Positions 1-49,306 of a DNA stretch of 49,306 nucleotides are shown here, in pieces. A program made the translations under genes and the position numbers. A model generated the notes under the pieces. That model searched no databases. It was given only the letters and a program-made list of their open reading frames with translations, and was not told where the DNA came from. Within the stretch, counting starts at the first letter, position 1; each line of letters starts with the position of its first letter. Where the stretch lies: the NCBI RefSeq assembly GCF_014863405.1, contig NZ_JACZZA010000020.1:1-49306 (forward strand), written 5' to 3'. This stretch comes from Dyella acidiphila (GTDB lineage Bacteria; Pseudomonadota; Gammaproteobacteria; Xanthomonadales; Rhodanobacteraceae).

Positions 1-57
1 TTGTTTGGACAGATTGTCCATCCAACGCAAGACGCCCACACAAGTCACCTGCGCACA

Positions 58-69
58 CTGTCAAAGATC
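58..69 (-). promoter_or_regulatory. boxA-like antitermination element in the rRNA leader
   Basis: Read on the minus strand the sequence is GATCTTTGACAG, close to the boxA antiterminator (TGCTCTTTAACA type) that recruits NusB/NusE in rRNA leaders. It lies about 65 nt downstream of the -10 box. The rest of 1-357 is leader and the tyrS-rrn spacer; no coding gene is supported there. Confidence 0.6.
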
Positions 70-130
70 AATCACTTGCGACCTCTTCTTCAAGATCGCC
101 CCGAAGCATTTCGTCCCGGGTGAGCCGCCC

Positions 131-158
131 ATTCTACATCGTCCCTTCAGTCCGTCAA
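131..158 (-). promoter_or_regulatory. rRNA operon promoter (16S gene lies beyond the left edge)
   Basis: On the minus strand a -35 box TTGACG (158-153) is separated by 16 bp from a -10 box TAGAAT (136-131). An A-rich stretch lies just upstream, as in an UP element. The sequence downstream toward position 1 reads like a rRNA leader, with a boxA-like element, and holds no gene. The 16S gene itself is not in the window, so its presence is inferred. Confidence 0.75.
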
Positions 159-357
159 CACCTTCAGCGAAGTATTTTTGCTTTCGGTGTTGCCGTCGAA
201 GGACGTTGCCAGCGGCGGGGTGGCGAATACTAGGGAGCACCCCATCCTTTGGCAAGCGTTTTTTGAAAATATTTTTCGAGTTTCGCGTAACGCGTTGTTC
301 CGTCGTGAAACTTGTTGCTTGCATGAAGCGCGACGACGTTGCGTCGTCGCGCTCGAC

Positions 358-1569
358 TTACGCTTGCGTCAACAACACGCGCGCGAAGTTGCGCTTGCCG
401 ATCTGCAGCACACCTTCGAAACCTGGCGCAAAGACGCGCTGCGCATCCTCAACCACCTCGGCATCAATGCGTACCGCACGCTCCTTGAGTTTGCGATTCG
501 CTTCCGCGTTGCTGGGCGTAAGTCCCGCGGCGGTCAACAGCGCCGGCAAGCGCAGGCCTTCCGCCGGCACGGCAATCTCGGTGAGCGGCAGCAGGCTCGT
601 ATCGCCCTCGCCGCGCACGACAGCGTGCCAGCCGGCAATCGCTTTCTCCGCCTCCTCCGCATTGTGGAAGCGCGTAGCCAGTTCGCGCGCCAGCTTGAGC
701 TTGGCGTCGCGCGGATTCAGCGCTCCGCTGGCCACCTCTTGCTTCATGCGCGCGATATCGTCTAGCGAGGTCTCGAAGCTGAGCAGCTCGAACCAGCGCC
801 ACATCAGCTCGTCGCCGATCTTCAGCGTCTTGGTGACGATGTCGATCGCCGGCTCGTTGATGCCGATGTAGTTGCCCAGCGACTTGGACATCTTGTTGAC
901 GCCATCCAGCCCCTCGAGCAGCGGCATGGTGAGCACGATCTGCGGCGGCTGGCCGTGGTGCTCCTGCAGCGCGCGCCCCATCAGCAGGTTGAATTTCTGG
1001 TCGGTGCCGCCGAGCTCCACGTCGCACTTGAGCGCGACCGAGTCGTAGCCCTGCACCAGCGGATAGAGGAACTCGTGGATGGCGATGGGCTGCTGTGCCG
1101 CGTAGCGCTTGGCGAAATCGTCGCGCTCGAGCATGCGCGCCACGGTGTGTTGGGCGGCGAGCTTGATCATGTCGGCGGCGCTCATCTGGCCGAACCATTC
1201 CGAATTGAAGCGCAGTTCGGTCTTGTCGCGGTCGAGCACCTTATAGACCTGCTCGGCGTAAGTTTCTGCGTTGGCCAGCACATCCTCCCGCGTGAGCGGC
1301 TTGCGGGTGACGTTCTTGCCGGTAGGGTCGCCGATCATGCCGGTAAAATCGCCGATCAGGAAAATCACCGTATGCCCCAGGTCCTGGAACTGGCGCATCT
1401 TGTTGAGCAACACGGTATGGCCCAGGTGCAGATCCGGCGCGGTCGGGTCGAAGCCCGCCTTGATGCGCAGGGGGCGGCCCAGCTTGAGCCTTGCGGCCAG
1501 CTCTTCCTGCTTGATGATCTCGTCGGCGCCGCGCGCGATGGTAGCCAGCGCCTGCTCAAGCTCGCTCAT
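358..1569 (-). CDS. tyrS: Tyrosyl-tRNA synthetase
   Basis: Charges tRNA-Tyr with tyrosine in the cytoplasm. The 403-residue protein has the class I signature HLGH near residue 48 and the KMSKS loop (KMSKSLGN) in the middle. A C-terminal S4-like RNA-binding segment follows (residues about 335-400, including [15 protein letters not shown]). Length fits the bacterial TyrZ-like branch. The ATG at 1569 has an AGGA Shine-Dalgarno a few bases upstream. The gene precedes the rRNA operon promoter on the same strand, an arrangement I recall from other xanthomonads. It is divergent from the M23 peptidase gene, with about 210 bp between the two starts. Confidence 0.97.
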
Positions 1570-1680
1570 GTCGTCCTCATGGAGTGGTTGTCTAGGCAGC
1601 CAAAAAGGTGATGGCCGCCGTCAATAGCGTTAATTGTGCGTTAATCGGAAAGATCGCGCAAACCCTTGATGGAAAAGGCA

Positions 1681-1709
1681 TTGACGCGATTTGCACAAGC
1701 TCGTTATGG
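1681..1709 (+). promoter_or_regulatory. Candidate sigma-70 promoter for the M23 peptidase-anmK pair
   Basis: TTGACG (1681-1686), 17 bp, then TTATGG (1704-1709), in the intergenic space and pointing at the peptidase gene at 1781. The spacing is ideal but the -10 box is only a partial match. Assigned from sequence alone. Confidence 0.4.
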
Positions 1710-1780
1710 TACGCGGCAATTGATACTTTGTACCGCAGGGGTGTGGTCGGAATGAATAAGAAGAACAGGGGCCGTTAGCG

Positions 1781-3232
1781 ATGGCCGCGAGCAAGCAAGA
1801 CGCGCGCACCGCACGCAAACTGGCCATCCGCCGCAAGGCTCAACGTCGCCACTCTCACTTTTATCAGCATTGCGCTCACTGGTCGTTCAATCGACAGACC
1901 GGTGGCGAGCAGCCGCCTATTCATTGGCATCGCGAACGCTGGATGCTGGCAGCGACGGCGCTGCTGATCACCGTGCTGTCCGGTTTCCTGATCCCGGCCT
2001 GGGCCACGGCGATGAAGCCGGTCGCCATCGCGCCGGAGCAACACACCCTGCTGCCGCTGGCGCTGCCGAAGATCGAAGCCCCAACGCTCAAGTCGCCTAC
2101 GGTGGAAGACTGGCGCGTGGTGCAGGTGCATCCGGGCCAGACGCTGTCCGACATTTTCCAGAGCCAGGGCCTGACCCTGACCGACCTGCAGCACGTGGTC
2201 GACAATGCCGGCGACGCCAAGGCGGCGCTGCATCACATCCAGCCGGGCCAGGAATTCGATTTCCTGATCGGCCGCAGCGGCAACCTGGAAGGCATCCGGT
2301 TCGACAAGGATGAATCCACCCGCGCCATCATCCGTCTCGACGGCGCCACGCCCGGCGTCACTACGGTGGCCCGCGCGGTGGATACGCGCGAACAAGTGGC
2401 GCACGGCGTGATCGACGATTCGCTGTTTGCCGCCGCCAACAAGGCCGGCCTGAGCAACGCGATGGTGATCAAGCTGGCCGATCTCTTCAAATACGACATC
2501 GACTTCGTGCAGGACCTGCGCGTAGGCGACAGCTTCACCGTCATTTACGACACGGTGTACCGCGACGGCGGCTACCTGCGCGAAGGCGATATCGTCGCCG
2601 CCGAATTCGTCAACCAGGGTCACCGCTATACCGCCTACCGCTTCAAGCGCGGCGACGGCAGCTTCGGCTGGTTCAGCGAAGACGGTCGCCCGCTGCAGAA
2701 ATCCTTCCTGCGCATTCCGGTGGATTTCACCCGCATCTCCTCGCCTTTCAGCGCTGCACGCATGCATCCGATCCTGGGTCTGATGCGCGCGCACAAGGGC
2801 GTGGACTACGCCGCGCCGACCGGCACGCCGATCCATGCCGCCGGCGATGGCGTGATCAAGTTCCGCGGCTGGATGAACGGCTACGGCAACTTCGTAATCA
2901 TCCAGCACGATTCGCATATCAGCACTGCCTACGGGCACATGTCGCGCTTCGCTACCGAGCGCGTCGGCCAGCACGTGCGCCAGGGCGATGTGATCGGCTA
3001 CGTCGGCATGACCGGCCTCGCCACCGGTCCGCACCTGCACTATGAATTCCGCGTCGACAACGTGCAGCGCAATCCGCAGACGGTGACGCTGCCCAAGCCC
3101 GAGCCGCTGCCAGGCGCGCAGATGGCGCAGTTCCAGGCCACAGTGGTGAAACCGCAGCTGGCACGCCTGACGGAAATCGACAACAACTACAAGCTTGCGC
3201 GGGCCGAATCGACCACGCGCAGCGACGATTGA
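1781..3232 (+). CDS. M23-family murein DD-endopeptidase (MepM/YebA-like)
   Basis: Predicted periplasmic zinc endopeptidase that cleaves peptidoglycan cross-links during wall growth. The 483-residue protein has a basic cytoplasmic N-terminus and one membrane segment at about 55-75. A LysM/OapA-like module with the phrase HPGQTLSDIF lies near 115-160, and a Csd3-type linking domain follows. The C-terminal LytM domain shows the metal ligands HKGVD (H338, D342) and HLH (H418, H420), so it is likely active. The next gene, anmK, overlaps or directly follows it, pairing murein cleavage with recycling of its products. A run of G residues is the only hint of a ribosome site, so the start is reasonable but not proven. 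Confidence 0.92.
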   Translation: MAASKQDARTARKLAIRRKAQRRHSHFYQHCAHWSFNRQTGGEQPPIHWHRERWMLAATALLITVLSGFLIPAWATAMKPVAIAPEQHTLLPLALPKIEAPTLKSPTVEDWRVVQVHPGQTLSDIFQSQGLTLTDLQHVVDNAGDAKAALHHIQPGQEFDFLIGRSGNLEGIRFDKDESTRAIIRLDGATPGVTTVARAVDTREQVAHGVIDDSLFAAANKAGLSNAMVIKLADLFKYDIDFVQDLRVGDSFTVIYDTVYRDGGYLREGDIVAAEFVNQGHRYTAYRFKRGDGSFGWFSEDGRPLQKSFLRIPVDFTRISSPFSAARMHPILGLMRAHKGVDYAAPTGTPIHAAGDGVIKFRGWMNGYGNFVIIQHDSHISTAYGHMSRFATERVGQHVRQGDVIGYVGMTGLATGPHLHYEFRVDNVQRNPQTVTLPKPEPLPGAQMAQFQATVVKPQLARLTEIDNNYKLARAESTTRSDD

Positions 3233-4389
3233 GCCGGCGCGTGGATGACGCGTCCGGGCTCTATGTCGGGCTGATCTCCGGCACCAGCGCCGATGGCATC
3301 GATGCCGCGCTGGTGCGTTTTGAGCAGGATCGCCCACAACTGGTAGACGCCCTCACCCATCCCTGGCCGGATGCCCTGCGCGCGCAGATCCTGCGCGTGG
3401 CGCAAGATGAAACGCGGCTCGACCTGGATGCCTATGGGCGGCTCGATGTCGCGATCGGCCAGCAGTTTGCCCACGCCACGCATCAATTGCTCAAGCAAAG
3501 CGGTACCGATCCAGCGCAAGTACGCGCAATCGGCTCGCATGGCCAGACCATCCGACATCGGCCGGCCGGCGACTATCCATTCACTCTGCAGATCGGCGAT
3601 CCCAGCGTAATGGCCGAACGTTGCCGCATCGACGTGGTGGCCGACTTCCGTCGCGCCGATGTCGCGGCAGGCGGCCAGGGCGCACCGTTGCTGCCGGCGG
3701 TGCATGCCATGCTGCTGGCCCGTCCCGGCCGCACGCGGGTGGTACTCAATCTTGGCGGCATCGCCAATATCACTGTGCTCGGCAGCGATGGCCAGGTGCT
3801 TGGCTTCGACACCGGGCCGGCCAACGGGCTGATGGATGCCTGGTGCCTGCGCCATCTGGGCGAGGCCTTCGATCGCGATGGTGCATTGGCCGCCAGCGGT
3901 CGCGTCGACGACAGCCTGCTCGCTTATCTGCTGGAAGATCCCTACTTCGCGCTGTCTCCGCCCAAGAGCACCGGCCGCGAGCACTTTCATTTGCATTGGC
4001 TGGATACGCAGCTGGCGAACTGGCTGGATACGCAGCGGGGCAAGGTTTCGCTGGCGGCCGCGGACATCCAGGCAATTCTGCTGCAACTCACGGTACGCAG
4101 CATTGGCGATGCCATCGATCGGCATGCCGCCGATGCAGAAGATGTGCTGATGTGCGGCGGCGGCGTACACAACGGCGCCCTGGTGCAGCGACTGCGCGAA
4201 CGACTGGCGCCGCGCGCACTGCACAGCACCGCCGCCTATGGTGTTGATCCGGATTACCTGGAAGCGACTGCGTTCGCCTGGCTGGCGCGCCAGCGTCTGC
4301 TGGGCCTGCCGGGCAATCTGCCGGCCGTCACCGGCGCACGCGGCTTGCGCGTGCTGGGTGCCGTCTATCCGGCACCACGCGCGGGCTGA
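3229..4389 (+). CDS. anmK: Anhydro-N-acetylmuramic acid kinase
   Basis: Phosphorylates and opens 1,6-anhydro-MurNAc to MurNAc-6-phosphate in cell-wall recycling. The N-terminal phosphate loop GLISGTSADGIDAAL is typical of AnmK. The ASKHA-kinase motifs LNLGGIANIT and FDTGPANGLMD follow, with a nucleotide-binding CGGGVHNG near the C-terminus. Full length is about 386 residues, as in the family. Two starts are possible: TTG at 3229, which overlaps the upstream stop by 4 bp, or GTG at 3241 (382 residues). Neither has a strong ribosome site. Translational coupling to the M23 gene is likely. AmpG, which imports the substrate, is encoded nearby on the other strand. Confidence 0.95.
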   Translation: MSRRVDDASGLYVGLISGTSADGIDAALVRFEQDRPQLVDALTHPWPDALRAQILRVAQDETRLDLDAYGRLDVAIGQQFAHATHQLLKQSGTDPAQVRAIGSHGQTIRHRPAGDYPFTLQIGDPSVMAERCRIDVVADFRRADVAAGGQGAPLLPAVHAMLLARPGRTRVVLNLGGIANITVLGSDGQVLGFDTGPANGLMDAWCLRHLGEAFDRDGALAASGRVDDSLLAYLLEDPYFALSPPKSTGREHFHLHWLDTQLANWLDTQRGKVSLAAADIQAILLQLTVRSIGDAIDRHAADAEDVLMCGGGVHNGALVQRLRERLAPRALHSTAAYGVDPDYLEATAFAWLARQRLLGLPGNLPAVTGARGLRVLGAVYPAPRAG

Positions 4390-4695
4390 TCAGTCGAGCA
4401 ATTCGCCGACGGCACGGTTGGCCGGTGCAAGCTGTTCCGAACGCGCCACTGCAAGCGCCTGCATGGTTTCCTGGAACACCGCGCGCTCACTGGCATCCCA
4501 GTGTCCGACAGCGCTCGAAAGATCCCGCGATTCGAACAGATTTTCGGCCAGGAGACCGTTGTTCTCCGCAACACCCAGGCCATGCCGCAAGGCCTGCAGC
4601 ACCACGTCATTGATCGACCACTGGCGTTCCTTGGCCAGCAGCTTGATGCGCTCAGCCATCAGTCGATCAATGTGACGAATCATGATATCCGGCAT
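4390..4695 (-). CDS. Small conserved protein, possible ribbon-helix-helix type
   Basis: A protein of 101 residues from the ATG at 4695; an upstream in-frame start (4761) would give 123. Its N-terminal half (MIRHIDRLMAERIKLLAKE, then SINDVVLQALRHGLG) is a short strand followed by two helices, as in ribbon-helix-helix DNA-binding proteins. The C-terminal half is acidic and helical with no recognised motif. It sits between anmK (stop at 4389, convergent) and ampG (same strand, 135 bp upstream). No toxin partner is visible. The function is not known; the RHH suggestion is from sequence pattern only. Confidence 0.6.
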   Translation of the reverse strand: MPDIMIRHIDRLMAERIKLLAKERQWSINDVVLQALRHGLGVAENNGLLAENLFESRDLSSAVGHWDASERAVFQETMQALAVARSEQLAPANRAVGELLD

Positions 4696-4830
4696 ATGGC
4701 TCCACTCCGTGCCACCTAGCCCCTGTGCGCCGATCCTCGCCAACCACGCGCATGCCTGCAATGCCCATCGCGGCGATCCGTGGGCCAGTTCGCACTCGGC
4801 GTGTGAACGTGTTTGCGCGTCGGATTCCGT

Positions 4831-6132
4831 TCAGCCGGAAGACACCGGTTCGTCCTTGCTGAAGCGCCGCCACAAGCATGCAAACAGCAGCATCGCAGGC
4901 AACATCGAAAACACGGTGATGACGAAGTAGCCGCCGTAACCCATTGCCGTAACGATGCCGCCGGCAAAAAAACCCAAGGCCTTGCCAGGCAGATTCACCA
5001 GCGAACTCAGCAATGCGTATTGAGTGGCGGTGTGTTGCCGGTTCACCAACAAGGAGAGGAACGCCACCGTCGGCGGCCCCAGCAAACCTTCCGCAAAGTT
5101 CTGGCCGGAGATCGCCATGGTCAGCGCGGCCAGATTGCCGTGGTGCCCCAGCAGCATCAGGTACAACAGATTGCTGCAGCTCTCCAGCACGATGCATACG
5201 CCGAGCGTACGCCATGCACCCCAGCGCGCCACCGCGGCACCGCCTGCGAACGCGCCGGCAATGCCGATCCAGATGCCGTAGATCTTGGTGACTGCGCCGA
5301 TTTCGGTTTTCGAAAAACCCATGTCCCGGTAGAACGGACTCATCACGCCGCCAATGATCGCCTGCTCCGGCACCTTGAACAGCAGGATGAACAACAGCGT
5401 GAGTCCCGCCACCGCCCAGCCGTAGCGACGGAAGAAATCGGTAAAGGGATCGAGCACGCTTTCGCGCATCGCCTGGCGCCATGTCGCGGGTGCCGGACGG
5501 CGGATATCCGGCTCGCGGATCATCAGCGTGGTAAGCACCGGCAGCAGCATCACTGCGGACAGCAAGGTATAGATGGTGGTCCACGGGATGTGGTCGGCCA
5601 GGATCAGCGCCAGCGCGCCGGCCACCAGCAGACCGAGGCGATAGCCCAGCGAATAGGTCGCCACCAGGGCGCCCTGTGCCGAGGGCGGTGCAATTTCGAT
5701 GCGGTAGGCATCGATCGCGATGTCCTGCGTGGCGCCCATGAATGCCACCAGCAAGGTTGCCGCCACAAAGGGCATCAACTGGTGCGGCGTAAGTGCAGCC
5801 ATCGCCAGCAGGCCCACGATCACACCCAGCTGCGCCAGCAGCAGCCAGCCGCGGCGCTGGCCCAGGCGCCCGAAACCGGGCAGGCGCCAATGATCCAGCA
5901 GCGGCGCCCACACGAATTTGAAGGCGTAGGTCATGCCGGCGCTGGCGATCATCGTGATGTCTTTCAGCACGATGCCGTTTTCTTTCAGCCAGAACGCCAG
6001 GGTGCCGGCCACCAGCAAGAACGGCAGCCCGGAGGAAAAGCCCAGCAGGCACATCGTCCATGCCGCCGGTTCGGAGAACGAGCGCCAGATCGACGGCTTG
6101 CGCGCGGCGGCGCCGCCTGCATCAGTCGGCAT
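4831..6132 (-). CDS. ampG: Muropeptide permease AmpG (MFS transporter)
   Basis: Inner-membrane importer of GlcNAc-1,6-anhydroMurNAc muropeptides. The 433-residue protein has about 12 hydrophobic segments. Near the N-terminus are the AmpG-like phrases FSSGLPFLLVAGTLAFWL and FVWAPLLDHWRLP, followed by the family motif GATQDIAIDAYRIE. The ATG at 6132 overlaps the end of xth by 11 bp; a further in-frame ATG at 6153 would extend the overlap. Together with the M23 endopeptidase and anmK it forms a peptidoglycan turnover and recycling neighbourhood, although it lies on the opposite strand. Co-transcription with xth is likely from the overlap. Confidence 0.93.
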   Translation of the reverse strand: MPTDAGGAAARKPSIWRSFSEPAAWTMCLLGFSSGLPFLLVAGTLAFWLKENGIVLKDITMIASAGMTYAFKFVWAPLLDHWRLPGFGRLGQRRGWLLLAQLGVIVGLLAMAALTPHQLMPFVAATLLVAFMGATQDIAIDAYRIEIAPPSAQGALVATYSLGYRLGLLVAGALALILADHIPWTTIYTLLSAVMLLPVLTTLMIREPDIRRPAPATWRQAMRESVLDPFTDFFRRYGWAVAGLTLLFILLFKVPEQAIIGGVMSPFYRDMGFSKTEIGAVTKIYGIWIGIAGAFAGGAAVARWGAWRTLGVCIVLESCSNLLYLMLLGHHGNLAALTMAISGQNFAEGLLGPPTVAFLSLLVNRQHTATQYALLSSLVNLPGKALGFFAGGIVTAMGYGGYFVITVFSMLPAMLLFACLWRRFSKDEPVSSG

Positions 6133-6892
6133 AGTCAACCGTGTACGGCGCATGGTCGGAGAAGCGCTCGTCGCGATAGATCGAGCACTGCTTGAGGCGA
6201 TCGCGCAGCGAAGGCGTTACCACCTGGTAGTCGATGCGCCATCCCACATTGTTCTCGCGCGCACGGCCGCGGTTGGACCACCAGGTGTATTCCACCGCTT
6301 CGGGCTTGATCGCGCGGAAGCTGTCAACCCAGCCTTTCTTATGGAACAGCAGATCCAGCCACGCGCGCTCTTCGGGCAGGCAGCCGGAGTTCTTCTGGTT
6401 CGAGCTCCAGTTCTTGATGTCGTCCTTGGTGTGCACGATGTTCCAGTCGCCGCAGATAACGTAATCGCGCTTGCTCTTGAGCCACTTGTCGAAGATCGGC
6501 GTAAGCCAGTCCATCACCTGGAATTTGAATTGCTGGCGTTCGTCGCCCGATGAACCCGACGGCACATACATCGACACCACGCTCAGATTGCCGAAACGCG
6601 CCTCGATATAGCGGCCTTCGTTGTCGAATGCGTCCCAGCCCAGCTCCGTGAGCACTTTGTCCGGCTCGCGCTTAGCATAGATCGCCACGCCGCTGTAGCC
6701 CTTCTTGCTGGTCGCATCGCGGTAAAAGCAATGATGGCCGTCCGGGCGAAACATCGGATCGCTGAGCTGATCTTCCTGCGCCTTGGTTTCCTGCAGGCAG
6801 ACCACGTCTGCCTTGTGCTTGCGCAGCCACTCGAACACGCCTTTGTTGGCGGCGGAACGGATGCCGTTGGCGTTAAGGCTGACGATGCGCAT
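6122..6892 (-). CDS. xth: Exodeoxyribonuclease III / AP endonuclease
   Basis: Base-excision repair enzyme of the exonuclease-endonuclease-phosphatase fold, 256 residues. It begins MRIVSLNANGIRSA and carries the catalytic elements LQETKAQ, YSGVAIY, VCGDWNIVHT (Asp and Asn) and a C-terminal SDHAPYTVDY (catalytic Asp-His). The start at 6892 is preceded by AGGAG at a good distance. A longer open frame to 7021 has no homology-like content and would overlap pyrE. Divergent from pyrE with 127 bp between the starts. Confidence 0.95.
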   Translation of the reverse strand: MRIVSLNANGIRSAANKGVFEWLRKHKADVVCLQETKAQEDQLSDPMFRPDGHHCFYRDATSKKGYSGVAIYAKREPDKVLTELGWDAFDNEGRYIEARFGNLSVVSMYVPSGSSGDERQQFKFQVMDWLTPIFDKWLKSKRDYVICGDWNIVHTKDDIKNWSSNQKNSGCLPEERAWLDLLFHKKGWVDSFRAIKPEAVEYTWWSNRGRARENNVGWRIDYQVVTPSLRDRLKQCSIYRDERFSDHAPYTVDYAD

Positions 6893-7019
6893 GGCGACTC
6901 CTTGGTGGAAGCGCGCATCATAACGAAGATGCGCCGATACCGAGGGCGCAAGCGGCCCGGCCCCTGTTTCCGGCCAAAATCGGTAACATGTGGCGGTTTC
7001 CATCTCTTGCGTCTTCGCC

Positions 7020-7667
7020 ATGCACGATTACCAGCGCGACTTCATTGAACTGACCCTGCAGCGCGACGTGCTGCGTTTTGGCGAATTCACGCTGAAATCC
7101 GGCCGCCTGAGCCCTTATTTCTTCAATATGGGACGGATCGATTCCGGCGCCGCACTGGCGCGCCTGGGCCGCGCCTATGCCGCCTCGGTGATGAATTCCG
7201 GGCTGGAAGTGGACATGTTGTTCGGCCCCGCCTACAAGGGCATCGCGCTCGCCGCGGCCACCGCCATGGCGCTCGCCGACCAGCATGGCCGCGACCTGCC
7301 CTGGGCCTACAACCGCAAGGAAGCGAAGGACCATGGTGAAGGCGGCGTGTTGGTCGGCGCCCCGCTCAAGGGCCGCGTGCTGATCGTCGACGACGTGATG
7401 ACGGCGGGCACCGCGGTGCGCGAATCGCTGGCGCTGATCAGCGCCCAGGGCGCCACCCCGGCCGGTGTGCTGATTGCGCTGGACCGGCAGGAGCGCGGCC
7501 AGGGCGACCTTTCCGCCGCACAGGAAGTGCAACGCGACTACGGCATTCCGGTGGTGGCCATTACCGGTTTCAGCGACGTGCTGACCTATGCCGGCGAGCG
7601 GCCGGATCTTGCGGCCGACTACCAGCGCATGCTCGCCTATCGCGAGCGCTACGGCGTGCAGGGCTGA
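7020..7667 (+). CDS. pyrE: Orotate phosphoribosyltransferase
   Basis: Makes orotidine 5'-phosphate from orotate and PRPP in de novo pyrimidine synthesis. The 215-residue protein starts [14 protein letters not shown] at 7020. It has the [16 protein letters not shown] substrate segment, a flexible-loop segment around [12 protein letters not shown], and the PRPP-binding motif [13 protein letters not shown] at about residues 120-132. An upstream in-frame start at 6990 would add ten unconserved residues. Single gene, divergent from xth. Confidence 0.96.
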
Positions 7668-7759
7668 GCCCGCGCCGGCGTAGTGAAATCGGTCACGCTG
7701 GCGCATGCCGGCGGTTCTGCGGCCAAGGCCGCCGGCTATACTGCGGCAAGGAGGGGATC

Positions 7760-8410
7760 ATGCTTCGACGTGCCATCATCGTATCCATTGCCTTGTCGCT
7801 CGGTGTTGTTGCCGTGGCGGCCCAGGCCCAAAGCTCCAACGGCATCCGCTATCGCTGGGTCGATGGCAGCGGCCTGCCGCATTACAGCGACAGCCTCACC
7901 AACGATGCGGTGAAGTTCGGCTACGACGTCATCAACAACAACGGCTCGGTGATGCAGCACGTGGGCCGCCAGCTGACGCCCGACGAACGCGCCGCCGCCG
8001 ACAAGCAGGCCGCCGAACAAGCCGCCCAGCATGAAGCGGCGGAAGCGCAGAAGCGCAACGACCTGCAAATCCTCAACACCTATCCCAATGAGGATGCGCT
8101 CAAGTCCGAGCAGCAGGCAGTGCTGGAGAGCCTCGACGGACAGATGAGCACCACGCGCGCCAACCTGCACAGCCAGGATGCCGCGCTCACCGACCTGCTC
8201 AACCGCGCCGCCGACAACGAACGCGCCAAGCAGCCGGTGCCCAAGGCGCTCACCGACCAGATCGCCGCGCAGCGCAACGTCGTAGCCGGCGAGCGCACGC
8301 TGCTGCAACACCAGCAGGCCAATCGTGTCGCGATGGAACAGCAGCAGGCGCTGGAGCTGCAGCACTATCGGGACCTGAAGGCAGCGCAGAAGGCTGATCG
8401 CGGTTATTGA
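7760..8410 (+). CDS. Exported DUF4124-domain protein with coiled coil
   Basis: A 216-residue protein with a clear signal peptide (about residues 1-24, cut near AAQAQS). A DUF4124-like segment YRWVDGSGLPHYSDSL follows. From about residue 75 to the end it is an Ala/Gln/Glu-rich helix, likely coiled coil. A strong Shine-Dalgarno (AGGAGG, about 6 nt before the ATG) fixes the start. DUF4124 proteins are common in xanthomonads but have no firm function; a periplasmic structural or binding role is a guess. Monocistronic: pyrE ends 92 bp upstream. Confidence 0.8.
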   Translation: MLRRAIIVSIALSLGVVAVAAQAQSSNGIRYRWVDGSGLPHYSDSLTNDAVKFGYDVINNNGSVMQHVGRQLTPDERAAADKQAAEQAAQHEAAEAQKRNDLQILNTYPNEDALKSEQQAVLESLDGQMSTTRANLHSQDAALTDLLNRAADNERAKQPVPKALTDQIAAQRNVVAGERTLLQHQQANRVAMEQQQALELQHYRDLKAAQKADRGY

Positions 8411-8490
8411 TGCATCTGCCTGGTCCAACCAGGCATGCAGCAACACCGCACCGTTATTCCAGCCTTCGCCGGAACAACGCCGCAGTAGTG

Positions 8491-8576
8491 CGTAGGCTGG
8501 GTTAGCGCAGCGTAACCCAACAATCCCTCATCGCAGCCACATCACTGGATTACCCCGGACCAAGTCCGGAGTAACC
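8491..8576. repeat. REP-like palindromic repeat, copy 1 (partial)
   Basis: CGTAGGCTGGGTTA followed by GCGCAGCG and TAACCCAAC forms a short inverted repeat (8491-8521). It is followed at 8547-8576 by a second module with the stem CCGGAC/GTCCGG. Both modules recur in the copies at 21011 and 36175. It lies between a DUF4124 gene and the 3' end of algC, where convergent transcripts meet. Apart from this repeat I see nothing in 8411-8610. Confidence 0.75.
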
Positions 8577-8610
8577 AAGCTACGCGATGCCTGGAAGCGT
8601 GATCCCCACG

Positions 8611-10938
8611 CTAGAACGGCAGCTTCAAACTCGGATCCACCGCCAGCAACTGCGCCCGGAACGTTTCCTTGATGCGCCGGAGCGCGGCATCGTTATCCGC
8701 ATCGAAGCGCAGCACCAGCACCGGCGTGGTATTCGACGGCCGCACCAGGCCCCAGCCGTCCGGCCAGTCCGCGCGCAGACCATCAATGGTGACCAGGGTC
8801 GCGTCGCCGAAATTGGCCTTTTCGCGAAATTTTTCGATAAAGCGGTAATGCTCGCCCTCGGCCATCTCGACCTTGAGCTCGGGCGTGGAAACGCCCTTGG
8901 GACACGTGGCGAAAATTTCCTCAGGCGTGCGGCCTTCCAGGTCACCGGCCAGAATTTCCAGCAGGCGCGCGCCGGCATAAATGCCGTCGTCAAAGCCGTA
9001 CCAGCGCTCCATGAAGAAGAAGTGCCCGCTCATTTCGCCGGCCAGTTCCGCGCCGGTTTCGCGCATCTTGGCCTTGATCAGCGAGTGCCCGGTACGCCAC
9101 ATCAGGGGACTGCCGCCGGCATCGAGAATCTGGCCCTTCAGGTGCCCGGTGCATTTAACGTCGTAGATGATGGTGGCGCCCGGCTGGCGCGACAGCACGT
9201 CGCGCGCGAACAGCATCAAGGTGCGATCGGGATAGATGATTTCGCCGTTGCGCGTGACCACGCCCAGCCGGTCACCGTCGCCATCGAAGGCCAGACCAAG
9301 ATCCGCGCCGGTCTGCTTCACCGACAGCACCAGGTCTTCCAGGTTGCGCGGATCGGAAGGATCGGGATGGTGGTTGGGGAAGTTGCCGTCCACCTCGCAA
9401 TACAGCGGAATCACATCGCAGCCGATGCCTTCCAGCACCTGCGGCGCCACTGCGCCGGGAATGCCGTTGCCGCAGTCGACCACCAGCTTGAGGCGGCGCT
9501 CGGTCTGCACGTCCGAGGTGATGCGCTCGATGTAGTCCGGCACCACGTCGACGTGGCGCAGGCTGCCCTTGCCGTCGCTGTCGAGTGCATGCGTGGTGAT
9601 GCGCTGATAGAGATCCTGGATGGCGCCTTCCGACAGCGTCTCGCCGGCGACCACGATCTTGAAGCCGTTATAGTCGGGCGGATTGTGGCTGCCCGTTACC
9701 GCGACGCCGCAGCCGGTATTGAAGCGATAGGCGGCGTAATACACCACCGGCGTCGGCACCGCGCCGATATCGATCACGTCGATGCCCGCGGCGCGCAGGC
9801 CATCGGACAAGGCGCTGGCCAGTTCCGGACCGGACAGGCGGCCATCGCGACCCACCACCATTTCATGCAGGCCTTTCTCGCGCATCAGCATGCCGATCGC
9901 CTGGCCGAGCAATTTGGCGACCTCGTTGGTGAGGCTTTTGCCCACTACGCCGCGGATGTCGTAGGCACGGAAGATGGCCGGATCCACCGCCACCGCCGCA
10001 GGTGCCGGCTTGGGCGCGGCACGCACCACCGGACGCACCGGTTCTGGCGCCGGCGCTGGCATCGCCTCGGGCACGCTTTCTTCTTCGCCCACCACCACGG
10101 CGGGCAACCGGGAAGCACGCCGGTGCAGCGAGAGCAGGCCAATGCCGCCGCCCAGCCCCAGCAAGGTGAGCAAGGCCGCCAGTACCGCCGATTGGGGCAG
10201 CACGATATAGGCGCCGGGCAACACCGCCACCACGTTGAAATTGCTGCCGGGAATCGGCTTGCCGGCCGGTTCGGCATCCACCGCCGAACTGCTGCCGCGC
10301 GTCATCAGCTGCATGTTGTCGCCGTGATCGGTGCTCTGGCTCAACTGCAGCCTGCCGTCATGGACCGGTACATCGCTGAAGCGCTGGGCCAGCGGCGCGA
10401 ACGGCAATTCGATCCAGGCCCACGCCGCCGGCTTTCCTGCCGGACCGAGGGCTTCCACCATGGTCATGCGCCGATCGCCGGGGCCTTTGGCCACCGACTC
10501 CACCGGCGGTTCGTCGCCGGCATCCGGCGCCGCCATCAACTGGGCGGCCTTGGCGTAGCCGAAGCTGTGGTAGTTGGCGTGCAGCACTTCATCCAGGCCG
10601 GCGCTGTATAGCTCCACGTTCTGCGCCTGCGGCAAGCGTTGTTTCAGCGCAGTCAGCACATCGGCCGTATTCGCCGGAAGACCGCTGGTATCGACCCCGG
10701 CGATCGCCTTGGTCACCTCACCGCGTTGCTGGGCGATGCTCGCCGCCAGCGCCTGTACGGCCTGATCCTGCGCTGCGTGCAGGCGCTGCACGGAACCGCC
10801 CTGCTCGGCGATCAGCCAGGTCTGCCATGCGCAGAAACCACCAAAGGCCAGCAGCAAGGTGCTGCCGGCCAGCAACAACAATCGCCCCCATGCGACGTGC
10901 ACTCCAGGCAAACGCATTCTCGCGCCGCTCATCGCCAT
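8611..10938 (-). CDS. algC: Phosphomannomutase/phosphoglucomutase with membrane-anchored N-terminal extension
   Basis: Interconverts mannose-6-P/mannose-1-P and glucose-6-P/glucose-1-P for LPS and exopolysaccharide precursors. The catalytic part occupies about residues 320-775. It has the phosphoserine loop TGSHNPPDYNG (Ser near residue 417), the metal loop DGDGDRLG, the sugar-binding GEMSGH and the C-terminal RPSNTTP. The first 320 residues are an extra region. It has a transmembrane segment at about 16-36, a periplasmic-type stretch, a second hydrophobic segment near 245-265 and a Pro/Ala-rich linker. Long AlgC forms of this kind occur in other gammaproteobacteria; the role of the extension is unclear. 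Last gene of coaBC-dut-algC. Confidence 0.92.
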   Translation of the reverse strand: MAMSGARMRLPGVHVAWGRLLLLAGSTLLLAFGGFCAWQTWLIAEQGGSVQRLHAAQDQAVQALAASIAQQRGEVTKAIAGVDTSGLPANTADVLTALKQRLPQAQNVELYSAGLDEVLHANYHSFGYAKAAQLMAAPDAGDEPPVESVAKGPGDRRMTMVEALGPAGKPAAWAWIELPFAPLAQRFSDVPVHDGRLQLSQSTDHGDNMQLMTRGSSSAVDAEPAGKPIPGSNFNVVAVLPGAYIVLPQSAVLAALLTLLGLGGGIGLLSLHRRASRLPAVVVGEEESVPEAMPAPAPEPVRPVVRAAPKPAPAAVAVDPAIFRAYDIRGVVGKSLTNEVAKLLGQAIGMLMREKGLHEMVVGRDGRLSGPELASALSDGLRAAGIDVIDIGAVPTPVVYYAAYRFNTGCGVAVTGSHNPPDYNGFKIVVAGETLSEGAIQDLYQRITTHALDSDGKGSLRHVDVVPDYIERITSDVQTERRLKLVVDCGNGIPGAVAPQVLEGIGCDVIPLYCEVDGNFPNHHPDPSDPRNLEDLVLSVKQTGADLGLAFDGDGDRLGVVTRNGEIIYPDRTLMLFARDVLSRQPGATIIYDVKCTGHLKGQILDAGGSPLMWRTGHSLIKAKMRETGAELAGEMSGHFFFMERWYGFDDGIYAGARLLEILAGDLEGRTPEEIFATCPKGVSTPELKVEMAEGEHYRFIEKFREKANFGDATLVTIDGLRADWPDGWGLVRPSNTTPVLVLRFDADNDAALRRIKETFRAQLLAVDPSLKLPF

Positions 10939-10959
10939 GCCCCAATCCCCAAAAGTGGC

Positions 10960-11415
10960 TCAATGTTTTCCGGTAGATCCGAACCCGCCCTCGCCCCGTT
11001 CCGATGGCACGAATTCGTCGACGATCCGCAGGCGTGCCTGCCCCACCGGCACCAGCAGCAGCTGCGCAATGCGCTCGCCCACCGCGATGGTGTACGGCTG
11101 GGTGCCGCGATTCCAGCAGGAGATCATCAACGGTCCCTGGTAGTCGGCATCGATCACCCCGACCAGATTGCCCATCACCAGCCCATGCTTATGCCCCAGG
11201 CCCGAGCGCGGCACGATCAGCGCGCACCAACCCGGATCGCCGATATGGATAGCCATGCCGCTGGGCACCAGCGCACTCTCGCCGGGCGCGAGGGTCAGCG
11301 GGGCCTCGACGGCCGCGCGCAGATCCATGCCGGCGCTGCCCGCGGTGGCCGCCTGCGGCAGCGGAATGCTGTCGCCCAGGCGCGAATCGAGAATTTTCAG
11401 TTCGACATCGATCAT
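10960..11415 (-). CDS. dut: dUTP diphosphatase
   Basis: Hydrolyses dUTP to dUMP and pyrophosphate, keeping uracil out of DNA and feeding dTMP synthesis. The 151-residue protein shows the trimeric dUTPase motifs in order: [29 protein letters not shown] (with the catalytic Asp), RIAQLL, and the C-terminal arm [10 protein letters not shown]. The start ATG overlaps the coaBC stop by 4 bp, so it is translationally coupled. algC starts 21 bp after its stop. Confidence 0.97.
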
Positions 11416-12617
11416 CCGCGCTGCACCCGGTAGCGGCTGGCGACATGATCGACCAGCTGACGTGCAAGCACCGCCTTATCAGCGCGCGGCAACTGGGCCG
11501 AGCCGTCGGCCCAGTACAGCGTGATGGCGTTGTCGGCGGTTTCAAAACCGAGGCCGTCGCCCACCTGGTTGGCCGCGATCATGTCCAGTCCCTTGCGTTG
11601 CAGTTTGTCGCGCGCATAGCTCTCCACGTTCTGCGTTTCAGCGGCAAAGCCGACCAGGAACGGATGCCCTTGCTGCGCGGCGAGGCTGGCGAGGATGTCC
11701 GGGTTCTGCGCCAGCTGCAGGCTCAGATCCTGGCCGTTCTGTTTTTTCAGTTTGTGCGGAGCCACTTCATTGGGCCGGTAATCACCAACCGCAGCCGCGC
11801 CGATATAAATATGTGCGCCGGCAGCCGCTTCGGTCACGGCCGCATGCATCTGCGCGGCACTACGCACGTCGATACGCTTGCTCACACCCTGCGGCGTGGC
11901 CAGGCTCACCGGCCCGGCAACCAGGGTGACCTGGGCACCGGCCTGCGCCGCCGCATCGGCCACCGCAAAGCCCATCTTGCCGGAGCTGCGATTGCCGATG
12001 AAGCGCACCGGATCGATGTCCTCGTAAGTAGGGCCCGCGCTCACCACCACCTTCAAGCCGGCCAGCACGCGCTCGCCGAAGGAGGCCACGATCGCCTCGC
12101 GCAATTGATGCGGTTCCAGCATGCGGCCCGAGCCGACTTCGCCACAGGCCTGGTCGCCCGCGGCCGGCCCGAGAATCTGCACGCCGCGCGCCCGCAAGGT
12201 GGCCAGGTTGGCCTGGGTCGCCGCGTGCGCCCACATCTGCTGGTTCATGGCCGGCGCGAGATAGACCGGCGCCGCCGTGGCCAGGCATAGCGTGCTCAGC
12301 AGGTCGTTAGCGTGGCCATGGGCCAGGCGCGCCATCAGGTCGGCGCTGGCAGGGGCGATCAGCACGCGCTCGGCCCAGCGCGCCAGTTCGATATGGCCCA
12401 TTGCCGCTTCGGCCGATTCATCCCACAGGCTGACCCGTACCGCTTCGCCGGACAGCGCCTGGAAAGCGGTCGGCGTGACAAAGCGGGTAGCGTTTTCGGT
12501 CATCACCACGCGCACGATGGCGCCAAGGTCGCGCAGGCGGCGAACCAGCTCGCAGGCTTTGTAAGCGGCAATGCCGCCCGACACTCCCAGCAAGATGCGG
12601 CGTTGGGAAAGGCTCAT
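11412..12617 (-). CDS. coaBC: Bifunctional phosphopantothenoylcysteine decarboxylase/phosphopantothenate-cysteine ligase
   Basis: Catalyses two coenzyme A steps: CTP-dependent joining of phosphopantothenate with cysteine (CoaB, C-terminal half) and FMN-dependent decarboxylation (CoaC, N-terminal half). It starts [21 protein letters not shown] at 12617 (401 residues); the open frame continues to 12830 but that part is not protein-like. Visible motifs are the flavin-binding [10 protein letters not shown], the PAMN element APAMNQQMW, the CoaB nucleotide elements [24 protein letters not shown] and AAVGDYRP. First gene of the coaBC-dut-algC operon, divergent from radC with 98 bp between. Confidence 0.96.
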
Positions 12618-12715
12618 GTGTAAGCAGGATCTGACATACGGACAGACGGCTAGCTTACCGGATTCATGTATGGCTACTGCTGCCTTGATCGCATCCACAA
12701 CAGCATCCTGTACGG

Positions 12716-13387
12716 ATGAGTATTCGACACTGGCCGGAAGGCGAACGCCCTCGTGAAAAGTTGCTGGCGCGCGGCAGCAGCGTGTTATCGGACGCCGAAT
12801 TGCTGGCGGTGCTGCTGGGCAGCGGCGCACGTGGCAAGGACGCGATTGCGCTGGGACGCGAACTGTTGCTGCAGGCTGGCAGCCTCGCTGCCTTGCTGGG
12901 CCGCCCGGACCGCGACATCCGCGTAGGCGGCCTGGGTCCGGCCAAGCGCGCCCGCATCGCCGCCGCGCTCGAACTGGCTCGGCGCGGGCTGGCCGAGCAA
13001 CTGCTGGAACGTCCCTCGCTGCACAACCCCAGCGATAGCGGCGATTACCTGACCGCCCGCCTGCGCCACCTCACCCACGAAGTGTTCGCCTGTCTCTATC
13101 TGGACAATCGCCATCGGGTGCTGGCCTTCGAGGAGCTGTTCCGCGGCACCTTCGACGGGGCCAGCGTGTATCCGCGCGAAGTGGTGCGCGCCTGCCTTCA
13201 CCACAACGCGGCGGCGGTAATTTTTGCCCATAACCATCCCAGCGGCCTGGCCGAACCCAGTGCCGCCGACCAGGCCATCACGCGCGAGCTGGGCCAGGCG
13301 CTGCGGCTGATCGGGGTGCGGGTGCTGGATCACCTGGTGATCGGCGAATCGGACGCGGTTTCCATGGCCGCGCGCGGCCTGCTCTGA
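12716..13387 (+). CDS. radC: RadC/JAB-domain protein
   Basis: A 223-residue RadC-family protein. The N-terminal helix-hairpin-helix-like part covers about residues 1-90. The C-terminal JAB/MPN domain carries the metal motif HNHPSGLAEPSAAD (HxHxxxxxxxxxxD) and an upstream catalytic Glu in FEELFRGTFDG. The family was named for DNA repair but its real role is unsettled; the JAB motif implies a metal-dependent hydrolase. The ATG at 12716 has no strong ribosome site. Divergent from coaBC, a common arrangement in gammaproteobacteria. Confidence 0.92.
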   Translation: MSIRHWPEGERPREKLLARGSSVLSDAELLAVLLGSGARGKDAIALGRELLLQAGSLAALLGRPDRDIRVGGLGPAKRARIAAALELARRGLAEQLLERPSLHNPSDSGDYLTARLRHLTHEVFACLYLDNRHRVLAFEELFRGTFDGASVYPREVVRACLHHNAAAVIFAHNHPSGLAEPSAADQAITRELGQALRLIGVRVLDHLVIGESDAVSMAARGLL

Positions 13388-13396
13388 GGGCCGCCC

Positions 13397-13427
13397 AAAA
13401 AAACGGCGCGAACGGGTGGTTCGCGCC
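13397..13427 (-). terminator. Rho-independent terminator for minus-strand transcription
   Basis: A perfect 9-bp stem GGCGCGAAC/GTTCGCGCC (13405-13413 with 13419-13427) and 5-nt loop is flanked on its left by seven A residues (13397-13403). On the minus strand this is a hairpin followed by TTTTTTT, a classic intrinsic terminator. In the plus direction, 17 bp after the radC stop, it lacks the U-run. No minus-strand protein gene is visible upstream of it before argS. Confidence 0.7.
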
Positions 13428-13609
13428 GGGGGCCGCATGAGGGGAGGGTATTAGGGATGCGGCGGTCCCGTATCGCTCCGACGGGGGAGACGTCGGTGAT
13501 ACCCGGCTATTGTCGCAATGCGTCATGACTGGGGTATGACATGCAACGGGCATGCCTCTATTTCCCTCGTGGCAAGACTTATGCACATAACGGCCTGGAG
13601 ACCACTTAA

Positions 13610-13751
13610 CCGTATATTGCTGAACTTCACATCAAGTTCATCATTTATCTTTTTGTTTTTAAAAGATTATTTTCATGACAGCGAGGTTTCCGCAGGTTTT
13701 CCCGCGAAGGACGCCGACGCGCGCTTCACTTTCCCCACAGAGTTATCCACA
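13610..13751. promoter_or_regulatory. AT-rich stretch followed by tandem DnaA-box-like sites
   Basis: In the 458-bp radC-argS gap the bases 13610-13680 are strongly AT-rich. They are followed by TTCCCCACA (13731-13739) and a perfect DnaA box TTATCCACA (13743-13751), 12 bp apart. No gene is supported in this gap. The layout is compatible with DnaA control of argS or with a DnaA-titration site; neither dnaA nor other origin genes are present. Confidence 0.45.
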
Positions 13752-13845
13752 GCCCCGCACCCCGCGCTGCAACAGCGCGCCGGAAAAGCGGCCGGCGGTA
13801 CGGGTCTGTTAGGATGCTCGGTTCCATCAAAACCAAACCCTTCCC

Positions 13846-15537
13846 GTGAAAGAAGCGCTGCGCGAACTGGTCCTTCAGGCCATCCGGACCCTTCAGGGCG
13901 ATGGCACCCTGCCCGCCGATATCGAATTGCCGCATTTCGTGATTGAGCGCACGCGCAGCCGCGAGCACGGCGATTTCGCCGCCAACGTGGCGATGCTGCT
14001 GGCCAAACCGGCGCGCGCCAAGCCGCGCGAACTGGCGGAAAAGCTGGTCGCCGCGCTGCCGCCCAACCAGCTGGTGGGCAAGGTGGAGATTGCCGGGCCG
14101 GGCTTTATCAATATCTTCCTGGCCGCCACCGCCTACCACGCGGAAGTGCGCCAGATCCTGGATCAGGGCGAGGCCTACGGGCGCAGCCAGCAAGGTGCCG
14201 GCCGCACGGTCGGGGTGGAATTCGTTTCGGCCAATCCGACCGGCCCGCTGCATGTGGGCCACGGCCGCAATGCAGTGTTGGGCGACTGCCTCAGCCGCCT
14301 GTTCAAGGCCACCGGCTGGAACGTCAAGCGCGAGTTCTATTACAACGACGCTGGCGTGCAGATCCACAACCTGGCGATCTCGGTGCAGGCGCGCGCACGC
14401 GGCCTCTCGCCGGATGAGGCCGGCTGGCCGGAAGACGGCTACCGCGGCGACTACATTGCCGACGTTGCCAAGGCCTACCTGGCCGGCGAGTCGGTCAGCG
14501 CCGACGGCCATGCCGTTACCGGCGCGAAGGATCCGGAAGACCTCGAAGCGATCCGCCGCTTTGCCGTGGCCGCCTTGCGCCACGAGCAGGATCTGGACCT
14601 GAAAGCCTTCGGCATCGATTTCGAGGTGTATTTCCTGGAGTCGTCGCTCTACACCGACGGCAAGGTGGAAGAAGCCGTGCGCGAGATCGTCGCCCACGGC
14701 CATACCTACGAAGAAGGCGGCGCGCTGTGGTTGCGCAGCACCGATTTCGGTGACGACAAGGACCGCGTGATGCGCAAGTCCGACGGCACCTATACCTATT
14801 TCGTGCCGGACGTGGCCTATCACCTGAGCAAATGGCAGCGCGGCTATGAGCATGCCGTTACCGTGCTGGGCTCGGATCATCACGGCACCCTGGCCCGCGT
14901 AAAGGCCGGCCTGCAGGCGCTGGATCTGGGTATTCCGAAAGACTGGCCACACTACGTGCTGTACCAGATGATCACGGTGATGCGTGGCGGCGAAGAGGTG
15001 AAGATCTCCAAGCGCGCCGGCAGCTACCTCACTCTGCGCGACCTGATCGACGAAGCCGGGCGCGATGCCACGCGCTACTTCCTGATCGCGCGCCGCTCCG
15101 ATTCGCAGCTGGTGTTCGACATCGACCTGGCCCGCTCGCAGAGCAACGACAATCCGGTCTATTACATTCAGTACGCGCATGCGCGCGTGTGCCGCGTGCT
15201 GGAAGAACTGACCGAGCGCGGCCTGCCGCCGCTCGATCGGCAGGCCGGCATTGCCCAGCTGGGGCGCCTGGACAGCGATCACGAGCAGATCCTGCTGACC
15301 GAGCTGTCGCGCTATCCGGAAGTGGTCGAGGCCGCCGCCGCCAATCTGGAACCGCACCTGATCGCGCAATATCTGCGCGAACTCGCCGGGGCGCTACACA
15401 GCTACTATCACGAGCACAAATGGATCGTGGATGACGCCGAGCTGCGCAACGCGCGCGTGACGCTGGCGCTGGCCACGCGTGGGGTTATTCGGAACGGTTT
15501 GGATTTGCTGGGACTCAGTGCCCCGGAGAAGATGTAA
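13846..15537 (+). CDS. argS: Arginyl-tRNA synthetase
   Basis: Class I synthetase charging tRNA-Arg, 563 residues. The N-terminal tRNA-D-loop-binding Add-1 domain covers about residues 1-100. The HIGH-type motif appears as [14 protein letters not shown] near 133, and a KMSKS-equivalent as [10 protein letters not shown]. The C-terminal anticodon-binding DALR domain covers about 440-563. It starts with GTG at 13846, read [11 protein letters not shown]; no clear Shine-Dalgarno is seen. The next gene begins immediately after the stop, so the two are one operon. Confidence 0.97.
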
Positions 15538-16248
15538 ATGGCAACCCGCAAGGGCAAAGGCCGTCAGGCCGTGCGCAACAACAGCGGTGGTTTCCCGGCC
15601 TGGGCCGGGATTCTGCTGGGTATTCTGATCGGCGCCCTGGTCGTGGTGGTATTGCTGCGTCACTCGCTGGTGCCGATGTCGCCGAAGGGCCCGCAGCCCA
15701 ATCCCGAAGCCACCGCACAGCCAGGCAGCGACGAAGGCCTGGCGCCGGCCGGTGGCACCACCGCGCCGAAGAAGCCGCAGTACGACTTCTATTCGGTGCT
15801 GTCGGAAAAAGAAGTGCGCATTCCGGATTCGGAAATCAGCGCGCAGGCCAAGGCCGAACAGCAACAGCAGCAACAGCTCGCCGCGCAGCAGAAACAGCAG
15901 GCGCAAGCCGCCGCGCCGGCGCCGCCGCCGAATGCGCCGGCCGCCGTTACGCAGAACATCACCGCGGCACCGCCCTCGGCGGTGGCCGCGCCGCCTGCGA
16001 CGCAGGGTGCGCCGAGCGGCTATCTGCTGCAGGTCGGCGCATTCCCGAGCGCATCCGATGCGGAAACGCTCAAGGCCAAGCTGGCGCTGCAGGGCTTCGT
16101 CGCCAATGTGCAATCGGTGAACGTCAGCGGTCAGACCTATCACCGCGTGCGCCTGGGGCCGTTCCACTCGGCTACGGATCTGGAAGCTGCCAAGCAGCGG
16201 CTTTCCGCGGCGGGCATTTCGGCGATCGCGCTGAAAGCGGGCAGCTAA
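15538..16248 (+). CDS. SPOR-domain cell-division protein (FtsN-like)
   Basis: A 236-residue inner-membrane protein with a bitopic layout. It has a basic cytoplasmic start, one membrane segment (about 20-43), a long Gln/Ala/Pro-rich periplasmic linker (about 50-155), and a C-terminal SPOR domain (about 160-233) beginning GYLLQVGAF and containing HRVRLGPF. SPOR domains bind denuded glycan strands at the septum. The position directly after argS matches the FtsN-like gene of other xanthomonads and pseudomonads as I recall it. The start ATG follows the argS stop with no gap. Confidence 0.88.
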   Translation: MATRKGKGRQAVRNNSGGFPAWAGILLGILIGALVVVVLLRHSLVPMSPKGPQPNPEATAQPGSDEGLAPAGGTTAPKKPQYDFYSVLSEKEVRIPDSEISAQAKAEQQQQQQLAAQQKQQAQAAAPAPPPNAPAAVTQNITAAPPSAVAAPPATQGAPSGYLLQVGAFPSASDAETLKAKLALQGFVANVQSVNVSGQTYHRVRLGPFHSATDLEAAKQRLSAAGISAIALKAGS

Positions 16249-16274
16249 GCCCAAGCGCGAGGTAGAGATAAGCC

Positions 16275-16295
16275 AAGGGCGCCGTCGGCGCCCTT
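16275..16295. terminator. Hairpin terminator between convergent genes
   Basis: Perfect 9-bp stem AAGGGCGCC/GGCGCCCTT with a 3-nt loop, 26 bp after the SPOR gene stop and 13 bp before the end of the convergent small membrane protein gene. The following sequence is only moderately T-rich. Probably serves both strands. Confidence 0.65.
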
Positions 16296-16308
16296 GTCGT
16301 TTCTGGCC

Positions 16309-16593
16309 TCAGCGGCGGGATTTGCCACGGTGCGCCAGGATCGCACCGGCCAGCAGCATCAGCATCACACCGCCAACGCCACCACCGGCGACATTGGCCA
16401 GGATCGCCGACGGATCGGCAATTCCGCGTGCGCGCAGCAGCGCAAGCAGGCACTGCCCCACGATGCCGCCACCGGCTACACCGGCAAGGGTGTTACCCCA
16501 CATACCCAGGCTCCAGCCACGGATGGCGCAACCGGCGACGTTGCCGCCGATGGCGCCGGCAATCAGCTGGATGATCAAGCTGGCCACGCTCAT
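16309..16593 (-). CDS. Small glycine-rich membrane protein
   Basis: A 94-residue protein with three hydrophobic, Gly/Ala-rich segments (about 5-25, 30-50 and 62-86) and a basic tail HRGKSRR. The repeated GG/GxxG pattern (AGAIGGNVAG, AGVAGGGIVG, ANVAGGGVGG) resembles GlsB/YeaQ-type transglycosylase-associated membrane proteins, but I cannot assign it firmly. It lies alone, convergent with the argS operon. No function is assigned. Confidence 0.65.
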   Translation of the reverse strand: MSVASLIIQLIAGAIGGNVAGCAIRGWSLGMWGNTLAGVAGGGIVGQCLLALLRARGIADPSAILANVAGGGVGGVMLMLLAGAILAHRGKSRR

Positions 16594-16688
16594 GCATCGC
16601 TCCGCCGCACCACACGAGTGGTGCTTGCGGCGGTTATACCCCAGCTAGCGTCAGCAGAAGATTCACATCGCTGCGGCGGAGGTTTTGG

Positions 16689-17552
16689 TCAATGCGCGCG
16701 CTTGAGGCGGATCAGGCCCGAGATATCGTCATCGCCATGGCCTTGCAGCATCAGCTGGGCGTAGTCGGCCAGGGAGCGGTCGATCACTGTGCGCGAGGTG
16801 CCCGCCTGCTCGGCGATGCCGCGCACGATGCCCAGATCCTTGTGCAGCAGGGCGAGCTTGAAGCCCACGTTGAATTCGTTCTTCAACATGGTGGCGCCGC
16901 GCTTTTCCAGGAACCAGTTGCCGGCTGCACCGGCACCCAGCGTGGGAATCAACCGTTCCGGATCCAGGCCCAATGCCTCGCCCAGCGCCAGGCCTTCGCA
17001 CACGGCCTGCGCAATGCCGGCGACCAGCACTTGGTTCACCGCCTTGGTCGCCTGCCCGGCACCGACCTCGCCCAGATGCGTGACGCGCAGCGCATACGCT
17101 TCCAGCACCGGGCGCGCGCGTTCCAGCACCGCCGCATCGCCGCCGACCATGATCGACAGCTTGCCGTTCTTCGCACCTTCCACGCCGCCGGATACCGGCG
17201 CATCGAGGAAATGCGCGCCCACCGCCTGCAGGCGTGCTGCCGCCTGCTTGGCCGTATCCGGCGCCACGGTGGAATGATCGATCACGATCGTGCCGGGCCT
17301 GACGTGCGGCGCCAGCGCTTCGACGGTGTTGATGACGTCGGCATCGGCGGTGACGCACAGCGCGATCACGTCACACTGCGCTGCCAGCTCCGCCAGGCCG
17401 GCGGGTGCGGCGACGCCGAGTTCGCGCGCCAGCGCCACGGCTTTGTCATGCGTGCGGTTGGCCACCGCATGCAGCAGGCCATGCTGCTTGAGATGGCCTG
17501 CCATCGGAGCGCCCATCGCGCCCAGACCGATAAATGCTGCCTTGAGGCTCAT
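16689..17552 (-). CDS. NAD(P)-dependent 3-hydroxyacid dehydrogenase (HIBADH family)
   Basis: A 287-residue beta-hydroxyacid dehydrogenase. The Rossmann motif FIGLGAMGAPMAGHL lies at the start (residues 7-21). The substrate loop DAPVSGGVEGAKNGKL follows, then the catalytic Lys region GQATKAVNQ. The preferred substrate (3-hydroxyisobutyrate, tartronate semialdehyde or succinic semialdehyde) cannot be told from sequence alone. The start at 17552 is chosen because the nucleotide-binding motif begins there; the longer frame to 17969 lies over the neighbouring permease. Same strand as that permease, 101 bp downstream of it. Confidence 0.9.
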   Translation of the reverse strand: MSLKAAFIGLGAMGAPMAGHLKQHGLLHAVANRTHDKAVALARELGVAAPAGLAELAAQCDVIALCVTADADVINTVEALAPHVRPGTIVIDHSTVAPDTAKQAAARLQAVGAHFLDAPVSGGVEGAKNGKLSIMVGGDAAVLERARPVLEAYALRVTHLGEVGAGQATKAVNQVLVAGIAQAVCEGLALGEALGLDPERLIPTLGAGAAGNWFLEKRGATMLKNEFNVGFKLALLHKDLGIVRGIAEQAGTSRTVIDRSLADYAQLMLQGHGDDDISGLIRLKRAH

Positions 17553-17653
17553 GCGTATTCCTTGATGTAGCGAGCCGGGCAAGTATCGCGCATGACTTGC
17601 ATGCCCTGCATGTGCGAAGGCCATCTCCATGCCTGGAAGGAATCCCTTCGCGT

Positions 17654-19006
17654 CTAAAGATGCGCCAGCAAAACCAGCGCCAGCGCCACGATCACCCACA
17701 TCGCCGGCTTCACCTCGCGCACACGGCCGGTCGCCAGCTTCAGCAGCACATAGGCGATAAAGCCATAAGCCACGCCGTCGGTAATCGAATACGTAAGCGG
17801 GATCAGAATCATCGCCACGAAGGCCGGCGCGGCCTCGTCGAAGCGCTGCCAGTCGATGCGCGTAATCGATTCGATCATGAACACGCCGACCATGATCAGC
17901 GCCGGCGCCGTGGCAATCGCAGGCACCAGCGACAGCAGTGGCGATAAAAACAGAAACGGCAAAAAGCACAGCCCCGCCACTACTGCGACCAGGCCGGTGC
18001 GTCCGCCTTGCGAAATGCCCGCTGCCGATTCGATAAACGCATTCGCCGGACTGGTGCCGAGCGGCGCCGACAGCAGCGCCGAAAACGCATCCACCATCAT
18101 CGACTGCCGGATATGACGCGGCGCGCCGTGCTCATCCACCAGCTTGCCTACGTCCGACACTGCCATGAAGGTAGACAAGGCATCGAAGAACGAGGTGAAC
18201 AACATCACGAAGATAAACGGCCAGTACGCCAGCTTCAGCGAACCCAGCAGATCGAGCTGACCGAGCGCGGAAAAATCCGGCGCCGCGATCAGACCATGCC
18301 AGTTCACCAGCGTGGCAGTCGCGCCGTATGCGCTGCCGTCGCCCCACCAGCGTCCAATCGGCACCGCCAGCACGGTGGTCAGCACGATGCCGATCATCAG
18401 CGCCGCCTTGACGCGCCGTGCTACCAGCCAGATGGTCAAAGCCAGTCCGGCGAGAAAGGTCAGCAGCACCGGATTGAGCCGCGCCGAATGCACCAAAGTC
18501 ACCGGATCGCCGACGATGAACTTGGCATTGACCAGGCCGATCAAGGTGATGAACAAACCGATGCCGCACGACACCGCGTGGCGCAGATTTTCCGGAATGG
18601 CCTCCACCACCAGCTTGCGCACATTGAACAGCGCCAGCAGCGCGAAGATCACGCCGGACCAGAACACGCAGCCCAGCGCCGTCTGCCAGGGCATGCCGCC
18701 GCCGTGCACCATCACGAAGGCGAACAGCGCATTCATGCCCATGCCCGGCGCGACCAGCACCGGGTTGCGCGCATACAGCCCCATGGCGCAGCTGCCCAGG
18801 AAACTCACCAGCACCGTGGCGGTGAGCGCCGCGGTGAACGGCACGCCGCCCTGCGCCAGCACCGCCGGATTGACCACGATGATGTACATCGCGGTAAGAA
18901 AGGTGGTGATGCCGGCGAGTACTTCCACCCGCACGGCCGAGCCTGCCGCGCGAATGCCGAACCAGCGCTCCAAAGCCGGAACCGGCAGCGCGTGACTAGG
19001 CTCCAT
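17654..19006 (-). CDS. NCS2 purine permease (AzgA/PbuO-like)
   Basis: A 450-residue proton-coupled nucleobase transporter with about 12-14 membrane segments. Characteristic AzgA-branch phrases are AGITTFLTAMYIIVVNP near the N-terminus, APGMGMNALFAF, FTSFFDALSTFMAVSD and GTSPANAFIESAAGI. This branch generally carries adenine, guanine or hypoxanthine rather than uracil or xanthine. The start MEPSHALPV (19006) precedes the family's typical beginning; the frame upstream to 19141 overlaps the patatin gene and looks spurious. Confidence 0.9.
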   Translation of the reverse strand: MEPSHALPVPALERWFGIRAAGSAVRVEVLAGITTFLTAMYIIVVNPAVLAQGGVPFTAALTATVLVSFLGSCAMGLYARNPVLVAPGMGMNALFAFVMVHGGGMPWQTALGCVFWSGVIFALLALFNVRKLVVEAIPENLRHAVSCGIGLFITLIGLVNAKFIVGDPVTLVHSARLNPVLLTFLAGLALTIWLVARRVKAALMIGIVLTTVLAVPIGRWWGDGSAYGATATLVNWHGLIAAPDFSALGQLDLLGSLKLAYWPFIFVMLFTSFFDALSTFMAVSDVGKLVDEHGAPRHIRQSMMVDAFSALLSAPLGTSPANAFIESAAGISQGGRTGLVAVVAGLCFLPFLFLSPLLSLVPAIATAPALIMVGVFMIESITRIDWQRFDEAAPAFVAMILIPLTYSITDGVAYGFIAYVLLKLATGRVREVKPAMWVIVALALVLLAHL

Positions 19007-19032
19007 GCCGCGATGCTTCCCTGCCGCCCCGC

Positions 19033-20214
19033 TCAATTGCGGTGCACATCGTGCGTCACGAACGGATTCTCCGCCGTGGGCGGATCCAGCCAGTGCGGAC
19101 GCGTCAGCGTGTGGCGCATGTCGGTCAGCCCGCTCTGCCAATGTTCGTGCATGGTGGCGGCGCTGAACTCGTAGTCCTTGTAATGCCCCTCGTAGGGCTT
19201 GTCGCGATAGATCAGATGGATCAGGTTGGTCAGCGCGCCGTTGGCGTAGCGTTCCGCCCTGCGATACGCCGGATCGTTGCGCTGGGCTTCGGGCACCAGT
19301 TCCATCAGTTCATGCAACAGGCGCTGCTGTTCGCGGCTCTGGTGCATGTATTCGGTGATCAGGCGCGTGCGGCTGGAAAACTGGATGTCCTTGGAGCGCT
19401 CCGCCACCATGCCCATGTCGCGCGGCAACGCACCGGTGGCGCTCCACAGATCCACCTGGAAGATCAGCGAATCGTGGTGCGGGCGCTCGGTGAGCACCTT
19501 GTACAGCGGCGTGTTGGAGACCATGCCGCCGTCCCAGTAATACTCGCCGTCGATTTCCACCGCGGGAAAGCCGGGCGGCAATGCGCCGGAGGCCATGAAA
19601 TGTTCCGGCCGCAGCGTGTCGTGGCGATTGTCGAAATAGGCGAAGTTGCCGGTGCGCACGTTTACCGCACCGACCGATACGCGCAGCGTGCGCGCATCGT
19701 TGATGCGATCGAAATCGGCCAGGCGTTCCAGCGTTTCGCGCAGCGGCGCGGTGTCGTACCAGCTCGCCGTGGCCGGCGTGCCCTGCCCCTGCAGTACCGG
19801 TGGCGGCATGCGCGGCTGGAAGAAGCCCGACTGGCCTTCGGTCAGCGCGCGCCATGCGGCCAGGGCATTGACGCCATCGCGAAAGATCTGCGGCAGGGTG
19901 AAATTTTCCGGCCACGGCAACGCGGGCCGGTTCGGCCAGAACGCCGACTTGCAGATGGTTTCCCAGAATTCGGTGAGCTTGGCGACGCGCTGCTCGGGCG
20001 GATTGCCGGCGATGATCGCGGCGTTCAGGGCGCCGATGGAAATGCCGGCAATCCAGTTCGGATGCAGCCCGGCCTCATCTAGCGCCTGGTATACACCCGC
20101 CTGGTAGGCGCCCAGGGCGCCGCCGCCCTGCAATACCAGAGCGGTGATCTTGTAGGCCGCCTGGGCGGGATGATGCGCAGGATGATGATCGGAAGGCGTC
20201 TTGTGCACGGTCAT
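19033..20214 (-). CDS. Patatin-like phospholipase / possible intracellular PHB depolymerase
   Basis: A 393-residue serine hydrolase with a Ser-Asp dyad. It has the oxyanion element QGGGALGAYQAG (about residues 29-40), the nucleophile elbow GISIG (Ser59) and the catalytic Asp in WDGGMVSNTPL (near 228). The C-terminal third is typical of the longer patatin family with a DUF3734-like tail. It is encoded just downstream of an acetoacetate decarboxylase and a 3-hydroxybutyrate dehydrogenase. That context suggests action on polyhydroxybutyrate or related acyl esters; this is inference from neighbours. It starts 10 bp before the end of the upstream decarboxylase gene region. Confidence 0.88.
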   Translation of the reverse strand: MTVHKTPSDHHPAHHPAQAAYKITALVLQGGGALGAYQAGVYQALDEAGLHPNWIAGISIGALNAAIIAGNPPEQRVAKLTEFWETICKSAFWPNRPALPWPENFTLPQIFRDGVNALAAWRALTEGQSGFFQPRMPPPVLQGQGTPATASWYDTAPLRETLERLADFDRINDARTLRVSVGAVNVRTGNFAYFDNRHDTLRPEHFMASGALPPGFPAVEIDGEYYWDGGMVSNTPLYKVLTERPHHDSLIFQVDLWSATGALPRDMGMVAERSKDIQFSSRTRLITEYMHQSREQQRLLHELMELVPEAQRNDPAYRRAERYANGALTNLIHLIYRDKPYEGHYKDYEFSAATMHEHWQSGLTDMRHTLTRPHWLDPPTAENPFVTHDVHRN

Positions 20215-20224
20215 GCCGCCGCTC

Positions 20225-20974
20225 CTACGCTTGCTTGTCGTCGAGGTAATCGTAGACCACCGTGCCCAGGTCCAGGGTGAGATCGGTGATGTAGTGCAGC
20301 GCCGATTCCACCTTCAGCACCGGCAGATCGGCCACCGGCGCCAGCGCGTGCGGATGCAGCTCCAGCGATGCCGGGCCGGTCCACGCGCCTTTCAGGGTGA
20401 CGTTGGTGGTGAAGTAGCGCACCAGTTCGCAGATGCGCGGCGTGCCATCCACATGCGGAATGATCTTCAGCAGGAAGCTCGGCGCGGCGAGGCCGGCGAG
20501 GATCGCATTGCGATCGGCTTCTTGATGCTTGAAGCCCATGGTGGCCTTGGCCACGCGCACCTTGCCGTAGTCGAGCGTGCCGACCAGGGTGTCGATTTCG
20601 GTATCCAGCACCGGCGTGGCCAGCTTTTTCGGAAAGCCCCACAGTTCGCGGCCGCCAGCAATCGGCGGATGGTCGTTGAGATACATGGCGTGCACGTAGC
20701 CGCCTTTCTCGCCGCGGAAACTCACCGGTATCACCTGGCCCGATTCGGTGTAGTCGCCGAAGCCGGTGGAATCGGGCATGCGGATGAATTCGTATTTCAC
20801 CAGCGGCTCGGTGACTTCGAGCGGCTCGGGCACCACGGCGCGTAGGGCGTCCATGTCGGTGCGATAGGTGATGACCAGGAATTCGCGGTTGACGAAGCGG
20901 TAGGGGCCCTTCGGAAATGCAGGGCTGGTCAGCGGCATGGCGAAGGCGTTGGCCTTGACGTCGGCGATGTTCAT
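20225..20974 (-). CDS. adc: Acetoacetate decarboxylase
   Basis: Converts acetoacetate to acetone and CO2 through a Schiff base. The 249-residue protein has the family active-site sequence [12 protein letters not shown] with a Lys pair at 116-117, one being the Schiff-base lysine and the other its perturbing neighbour. The conserved Glu in [14 protein letters not shown], which begins near residue 71, is also present. All key residues seen are intact. It lies between 3-hydroxybutyrate dehydrogenase (upstream) and the patatin gene (10 bp downstream) on the same strand. The three would take a polyhydroxybutyrate monomer through acetoacetate to acetone. Confidence 0.92.
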
Positions 20975-21010
20975 GGGGATTCCCTAAAGTGAGGACGTGA
21001 CGCCGGGCAC

Positions 21011-21094
21011 CGTAGGTTGGGTTAGCGCAGCGTAACCCAACGATGTCGCTACGAAGAAAGATCGTTGGGTTACGCGGCGCCAACCCAACCTACG
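21011..21094. repeat. REP-like palindrome, copy 2 (full 84-bp inverted repeat)
   Basis: The left arm begins CGTAGGTTGGGTTAGCGCAG and the right arm ends with its near-complement, CCAACCCAACCTACG. Together they form an imperfect stem of about 34 bp around a loop (about 21045-21060). It lies between the 3-hydroxybutyrate dehydrogenase gene and the acetoacetate decarboxylase start, inside what is otherwise an operon. Nearly the same arms flank copy 3 at 36175. Confidence 0.85.
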
Positions 21095-21119
21095 ATCTAC
21101 GGTGCTCGGCAAGGATGGC

Positions 21120-21905
21120 TTACTGCATGTACCAGCCGTGGCTGACCACCACGCTCTGCCCGGTCAGCGCCGCACTCGGGAACGCCGCCAGGAACAGCGC
21201 CGTCTGAGCGATATCCTCGACGGTGGTGAACACGCCATCCACGGTGTCCTTCAACATCACGTTCTTGATCACTTCCTCTTCCGAAATGCCCAGCTCCTTG
21301 GCCTGTTCGGGAATCTGCTTTTCCACCAGCGGGGTGCGCACGAAGCCCGGGCAGATCACGTGCGAGCGCACGTTATGCGCCGCACCTTCTTTGGCCAGCG
21401 TGCGGGCCAGGCCGAGCAGGCCGTGCTTGGCGGTGACGTAGGCCGACTTCAGCTTCGACGCTTCATGCGAATGCACCGAGCCCATGTAGATCACGGTGCC
21501 GCCGCGGTTGTCCTTGTACATGTGCTTGAGCGCGGCCTTGGTGGTGAGGAAGCCGCCGTCGAGATGGATCGCCAGCATTTTCTTCCAGTCGGCGAAGGCG
21601 AACTGGTCGATCGGATTGATGATCTGCACGCCCGCATTGGAAATCAGCACATCCAGGCTGCCGAAGGCGGCCACGGTTTTTTCCGTGCCTGCATTCACCG
21701 CGTCCTCATTGGTGACATCCATCTCCACACCGATGGCCTTGCCACCGGCCGCCTTGATCTCCGCCGCCGCGGCATCGGCCGCCTGCTGGTTGATATCGGC
21801 GATCGCCACGGCCGCACCGTTCTTTGCGTACAGCTCCGCGATGGCCTTGCCCAGGCCGCTGGCCGCGCCCGTGATCAATGCAACCTTGCCGTCGAGACTT
21901 GCCAT
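21120..21905 (-). CDS. 3-hydroxybutyrate dehydrogenase (short-chain dehydrogenase)
   Basis: Oxidises (R)-3-hydroxybutyrate to acetoacetate with NAD. The 261-residue SDR has the cofactor motif [19 protein letters not shown] (residues 12-30), NAG at [15 protein letters not shown], a catalytic Ser in MGSVHS and the YxxxK pair in SAYVTAKHG. Late in the chain is the substrate-lid segment [21 protein letters not shown], seen in bacterial HBDH. The start at 21905 has a plausible ribosome site (AAGGAG); the longer frame to 22046 runs into speA. First gene of the proposed HBDH-ADC-patatin set. Confidence 0.92.
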
Positions 21906-21996
21906 GTGCCACTCCTTCGGATGGGGGAAAGGGAATATAGGGGCGGCACCGTGCAACACGAGAGCGCTTCGAAGACATTCGAAGCGCCCCGCTATG

Positions 21997-23889
21997 TCAT
22001 CCGTGCACGCTTTCGGAAAGGTAGGTATAGCCGGTGAGACCTTCATTCAATGTTACAAACAGGCGCTCGGCCTGCTCGCCGGCAATGCCGGCCGCGGCGA
22101 TACGGTCGCGATAACTGCGGCGCAGCGCCTCGAGGTCGTAGCCGACATAGTCCAGCATCAGGTCGGTGGTATCGCCGCGGCGCTGGTGGGCGAATACATA
22201 GCCGTCGCCATCTACGCGCACGTTCACCGCGTCGGTGTCGCCGAACAGGTTATGGATGTCGCCCAGCGTTTCCTGGTATGCGCCGACCATGAAGATGCCC
22301 AGCCGGTAGGCTTCGCCTTCCTGCAGCGCATGCAGCGGCAGGCTGACGTCCACGCCGTCGGCATCGACGTAATGATCGATGCGGCCGTCCGAATCGCAGG
22401 TGAGGTCGACCAGCACGCCGCGGCGGGTGGGCTGTTCGTGCAAACGTGCGATCGGTGCGATCGGGAAGATCTGGTCGATCGCCCACACGTCCGGTACCGA
22501 TTCGAACACCGAGAAATTGACGAAGTATTTGTCGACCAGCTTTTCGTCCAGGTCGTCCAGCGCCTGGCGATGTGCGCGCTCGGCCGGCAGCAGGCGCGCA
22601 CGCACGGCATTGACGATGGCGTAATAGAACTCGTCCAGATGCGCACGGTCGGCCAGCGACAGCTGGCCCAGCGCGTACAGCGTCTGGCCTTCCTGCAGGT
22701 GATGCTGCGCTTCGTGGAACAGTTCCAGCGGCGGCCGCACATCCAGTTCTTCGTGCACTTCGCGCAGATGGCGCAGCACCGCCGGCTCGTTGGCTTGCAC
22801 CGACGGCAGGCTGCCGGCCGGCACGCTTTCCACTTCGCTGACGTTCACCACCATCACCGCGTGATGCGCGGTCATGGCGCGCCCCGCCTCGGTAAGAATG
22901 TGCGGCGCCTTGAGTCCTTCGCTTTCCACCGCTTCGGCCAGCGACTGCACGATGGTGGCGGCGTACTGCTCGATCGAATAGTTGATCGAGTTGTGGCTGC
23001 GCGAACGCGAGCCTTCGTAATCCACGCCCAGGCCGCCGCCTACATCGACGATCTCCAGCGGCACGCCCAGGCGGGTCAGCTCGACGAAATAGCGGGTGGC
23101 CTCGCGCATGCCGTTGGCGATGTCGCGCACATTGGAAATCTGCGAGCCCATATGGAAATGCTGCAGCTTCAGGGTGTGCTTCAGGCCGGCCTGTTCCAGG
23201 CGTTCGACCAGGCTCAGCACCTGCGTTGGCGACAGTCCGAACTTGCCCTTGTCGCCGCCGGTGTTCTGCCACTTGCCGGCGCCGATCGAGGCCAGCCGCA
23301 CGCGCACGCCGAGCAGCGGCTCCACTTCCAGCGCCTTGGCTTCGGCGATCACCAGCTCCAGCTCGGAAGGCTTCTCCACCACGATATGGATGCGCAGGCC
23401 CAGCTTGCGCCCGATCAGCGCCAGACGGATGTATTCGCGATCCTTGTAGCCGTTGCAGATCACGATCGAACCGGGCCGCGCCATCGCCAGCACCGCCATC
23501 AGCTCCGGCTTGGAACCGGCTTCCAGGCCGAAGCCATGTTCGCCAGCCGCCACCAACTCGGCCACCACGCCGCGCTGCTGGTTCACCTTGATCGGATAGA
23601 TGGCCGTATAGCCGCCCGCGTAATGCCATTCGCCGATCGCCTTGGCAAAGGCGCCCTGCAGGCGGGCGAGGCGGTCGGCCAGGATGTCGGGGAAGCGCAC
23701 CAGCAAGGGCAGGCGCAGGCCGTCGGCGCGGGCGCGCTCGACGATCTCGGGCAGGGAAAAACCCGGGCCGCGCGCACCGCGCGGACGCATCACGATATCG
23801 CCGCCGTCGTTGATGTCGACATAGCCGTCGCTCCAATTGGGCACGGCATAGGTGTGGCGGGCGGTGTCGGTATTCCAGGTATTCGCCAT
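21997..23889 (-). CDS. speA: Biosynthetic arginine decarboxylase
   Basis: PLP enzyme making agmatine from arginine, the first step of one polyamine route. The protein is 630 residues, as expected for SpeA. The PLP lysine lies in [10 protein letters not shown] near residue 105. Other fold-III decarboxylase elements are [10 protein letters not shown] and [16 protein letters not shown], followed by [10 protein letters not shown] with the substrate-binding Cys-Asp. The start [14 protein letters not shown] at 23889 has AGGAGA upstream; an in-frame extension to 24039 is not protein-like. Divergent from speE, so the two polyamine genes share a 272-bp control region. Confidence 0.96.
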
Positions 23890-24050
23890 AGGACGGTATC
23901 TCCTTATGTGGGCCGCGGGGCCCAGGGGGACATCGTCGCAGCGGCGAGCCTTGACGAACGTGCTCATAGGAGCCGAAGCCCGTCGGCCGGAAGCCTCGCA
24001 CGCCGCGGGGCCGGAAGGGCTAGGCGGGCCGTCAAGCAATGGCCCGAATT

Positions 24051-24123
24051 CCTATTGTAATAGGCCGTCGCGACAATTTGAGGTCAGGCGCGCCGGGACG
24101 CCGCCCGCCGTTGCCGCTACAAT
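24051..24123 (+). promoter_or_regulatory. Palindrome and -10 box in the speA/speE divergent region
   Basis: CCTATT/AATAGG with a 2-nt centre (24051-24064) is a short perfect palindrome that could be an operator. A TACAAT -10 box follows at 24118-24123, about 40 bp before the speE start. No convincing -35 box is seen at the right distance. No gene lies in 23890-24161. Confidence 0.35.
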
Positions 24124-24161
24124 TACTTCTCTTTAACTACGTTCTGCAGGATTTTCCCCTC

Positions 24162-25013
24162 ATGTCGCAGCCCAGCTGGTTCACCGAAGCGCATCAGGCT
24201 TCCGGTTCCTCCATCGGTTATCGGTTGGAGAAGCCGCTTCATGCGGAGAAAACCCCGTTCCAGACCATCGAGATCTACCAGACCACCGACTGGGGCAACC
24301 TGATGGTGATCGACGGTTGCGTGATGCTCACCAGCCGCGACAACTTCCTCTATCACGAGATGATGACCCATCCGGCGCTGTTCACCCATGCGCGCGCCAA
24401 GCGCGTGGTGATCATCGGCGGCGGCGACTGCGGCACCTTGCGCGAAGTGCTCAAGCACGAGGAAGTCGAGCACGCGGCGCAGGTGGAAATCGACGAGCGC
24501 GTCACGCGCCTGGCCGAACAGTATTTCCCGGAGCTGTGCGAGTCGAACAACGATCCGCGCGCCGAGCTGCTGTTTATCGACGGCATCAAGTACATGGCCG
24601 AGGCCGAGCCCGAGTCGCTGGACCTGATCATCGTCGACTCGACCGATCCGGTCGGCCCGGCCGAAGGCCTGTTCAACGCCGCCTTCTACGCCAGCTGCCA
24701 TAAGGCGCTGCGCCATGGCGGCATCCTGGTGCAGCAGAGCGAATCGCCGCTGGCCCATCTGGAGCTGATCAAGTCGATGCGCTCGGCCATGCGTACCGCC
24801 GGCTTCAGCGCGGTGAAAACCCTGCCCTTCCCGCAGCCGTGCTACCCCACCGGCTGGTGGAGCTGCACCATGGCGCGCAAGGGCGGCGACCTGGCCGGCT
24901 TCCGCGAGCGCGGCGCGCTGAGCAAGAACTTCGCCACCCGCTACTACAACGCCGAAGTGCACAAGGGCGCGCTGGCGATGCCCGAGTTCATGCGCGAGGC
25001 GCTCGGCGAATAA
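24162..25013 (+). CDS. speE: Spermidine synthase
   Basis: Transfers the aminopropyl group from decarboxylated S-adenosylmethionine to putrescine. The 283-residue protein has the N-terminal beta domain (WFTEAHQASGSSIGYRL), the Rossmann motif VVIIGGGDCGTLREVLKH (about residues 80-97), the ribose-binding VEIDERV and the catalytic Asp in IIVDSTDPVGPAEGLF. The ATG at 24162 is chosen because typical family N-termini begin there. Divergent from speA, the functional partner in polyamine synthesis. Confidence 0.96.
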   Translation: MSQPSWFTEAHQASGSSIGYRLEKPLHAEKTPFQTIEIYQTTDWGNLMVIDGCVMLTSRDNFLYHEMMTHPALFTHARAKRVVIIGGGDCGTLREVLKHEEVEHAAQVEIDERVTRLAEQYFPELCESNNDPRAELLFIDGIKYMAEAEPESLDLIIVDSTDPVGPAEGLFNAAFYASCHKALRHGGILVQQSESPLAHLELIKSMRSAMRTAGFSAVKTLPFPQPCYPTGWWSCTMARKGGDLAGFRERGALSKNFATRYYNAEVHKGALAMPEFMREALGE

Positions 25014-25050
25014 GGCCGGCGCTTATCCCGGCACGAATCGACCCAGCCAC

Positions 25051-25074
25051 GATGCCCGCCAACCGGCGGGCATC
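25051..25074. terminator. Hairpin at convergent gene ends
   Basis: A perfect 10-bp stem GATGCCCGCC/GGCGGGCATC with a 4-nt loop, 37 bp after the speE stop and overlapping the stop codon of the convergent small gene. No T-run on either strand, so its strength as a terminator is uncertain. Confidence 0.5.
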
Positions 25075-25276
25075 AAAATATCCGGCCCCGCACTTTCGGC
25101 ATCAGCACCAGTACCAAGGTGGCGAGCGGCCCGAACAGCACGGACAGCAGGAACCAGACCAGGCCACTGCGGTTCTTGCCCTGGGCCAGGCCGGCATTGA
25201 TCAAGGCCAGCGTGCCCCACCCGACGAACCATGGGGCATGCCCCTGGGCCAGCATCGAAAACGACTCCACAAGCAT
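25073..25276 (-). CDS. Small two-segment membrane protein, unknown function
   Basis: A 67-residue protein from the ATG at 25276 (a longer frame reaches 25315). It has two hydrophobic stretches: one around PWFVGWGTLALINAGLA and a stronger one at FLLSVLFGPLATLVLVLM, near the C-terminus. The tail is basic (PKVRGRIF). Such short proteins appear near speE in relatives as I recall, but no function is known. Convergent with speE. Confidence 0.5.
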   Translation of the reverse strand: MLVESFSMLAQGHAPWFVGWGTLALINAGLAQGKNRSGLVWFLLSVLFGPLATLVLVLMPKVRGRIF

Positions 25277-25425
25277 TCTCCTGCGTACCGCGTTGGCAAG
25301 CGGGCATCCTAACAAGAGCGGGAGTGCCAGTGTCCCTATGCGAGCCTGCCGGAGCTGACCGTTCAGAGCATCCTCAATCCGTGCCGGCTATGCTGGCGGC
25401 TTTTATGACCCACGGAGCACTGCCC

Positions 25426-26469
25426 ATGCGCGGATGGCGCCCTCTCGCCCTGACCCTTGCCTGCCTGCTCGGCGCATCCACCACCGTGATGGCGCGCCCG
25501 CAAGCCGCCAAGGCTCCGGCCAGCGCCGTCGGCGCGGCCCAAGCGCGCAACAAGGCGCTGGCCTCGTTCCAGGGCGATCTGGTCAGCGTGCTGGCCCCCA
25601 GCGCCGATCCGCAGCGCCTGCTCGCCGCCGCGCTGCTGGCGCGGCCGCTGCTCGGCCAGGCCAAGATCGTGACCTTCCATGCCTTGATCGACCGCGCCTC
25701 GCACGGCGACGGCGCCGGTCCGGCCGTCAGCTGGGCGCGCCTGGCCGACTGCGACCCGAACACCCAGGGCGACTGCCCCAACCGCAATGCCCTGGCCCAG
25801 CTGGTGCAGCAGGCCCCGGACAATGCGGCCGTATGGCTGCTGCAGCTCAGTCAGGACATCAACGGCTCGAAGAAGGACGACGCCCGCCAGGATCTGGCCA
25901 AGGCCGCCGGCGCCAAGCTGTATGACGACTACAGCGGCATCGGCCTGCAGGCGCTGGCCGGCACGGTCAGCACCTTGCCGCCGCCGAACGCCACCATCGA
26001 TCCCAACTCCGCCGCCGGTGCCGAAGGCGTGCAGACCCTGATCGTTTTCGGCAGCGCCGCCGGCATGCCGCAGCCGGCACTGCGCGACACCGCACAGTAT
26101 TGCGAGGCCAACGCGCCCAAGGACGACGGGATCAAGGACGACTGCCTGAAGCTGGGCAAATTGCTGGAATGGGGTTCCAGCCCGCTGGCCCGCTCGCTGG
26201 GCCTGCATCTGCGCGAGGTGCTCAATGCCGATCCGGGCCAGCAGCAGGATGCCAAGAACGCCCGCCGCAACCTGATCTGGCAGGTGCAGAACTTCGCCGC
26301 GCTATCCCTGCGGGCGCAGAACGACAAGGCGCAATCGCAGCATCTGCTGGCGCTGGCGCGCAGCGGCGGCACGCAGATGAGCCTGGTGCTGGCGGCCCTG
26401 CACGACGATGGCATTCCTACCGATGCGCCGACCGACTGGCAGCCGGGCAAACCCGGCAACGCACCGTAG
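25426..26469 (+). CDS. Secreted protein of unknown function
   Basis: A 347-residue protein with a signal peptide at 1-23 (MRGWRPLALTLACLLGAS, cut near VMA|RP). The mature part is Ala-rich and helical, with Cys pairs in ADCDPNTQGDCPN and YCEANAPKDDGIKDDC that may form disulfides, and helix-turn-helix repeats like TPR solenoids. The start at 25426 is preceded by CGGAG at a good distance; an in-frame ATG at 25405 is less likely. Not recognised. It stands alone, followed by a 176-bp gap before the ParA gene. Confidence 0.65.
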   Translation: MRGWRPLALTLACLLGASTTVMARPQAAKAPASAVGAAQARNKALASFQGDLVSVLAPSADPQRLLAAALLARPLLGQAKIVTFHALIDRASHGDGAGPAVSWARLADCDPNTQGDCPNRNALAQLVQQAPDNAAVWLLQLSQDINGSKKDDARQDLAKAAGAKLYDDYSGIGLQALAGTVSTLPPPNATIDPNSAAGAEGVQTLIVFGSAAGMPQPALRDTAQYCEANAPKDDGIKDDCLKLGKLLEWGSSPLARSLGLHLREVLNADPGQQQDAKNARRNLIWQVQNFAALSLRAQNDKAQSQHLLALARSGGTQMSLVLAALHDDGIPTDAPTDWQPGKPGNAP

Positions 26470-26645
26470 GCAAACCGGCACCCACTGCTGGAACCGCACG
26501 TTCGCGCGCCGCTGAGCAGCCCGCGCGAACCGGCGGCAGGCGAAACACCGGCACCTCCGGAGACCATCGCATTTCTCGCTACCTGTTCCCCGTTTCGCGC
26601 CCTGTTGCTAACCTTGGCTCCACCTCACGCCATCAGGGGTAACCG

Positions 26646-27278
26646 ATGCTTACGGTGCTGGTAGCAAGCAGCAAGGGCGGTTGCGGTAAAAGCACGCTGG
26701 TCACCCAGCTGGCTTCTCATTGGGCACAGGACAACAAGCGCACCGCCATCATCGATGGCGATCCGCAAGGCTCCAGCTTCCGCTGGGCCGCCCTGCGTCC
26801 GGACAATGTTCCCGGCGTACTGGCCCTGGAAGGGGGCCGCAAGGCGCTGGACAAGCTTCCCGACGATACCGACCGCGTACTGATCGATACCGCCGCCGGT
26901 TCGCATGAGCGCGAGCTCGAGCCTTACCTGGAAAAGGCCGACATGGTGGTGGTGCCGGTATTGCCATCCTCATTCGATCTGCACGCCACCCTGGGTTTCC
27001 TGCAACACCTGCGCGGCATCAGCCGGATCAAGCGCGGCAAACTGCCGGTGGCGCTGGTCGGCAACCGCCTCAAGCCGTGGACGCATGCCAGCCAGGAGGC
27101 GATTGCCCAACTGTCCGAACAGGCACCGTTTCCGGTGGTGGCGCAATTGCGCGACACCCAGGCCTACGTGTTGCTGACCTCGCTGGGCAAGGGCATTTTC
27201 GACTACGGCTCCGAGCAAGTGCGCGGACACCAACAAGACTGGACGCCGCTGCTGCGTTGGATCAAGCGCCAGCATTAA
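26646..27278 (+). CDS. ParA-family ATPase (orphan)
   Basis: A 210-residue deviant-Walker ATPase. The P-loop KGGCGKST is at residues 10-17, preceded by VLVASS; the switch motif IDGDPQGSS and the Walker B element VLIDTAAG follow. There is no N-terminal DNA-binding domain and no parB partner nearby, so it is the short MinD/ParA-like type that positions membrane or cytoplasmic cargo rather than a chromosome partition ATPase. Its cargo cannot be told from sequence. The next gene starts 12 bp later, so the ParA, SixA-like and YceI genes may be one unit. Confidence 0.88.
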   Translation: MLTVLVASSKGGCGKSTLVTQLASHWAQDNKRTAIIDGDPQGSSFRWAALRPDNVPGVLALEGGRKALDKLPDDTDRVLIDTAAGSHERELEPYLEKADMVVVPVLPSSFDLHATLGFLQHLRGISRIKRGKLPVALVGNRLKPWTHASQEAIAQLSEQAPFPVVAQLRDTQAYVLLTSLGKGIFDYGSEQVRGHQQDWTPLLRWIKRQH

Positions 27279-27290
27279 TACGGAGCCTCT

Positions 27291-27764
27291 ATGCACGAAC
27301 TGATCTTGCTACGACACGCCGAAGCCCAGACCGCCCCGCCGGGTGGTGAAGACGCGGTACGCCGCCTGAGCGGCCGCGGCGAACAGGAAGCACGCGCCGC
27401 CGGCGACTGGCTCAAGGCGCACGGCGTGCGCCTCGACCGCGTGCTGTGCTCGCCTTCCGAGCGCACCTGCGCCACCGGCAGCCTGGCGCTCGCGGCGCTG
27501 GACCAGGCCCCCGTCATCGAAACCGCGGCGGAAATCTACAACGCCACGCCCGGTGAACTGCTGGCCCTGCTCGATCAGCACCTGGATGCGAACACGGTGA
27601 TGCTGATCGGCCACAACCCCGGCATCGAACGCCTGGTTGCCTTGCTGGTGGAAGGCCGCTCGGATGAATTTCGCGGCATGCCGCCGGCCGGCCTGGCTGT
27701 GCTTCACCTGGATGGCCCGCTGGAGCCGGGCAACGCACGACTGGATGCGTTCTGGTCGCCGTGA
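27291..27764 (+). CDS. SixA-type histidine phosphatase
   Basis: A 157-residue member of the histidine phosphatase superfamily. The catalytic RHA is at residues 8-10 (LLRHAEAQ), the second Arg is in the CSPSERTCAT element and the second His is H108 in LIGHNPG. SixA removes phosphate from phosphohistidine on His-containing phosphotransfer proteins in E. coli; the target here is unknown. It overlaps the following YceI gene by 4 bp (stop TGA within GTGA), so translation is coupled. Confidence 0.85.
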   Translation: MHELILLRHAEAQTAPPGGEDAVRRLSGRGEQEARAAGDWLKAHGVRLDRVLCSPSERTCATGSLALAALDQAPVIETAAEIYNATPGELLALLDQHLDANTVMLIGHNPGIERLVALLVEGRSDEFRGMPPAGLAVLHLDGPLEPGNARLDAFWSP

Positions 27765-28345
27765 GGGCGATCCGTTACGCAAGGCTGCGACAAATCCTGT
27801 TACCCCTGTGCTGGCTGCCCGCCGTGGCGGCCGGACATCAAGCCGACTATCACATCGACTCCGCCGCCTCGCAGGCCAGCTTCCAGGTGCGCCTGCTCTG
27901 GCTGGAACATATCGGCGGCAACTTCACCCAGGTGCTTGGCGAGGTTGCGCCCGGGCCGTCGCCGGACAGCCTGGTGGTGGACGCGGTGATTCCGGTGCAA
28001 AGCGTCAGCATGCCTTCCAAGCGCATGCGCCAATGGCTGCTGGCGCCGGCCTTCTTCGACGCCGATCACCATCCGACCATTCACTTCGTTTCCGATCCGG
28101 TGGCCCAGGCCGAGCTGGACAGCGGCGGCATACTTACCGGCAACCTCACTCTGCGCGGCGTCACGGCACCGGTGCATTTCGCGGTGCAGCCGGCGCATTG
28201 CGAGGAGCAGTCATCCACGCCCTGCCACCTTACCCTGCACGGCCGCGTGCAACGCAGCACCTTCGGCATGACCGGCGACCACCTGCCGCTATCCGATAGC
28301 GTGGAGCTGAATCTCTCCATCACTCTGCAACGCGAAAACCGCTAG
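27761..28345 (+). CDS. YceI-family periplasmic protein
   Basis: A 194-residue protein with a signal peptide (about 1-25; hydrophobic ILLPLCWLPAVAAG) and a YceI lipocalin-like beta-barrel. Typical features are YHIDSAASQASFQVR at the start of the mature part, the middle HPTIHFVSD and GNLTLRGVTAPVHF, and the C-terminal TFGMTGDHLPLSDSVELNLSI. The family binds isoprenoid-type lipids such as octaprenyl compounds, generally in the periplasm. GTG start at 27761 overlaps the phosphatase stop. Two Cys residues (in HCEEQSSTPCH) may form a disulfide. Confidence 0.85.
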   Translation: MRAIRYARLRQILLPLCWLPAVAAGHQADYHIDSAASQASFQVRLLWLEHIGGNFTQVLGEVAPGPSPDSLVVDAVIPVQSVSMPSKRMRQWLLAPAFFDADHHPTIHFVSDPVAQAELDSGGILTGNLTLRGVTAPVHFAVQPAHCEEQSSTPCHLTLHGRVQRSTFGMTGDHLPLSDSVELNLSITLQRENR

Positions 28346-28365
28346 GCCGCCGCTATCATGCGCGG

Positions 28366-30267
28366 ATGCAACTGCACCGCGGTCTCGTCGTCATCGTCTT
28401 GCTGGGCGCCTTGTTGCAAGGCTGCACGCTGACGCGTGCGCAGATCCAGCGCGCCGACGCCATCGTTGCCGCCAGCGTCGACCGCCAGAACAGCTGCAAC
28501 CGTCCCGACCGCTGCGCCGTACCCTCGCCGCTGCTGGACGCCGCCGACCAGGCCATCGCCCGCTCCACCCCCAGCCAGCCCGAGCATGTGGTGACCCTGC
28601 TCGACGACAGCGAAGCGGCCATGGTTGCGCGCATCAACCTGATTCGCGCCGCGCGTCAGTCGATCGATGTGCAGAGCTACATCTGGGATGAAGACGACAC
28701 CGGCCAGCTGATCCTCAACGAGCTGATCGCCGCCGCGCGGCGCGGCGTGGACGTGCGCATTCTGGCCGACCAGCTGTTCTCGTTCGAAGACCCCAACCTG
28801 CTCGAGCGCCTCACGCGCGTCAGCCCCAATCTGCAGGTGCGGCTGTACAACCCCACCTTCCACAATTCGCGCACGCCGCCGCTGGAATTCGCCGCCGGCA
28901 TCCTGTGCTGCTTCATGAAGTTCAACCAGCGCATGCACAACAAGCTGATCCTGGTCGACGACCGCATCGGCATTACCGGCGGGCGCAATTACCAGGATCG
29001 CTATTTCAACTGGGACAACGACTTCAATTACCTCGACCGCGACGTGATGGTCGGCGGCCCCGCCGCGCAGGAAATGGCCGCCAGCTTCAACCTGTTCTGG
29101 AACTTGAAGCGCTCGGTGCCGTTGACTCATCTGCGCGACGTAAACCGGCTGATCGTCGGCGATCCCGCGCCGCCGCCGTGGCCGGCACCGCAATACCTCA
29201 ACCCTGCGCGCGTCACCGATGCGATCGACGAAGCGCACGACCCGGACTGGCTGACCCAGCACCTGGTCGACCCTAGCCTGATCACCGGCAAGGTGGAATA
29301 TTTCAGCGACCGCCCGGCCAAGACCGAACGGCCCGAGCGGCGCGAAGCCCAGCAGTTCACCAACCACCTGATGCATCTGATCAGCCAGGCGCAGCACGAG
29401 GTGGTGCTGCAGACGCCGTATCTGGTGATGAGCCGGCACGCCAAGAAAATCTTCCGGCAGCTGCACAAAGAGCCGTCGCCGCCGCAGATCACGGTGTCCA
29501 CCAATTCGCTGGCATCCACCGATGCATTTGCCGTGTATGCGGTGTCCTACAAGCACCGCAAAAGCTATCTCTCCGAATACGGCTTCGATATCTACGAACT
29601 GAAGCCGCATGCGCCGGTAGCCGCCGATGCCTATGTGCAGGCCAATATCGTCGACCAGGATGACGATAGCGAGGATGAAACCGACGTGGGTACCGACACC
29701 TCCGGCGGCCAGCACAAACGTTTCGCCGGCACCGAACGCCGCCCCGGCCTGTTCGGCAGCAATGGCCGGCGCAACCGACCGGCACCGCTGCTCAGCGCCG
29801 GACGCCGCTTCGGCCTGCATGCGAAATCGCTGGTGGTGGACGACAGCTTCGCCATGGTCGGCTCGCACAACTTCGATCCACGCTCGGACCACTACAACAC
29901 CGAGGCTGGCGTGATCGTGTACGACCAGCGCTTCGCCAACGAACTGCGCAGCTCCATCCTGCATGCCACCGAGGCGCAGAACGCCTGGATCATCGCGCCG
30001 CGCAAACCGGTCATTCCGGTGCTGGGGCAGATCAGCCAGGTGATCGGCGATATCTCGGCCAAGTTGCCGTTCTTCGATCTGTGGCCGTTTCGCTATGCGA
30101 CCAGCTATCAGCTGAAAGCCGATTGCCCGCCGATGCAACCGGACAATCCGGATTTCAGCCGCTGCTATGAGGCAGTGGGCGATTTTCCGGATGTGGCGAT
30201 CTCGCCGAAGCTGCTCTATACGCGCTTGATTACGGCGTTTGGGGCGGGAGTCACGGGCGTTCTTTAA
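28366..30267 (+). CDS. Phospholipase D-family lipoprotein (cardiolipin-synthase-like)
   Basis: A 633-residue exported enzyme with a lipobox LLQGC near residue 20. It carries two HKD motifs, HNKLILVDD (H191, K193, D198) and HAKSLVVDD (H485, K487, D492), each followed by the usual Gly-Gly/Ser-His-Asn element. Both sites look intact, so a phosphatidyltransferase or phospholipase reaction is likely. A Glu/Asp-rich insertion (DDDSEDETD) sits near residue 430. Substrate is not evident. Begins 20 bp after the YceI stop, so co-transcription with ParA-SixA-YceI is possible. Confidence 0.85.
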   Translation: MQLHRGLVVIVLLGALLQGCTLTRAQIQRADAIVAASVDRQNSCNRPDRCAVPSPLLDAADQAIARSTPSQPEHVVTLLDDSEAAMVARINLIRAARQSIDVQSYIWDEDDTGQLILNELIAAARRGVDVRILADQLFSFEDPNLLERLTRVSPNLQVRLYNPTFHNSRTPPLEFAAGILCCFMKFNQRMHNKLILVDDRIGITGGRNYQDRYFNWDNDFNYLDRDVMVGGPAAQEMAASFNLFWNLKRSVPLTHLRDVNRLIVGDPAPPPWPAPQYLNPARVTDAIDEAHDPDWLTQHLVDPSLITGKVEYFSDRPAKTERPERREAQQFTNHLMHLISQAQHEVVLQTPYLVMSRHAKKIFRQLHKEPSPPQITVSTNSLASTDAFAVYAVSYKHRKSYLSEYGFDIYELKPHAPVAADAYVQANIVDQDDDSEDETDVGTDTSGGQHKRFAGTERRPGLFGSNGRRNRPAPLLSAGRRFGLHAKSLVVDDSFAMVGSHNFDPRSDHYNTEAGVIVYDQRFANELRSSILHATEAQNAWIIAPRKPVIPVLGQISQVIGDISAKLPFFDLWPFRYATSYQLKADCPPMQPDNPDFSRCYEAVGDFPDVAISPKLLYTRLITAFGAGVTGVL

Positions 30268-30278
30268 ACGCTCTTGCG

Positions 30279-30293
30279 TGGCCCATCGGGCCA
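30279..30293. terminator. Short hairpin between convergent genes
   Basis: TGGCCC/GGGCCA with an ATC loop, 11 bp after the phospholipase stop and 45 bp before the end of the TonB-like gene. Weak and without a T-run; a candidate only. Confidence 0.3.
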
Positions 30294-30338
30294 AGCTGGT
30301 TCGCAGCCAACAGCCGCACGTCATTCCGGCGCAAGCGA

Positions 30339-30872
30339 TTAGCGCATCTGCGCCAATTGCGCCGACGTCGTACCGAAACTCAAGGGCAAATCGCCACTGA
30401 AGCCAAGCGGATGATCCGCCGGCACCGCAAAGCGCCAGTTGTGCGCAATCGCCACCGCATTCGCATCCAGCACGGCGTCGCCACTGGATTGCGCCAGCGT
30501 GGCCTGCGTCACCTGGCCTCCAGCATCCACCACCAAGTGCAAAACCAGATCGCCCGCATCGTGATCGCGCATCTGCGCAAACGGCAACGACGACATCGGC
30601 ATCGATACAGGTACCCAGGCCACAGCTGCAGGATGCACCGCCCTGTTCGCGGCGACAGGCGCGTAGTGCACTCGCACGGCAGCCAGCATCGGTTTCGCAA
30701 TCGCATGCGCACGATGCGCCACATGCTGCGCAACCGCTCGATGCAGCGCCGCACGATGAACACCGCGCGGCTCGGCGCTGCTGCCGGTCAAATCACTTAG
30801 CCACTGCGTGGCTATCACACCGATCACCAGCGCCAGCACGCTCAAGCCCGTGGTAGTGCGCAAGCGAAGCAT
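30339..30872 (-). CDS. TonB-like protein (single membrane segment, C-terminal TonB domain)
   Basis: A 177-residue protein. An N-terminal membrane segment lies at about 8-26 (SVLALVIGVIATQWL). A His/Ala-rich linker follows (30-100). The C-terminal domain resembles the TonB fold: DHDAGDLVLHLVVDAGGQVTQATLAQSSGDAVLDANAVAIAHNWRF matches the conserved pattern (split by motif: VVDAGGQV, SSGDAVLDANA, NWRF). No exbB or exbD is present nearby. Its receptor partner is unknown. Convergent with the phospholipase D gene and 13 bp from the thiolase gene on the same strand. Confidence 0.65.
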   Translation of the reverse strand: MLRLRTTTGLSVLALVIGVIATQWLSDLTGSSAEPRGVHRAALHRAVAQHVAHRAHAIAKPMLAAVRVHYAPVAANRAVHPAAVAWVPVSMPMSSLPFAQMRDHDAGDLVLHLVVDAGGQVTQATLAQSSGDAVLDANAVAIAHNWRFAVPADHPLGFSGDLPLSFGTTSAQLAQMR

Positions 30873-30885
30873 GCGAACGATCTAC

Positions 30886-32172
30886 TCAGTTGCGCTCGAG
30901 AATCGCGGTGACGCCCATGCCGCCGGCGGTACAGATAGAGATCAGCCCGCGGCCCGAACCCTTCTGCTCCAGCAGCTTGGCCAGGGTGGCGACGATGCGC
31001 GCGCCCGTGGCGGCGAACGGATGGCCCACGGCCAGACTGGAGCCGTGCACATTGAGCCTGGCCGGATCGATGCTGCCGAACGGCGCATCCAGGCCCAGGC
31101 GGTTCTTGCAGTAGTCGGCCGATTCCCAGGCACGCAGCGTGCACAGCACCTGTGCGGCGAAGGCTTCGTGGATTTCGTAGAAGTCGAAGTCCTGCAGGGT
31201 CAGTCCATGCCGCGCGAGCATGCGCGGCACCGCCACGGTGGGCGCCATCAGCAGCCCCTCGCCGTGCACGAAATCCACCGCGGCCACTTCCGCATCGCGC
31301 AGCCAGGCCTGGATTTTCAGGCCGCGCTTGGCGGCCCAGGCCTCGCTAGCCAGCAACACCGCGGCAGCACCGTCAGAAAGACCGGTGGAATTGCCCGCAG
31401 TGAGCGTGCCCAGTCCCGAGCTCTTGTCGAAGGCCGGCTTGAGCGCGGCCAGTTTTTCCATGGTGGTGTCGGGGCGCAGGAAGCCGTCGCGCTTCAAACC
31501 GCGGAACGGCACCACCAGATCTTCGAAGAAACCCGTTTCATACGCCGTGCCCAGCTTGTGGTGGCTTTCCAGCGCCAGCCGGTCCTGCTCCTGGCGGCCG
31601 ATATGCCATTCCTTGGCCATCTTTTCGCAGTGATCGCCCATCGACATGCCCGTACGCGGCTCGGCCACGCCCGGAAAAGACGGCTTCAGTTCGCTCAAGG
31701 AAAAACCGCGCACGGCGGTTTTCAGCTTTTCCATCGGCGTCTTGGCGCGATTCACGGCCAGCAGACGCTTGCGCAGGCGCTGGCTGTAGACGATCGGCAC
31801 GTCACTGGTGGTATCCGAGCCGCCGGCAATACCCGCCTCGATCTGCCCGGTGGCGATCTTGTTGGCGATGATGATGGCGTTATCCAGCGAAGTGCCGCAG
31901 GCACGCGCCGTGGTGATGCCCGGGGTGGTTGGCGCCAGGCCGGAACTGAGCAGCGCCTCGCGCGCCAGGTTCCATTCGGAGGAGTGCTTGATCACCGCCC
32001 CCATCGCCACTTCGCCCAGCTCCACGCCATGTAAACCGAACCGCTCGACCAGCGCACCCAGCACCTTCACCGACATGCCGAAATTGCCCACATCCGCGTA
32101 CGCCGTATTGTTGCGACAGAACGGGATGCGCACACCGCCGATGACACCGACGCGCTGCAGCGTGTTTTCCAT
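30886..32172 (-). CDS. Acetyl-CoA acyltransferase (thiolase, FadI-like)
   Basis: A 428-residue thiolase that joins or cleaves acyl-CoA and acetyl-CoA. The acylated Cys is C92 in ARACGTSLDNA. HEAFA and the C-terminal GHPFAATGARIV are in place, and the second catalytic Cys lies in ISICTAGGMGV. Length and N-terminus (GVIGGVRIPFCRNNTAYADV) fit the long FadI/acetyl-CoA C-acetyltransferase branch rather than PhaA. A role in fatty-acid oxidation is likely. The start at 32172 is chosen by family N-terminus; the frame upstream to 32337 is not protein-like. Confidence 0.9.
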   Translation of the reverse strand: MENTLQRVGVIGGVRIPFCRNNTAYADVGNFGMSVKVLGALVERFGLHGVELGEVAMGAVIKHSSEWNLAREALLSSGLAPTTPGITTARACGTSLDNAIIIANKIATGQIEAGIAGGSDTTSDVPIVYSQRLRKRLLAVNRAKTPMEKLKTAVRGFSLSELKPSFPGVAEPRTGMSMGDHCEKMAKEWHIGRQEQDRLALESHHKLGTAYETGFFEDLVVPFRGLKRDGFLRPDTTMEKLAALKPAFDKSSGLGTLTAGNSTGLSDGAAAVLLASEAWAAKRGLKIQAWLRDAEVAAVDFVHGEGLLMAPTVAVPRMLARHGLTLQDFDFYEIHEAFAAQVLCTLRAWESADYCKNRLGLDAPFGSIDPARLNVHGSSLAVGHPFAATGARIVATLAKLLEQKGSGRGLISICTAGGMGVTAILERN

Positions 32173-32430
32173 AGCCTGAGGAGTCCAGAAACAGCTTGAG
32201 TCTGGCAAGGCTAACCCGCTGCGTGGCGCAGTGAAAGCCCGGGCGGTCGCAATATCAGCGAACGTTGGGGAAATGTCGGGAACATGTCTGCTTGTGCCGC
32301 TTGCGTGCAGGTGCCCGGGGCGTCCGCCAGGCACCATCCGATGCTGCCCCTGCTACCGCCCAAAACCCGCGAATCGGGCGCTTTTTAGCGGCCTGTTACA
32401 CTGGCCGGCCCCCTTTTCAGGAATTACCGC

Positions 32431-33573
32431 GTGGAAGCCGGTCCGCTGCAAGCCCTGCCCATTGTGCTGGCACTGGAGTTGTCTGCGGGCGAACAGCCGC
32501 AGCACCTGATCCTCAGTCGCGACGAAGCAGCCGAATTGGCCGCCTTGATCGCCGACGATCTGCACCGGCTGGTACCCGCAGTGGCGAACGCCCGGCTGGC
32601 GCTGGCCGGCGCCCTGTTCGACGCAGTCGAACTGCTGCGCCCCGGCTTTCCGGTGTGGGCCACGCTGGATGAACTGGCTCGGCGCGTACCGCGTGGGCAG
32701 CTGGAAAACGTGGTGGCGTTTGGCAGCCACGAAGGCCACATGCCGGCCCAGCCGCTGGAACCCGATCCCGCCTACGCCGACGGCCCGATGCGCCTGCTCC
32801 CGCTCAGCCTGCTGGTACCCGAAACGCTGGCCGAGGAACTGTCCGAACAGCTGGAAGTGGAACTGGTCGGGCGCGGCGAAACCGGTGCGCGCACCGCAGA
32901 CTGGCTGATGCGCTGTTTCGGTATCCGGCTGGAGCATGCGCGTTTTCTCAGCCGCAACGACCTGCTCGCGCTCACCTGTGTGCAATACGAACACGTGAAC
33001 CTCGCGCCGCTATGGCAAGTGCTGGAAGCGGCCATGCTCACGCCTTATCGCGAAGAAGCGGTGCTAAGCGCACGCGGCCTGGCGCTGCGCTATGCGGAAG
33101 GCAAGGTATGGGCGCAGTCGCCGGCACACTGGCTGGCCGCGCAGACCGGCGATATCGGCGAGCGCACGCATGCCTTCGCCGGGGCGGTATTCGAATTGCG
33201 CCAATACGCGGCCCTGCTGCAGGCACACGGACTTTCACTTTTCCTTGACAAAGCTTTCAGCGGCCACGCCGAAGCAGGCCCCGGATGGCTGGCCGAAACC
33301 TTCGGCGAGGTCGACGAAGCCTACGATGCGCCCAACTTGTTCGCCCACGAAGCCACCGGCCTGGGCGTGGTCGCCATCACGGTCGCCCAGCGCGGCGCCG
33401 CCGGCCGTGCACGCGTGCTGGCGCATGGCTATCCCCTGCATGCCGCAGCACTGGGACCGATGATCGCCACGCTGGCAGAACGCTTCGGCACCCCCAGCGA
33501 CCTGCATGCACTGGGCCGCATTCAGCTCGACGACGACGGCCAGCTCGGCGCACCGGCCGCTGCCTTGCACTAA
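32431..33573 (+). CDS. Conserved hypothetical protein
   Basis: A 380-residue protein I do not recognise. Starts with GTG at 32431, preceded by CAGGAATT as ribosome site. The sequence is Ala/Leu/Glu-rich and soluble, with no signal peptide or membrane segment. Two halves can be seen: residues 1-215 are alpha/beta with segments such as HEGHMPAQPLEPDP, and 216-380 start LSARGLALRYAEGKVWAQSP and end in an acidic tail. Codon use matches the core. It is divergent from the thiolase gene (258 bp between) and precedes the GGDEF-EAL gene by 104 bp. Confidence 0.6.
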   Translation: MEAGPLQALPIVLALELSAGEQPQHLILSRDEAAELAALIADDLHRLVPAVANARLALAGALFDAVELLRPGFPVWATLDELARRVPRGQLENVVAFGSHEGHMPAQPLEPDPAYADGPMRLLPLSLLVPETLAEELSEQLEVELVGRGETGARTADWLMRCFGIRLEHARFLSRNDLLALTCVQYEHVNLAPLWQVLEAAMLTPYREEAVLSARGLALRYAEGKVWAQSPAHWLAAQTGDIGERTHAFAGAVFELRQYAALLQAHGLSLFLDKAFSGHAEAGPGWLAETFGEVDEAYDAPNLFAHEATGLGVVAITVAQRGAAGRARVLAHGYPLHAAALGPMIATLAERFGTPSDLHALGRIQLDDDGQLGAPAAALH

Positions 33574-33677
33574 GGAACGTCCGCCGTCCCGGCAAGGCTT
33601 CAGGCATGATGCAAATCCGACCTGCTCCGGCGCATCATGTGCGGACGCAGGCCCAGCAGCCTTGATCCGGGAACGGC

Positions 33678-36179
33678 ATGCCGAAGGCAACACACCCCAT
33701 CGAAGGCGAACTGCCGCTGCCGCAAGCGGCCGCGGATCTGCTTGCCCATGTGGTGCATAGCGTCCCGGCACTCATTTCCTATATCGATCGCGACGAGCGC
33801 TTTGTGTTTGCCAACGAAGCGCACCGCCGCTGGTTCGACATCGAACCGCGCACGATGGTGGGCAAGCTGGTCAGCGCAGTGCTGGATCCGGAAAGCTATC
33901 TGCGCGCACGCGCCGCCTTGCTGCAATCTCTGAGCGGGCAGGATGCCAGTTACGAAGGCGAGATGTTCAGCGCGCCGCGCCGCCGTTATGTGCATGGCAG
34001 CTTCACGCCCGACCTCGACAAGTTCGGCCGCCTGCGCGGCGTACTCACCGTGTTCACCGACATCACCGAACGCCACGCGCTGGAAGAACAGCTGCGCGAG
34101 AGCGAGCAGCGCTTCTCGCAGGCCTTCCATCATGCTGCCGTGGGCATGGCGCTGATCCTGCCCAACGGCCGCTATCAGCAGGTCAACACCGCGCTGTGCG
34201 ACATGCTTGGCTACAGCGAGTCGGAAATGCGCGCCTTCAACTGGCGCGATCTCACCCATCCGGACGACCTGCCGCTCAGCGAAGCCTTGGCCGGCCAGCT
34301 CACCAGCGGCCGACGCGACGCGTTCCAGACCGAGAAGCGCTACATCCACCGCGATGGGCACGTGGTGCACGTGCTGCTCAGCGTGGCGCAGATCCGTTCC
34401 GAATCCGGCAAGACCAACTATGCCGTCAGCCAGGTGCAGGACATCACCAAGCGCAAGCAATACGAAGAAGCGCTGTTCCGCGAACGCCAGCTGGCCGAAG
34501 TCACGCTCAATTCGATCGGCGATGCGGTGATCACCACCGACATCTCGCTCAATGTCACCTCGCTCAATCCCATCGCCGAGGCGATGACCGGCTGGTCCAA
34601 CGCCGATGCCAAGGGCAGCCCGCTCGACGATGTATTCCGCCTGCGCGACATCAACAATCGCCAGCCGCTGGACAACCCGCTGCGCCAGGCGATGCGCCGC
34701 AACGCCATCGTCGATTTCAGCGGCCGCGCGATCCTGCTTCACCGCAACGGCTTCGAAACGCCGATCGAAAATTCCGCGGCGCTGATCCACGACCACGCCG
34801 GCAATGTCACCGGCGGCGTGCTGGTCTGCCACGATATCAGCGAGAACCGCACGCTGGCGCTGAAGATGATCCAGCTGGCGCAGCACGACACGCTGACCGG
34901 GCTGCCCAACCGCAGCCTGCTGTACGCGCGTATCGAACAGGCCGCGGCGATGGCCACCCAGCGGCACCGCCAATGTGCGCTGCTGTATCTGGATCTGGAT
35001 CACTTCCGCCGCATCAACGACACACTCGGCCACGGCGTGGGCGATCAGGTGCTGCAGGCGGTGGCGCAGCAGATCCGCGCCACCTTGCGCGACAGCGAAG
35101 ACATGGCCTTCCGCTACAGCGGCGACGAATTCGTAGTGTTGTTGCCGCGTGTGGACGATGCCGACGAAGCCGCCGGCTACGCCCAGCGCCTGCTGGATGC
35201 CTGCTCGCAGACCCATGTGGCGCATCTGCCGCCGCTGGATATCCGTGCCAGCATCGGCATCAGCCTGTTCCCGCGCGACGCCACCGAACCGGACGCGCTG
35301 GTGCGTACCGCCGACGCTGCCATGTACGAAGTGAAGACGCAGGGCCGCCACGGCTACTGCTTCTACGCACCGGAAATGAGCCAGCGCACCGTTGCCAGCC
35401 AGCGTATCGAAAACGTGCTGCGCCACGCGCTGGCGCACGGCGAGCTGTCGCTGCAATACCAGCCCAAGGTGGATGCTCGGCTTGGCCACATCGTGGGCGC
35501 GGAAGCGCTGCTGCGCCTGCAGGTGGACGGCAAGGATTTGTTCGTGCCCGATCAATTCATCCCGGTGGCCGAGGATACGGGTTTGATCGTATCGATCGGC
35601 ACCTGGGTGCTGCGCGAAGCCTGTCAGCAGGCGCGTCGCTGGCAGCGCGACGGGCGGCCGATTCCGGTTTCCGTCAACGTCTCGCCGCTGCAATTCCAGT
35701 ACGCCGGGTTTTATGAGCGGCTCGACAGCATCATCAACGAAACCGGCCTCGATCCCAACCTGCTCGAACTGGAACTCACCGAACGCACCATGATGAGCGG
35801 CGGCGACGGCACCATCCGCCTATTGCGGCGCATCCGCCAACGCGGCGTGCGCCTGTCGCTGGACGACTTCGGCACCGGCTACAGCAGCCTTTCCTATCTC
35901 AAGCACTTCCCGGTCGATGCCTTGAAGATCGACCGCGCCTTCGTGCGCGACATCACCCAGGATGCGGAAACCGCCGCCATCACCAGCGCGATCATCGCCA
36001 TGGCGCGCAGCCTCAACAAGGACGTGATCGCCGAGGGCGTAGAGACCGAAGTGCAGAGTGCGTTTCTGCGCGAAGCCGGCTGCTCGCAGATGCAGGGCTT
36101 CCTGTTCGGTGCGCCGATGCCGGCGGCTTTGCTGGAAGAGCGGCTGACCTTGCAGGCATCCGCTACCGCGAGTACGTAG
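33678..36179 (+). CDS. PAS-PAS-PAS-GGDEF-EAL cyclic-di-GMP protein
   Basis: An 833-residue cytoplasmic sensor of the c-di-GMP network. Three PAS/PAC modules lie at about 20-140, 145-265 and 275-395; the PAC ends are seen as FTDITERHALEEQL and VQDITKRKQYEEALF. A GGDEF domain at about 400-560 has the site YSGDEF (480-485), where the first Gly is Ser. The EAL domain at about 575-825 has EAL (609-611), DDFGTGYSSLSYLKHFPVD and the loop EGVET. EAL residues look complete, so phosphodiesterase activity is likely, while cyclase activity is doubtful. No membrane segment. The stop codon lies inside REP-like copy 3. Confidence 0.92.
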   Translation: MPKATHPIEGELPLPQAAADLLAHVVHSVPALISYIDRDERFVFANEAHRRWFDIEPRTMVGKLVSAVLDPESYLRARAALLQSLSGQDASYEGEMFSAPRRRYVHGSFTPDLDKFGRLRGVLTVFTDITERHALEEQLRESEQRFSQAFHHAAVGMALILPNGRYQQVNTALCDMLGYSESEMRAFNWRDLTHPDDLPLSEALAGQLTSGRRDAFQTEKRYIHRDGHVVHVLLSVAQIRSESGKTNYAVSQVQDITKRKQYEEALFRERQLAEVTLNSIGDAVITTDISLNVTSLNPIAEAMTGWSNADAKGSPLDDVFRLRDINNRQPLDNPLRQAMRRNAIVDFSGRAILLHRNGFETPIENSAALIHDHAGNVTGGVLVCHDISENRTLALKMIQLAQHDTLTGLPNRSLLYARIEQAAAMATQRHRQCALLYLDLDHFRRINDTLGHGVGDQVLQAVAQQIRATLRDSEDMAFRYSGDEFVVLLPRVDDADEAAGYAQRLLDACSQTHVAHLPPLDIRASIGISLFPRDATEPDALVRTADAAMYEVKTQGRHGYCFYAPEMSQRTVASQRIENVLRHALAHGELSLQYQPKVDARLGHIVGAEALLRLQVDGKDLFVPDQFIPVAEDTGLIVSIGTWVLREACQQARRWQRDGRPIPVSVNVSPLQFQYAGFYERLDSIINETGLDPNLLELELTERTMMSGGDGTIRLLRRIRQRGVRLSLDDFGTGYSSLSYLKHFPVDALKIDRAFVRDITQDAETAAITSAIIAMARSLNKDVIAEGVETEVQSAFLREAGCSQMQGFLFGAPMPAALLEERLTLQASATAST

Positions 36180-36270
36180 GTTGGGTTGCTCCGGACTTGA
36201 TCCGGGGGTAACCCAACGATGTCGCTACGAAGATGGATCGTTGGGTTACGCTGCGCTAACCCAACCTACC
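36175..36270. repeat. REP-like palindrome, copy 3
   Basis: The arm CGTAGGTTGGGTT at 36175-36187 and its complement AACCCAACCTAC at 36258-36269 enclose a module CCGGACTTGATCCGG and a TCGTTGGGTTACGC element shared with copy 2. It fills the whole gap between the GGDEF-EAL gene (its TAG lies in the repeat) and the convergent GNAT gene, and is a likely bidirectional terminator. Confidence 0.85.
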
Positions 36271-36271
36271 G

Positions 36272-36724
36272 TCACTTCAGCATCTGCTCGTACATCAGGT
36301 AGTGGCATTGCTCCATGCCAAGGTCCCGATACGTGCTCTGCGCACGCAGGTTTTCTGTCTCTACATACAAGCGCAAACCCACCGCACCCGCTTCACCAGC
36401 GCGCCGTGCGACATCGGCATACAGCGCACGAAACACGCCGCCTCGCCGCGCCTGCGGTGCCACATACACGCTCTGGATCCACCAGAAATCGCCGTTGCGC
36501 CAATCGCTCCACTCATACGTCACCAACAGGCAACCCACCGGCTCGCCATCGCGCTCGGCCACCAGGTAGAAACCACGCCTTGGCTCATCGAATACCGCCG
36601 CCACACCGCGCGCCAGCACCTCATGCTCGAGACGCTTGTGCTCCGTCTCCCACGCCATCGCCGCATTCCATTCGGCCACTGCAGCGGCGTCGCTGCGTTC
36701 GGCCAGACGTATCGTTATCGTCAC
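36272..36724 (-). CDS. GNAT-family N-acetyltransferase
   Basis: A 150-residue acyl-CoA N-acetyltransferase. It starts MTITIRLAERSDAAAVAEW, with the beta4-strand WWIQSVYVAPQARRGGVFRALY that holds the acetyl-CoA pyrophosphate loop (QARRGG), and ends with the motif ENLRAQSTYRDLGMEQ. Substrate unknown. Same strand as ntrC, 18 bp downstream of its stop, so it may be co-transcribed as the last gene of an ntrBC unit. Confidence 0.88.
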   Translation of the reverse strand: MTITIRLAERSDAAAVAEWNAAMAWETEHKRLEHEVLARGVAAVFDEPRRGFYLVAERDGEPVGCLLVTYEWSDWRNGDFWWIQSVYVAPQARRGGVFRALYADVARRAGEAGAVGLRLYVETENLRAQSTYRDLGMEQCHYLMYEQMLK

Positions 36725-36742
36725 TGCTGATACTCCACTGAA

Positions 36743-38134
36743 TTATTTGCGCCGGACGCGCGAGGCGCCGAGCTTGCGCGTCAAGGTATTGCGGCCCACG
36801 CCCAGCGCAGCCGCTGCATGCTGGCGATGGCCTTCGTTGGCAGCCAGCGCCGCTTCCAGCAACACGCGATCCAAAGCTTCGCGCGCACGCGCATGGATAT
36901 CCGCTTCATCGTGCTCCAGCGCGCGTTCGGCCCAATCGCGCAAGGCATCGGTCCAGTCGCCGCGCGGCGCATCGCCGGATTTGCCCATGTCCGCCGGCAG
37001 AATTTCCGTACCCGCCGCAATCACCGCCAGGCGCCGGCACAGGTTTTCCAGCTCGCGCACATTGCCGGGAAAATCGCGCTGCGCGATCGCCTTCAGCGCC
37101 GCTTTGGAAAACCGCTTGGGCGGCAACTTCAGCTCCTGCACTGCACTGGCCAGGAAATGCTGCGCCAGCAGTGGAATATCGCCGCGGCGCTGGCGCAGCG
37201 GCGGCAGCTCGATCCGCACCACATCCAGGCGATGCTTGAGATCGGCGCGGAATTGCCCGGCCGTGACGCGCGCATCCAGGTCCTGGTGGGTAGCCGCCAC
37301 GATGCGCACATTGCAGCGAATCAATTCACGGCCGCCGACGCGATAAAACTCGCCACCGGCCAATACGCGCAGCAGACGCGTTTGCAGGATCAGCGGCATG
37401 TCGCCGATTTCATCCAGAAACAAGGTGCCGCCTTCGGCCTGTTCGAAGCGCCCGGACACGCGCCGCGCCGCACCGGTAAACGCGCCCGCTTCATGGCCGA
37501 ACAATTCGCTTTCCAGCAGTTCGCTGGGAATCGCAGCCGTGTTCAAGGCGACGAAGGGCTTGCCGCGCCGCGCGCTTTCCTCGTGCAGCGCGCGCGCCAC
37601 CAGTTCCTTGCCGGTACCGGTTTCGCCGGTGACCAGCACATTCAGATCGCTGGCGGCGACGCGCCCGATCAGGCGGAACACTTCGCGCATCGGCGCGCTG
37701 TCGCCCAGCAGGGCGTGCGCCGGTGCGGCGGGCGCTTCCATCGTGGCCTGCGCATGCGGCACATCGGCCAGCGCGCGCTGCACCGCTGCCAGTGCCTGAT
37801 CCAGGTCGAACGGCTTGGCCAGGTAATCCACCGCGCCAGCCCGATACGCCGCCGCCGTGGTGGCGACATCGGTGTAGGCGCTCATCACGATCACCGGGCC
37901 GATCTGCCGCGCGCGTAATTCCTCCAGCAAGGCGAGACCGCCATCGCCAGGCATGCGCACGTCGGTAATCAGCAAGGCCGGCGTCGCATCGCGCAAGGCG
38001 CTGCGCACACTGGCGGTATCGCCAAATTCGCGCACCGCCAGACCCGCATCGCGCAAGGCCTCCGCCAGCACGAAGCGCACACCGCGATCGTCGTCGACAA
38101 TCCAGATCCCGGAAGTTTCAACCTGCTTAGCCAT
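36743..38134 (-). CDS. ntrC: Nitrogen regulator NtrC (NR-I), sigma-54 activator
   Basis: A 463-residue response regulator activating sigma-54 promoters of nitrogen genes. The receiver domain (1-125) has a phosphoacceptor Asp near residue 58 in LLITDVRMPG. The AAA+ domain (about 145-380) has the Walker A GETGTGKE, the sigma-54 contact loop GAFTGA and the Walker B FLDEIGDM. A C-terminal Fis-type helix-turn-helix includes HRQHAAAALGVGRNTLTRKL. The start at 38134 overlaps the ntrB stop by 8 bp. Gene order ntrB-ntrC on the minus strand is standard. Confidence 0.95.
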   Translation of the reverse strand: MAKQVETSGIWIVDDDRGVRFVLAEALRDAGLAVREFGDTASVRSALRDATPALLITDVRMPGDGGLALLEELRARQIGPVIVMSAYTDVATTAAAYRAGAVDYLAKPFDLDQALAAVQRALADVPHAQATMEAPAAPAHALLGDSAPMREVFRLIGRVAASDLNVLVTGETGTGKELVARALHEESARRGKPFVALNTAAIPSELLESELFGHEAGAFTGAARRVSGRFEQAEGGTLFLDEIGDMPLILQTRLLRVLAGGEFYRVGGRELIRCNVRIVAATHQDLDARVTAGQFRADLKHRLDVVRIELPPLRQRRGDIPLLAQHFLASAVQELKLPPKRFSKAALKAIAQRDFPGNVRELENLCRRLAVIAAGTEILPADMGKSGDAPRGDWTDALRDWAERALEHDEADIHARAREALDRVLLEAALAANEGHRQHAAAALGVGRNTLTRKLGASRVRRK

Positions 38135-39170
38135 CGGAACGTCCCGCCGAAGAAGCCGCCGCGCCCACGCGTGGCGGCAAAGGGAGATACAGCGAAAACA
38201 CTGTTCCGCCGGCGCGGCTGGCATAACGCAGCTCGCCGCCGTGTTCGTGCGCGATCTCGCGCGACAAAGCCAGCCCCAGGCCAGTGCCATCGGCGCGGCC
38301 GGAGACCAGCGGCTCAAACAAGGTGTCGCGCAAGGCCGCGGGCACGCCAGGGCCGTCATCGATCACATCCAGGCGCAGCGCACTGCGCAACATGCGCTCG
38401 CCCAGGCGCACACCGTGCTCGACACGGCTGCGCAAGGTCAGCGTGCGCGCACCGGCTTCGATTGCATTGCGTGCCAGGTTCAACATCACCTGCTGCAGGC
38501 GATCCGCATCACCGTGCACATCCGGTAGGCTCGGATCGTAGTCGTGGCGCACACGCGGCGCCGCCGGTTCGGCCAGGATCAGCTCGCTCAGGCGCTCCAG
38601 CAACTGATGCAGATTCACCGGCCCCAACTGCGGCGCGCCATCGTGATGCAGCAGCCGATTGGCCAGCGCCGCCAGCCGATCCGCCTCCGCAATCACCATC
38701 CCGGCCAGCGCCTGCATATCCGCATCGTCCAGCCGCCGCTGCAGCAACTGCGCCGCACCGCGCAGGCCGGCGAGCGGATTCTTCACCTCATGCGCAAAGC
38801 CGCGCAGCGTGGCCGACAAAGGCGATATCGCCGAACCCGCATCCGCCAGCGCATGCACCTCCACCAACAGCCGCCCGGCATCCAGCGGCTGCAAGGCCAC
38901 ATCCACCCGCCCGCCACCGTTCTGCGCCCCCGGCAAAACCACCCCCCGGCACTGCACGGAACGCTGCTCCGCCAGACTCCGCCCCGCCTGCTCCACCACC
39001 CCGGGCTCCTGCAACAAGCCCGCCAGCGGCTGCCCCTGCGCATGCCGCAAGCCCAGCCCCAGCATCTCGACCAGCGCCGGATTGATCCATTGCACCCGCA
39101 GCGCACCATCGACCACCGCCAATCCGGTCGACATCTGCTCCGCCCAGCCCAGGGGTTCGTTCTCGCTCAT
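38127..39170 (-). CDS. ntrB: Nitrogen sensor kinase NtrB (NR-II)
   Basis: A 347-residue soluble histidine kinase/phosphatase paired with NtrC and controlled by PII in the family. A PAS-like N-terminal part covers 1-115. The phosphoaccepting His is H127 in FAHEVKNPLAGLRGAAQLL, the typical NtrB H-box. The C-terminal ATPase part shows the N box RNAIEAG, the G1 box DVIDDGPGVP and the G2 box GTGLGLALSREIAHEHGGEL. Start MSENEPLGWAEQ at 39170 is chosen by family N-terminus; an in-frame start at 39221 would run into the candidate NtrC sites. The mobile element ends only about 80 bp upstream. Confidence 0.94.
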   Translation of the reverse strand: MSENEPLGWAEQMSTGLAVVDGALRVQWINPALVEMLGLGLRHAQGQPLAGLLQEPGVVEQAGRSLAEQRSVQCRGVVLPGAQNGGGRVDVALQPLDAGRLLVEVHALADAGSAISPLSATLRGFAHEVKNPLAGLRGAAQLLQRRLDDADMQALAGMVIAEADRLAALANRLLHHDGAPQLGPVNLHQLLERLSELILAEPAAPRVRHDYDPSLPDVHGDADRLQQVMLNLARNAIEAGARTLTLRSRVEHGVRLGERMLRSALRLDVIDDGPGVPAALRDTLFEPLVSGRADGTGLGLALSREIAHEHGGELRYASRAGGTVFSLYLPLPPRVGAAASSAGRSDG

Positions 39171-39220
39171 TGCACCATCATGGGCAATGCGCCGGGTTGG
39201 TGCAAATGGGGAACGGTGCA
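39171..39220 (-). promoter_or_regulatory. Candidate NtrC-binding half-sites at the ntrB start
   Basis: TGCACCA (39171-39177) and its inverted form TGGTGCA (39198-39204) lie directly upstream of ntrB, with a third half-site CGGTGCA at 39214-39220. The NtrC consensus is GCACCA, a short spacer, TGGTGC. The first pair is spaced wider than the classical site (20 bp rather than about 4-5), while the second and third are direct repeats 16 bp apart. Autoregulation is plausible but not shown. Confidence 0.4.
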
Positions 39221-39251
39221 AAGCGACAGTCGGAACGCTACCTTGGACAGA

Positions 39252-39319
39252 TGTCGGCGATGCTTAACCTTGTCGCAGTCGCACTAAACCCTGTCGCAGT
39301 GACTTAACCTTGTCGCGGA
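39252..39319 (+). repeat. Proposed transposon left end with three transposase-site-like repeats
   Basis: The terminus TGT (39252) is followed by CTTAACCTTGTCGCAGT (39263-39279), CTAAACCCTGTCGCAGT (39284-39300) and CTTAACCTTGTCGCGGA (39303-39319), at steps of 21 and 19 bp. Multiple binding repeats of about 20 bp inside a TGT end are typical of Tn7/Tn5053-type elements. The 5 bp before TGT is ACAGA and could be a target duplication. The remainder to 39427 holds nothing I recognise. Confidence 0.6.
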
Positions 39320-39427
39320 GCGCACGTTGCCACATCCCGGGCGCAAGACGCGCACTCCGGTTTTGCCGATCGCATGTTTGGAGGTCCTTCCTTGTTAGGC
39401 TAACGATCACGGCACGGTCGCTAGCGG

Positions 39428-39453
39428 TATCCGCTCTGGGTCGGAAGCTGACG
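39428..39453 (-). repeat. Cassette hairpin repeat, copy 1
   Basis: On the minus strand the loop CGACCC is flanked by the arms GTCAGCTTC and AGAGCGGAT. It directly follows the TAA of the 141-residue gene. Part of a family of eight copies aligned without gaps over 26 nt. Confidence 0.8.
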
Positions 39454-39879
39454 TTAATTCTTTGCTTCCGCCCAGTACATGGCCTGGGCGAGGCTTTCAT
39501 CAGCGTAGCGTTCTGACTGGGCGGCAAGCTCATTGAGACGCACCTTGACCGCCTCTTTGCCAAACGTCCGCACGCACGGGGCTATGAAGACCCGATTGGC
39601 ACTTGGGTTGGATTCTTCCAACGCCGCTGCCAGGAGCGGGTCAAGCAAGATGCTGGGGACGGGATTCACCCGCTCCAGCGTCTTTGCGACGAACCATTTC
39701 TTCCTGGGTTCATTGAGCGCAGCAACGAACCAAGCAAGATCAGGCACTCTGTTCTTAGGGAAGCCGGACGCTGCCTCACCGAGTAAGTCATCAATTGCCG
39801 AAAGCTCAGGCTGACTTCTTGGGCCTGCCTGAATGAGCTGCGCATAGCGATCCGCCAAGCGGTCCCAGTCGATGGCCAT
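39454..39879 (-). CDS. Cargo protein of unknown function (141 aa)
   Basis: A soluble helical protein, MAIDWDRLADRYAQLIQ onward, with repeated helices spaced like HEAT repeats (for example PDLAWFVAALNEPRKKWFV then PSILLDPLLAAAL). Such folds occur among immunity proteins, but I recognise no family. A Shine-Dalgarno (AAGGA or GGAG) lies just upstream. It is the last cargo gene before the proposed left end. Lower GC and unlike core codon use suggest transfer. Confidence 0.6.
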   Translation of the reverse strand: MAIDWDRLADRYAQLIQAGPRSQPELSAIDDLLGEAASGFPKNRVPDLAWFVAALNEPRKKWFVAKTLERVNPVPSILLDPLLAAALEESNPSANRVFIAPCVRTFGKEAVKVRLNELAAQSERYADESLAQAMYWAEAKN

Positions 39880-39913
39880 TCCTTCACTCCAGACAAGACC
39901 CTAACCCATAAAG

Positions 39914-39939
39914 TGTCCGCATTGGGTTGAAAGCGAACA
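39914..39939 (-). repeat. Cassette hairpin repeat, copy 2
   Basis: Minus strand: left arm TGTTCGCTTT, loop CAACCC, right arm AATGCGGACA; stem closed by G-U as well as Watson-Crick pairs. It starts 13 bp after the TAG of the 75-residue gene. Confidence 0.8.
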
Positions 39940-39952
39940 TTTGCCACGAACG

Positions 39953-40180
39953 CTAGATCGAAGGTCGATAACCCGCCTTCCAAAGATAATCAAGGAAAGG
40001 CCCTTCTGAGCCATCAGTCAACTGGACCGCGACGTCGTAGCCACCTTTGAAGTGTTTAGCTACTCTGGTTATTTCTTCGACGCCGGGGGCAGAAGCGATA
40101 GTAGAACAGAGTTCATTTACTTCGGCCTGTGAATATGTCTCTGGCTTTTCCGCGACAAGGAGTCTGGCATAGAAGTTCAT
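39953..40180 (-). CDS. Small cargo protein of unknown function (75 aa)
   Basis: From ATG 40180 (MNFYARLLVAEKPETYSQ) with GGAG 10 nt upstream; a longer frame to 40225 runs through a hairpin repeat and is less likely. Short alpha/beta sequence with no membrane segment. No family recognised. Same strand as its neighbours, with a hairpin repeat on each side. Confidence 0.5.
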   Translation of the reverse strand: MNFYARLLVAEKPETYSQAEVNELCSTIASAPGVEEITRVAKHFKGGYDVAVQLTDGSEGPFLDYLWKAGYRPSI

Positions 40181-40226
40181 CACGCAGTTTCTCCAAGCAA
40201 AATTGCGAATACTTGCCGTCAACAAA

Positions 40227-40252
40227 GTTCTGCTTCGGGTCGAAAGCTGACG
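40227..40252 (-). repeat. Cassette hairpin repeat, copy 3
   Basis: Minus strand: GTCAGCTTT, loop CGACCC, GAAGCAGAAC. It lies 26 bp after the TAA of the frameshifted SUKH/DUF1851-like gene. Confidence 0.8.
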
Positions 40253-40278
40253 CGGGTTGGCGACACTATAAGCTGTCT

Positions 40279-40769
40279 TTAGGAGCGCCGCGCACGCTCG
40301 ATGCTCATGGCTTGTTCGACCGACTGCCCAACAAGATTTGTATAGACACTCAGCAAGCCCTTCACATAAGTATCTTCACTCCCGCTTCCACCCAACCGCG
40401 GCCATGGCTGCGCTATAAAGCATTCACCGTAAATGAGGGGGGACAGGCGCGCGCTGAGGGAAAGGAACAAGGTGCGATGAAGCACTTGGTCTAGCATTTC
40501 ATCCGAGGTAAGGAAGTCATTGAAGAACCAATCGAAACTTTTGTCGATAAACGTCGATGAGCTTCGTTGAATATCCAAAAAATAGATTGCCCCGCGCGTT
40601 TCAGACCAGAAAAATAGGTCCCCAGACTGCTCGCAACCACAGCAACAGCATCCTGACCGAGGAGCCATCGCCAAGAACTGAGAGCTTGTCTCGAAAGCGA
40701 CTGATCCAGAACGGATAGCAATCCACCCCGATTGGTGCCGTCAGCACGGAATATGTCGTCAAATCTCAT
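40279..40769 (-). pseudogene. Frameshifted SUKH/DUF1851-like (immunity-type) gene
   Basis: Two overlapping minus-strand frames make one protein. The upstream frame (40769-40491) begins MRFDDIFRADGTNRGG with a good GGAG ribosome site. The downstream frame (40674-40279) carries the family-like GDLFFWSETRGAIYFLD and FIDKSFDWFFNDFL. Adding one base in the four-base C run at 40620-40623 (GGGG on the coding strand) joins them smoothly as AVVASSLGDLFFWSE, giving 163 residues. This is either a real one-base deletion or a sequencing error. The C-terminal half resembles SMI1/KNR4 or T6SS immunity (Tdi1, DUF1851) proteins. It follows the 166-residue gene with a 46-bp gap and no hairpin between, so the pair may act together. 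Confidence 0.65.
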
Positions 40770-40815
40770 GTACGTGCTCCATGCGGTATTTCAATTGGCT
40801 GGCTTTGAAGCCGCG

Positions 40816-41316
40816 CTACGCGCCTGGACCACCACAAGCAAACGTACCCGCTATGGGGCGCCCACTAATATCATTGAACCCGGTCTCGTAGCTCAACCGG
40901 AAGATGTCGCTGGATGTGCCGAGCGAAGCCATTAGTTGACGCCTATAACTCTCGTTATCACTCCACAGTGCGGGGTGTCGACTGAAGGAAAATGTTTCGC
41001 CCCCGTGGAATACGGTCAAAACGTATGCATCATCGTTCATGACAAACCCTTTCAATTGCTGCCCGTCCAACGTTCGAATCGTGGCGCGGATAAAAATGCG
41101 CATGCGCGGCGGGAATGGGTTCGATTCAAGCATCGTGTAAACGCAATGCTCGTTTCCGGGAGAATTTTGTGAAAAAAGTTCGAGCACGTGTTCGCGATCT
41201 AGGCCCCACCGTTCGATCTCTTCAATCTCGTCCCAGTCATAGTGCTCAGACCAAACCGGAAAGCGATCGAATGCCTCTTCGTTGAGCCTACTTTCCGGTA
41301 GAACTAGAAAATCCAT
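40816..41316 (-). CDS. Cargo protein, unknown (166 aa, immunity-like)
   Basis: Starts MDFLVLPESRLNEEAFDRF at 41316 behind GGGAGAG. Acidic soluble protein with the striking stretch FPVWSEHYDWDEIEEIERWG, then a beta-rich part RMRIFIRATIRTLDGQQLKGFVMNDDAYVL and TVFHGGETFSFSRHP. I recall similar conserved hypothetical proteins next to toxin loci but cannot name a family. It lies 46 bp upstream of the frameshifted DUF1851-like gene and follows a hairpin repeat. Confidence 0.6.
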   Translation of the reverse strand: MDFLVLPESRLNEEAFDRFPVWSEHYDWDEIEEIERWGLDREHVLELFSQNSPGNEHCVYTMLESNPFPPRMRIFIRATIRTLDGQQLKGFVMNDDAYVLTVFHGGETFSFSRHPALWSDNESYRRQLMASLGTSSDIFRLSYETGFNDISGRPIAGTFACGGPGA

Positions 41317-41356
41317 CACGACTCTCCCTAAAACGCCAGTTTTCTTGCTCGCCAAC

Positions 41357-41382
41357 TGTCTGCTATGGATGGAAGCGGACGT
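41357..41382 (-). repeat. Cassette hairpin repeat, copy 4
   Basis: Minus strand: CGTCCGCTTC, loop CATCCA, TAGCAGACA. Diverged loop (CATCCA instead of CGACCC). It follows the TAG at 41401-41403 of the 203-residue gene by 18 bp. Confidence 0.7.
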
Positions 41383-41400
41383 TTTCGCTGTCGACCCTTG

Positions 41401-42012
41401 CTACCAATGCTTGGTCGGACAGAGACCGGCCGCAACGGCTTGAGCCTCTGACATTGGTGCAAGCTCTTCCAACGTTGGAAGCGCAAAAATCCTCACTTCC
41501 GTACCCTTGTACTTCCAGAAGCCCAATCGATCACCGTTGGTGATCCAGTAGTCGGAAATCGGCTTGTATTGCGCTGCGCCTTCCATGGTGCACTCGGCTA
41601 TATAGGTGTCGTGCTTCTCTCGATAAATCAGCACAGACGTGGAGCCAAACCAGTCTAAGAACCGCACGTCGCAACCGAAATAGGGGTTGTAGCTGACGAT
41701 CTCTGAGGCGACTTCGCCTACGGGATCTCCGCGCAACCGAAATTCAAATGAGACGTCCACATACTCGCTCAGTTCTTTGGCGGCGCATGCGACGTAGGCA
41801 ATTGCGCCGTCAGGACCAAAGGAAGCAGCAATGATTTCCTGTTCGTACCCATCAGCGTCAACGAACTTGACTGGTCTTGCGAGAATTCTGGCGGCTTCTG
41901 CGATGCGGGACTCGTCAGGCTCCGCTCCGGAGCTATTAAAACGAAGCGGGATTCCAGCCATAGCTGGATTAGGGCGTCCGGCATCAAAAAGTGGATCATT
42001 TGAGTGGGACAT
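41401..42012 (-). CDS. Cargo protein, unknown (203 aa)
   Basis: MSHSNDPLFDAGRPNPAM onward, ATG at 42012 with CAGGAA upstream. Soluble alpha/beta protein; a central segment FGCDVRFLDWFGSTSVLIYREKHD precedes DYWITNGDRLGFWKYKGTEVRIF, which looks like a beta-sandwich or SUKH-like half. No catalytic motif. Family not recognised. Flanked on each side by a hairpin repeat. Confidence 0.6.
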   Translation of the reverse strand: MSHSNDPLFDAGRPNPAMAGIPLRFNSSGAEPDESRIAEAARILARPVKFVDADGYEQEIIAASFGPDGAIAYVACAAKELSEYVDVSFEFRLRGDPVGEVASEIVSYNPYFGCDVRFLDWFGSTSVLIYREKHDTYIAECTMEGAAQYKPISDYWITNGDRLGFWKYKGTEVRIFALPTLEELAPMSEAQAVAAGLCPTKHW

Positions 42013-42070
42013 GAAGATTTCCTGACATCTGATTACCTATCGTGACGGACGCACTGATTGTGCGCCGAGT

Positions 42071-42096
42071 CGGCCGCAATGAGTCAAAAGCCGACA
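42071..42096 (-). repeat. Cassette hairpin repeat, copy 5
   Basis: Minus strand: TGTCGGCTTT, loop TGACTC, ATTGCGGCCG; the outer part also pairs GTCGGC with GCCGAC. It starts about 50 bp after the TGA of the DUF4253-like gene, the longest gap in the set. Confidence 0.75.
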
Positions 42097-42146
42097 TCCC
42101 AAATCTAAGAATTCCTTGAATAATTTAGACCGTTGAGCGACAGCAA

Positions 42147-42932
42147 TCACCTACCAAAATTTTCGGTGTAGCAAAGGAACAAAGTCCGGGTAGCTAGCAA
42201 TACTTTTTCCAACTCTTTCCATTGGCCTTGTGACTTGTTGTCAGTGCAACCGTAAAGTCCAGCCAGATCATCCATCAAATGTTCCGCCTCGGCCATCTCC
42301 AACGAGCTGGGGCGCACGAAACCGAGCCACGATGCACCAATTCCAAAGAACCGATAGCCGTATTGCTCTTGCATGTGCTGGATTACCACATGATTCTGAA
42401 ATACATTCCAATCGCTACTAAAATAGCCATTGGGTATTCCGGCAATCAATAGATCGTCACGCGGCACGGGGAGTCGCTGAACGTATACCACGCGATCCAG
42501 CATGCTCGACGGATGGCGATTAGTTGCTATTAGTGTCTGAATATCTTCGTCAGTCGCGATCAGTTCGCCAACCACGCCCTCCCAAGTCAGAACCAAATCT
42601 GGGTTTTGCAGCTGGCTCATTACATGAGAAAGGCGCCTGAGCTCGAATTCCCGGACCGAGCTAGGATTATCGAAATCAGTCTTATCGGCGCTTATGCAAA
42701 GGGCCGTCTGCTCCAATGCGTGATTACTGGTGTAGCAACATTGCCCCAAGTCATCAAGCGTACAAAGAAAGCGATATTCTGGTTGGTCATCATTCAATTC
42801 ACCCAGTAAAGCGAGTAACGCTTGCATCGACTCAAGATCTTTCAAGCGAAGATGACTGAATGTGTCGACAGGCCTGAATCCAGTCTTTTCGCGGTAGTCG
42901 ATAACAGTGCGCTGCATATTCCGGACGTCCAT
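42147..42932 (-). CDS. DUF4253-like cargo protein (261 aa)
   Basis: MDVRNMQRTVIDYREKTGF onward. The last 85 residues match the layout of DUF4253: QNHVVIQHMQEQYGYRFFGIGASWLGFVRP, then a helix EMAEAEHLMDDLAGLYG, then the acidic/helical end LFLCYTENFG. DUF4253 proteins are frequent near toxin genes and are thought to be immunity-like, but no function is proven. The N-terminal 170 residues contain two CC/CxxxC elements without a clear motif. No toxin is encoded next to it. Confidence 0.6.
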   Translation of the reverse strand: MDVRNMQRTVIDYREKTGFRPVDTFSHLRLKDLESMQALLALLGELNDDQPEYRFLCTLDDLGQCCYTSNHALEQTALCISADKTDFDNPSSVREFELRRLSHVMSQLQNPDLVLTWEGVVGELIATDEDIQTLIATNRHPSSMLDRVVYVQRLPVPRDDLLIAGIPNGYFSSDWNVFQNHVVIQHMQEQYGYRFFGIGASWLGFVRPSSLEMAEAEHLMDDLAGLYGCTDNKSQGQWKELEKVLLATRTLFLCYTENFGR

Positions 42933-42992
42933 CGCTTGTCAATTGGATTTTAGAACGAGTGATAACATTACTACCGGTGACTACCTCAAATA

Positions 42993-43018
42993 TGTCTGCT
43001 CTGGGTCGAAAGCGATCA
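42993..43018 (-). repeat. Cassette hairpin repeat, copy 6
   Basis: Minus strand: TGATCGCTTT, loop CGACCC, AGAGCAGACA. It overlaps the TGA stop codon of the 86-residue gene. Confidence 0.8.
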
Positions 43019-43276
43019 TCCGTGTTCCGCGAAGTAGGCTTCAAAAGTAAGCCGTGCTTCGGCTTCGTCGATTACCTTGGCAGAACGCTCACCAAACTCC
43101 CACCAAGCCCCGCAACGGCCGCAATGATGCAAGTAAGCATGTGCTTGTAAGTTACTTGCAACGAGCCTGGGAGGAAGGCTGATCCCACCAGACCGCGCCA
43201 CAGTCTCGGGCGACCATTCGCTAGATAGGACGCCCTCTCTGCAGGCTTCACACCCTTGTTCCGACCAGTTTGTCAA
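43016..43276 (-). CDS. Small zinc-ribbon-like cargo protein (86 aa)
   Basis: Starts with TTG at 43276, read MTNWSEQGCEACREG, behind a strong GGGGGAG ribosome site that decides the start. Two CxxC pairs, CEAC (near residue 9) and CGRC (near 52), would bind one zinc in a treble-clef or ribbon. The tail ARLTFEAYFAEHG is helical. Function unknown. Its stop codon lies in hairpin copy 6, and the hairpin before it is copy 7. Confidence 0.55.
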   Translation of the reverse strand: MTNWSEQGCEACREGVLSSEWSPETVARSGGISLPPRLVASNLQAHAYLHHCGRCGAWWEFGERSAKVIDEAEARLTFEAYFAEHG

Positions 43277-43302
43277 AACACTCCCCCTGTTAACCCCGGC
43301 AT

Positions 43303-43328
43303 CGTCCTCTCCGGGTCGGAAGCCGATA
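43303..43328 (-). repeat. Cassette hairpin repeat, copy 7
   Basis: Minus strand: TATCGGCTTC, loop CGACCC, GGAGAGGACG. It begins 2 bp after the TAA of the 97-residue membrane protein gene. Confidence 0.8.
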
Positions 43329-43330
43329 GT

Positions 43331-43624
43331 TTAGCCCGCTCCACCCAAAGCCCTTAGCCCAGGAAATGCCGCAATAGCCAAACAAAGGCCAAGGAAGATA
43401 GCCGCCTTCGTGGCAAGCTCGGCCCACGGAAATGGGAGCTTGCCGTCCGGGTTGCTCCAACCACCGGCAGCATCGTCATCAGCCGTCACAACGTGGCCCA
43501 ACAATGCCCAGCCAGCAAAGCCAGTCAACGTAAAGATGTAAGGAACGGCAAACATCAACGAGAGAACAACTGCCGTTGATGCAACCACGGCCAATAAGAC
43601 GATGTAGCGACGCCTCTCGGTCAC
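43331..43624 (-). CDS. Small cargo membrane protein (97 aa)
   Basis: GTG start at 43624 (MTERRRYIVLLAVVAST) with AGAGG upstream. Two strong membrane segments at about 7-40 and 73-92, separated by an acidic loop VTADDDAAGGWSNPDG. Orientation cannot be fixed. No family recognised. First cargo gene after tniQ in the direction of transcription. Confidence 0.5.
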   Translation of the reverse strand: MTERRRYIVLLAVVASTAVVLSLMFAVPYIFTLTGFAGWALLGHVVTADDDAAGGWSNPDGKLPFPWAELATKAAIFLGLCLAIAAFPGLRALGGAG

Positions 43625-43646
43625 TCACTTTACCTCTGACTAGTTA

Positions 43647-43673
43647 GGTCCGCTCCGTGGCCGAGAACAGACG
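43647..43673 (-). repeat. Cassette hairpin repeat, copy 8 (degenerate)
   Basis: Minus strand: CGTCTGTTCT, loop CGGCCA, CGGAGCGGACC. It lies between the 3' end of tniQ (43697) and the start of the membrane-protein gene, and marks the edge of the array on the transposition-gene side. Alignment to the others is weaker. Confidence 0.5.
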
Positions 43674-43696
43674 TGATTGCAGAACCCCGTTCTTTG

Positions 43697-44659
43697 TCAG
43701 ACTGAGCCGAGACTGCTTTGCTTATAGACATATTCCCTCCACTCAATTTTCGACTGAGAAAGACGGTACATCAATGCGCGGCGACACGCGATTGATCTAA
43801 CCTTTCCCGTCAGACTAAACCAAGTAGGTCGTGCGGGTCTGACAGGCCCTTTCTTGAAGGTAAAGGACATCACCCGCTGATCCTCGAATGTGATCGCATC
43901 TGACTCATCCACCCTTAAGCGTCCATTTTTGGTCGCGTCTTTTGCTAGCTCAACGGCCAGATTCATGACTGCGTCTTCAATGCTGTAAGAACGCCAATTC
44001 ATCGCGTTATATTTAGCTGCTCCCACACCTGCATTGAATAAAGATGATTCGAAGTATTTAACGCATGCCCATGCTTCTCGCGATATCGGACGTTTAGGCC
44101 GAACATCATATGCGTATGCGCGTGCCAACTTTAGATCCTGCGCAAATTGTGCAACCGCAGAAATTTTTATCCCTTCTCCCATCAACCACTCATGTGGAAG
44201 CTTGCGCGTACCATCCGGCAGCACGTGCGACCATTTGAAGAGCGGGCATTGATGCACCTGACAGTACGTTAGAAAAATGCGAGCCCAATCCAATCGGAAG
44301 TAGGGCGTATGGGCGCTGGTAGCGTCCTCGAAGAAACATATAGGGCAGTACGCGTCGCGATCTTTTGGCTTAAGAAGTGCTTCTCGGCGATCTCCGCAGT
44401 GCATCTCTAGAGCTCCGCGACTGACACCAGTTTTCTCAGCATATATATCGAGAAACATCCATCGACCACTCACATCAAGATCGCCCAAGGCTACCTGCCC
44501 AATAATACCGGGTGAGATTTCGCGAATCAGTTGCGATCGATTTATTCCCCACAACAGCGCTTGTCGATCAACCAAGGAAGAAATTGATTCACCCGGCATA
44601 AGAATTTGCGGGGCAAGCTTAGGCCATTGCATATCTTTGGGAAGGTATAACTCACGCAT
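43697..44659 (-). CDS. tniQ: TniQ/TnsD-family target-selection protein
   Basis: A 320-residue protein. Helical N-terminus LPKDMQWPKLAP leads into the TniQ core. The zinc knuckle is YCPICFFEDATSAHTPYF with a partner YCQVHQCPL (Cys105, Cys108, Cys133, His136), and LDWARIFLTYCQVH is the family-typical W-to-C/H block. The length is of the short-TniQ class rather than long TnsD. In Tn7-like elements this protein links target DNA to the TnsC/TniB ring. Its start overlaps the tniB stop by 8 bp. No CRISPR genes are present to suggest RNA-guided targeting. Confidence 0.88.
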   Translation of the reverse strand: MRELYLPKDMQWPKLAPQILMPGESISSLVDRQALLWGINRSQLIREISPGIIGQVALGDLDVSGRWMFLDIYAEKTGVSRGALEMHCGDRREALLKPKDRDAYCPICFFEDATSAHTPYFRLDWARIFLTYCQVHQCPLFKWSHVLPDGTRKLPHEWLMGEGIKISAVAQFAQDLKLARAYAYDVRPKRPISREAWACVKYFESSLFNAGVGAAKYNAMNWRSYSIEDAVMNLAVELAKDATKNGRLRVDESDAITFEDQRVMSFTFKKGPVRPARPTWFSLTGKVRSIACRRALMYRLSQSKIEWREYVYKQSSLGSV

Positions 44660-45592
44660 ACTTCAACTTCTTTTGTAGCTCGACCGAAGGTGCAAACTCC
44701 GCCTCTTCTAATGTCTTCAGCGTAAGGCTCTCTTCACCACTGAGGATGGCATGAGCGGCGGCCAAAGCAATGCGCTCCATAATGGCCCGAAGGCCACCAC
44801 CTGAACACTTGATTAGAAAAGTCAATGCCTCGGCGTTTCGTAAAGACGATGGGCGGCGCAACGGCAATATGGCCTCGATATTGCCGACGAAATCCGCAAA
44901 TGCCTGATCAACTTTCCACTCTGGCAACTTGAACGGCCGCAAGCGTTGTGCCAAGTGCTTATCGGTTCGAAATGCGTTGGACGAATCAAGCGCGCCCAAA
45001 CAAATTAGCGGAAGACGCGCCCTATTTGTCAGGAATTTAATTCCCGCCAATACTCGGTTTAGCTCTCGATCAGTGCCTTTTGACAAATCTTGTATTTCAT
45101 CGACTACCAAGGCCTTAATGCCAAGCGATTTAATTGCTCGAAGCACGGCCATTTCGCGATCAGACGTGGTCGATGGATGTGCCGCAGGACCGCCTAACGA
45201 ATCAAGCACGCGCCCATAGAATTCCCGCATCGTGCGCGACCCTTCGGCCGACACTATGACGACCTTATCCTCATACGTGCGCGCGAGCTCTTCACCGAAC
45301 GTGCTCTTCCCAGAACCCGGATTCCCGGTCAGCAACATCCCTCGTTCGTTGTAACCTTTGGCGACGTGAGAATCCAATGCGCGTATGCCATTGCATTGGA
45401 GTACGAAGGATGCGCGATTACGACGCCTTTCTTGATCAAATCGATGCGCATAGCATCGGGCGCACCGGCATCAGATTGATAGGCTTCAGCGAGATGCGCA
45501 TAGATGGTGACGGGATGTTCTAGCGTTGAAGTAGCGGTTGAATCATTCATAAAGGTTTTAGACGCTGTCTGTATAGACATCCCGCAAGTCAT
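44652..45592 (-). pseudogene. tniB: TniB/TnsC AAA+ ATPase, apparently frameshifted (-1)
   Basis: The core frame (45377-44652) carries the Walker A GNPGSGKST, the Walker B ALVVDEIQDL and a sensor region, followed by a helical tail. The expected N-terminus lies in a different frame (start about 45592 or 45580 to 45329), with the family-like RIDLIKKGVVIAHPSYSNAM and HWILTSPK. Joining them needs a -1 shift at the A AAG sequence (plus strand 45357-45360), giving TSPK followed by GYNERGMLLTGNPGSGKST. It may be a mutation, or programmed -1 shifting at that A AAG. Without it only the 241-residue product starting at a TTG could be made. Upstream frame begins just after the tniA stop. Confidence 0.75.
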
Positions 45593-45593
45593 G

Positions 45594-47423
45594 CTACATG
45601 TCCCCTCGATGCACGCCAAAAGTCGGGACAGGCAAACTGAAATCGATAAATTCGCCCTCGATGGTGACAGGGACTTCGCATGATTCAATGGCGGGAGGGA
45701 TGCTAATGCCGCGGTCTTTATGAAGTTTCTTGATGGCCGACTGTTTTCGGGCGCCTTTTGTAGCCTGGATTGCGTTCGTGATCAGTTGTTGCCGTGTCTC
45801 CAACCCACCATCAAGCACTTCCAGCAATCCACTTGATTCGTATTCGACATGACCCAATTTTCGGAGCCAGCGCATTTCGGCAAGAGATATCTGACGCGCA
45901 TCCTTGCATGTGTCGTGCGCTACAAGCACGTTACCTGCCGGCCCGATGATAAAAACCTTGGAGATATCACTAGGGTCGTAAGAAACCTCGCGTGGAATCT
46001 TGTCTCCAACCCATTCGTTCAAGCCTTCTGCCCAAAATTCGCGATGGAACATCTGAATACCAGTGCGCCGAATGAGCCGCATCTCATACGGGTAGAAAGT
46101 GGTGGGTAACATCCAGTGCTCCCATCCCGCCGGGAGTGCCTCTGAGACAGAAACTTCTTTTTCTAGCGCTTTCCATTTCTGAAGTGGAGCCATCTCCAAG
46201 GTGCGGTGTACCTTCGCGTGATATACGCTGACGATTTCGTTAACCAAAAATGTCACGAATTCTCGAAGGGTTAGCGCTGCATTGCTCTCTGAATCGTAGT
46301 CCGCACGCTTAACTACGTTGCTTTGTGTGGCGCCAGGGAGGAGCCGGCACTTCCCCATGAACGTACCTATCAGCCTCTCAATGATTCCACCATAGTGCGG
46401 GGACCCGACGGGACGGTACTGAATGTCGATACCTAGTTGGCTGCAGCCGCGCTGCAAGGCCTCACTGTGAAAATCTCGCCCATTGTCCATATGGATCGTT
46501 TCCATCACGCCGAAAACGGGCCACTGCCCCTGAAGACCCAACGACGCAAGGAAAGCCTCTTTGGGAAGCAACGCATTCACCAGACACATCGCCACCGATA
46601 TCGCACTGGGCGCCTCGAAGCTTACATATACGCCGACCACCATCCTTGAAGCCACATCGATCGCTAGTGTGACCCATGGTCGACCGATGGCCACAGTCCT
46701 ATCGTCTTCCGAAACCAGAATTGCGTCAGCTAGTGTGTGATCAATCTGTACTGTTTCTAGAGCCCGGGAGGCATCGATATGACCCACCATGGCATCGTGT
46801 TTATATTTTGCTTTTTTGCTCCCTTCCCGCAACACTGTCACGCGACGAGTATCGAGTGCTTCGACCCGCTTGCGAATAGCACTTGCGCACGGCTCGCTTA
46901 GCCCTCTTTGACGACAAGTAGATTGAATCTGCTCGATTACATCCGAAAGGTTAGGCTTGTTTTTGACGAGCCAACACTCATTGAGTTGATGAGCAATGAT
47001 TTCCTCCACTGCTCGATCGAGCAACCGGATGCCTGCAGGGCGACCACTCTTACCAGGCTGCAGCGCCGACACGGCATTGAATTGCCTCAATCGCTTTATG
47101 GCACGCTCTAGCGTTCTTTTTGAAACCCCTAATTCGAGCGCGTGCAGTTCGTAGCGCGCCTTACGCTCTTGAGTTGTGGTGGCGACCATAATGTTTCGCG
47201 CGGCATTCGCAAGTCGCTGTAAGCCGTTCCATTCCAGCATGTCTATAGAGTTCACACGCCCTGCTAGTGCAGGTGCAATGGAGACTTCTTGGGCATTTGC
47301 CCGGCACACTACCGCAGGGTCATGCAAAGCGGTCAGCATCATCACTCCCTGGAATTCGGGATCCGTGACGCGCATGCGTTGACCACGGTACAGCACTTCA
47401 CTACCCACGTCATAAGTGGTCAT
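45594..47423 (-). CDS. tniA: TniA/TnsB DDE transposase
   Basis: A 609-residue transposase of the Mu/TnsB (rve) group. The N-terminal part has HTH-like DNA-binding segments (ERKARYELHALELGVSKRTLERAI). The catalytic core shows D228 in QIDHTLAD, D313 in HMDNGRDFHS and E349 in GIIERLIGTF, 35 residues after D313, the DDE pattern with 35 residues between D and E. The C-terminal Mu-type domain follows. It cuts the 3' strands in cut-and-paste partnership with TnsA. ATG at 47423, 2 bp after the tnsA stop; the tniB N-terminal frame begins after its own stop. Confidence 0.93.
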   Translation of the reverse strand: MTTYDVGSEVLYRGQRMRVTDPEFQGVMMLTALHDPAVVCRANAQEVSIAPALAGRVNSIDMLEWNGLQRLANAARNIMVATTTQERKARYELHALELGVSKRTLERAIKRLRQFNAVSALQPGKSGRPAGIRLLDRAVEEIIAHQLNECWLVKNKPNLSDVIEQIQSTCRQRGLSEPCASAIRKRVEALDTRRVTVLREGSKKAKYKHDAMVGHIDASRALETVQIDHTLADAILVSEDDRTVAIGRPWVTLAIDVASRMVVGVYVSFEAPSAISVAMCLVNALLPKEAFLASLGLQGQWPVFGVMETIHMDNGRDFHSEALQRGCSQLGIDIQYRPVGSPHYGGIIERLIGTFMGKCRLLPGATQSNVVKRADYDSESNAALTLREFVTFLVNEIVSVYHAKVHRTLEMAPLQKWKALEKEVSVSEALPAGWEHWMLPTTFYPYEMRLIRRTGIQMFHREFWAEGLNEWVGDKIPREVSYDPSDISKVFIIGPAGNVLVAHDTCKDARQISLAEMRWLRKLGHVEYESSGLLEVLDGGLETRQQLITNAIQATKGARKQSAIKKLHKDRGISIPPAIESCEVPVTIEGEFIDFSLPVPTFGVHRGDM

Positions 47424-47425
47424 GT

Positions 47426-47935
47426 TTAGAGCTCCCCAGACACAGGCAGCCGAATTAGCGGCATCCCCAACGCGATGCGGGCGACACGCGTATGTTCGTC
47501 GCGCAAATCAGCTTCGATCCAAGCGCACTCGGGTTTTACTTCGACGATCGATAGGCGCTCAAACCCAAGCTTTCTCCATCTCTCCGGCACCGCCTCGAAG
47601 ATCACCAAGATATCTGGGGTGTAGCGCCGCGTTGTTCCATTCCATGACCAATTGATGGTGACCGGCTGAGTAGCAATCGCCATACAGGCAGGGTCGGCCA
47701 CGAGCATCTTTACGACAGAGCGTTCCAGTGCACTTTCTACGCGCACGAGCTTTTCGCCCCGAAATGCGCAGACGTAACCCCCATGATGACGGCCGCGCGA
47801 CAGCGGAATACGCCGAAAACCCCAGCGCAAAGCGATGCCCTCGGATCCGGGCAGTTTCTGGATGAAATCGTTGAGCTCGGCGCGCATGGATGGCCTACGG
47901 CAAGCCACGCGCAGGGAAGGAACCGGTTTATTCAT
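47426..47935 (-). CDS. tnsA: TnsA-like endonuclease
   Basis: A 169-residue protein starting MNKPVPSLRVACRRPS at 47935 with GGAG upstream. It carries the TnsA catalytic triad pattern: E in VRVESALERSV (E67 or E71), D108 in YTPDILVIF and E132/K134 in IVEVKPE. TnsA makes the 5'-strand cuts at transposon ends. The C-terminal TnsC-contact domain of Tn7 TnsA (273 residues) is absent, so only the catalytic part remains, as in short TnsA forms. First gene of the tnsA-tniA-tniB-tniQ operon. Confidence 0.88.
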   Translation of the reverse strand: MNKPVPSLRVACRRPSMRAELNDFIQKLPGSEGIALRWGFRRIPLSRGRHHGGYVCAFRGEKLVRVESALERSVVKMLVADPACMAIATQPVTINWSWNGTTRRYTPDILVIFEAVPERWRKLGFERLSIVEVKPECAWIEADLRDEHTRVARIALGMPLIRLPVSGEL

Positions 47936-48075
47936 GTTTCTCGCTCCATCGGAGTAAATGGGCACGTTGAGTGCCACTACTGAATGGAGCTCCAGGCAAA
48001 TGCCGCCCGTCCCTTGAGTCGCGGGAGAGATCGAGCTAGCATGGCGCGTCGGCGCAAACAAATCGACGCTTCACC

Positions 48076-48111
48076 TGTGGCCTATACGGACTGCCATCCG
48101 TGTAGGCCACA
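48076..48111. repeat. Strong 36-nt inverted repeat upstream of tnsA
   Basis: TGTGGCCTATACGGA, six-nt loop CTGCCA, TCCGTGTAGGCCACA: a 15-bp stem with a single T-G wobble. No T-run on either strand, so not an ordinary terminator. It lies between the stop of the HTH gene and the tnsA start. Possible operator, transposon-end element or RNA structure. 47936-48075 shows nothing else I can interpret. Confidence 0.7.
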
Positions 48112-48145
48112 TTGCTTTGGAGCTCAGTATTTACGATCTGGTTGG

Positions 48146-48166
48146 GATATCCGCTCTATGGATATC
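48146..48166. repeat. Short palindrome at the end of the HTH gene
   Basis: GATATCC, 7-nt spacer, GGATATC, overlapping the stop codon of the small HTH gene. May be a hairpin or a protein site. Confidence 0.4.
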
Positions 48167-48461
48167 ACCTCCTTTGCTCAAGTTGCACGGACGCCGTAGC
48201 GGGCGCTCCAAGCGTCTTATCCAGCCACGCTGCTACTTCCGCGGTTGAAGCAAACCAGCCTCGGCGCCCGTCCAGCTGAAACATGTGTATGGGAAGACGC
48301 GCACCACGGCGCGCCTGGCGCAGCGAGTCCACGCTACGAAAACCTAAGAGCTTAGCTGTCGTGCCTGCCGAGAGCATCGGTCCATATTCGTCGCGCAGCC
48401 ACTCCTCGGTGGAGGTCGGTTTTGTTTTCTCAATCACGGTTAGACCGGATGCGTCCCACAA
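48165..48461 (-). CDS. Small helix-turn-helix protein
   Basis: About 90-98 residues. The start is uncertain: TTG at 48461 or GTG at 48437 (MIEKTKPTSTEEWLRDEYG). The core SAGTTAKLLGFRSVDSLRQAR followed by HMFQLDGRRGWFASTAEVAAWL is a winged or AlpA-type DNA-binding fold. Such genes are common beside mobile elements. It lies upstream of tnsA on the same strand and may regulate the element, but that is inference. The C-terminal tail is Gln/Glu/Arg-rich. Confidence 0.55.
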   Translation of the reverse strand: MWDASGLTVIEKTKPTSTEEWLRDEYGPMLSAGTTAKLLGFRSVDSLRQARRGARLPIHMFQLDGRRGWFASTAEVAAWLDKTLGAPATASVQLEQRR

Positions 48462-48570
48462 AATTGGGGCGACGCTAAAGCTTTTTTGATTTTAGGTCAA
48501 CTATTTGTTTCATAAAGATTTTTAGTTGCGCTTACTACTAAGATTTATCACTAAAAAAACCGCGCGGTAG

Positions 48571-48629
48571 GCTGCTCGTCGAGCGAGACATAATCGGTAG
48601 AAAACTACCGATTAGCACGACGACAGCCC
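48571..48629. repeat. Large two-stem inverted repeat (cruciform-like)
   Basis: Inner stem TAATCGGTAG/CTACCGATTA (48591-48600 with 48605-48614) with an AAAA loop is perfect. Outside it, GGCTG and TCGTCG pair with CGACGACAGCC (48618-48628) after small internal loops. It lies in an AT-rich gene-free stretch (48462-48758) between the HTH gene and the phosphatase-like gene. Possible origin, attachment site or regulatory structure; I cannot tell which. Confidence 0.65.
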
Positions 48630-48758
48630 TAAGCTTCGATGCACAATATATTTTCGATTACGCGCCGTTGTTATGCGTCGCATGGACGAAACATCAGCGT
48701 TCGGTCTTAGCTTTTGAGATATAAGACGGCCACGCTTGCTCGCTCAAGGAGACATGCC

Positions 48759-49172
48759 ATGACGAATGATCGATTGACCACGAAAAATGTGCGAACAAGC
48801 GCCTCTCACCCGTTACGCATAGCGACGCTTCCTGTTGGTGAAAATGGGGGCGCCGTCGGCGTAACATTCGCGCCCGGCAAACGGCAGGCCAGCGCCATGA
48901 CCGGTATTTGGGAACGCGATCTCGATGAAGATCTGAACGCCATTCGTCGGTGGGGTGCCTCCGACCTCATCACACTGATTGAGCCTCATGAGTTCATAGA
49001 GTTGCATATCGAAGATCTTCCGGAACGCACGGTATTGCATGGACTGCGGTGGCATGGATTACCGATTACCGATGGTGCCGCGCCTGACAATCGATTTCTC
49101 GCTCCGTGGAAAGCGCTGCTTCCAACGCTCTTGCAACGACTGGATCAAGGTAAACGCGTCGTCGTACACTGA
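48759..49172 (+). pseudogene. Dual-specificity/CDKN3-like phosphatase, truncated by an IS
   Basis: Starts MTNDRLTTKNVRTSASH at 48759 behind AGGAG. Residues up to the end match a bacterial protein-tyrosine phosphatase family: APGKRQ, IWERDLDEDLNAIRRWGASDLITLIE, HEFIEL, LRWHGLPITDGAAP and finally GKRVVVH, where family members continue with HCxxGxxR. The stop TGA comes directly after that His, exactly where the IS3-type terminus begins. So the catalytic Cys and the rest of the domain are lost from this copy. About 137 residues remain. Confidence 0.75.
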
Positions 49173-49306
49173 GCTGACCTGAAATTTCTGGTCCAGATCC
49201 AAAGTTCATAGACTTATGACGAGGAGACTGGACGATGCCCAAGAAACGCTTTAGTTCCGAAGAGATCATCCACAAGCTGCGCGAGGCCGAGGTGCTTTCC
49301 TCGCAG
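49170..49306 (+). mobile_element. IS3-family insertion sequence, left end and start only (runs off the window)
   Basis: The left end is placed at TGAGCTGACC (49170), with leading TG as in IS3-family ends. About 64 bp later begins an orfA. The element interrupts the phosphatase-like gene. The right end and orfB are outside the window, so the family assignment rests on the orfA start only. Confidence 0.65.
49235..49306 (+). CDS. IS3-family transposase OrfA (partial, runs off the right edge)
   Basis: The first 24 codons read MPKKRFSSEEIIHKLREAEV and continue to the edge. This resembles the HTH start of OrfA of the IS407 group of IS3-family elements. ATG at 49235 follows GAGGAGA with good spacing. 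The remaining protein is not in the window. Confidence 0.75.
   Translation, partial: MPKKRFSSEEIIHKLREAEVLSSQ

Follow-up and report, generated by a model that had tools for sequence, protein, structure and literature searches.

The window analysed is a stretch of 49,306 nucleotides from Dyella acidiphila (assembly GCF_014863405.1, contig NZ_JACZZA010000020.1, positions 1-49,306, forward strand). Four minus-strand genes belong to a Tn7-like element. They encode a TnsA-like endonuclease (47426..48061; PF08722 at 25.2 bits, just under the cut-off of 26.5), a TnsB/TniA transposase (45594..47423; PF09299, with rve slightly under its cut-off), a TniB/TnsC ATPase (44652..45377; PF05621) and TniQ (43697..44659; PF06527). 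Three plus-strand repeats of TTAACCTTGTCGC at 39264..39316 (two exact, one with two mismatches) are probably one end of this element; its second end was not found. An array of small genes and palindromic repeats occupies the interval between tniQ and this probable end.

All genes and sites of the array are on the minus strand. The array's last site, towards ntrB, is located at 39427..39455 (E = 9.3e-8) and has the form AACGTCAGCTTC CGACCC AGAGCGGATAC. Going inwards, it is followed by a cassette gene of 141 aa (39454..39879; an ORF without a Pfam match), a putative recombination site (39913..39941; E = 3.3e-8), an ORF of 90 aa (39953..40225), a putative site (40226..40254; E = 2e-7) and a unit with two genes. 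The first of these carries a T6SS Tdi1-type immunity domain (40279..40674; PF08906, T6SS_Tdi1_C) and the second is an ORF of 179 aa (40816..41355) with a start perhaps nearer 41316. Further on lie a degenerate putative site (41355..41382), an ORF of 203 aa (41401..42012), a partly degenerate putative site (42070..42098; E = 1.8e-5), an ORF of 261 aa (42147..42932), a putative site (42992..43020; E = 5e-8), an ORF of 86 aa (43016..43276), a putative site (43302..43330; E = 8.8e-7) and an ORF of 97 aa (43331..43624). The array's first site, also degenerate, follows tniQ at 43646..43674.

A sequence-only reading of the window had described eight copies of one imperfect palindrome, all on the same strand and each placed after a cargo gene or tniQ. 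This description held for all eight, six of which are clear and two decayed. The E values above (all ≤1.8e-5) were obtained with a covariance model built from 23 sequences that included the six clear window copies, and they are therefore not independent confirmation. In a plain scan with a consensus derived from the window copies, five of the six clear copies scored 20-24 out of 24, against a maximum of 19 in 20 simulated windows; the copy at 42071 scored 18, which is expected by chance about 0.65 times per window. A weight matrix made from the 150 best covariance-model matches recovered five window copies and missed that at 42070. The two degenerate copies were read by eye and not called by the model, 41355..41382 falling under its threshold; the copy at 43646..43674 is supported by a right half in common with a homologous unit of Dyella japonica. 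An Rfam scan of the window gave no matches above the gathering score.

The D. acidiphila genome and its relatives were scanned at 67 loci, some of which overlap each other; L014 and L016 (no match and one weak match, respectively) had been excluded beforehand. The scan yielded 382 distinct copies, and a base-shuffled control from 30 of the 67 loci gave none in 580,839 bases. Outside the window, D. acidiphila carries nine copies on C28 and groups of four and two on C5. The core site is 28 bp long with an 11-6-11 layout, ATGTCCGCTTT-CGACCC-AAAGCGGACAT. In an alignment consisting mostly of relatives' copies, each position of CGACCC is kept at 96-99%, above several arm positions, as the first reading of the window had proposed. 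Sites share one orientation in 54 of the 57 loci with at least two of them (a tally in which some loci overlap) and are found at a median of 23 nt 3' of stop codons. Lysobacter, Sphingomonas, Caulobacter, Massilia and other genera also have the site. Long arrays were seen in the window's family alone; elsewhere the sites were scattered, apart from a single small mixed cluster (G085).

Boundaries were assessed from units common to different arrays or species, in a sample with one genome per species. Restricting the set to units of 150-2500 bp away from locus ends left 287, and requiring a pair to cover at least half of its shorter member left 42 homologous pairs. Their flanks were at least 60% alike upstream in 0/42 pairs and downstream in 1/42. 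The two halves of each site were then compared in pairs with at least 86% identity and homology reaching the site (12 upstream, 11 downstream). The right half of the upstream site is shared (0.114 mismatches per position versus 0.313 in random pairs), and its left half is no more alike than in random pairs (0.278 versus 0.289). The downstream site is the reverse, with 0.144 in its left half and 0.314 in its right. This contrast was reached by 0 of 20,000 random draws, which take no account of the dependence among the 42 pairs that arises where one unit belongs to more than one pair. When pairs down to 70% identity were admitted, the contrast was approximately halved and 21 of 20,000 draws reached it. 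Homology in the best-kept pairs changes at the CGACCC centre, and what travels is a gene together with the right half-site before it and the left half-site after it.

Within one genome, L009 (9602-10214) and L010 (9017-9630) hold one common unit (95%) in which homology stops inside the sites at both sides. DNA comparison of 27 loci, with a lower limit of 150 bp, retained 66 matches; five have all four ends inside sites and the remainder are partial, decayed or outside arrays. Relatives of the window's own units in other arrays comprise one whole unit, one gene and the end of a third. The whole unit is that of 43331..43624, with a 78% identical counterpart bounded by sites on both sides in D. 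japonica DSM 16301 (L068). The gene at 40279..40674 is 65% identical to that of a unit in L378, a recombinase-linked array. The C-terminal 50 residues encoded by 39454..39879 are 72% identical to a unit of the L041 array, where a site lies 5 nt past the match. The ntrB locus, compared in 15 loci of one genus and the window, is a hot spot of turnover. This comparison gave no clean gain of a single cassette between close species: in G396 and G397 ntrB is 91% alike and the entire island differs. Only L377 and L407 have a site at the same place there; homology begins 22-34 nt behind it and the DNA before it is unrelated.

Canonical attC sites carry the R''/R' motifs RYYYAAC and GTTRRRY, neither of which fitted anywhere in the 29 columns of base frequencies taken from 150 aligned copies. 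The first reading's cassette array with boundaries at the repeats and no canonical attC is borne out by the units shared between arrays, and the evidence that the array consists of gene cassettes bounded at the repeats is strong.

The copies are palindromic and lie close behind stop codons, as would be expected if they were ordinary terminators, or repeats of the REP/MITE kind, and homologous recombination between them accounted for gene turnover. One of 27 flank rows has five T after the copy; over the 27 rows there is no consistent T run, and the window copies fold weakly. The single orientation and the constant, asymmetric centre also speak against this explanation. Homologous recombination would spread the boundaries, so the exchange of units whose flanks are unrelated and whose homology changes abruptly at the centre counts against it as well. 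Unit exchange with a change of homology at the centre fits site-specific recombination at the 11-6-11 core and not a terminator. The first reading had left a choice between a sequence-recognized site and a single-strand-folded one. A folded site, serving an integron-type enzyme in the manner of attC, would suit the likeness of these arrays to integron arrays, and the consensus folds well as a single strand (-11.6 kcal/mol, z = -7.4). However, seven of the eight window copies are within 2 sd of shuffled sequences (the eighth has z = -2.2), covariation in the site alignment is not above that of shuffles, the centre at which homology changes is one of the best-conserved parts of the site, and relatives of the candidate enzyme score far below the integron integrase cut-off (see below). 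Folding and covariation thus weigh against recombination of a folded bottom strand as in integrons. We consider the folded site very improbable and the terminator or repeat explanation marginally more so.

The longest ORF follows the sense of the site in 267 of the 287 units. Its start codon lies at a median of 38 nt past the preceding site, which leaves little room for a promoter; expression would thus come from outside the cassette. Pfam matched one of eight cargo proteins of the window at E = 0.01 (T6SS_Tdi1_C, 40279-40674). DUF4253, which the first reading had proposed, was not found. Across arrays, 100 of the 231 cargo proteins with 90 aa or more gave matches to 66 families; four of the 100 match SMI1_KNR4 and two SUKH_6 (possibly the same proteins), so that immunity-gene capture is too narrow a description.

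The first clue to an enzyme was G085, in which a recombinase of 213 aa ends 22 nt ahead of a site. The candidate is a tyrosine recombinase of 207 aa found among arrays in three relatives (L376, L377 and L378), between outward-pointing sites. In L376, 17 sites stand in line in front of the gene, one outward site is directly behind it and another is 8 kb further on; 14 and 13 sites diverge from the gene in L378, and three and three in L377. The three enzymes are 88-93% alike, and 19 others are 58-68% identical to that of L376 and 60-65% identical to that of L377. Enzyme clade and spacer agree in this one clade, in 3 of 3 cases. The recombinase units of L377 and L378 (1.6 kb) have a site at either end; that of L376 has the same upstream boundary, with homology stopping 22-23 nt from the rear site. 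Of 51 recombinase loci, 32 have a right half-site matching at ≥10/11 positions no further than 110 nt from the stop, versus 10-11% of shuffled or other windows, and 13 have one matching at 11/11, versus 0.6-1.4%. The half-site consensus used here was fixed after many of these loci had been viewed. Loci had to contain both ends of the protein to be counted among the 51, in which L282 and L328 represent one and the same place and L359 is nearly identical to L360.

The tyrosine-recombinase catalytic set R-K-HxxR-H-Y is present, with PF00589 matches of 72 and 77 bits. In the alignment K86, H155, R158, H181 and Y190 are invariant (26/26) and R58 is kept in 25/26. Because the catalytic-domain match starts as early as residue 42 (profile position 21), there is no space for a core-binding domain, and judged from sequence the enzyme appears to consist of the catalytic domain only. 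Its AlphaFold model is of low confidence (pLDDT 56). The relatives in L276, L282 and L272 reach 21.8-23.3 bits with the NCBIfam integron integrase model (cut-off 265; L376 was not part of this comparison), and their best models are XerA/XerC, likewise under cut-off. All 8,000 scored candidates pass E = 1e-20, and such enzymes are found on 388 of 72,556 plasmids.

The window contains no recombinase and its array is therefore an orphan; the earlier statement that there is no integrase holds for the window but not for the system, given the recombinase among arrays in three relatives. At the family level, the enzyme is no predictor of arrays: it is present in 4/36 genomes with at least ten sites (one of the four, G423, has a fragment only) versus 21/197 others, and missing from 32/36 array-rich genomes, D. 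acidiphila among them. In a phylum sample, the site was found in at least 30/299 genomes and the enzyme in 56/299, the two together in nine versus 5.6 expected (the same sample being assumed). Site counts per genome are lower bounds owing to stricter filters, with 122, 24 or 32 candidates scored per genome. No array of the site, and at most three scattered sites, accompany 17 of 20 recombinase loci.

Protein clustering around 27 loci revealed no common recombinase; the widest clusters spanned four genomes and comprised regulators, hydrolases and the like. ORF clustering at 27 loci, the window included, found no tns/tni family in three or more genomes. This result and the L376 and L378 arrays, which run out from the small recombinase, make it extremely improbable that the array is mere transposon cargo gathered by transposon-specific processes, as its position in the window, with tniQ on one side and the probable end of the transposon on the other, might suggest.

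The pdif modules of Acinetobacter are moved by XerC/XerD, and dif has 11-6-11 geometry and is not near-palindromic. The cassettes could likewise be real and moved by host XerC/XerD, the small recombinase being a passenger. The shared geometry, the absence of the small enzyme from most array-rich genomes and the strongest recombinase matches in six array-rich relatives, which are XerC/XerD-like by size and score, agree with this. None of the PF00589 matches in these six relatives lies inside the fetched arrays. The nearest one noticed, of 319 aa, is separated by about 7 kb from a G034 array. The D. acidiphila genome contains a single match to the expected dif pattern, CGCATAATGTATATTATGTCAA, which we take to be dif-like; its arms show no evident likeness to those of the cassette site, which is nearly palindromic, unlike dif. 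The arrays are also patchy, and it is the small enzyme that these sites flank. Movement by XerC/XerD is unlikely, although less so than the other alternatives.

Units are exchanged between arrays, homology changes at the spacer, the sites share one orientation and enzyme and sites are co-located in three genomes. We read the locus as an orphan cassette array formed by conservative site-specific recombination at the 28-bp site, most likely through the 207-aa tyrosine recombinase (probability roughly three in four); the evidence that this enzyme acts on the sites is circumstantial. The two 11-bp arms, an inverted repeat, would bind the recombinase, and the asymmetric 6-bp centre would be the strand-exchange spacer. 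A spacer that must match between partners would stay constant and fix orientation. Recombination within it would join a right half-site, the gene and the next left half-site into one exchangeable unit, presumably by way of a circular cassette.

Among natural systems that stockpile single genes in ordered arrays, integrons are the best known, and class 2 integrons are carried by Tn7, much as the window array stands on a Tn7-like element. In L376, L378 and, in small form, L377, but not in the window, a tyrosine recombinase gene adjoins a one-orientation array of single-gene cassettes; as in integrons, the first site adjoins the recombinase start, the array runs away from it and cassettes are exchanged singly. 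In contrast, the enzyme has 207 aa and its three relatives score far below the integrase cut-off, the site is a 28-bp palindrome with the homology change in its 6-bp centre and lacks GTTRRRY/RYYYAAC, and sites flank the enzyme gene on both sides, so that arrays may run both ways. The system would thus be integron-like in its working while failing to qualify as an integron by IntI and attC. CALINs, which are attC clusters without an integrase, resemble the arrays without a recombinase that are common here (32/36 array-rich genomes), but the present sites are not attC. The pdif (Xer-dif) modules share 11-6-11 core sites flanking movable genes; they differ in that dif-like arms were not found here, in the single site orientation and in the separate recombinase of some arrays. 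Simple tyrosine recombinases, described as usually comprising a core-binding and a catalytic domain (Smyshlyaev 2021; PMC8138268), are of the same Xer-like class, but the 207-aa enzyme leaves no room for the former domain. The mobile Pseudomonas elements that insert site-specifically into rulB are likewise termed integron-like (PMC4542609); compared by description, the likeness is in the label and the rulB-specific insertion differs. No description of a system such as the present one was found among the literature matches listed.

We lean towards a broader reading, held less firmly than that of the locus itself, in which Pseudomonadota have a second, separately evolved means of cassette capture, based on a very large family of small catalytic-domain-only tyrosine recombinases and double-stranded 11-6-11 sites with alternative spacers (CGACCC, CGGCCA). 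Neither enzyme nor site would fit the models of integron finders, and such arrays would be missed by them. If this reading is correct, it would provide a recombinase of very small size and a short site to go with it, and a parallel system would make it possible to test directly whether array building needs such integron features as the folded attC and the IntI insertion. A route of cassette-borne gene flow would then have gone unnoticed in Dyella and related bacteria, and perhaps in other genera that bear the site.

The stretch from tniQ (43697-44659) to three TTAACCTTGTCGC-like repeats (39264-39316) is filled by small minus-strand genes, each unit being followed by one copy of a 28-bp imperfect palindrome (the site; 11-bp arms around the centre CGACCC), with all copies in the same orientation. 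A covariance model was trained on 23 copies from the window genome, including six from the window itself; it recovered these same six at E 1.8e-5 or better, and two further copies are decayed, which bears out the eight same-strand repeats following genes described in the sequence-only reading. In a consensus scan, five window copies outscored every match in 20 simulated windows; the copy at 42071 did not score above them. TnsA-, TnsB-, TniB- and TniQ-like genes (TnsA slightly below the cut-off) mark the carrier of the array as a Tn7-like element, of which a single probable end was recognized.

The DNA immediately upstream of the ntrB start (window 39205-39430; L377 and L400-L413 in other genomes) is an insertion hot spot; among the window and 15 ntrB loci of a related genus, agreement mostly ends ~20-40 bp before the start codon. 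A second palindromic repeat of 60-100 bp, unrelated to the site (window 8487-8584, 21011-21094 and 36175-36276; also locus L011), looks REP-like. Three contigs of the window genome have in common, near or at their ends, 137-138 bp reading like a transposase gene start (window 49169-49306; L012 18490-18627; L013 15710-15847), and the window contig probably breaks off at an IS copy.

Using a weight matrix, 382 distinct site copies were located in 67 loci, which were picked for their matches and overlap in part; none was found in 580,839 bases of base-shuffled DNA from 30 loci. Site orientation was uniform in 54 of the 57 loci with two or more sites, with one odd copy in each of the other three. 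The 287 units between adjacent sites have a median length of 540 bp, of which the longest ORF covers a median of 86%. This ORF lies along the site sense in 267 units and opposite in 16 (none of at least 50 aa in four), starting a median of 38 nt after the previous site and stopping 23 nt before the next.

Within the window genome one unit occurs in two arrays (95% identity over 614 bp) with different neighbours. When all units were compared with one another, 42 homologous pairs emerged, with similar flanks upstream in 0/42 and downstream in 1/42; this sharing upholds the cassette array proposed earlier, and on these comparisons the units behave as cassettes. Many pairs are old and partial, all four ends falling inside sites in 5 of 66 DNA matches (27 loci). 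Three parts of the window array have relatives elsewhere. The unit of the 97-aa gene is matched in Dyella japonica DSM 16301 by one with a site on either side, the relative of the Tdi1-type gene lies in the recombinase-linked array L378, and L041 contains a relative of the end of the first unit.

Half-sites were compared for units sharing at least 86% identity, in twelve site pairs upstream and eleven downstream. Upstream, the right half is kept and the left is random; downstream, the left is kept and the right random. This contrast was reached by 0 of 20,000 random draws, which ignore that some units recur in several pairs; once pairs of as little as 70% identity were admitted, it was approximately halved and reached by 21 of 20,000 draws. 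An identical centre in both partners and 11-bp inverted arms are the core-site anatomy of tyrosine recombinases (Xer/dif, lox and others). Recombination here would likewise require CGACCC to be identical in both partners, between its inverted arms. Such a core site would account for the good conservation of the `loop', noted earlier and confirmed here, and for the sites all pointing one way. The single-strand-folded site also suggested earlier is not needed as an explanation and is not supported, since covariation among site copies did not exceed that in shuffles and the window copies fold poorly.

The proposed enzyme is a tyrosine recombinase of 207 aa. No PF00589 match lay inside the fetched arrays of six array-rich relatives. 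The distant genome G085 encodes a tyrosine recombinase of 213 aa whose gene stops 22 nt short of a CGGCCA-centred site; four more sites, in mixed orientation, lie beyond. Two long ORFs of 836 and 491 aa (L286 3697-8647), one or both matching tyrosine recombinases, are divergent from the small recombinase and its sites. Of 233 genomes from the window's family, 25 contain relatives of the G085 recombinase, some of them fragments, and three of these relatives lie within arrays of the site. In L376 (gene at 9683-10306, minus strand) 17 sites lead in line away from the recombinase start, with an outward site directly behind the gene and one more 8 kb on; in L378, 14 and 13 sites run outward on the two sides, and in L377 three and three surround the gene. 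In G196, of another family, the gene lies between two outward CGACCC sites. The gene units of L377 and L378 have a site at each end; that of L376 has one boundary in common with them and ends 22-23 nt from the rear site. By inspection, the conserved unit of six related loci (L382-L387) ends at GGGTCG upstream and CGGCCA downstream, with varied DNA beyond. A right half-site (at least 10/11) lies within 110 nt past the stop codon in 32 of 51 recombinase loci versus 10-11% of shuffled or other windows, its consensus having been fixed after many of these loci had been inspected. CGGCCA-centred sites occur at recombinase loci of other clades (L286 8670 and 11131; L379 6820; L380 2119; L381 17754; L288 5917), and the two spacer types may represent separate compatibility groups.

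The small recombinase carries the catalytic residues and appears to lack the usual core-binding domain, as the catalytic-domain match starts only at residue 42. At least 8,000 candidate relatives were obtained, all 8,000 scored passing E 1e-20; names among the 120 listed, where given, are forms of integrase or tyrosine-type recombinase. It was detected on 388 of 72,556 plasmids (E 1e-30) and 3 of 50,697 phages (E 1e-20).

The covariance model matched 43 of 61 genomes, comprising that of the window and 60 relatives (E 0.01), 98 of 233 family genomes (E 1e-4) and 30 of 299 sampled from the phylum, the window genome included. Beyond the window array, contig C28 of the window genome carries nine sites and contig C5 two sets, of four and two. 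A pattern scan of named-species genomes gave at least 120 stretches with a site; the 80 listed (up to 8 kb, mostly with one exact match each) include Dyella, Lysobacter, Rhodanobacter, Luteibacter, Pseudoxanthomonas, Sphingomonas, Caulobacter, Phenylobacterium, Brevundimonas, Massilia, Telluria and Methylophaga.

Across the family, enzyme presence is no predictor of arrays (4/36 genomes with at least ten sites versus 21/197 others); in the phylum sample, site and enzyme co-occur in nine genomes versus 5.6 expected. Enzyme clade, unlike presence, does fit array linkage: the array-linked enzymes of L376, L377 and L378, a small number, are 88-93% alike, and against that of L376 the 19 other enzymes in the comparison show 58-68% identity. 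As most array-rich genomes are without the enzyme and the window sites are partly decayed, the window array may now be inactive. Two relatives whose genomes have no site match or a single one still contain remnants, a recombinase relative interrupted by a stop (L299; G019:C1:3255867-3256439) and a fragment (L300; G023), which suggests loss.

Immunity-gene capture, also proposed earlier, describes the cargo too narrowly. In a set of 100 from the 231 cargo proteins with 90 aa or more, immunity-like genes are present (SMI1_KNR4, four; SUKH_6, two) but form a minority of matches spread over 66 Pfam families, few seen more than once (TPR, three; DUF4279, aspartyl protease and Hydrolase_4, two each).

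No description was found among the open-access papers listed, in some cases 20 of 41-134, and the motif letters matched 0 papers; this is weak evidence, as subscription papers and preprints were mostly outside its scope; the portions covered of PMC8138268 and PMC3414803 hold no account of the small recombinase together with cassettes. The system works like an integron, and membership tests place it outside that class.
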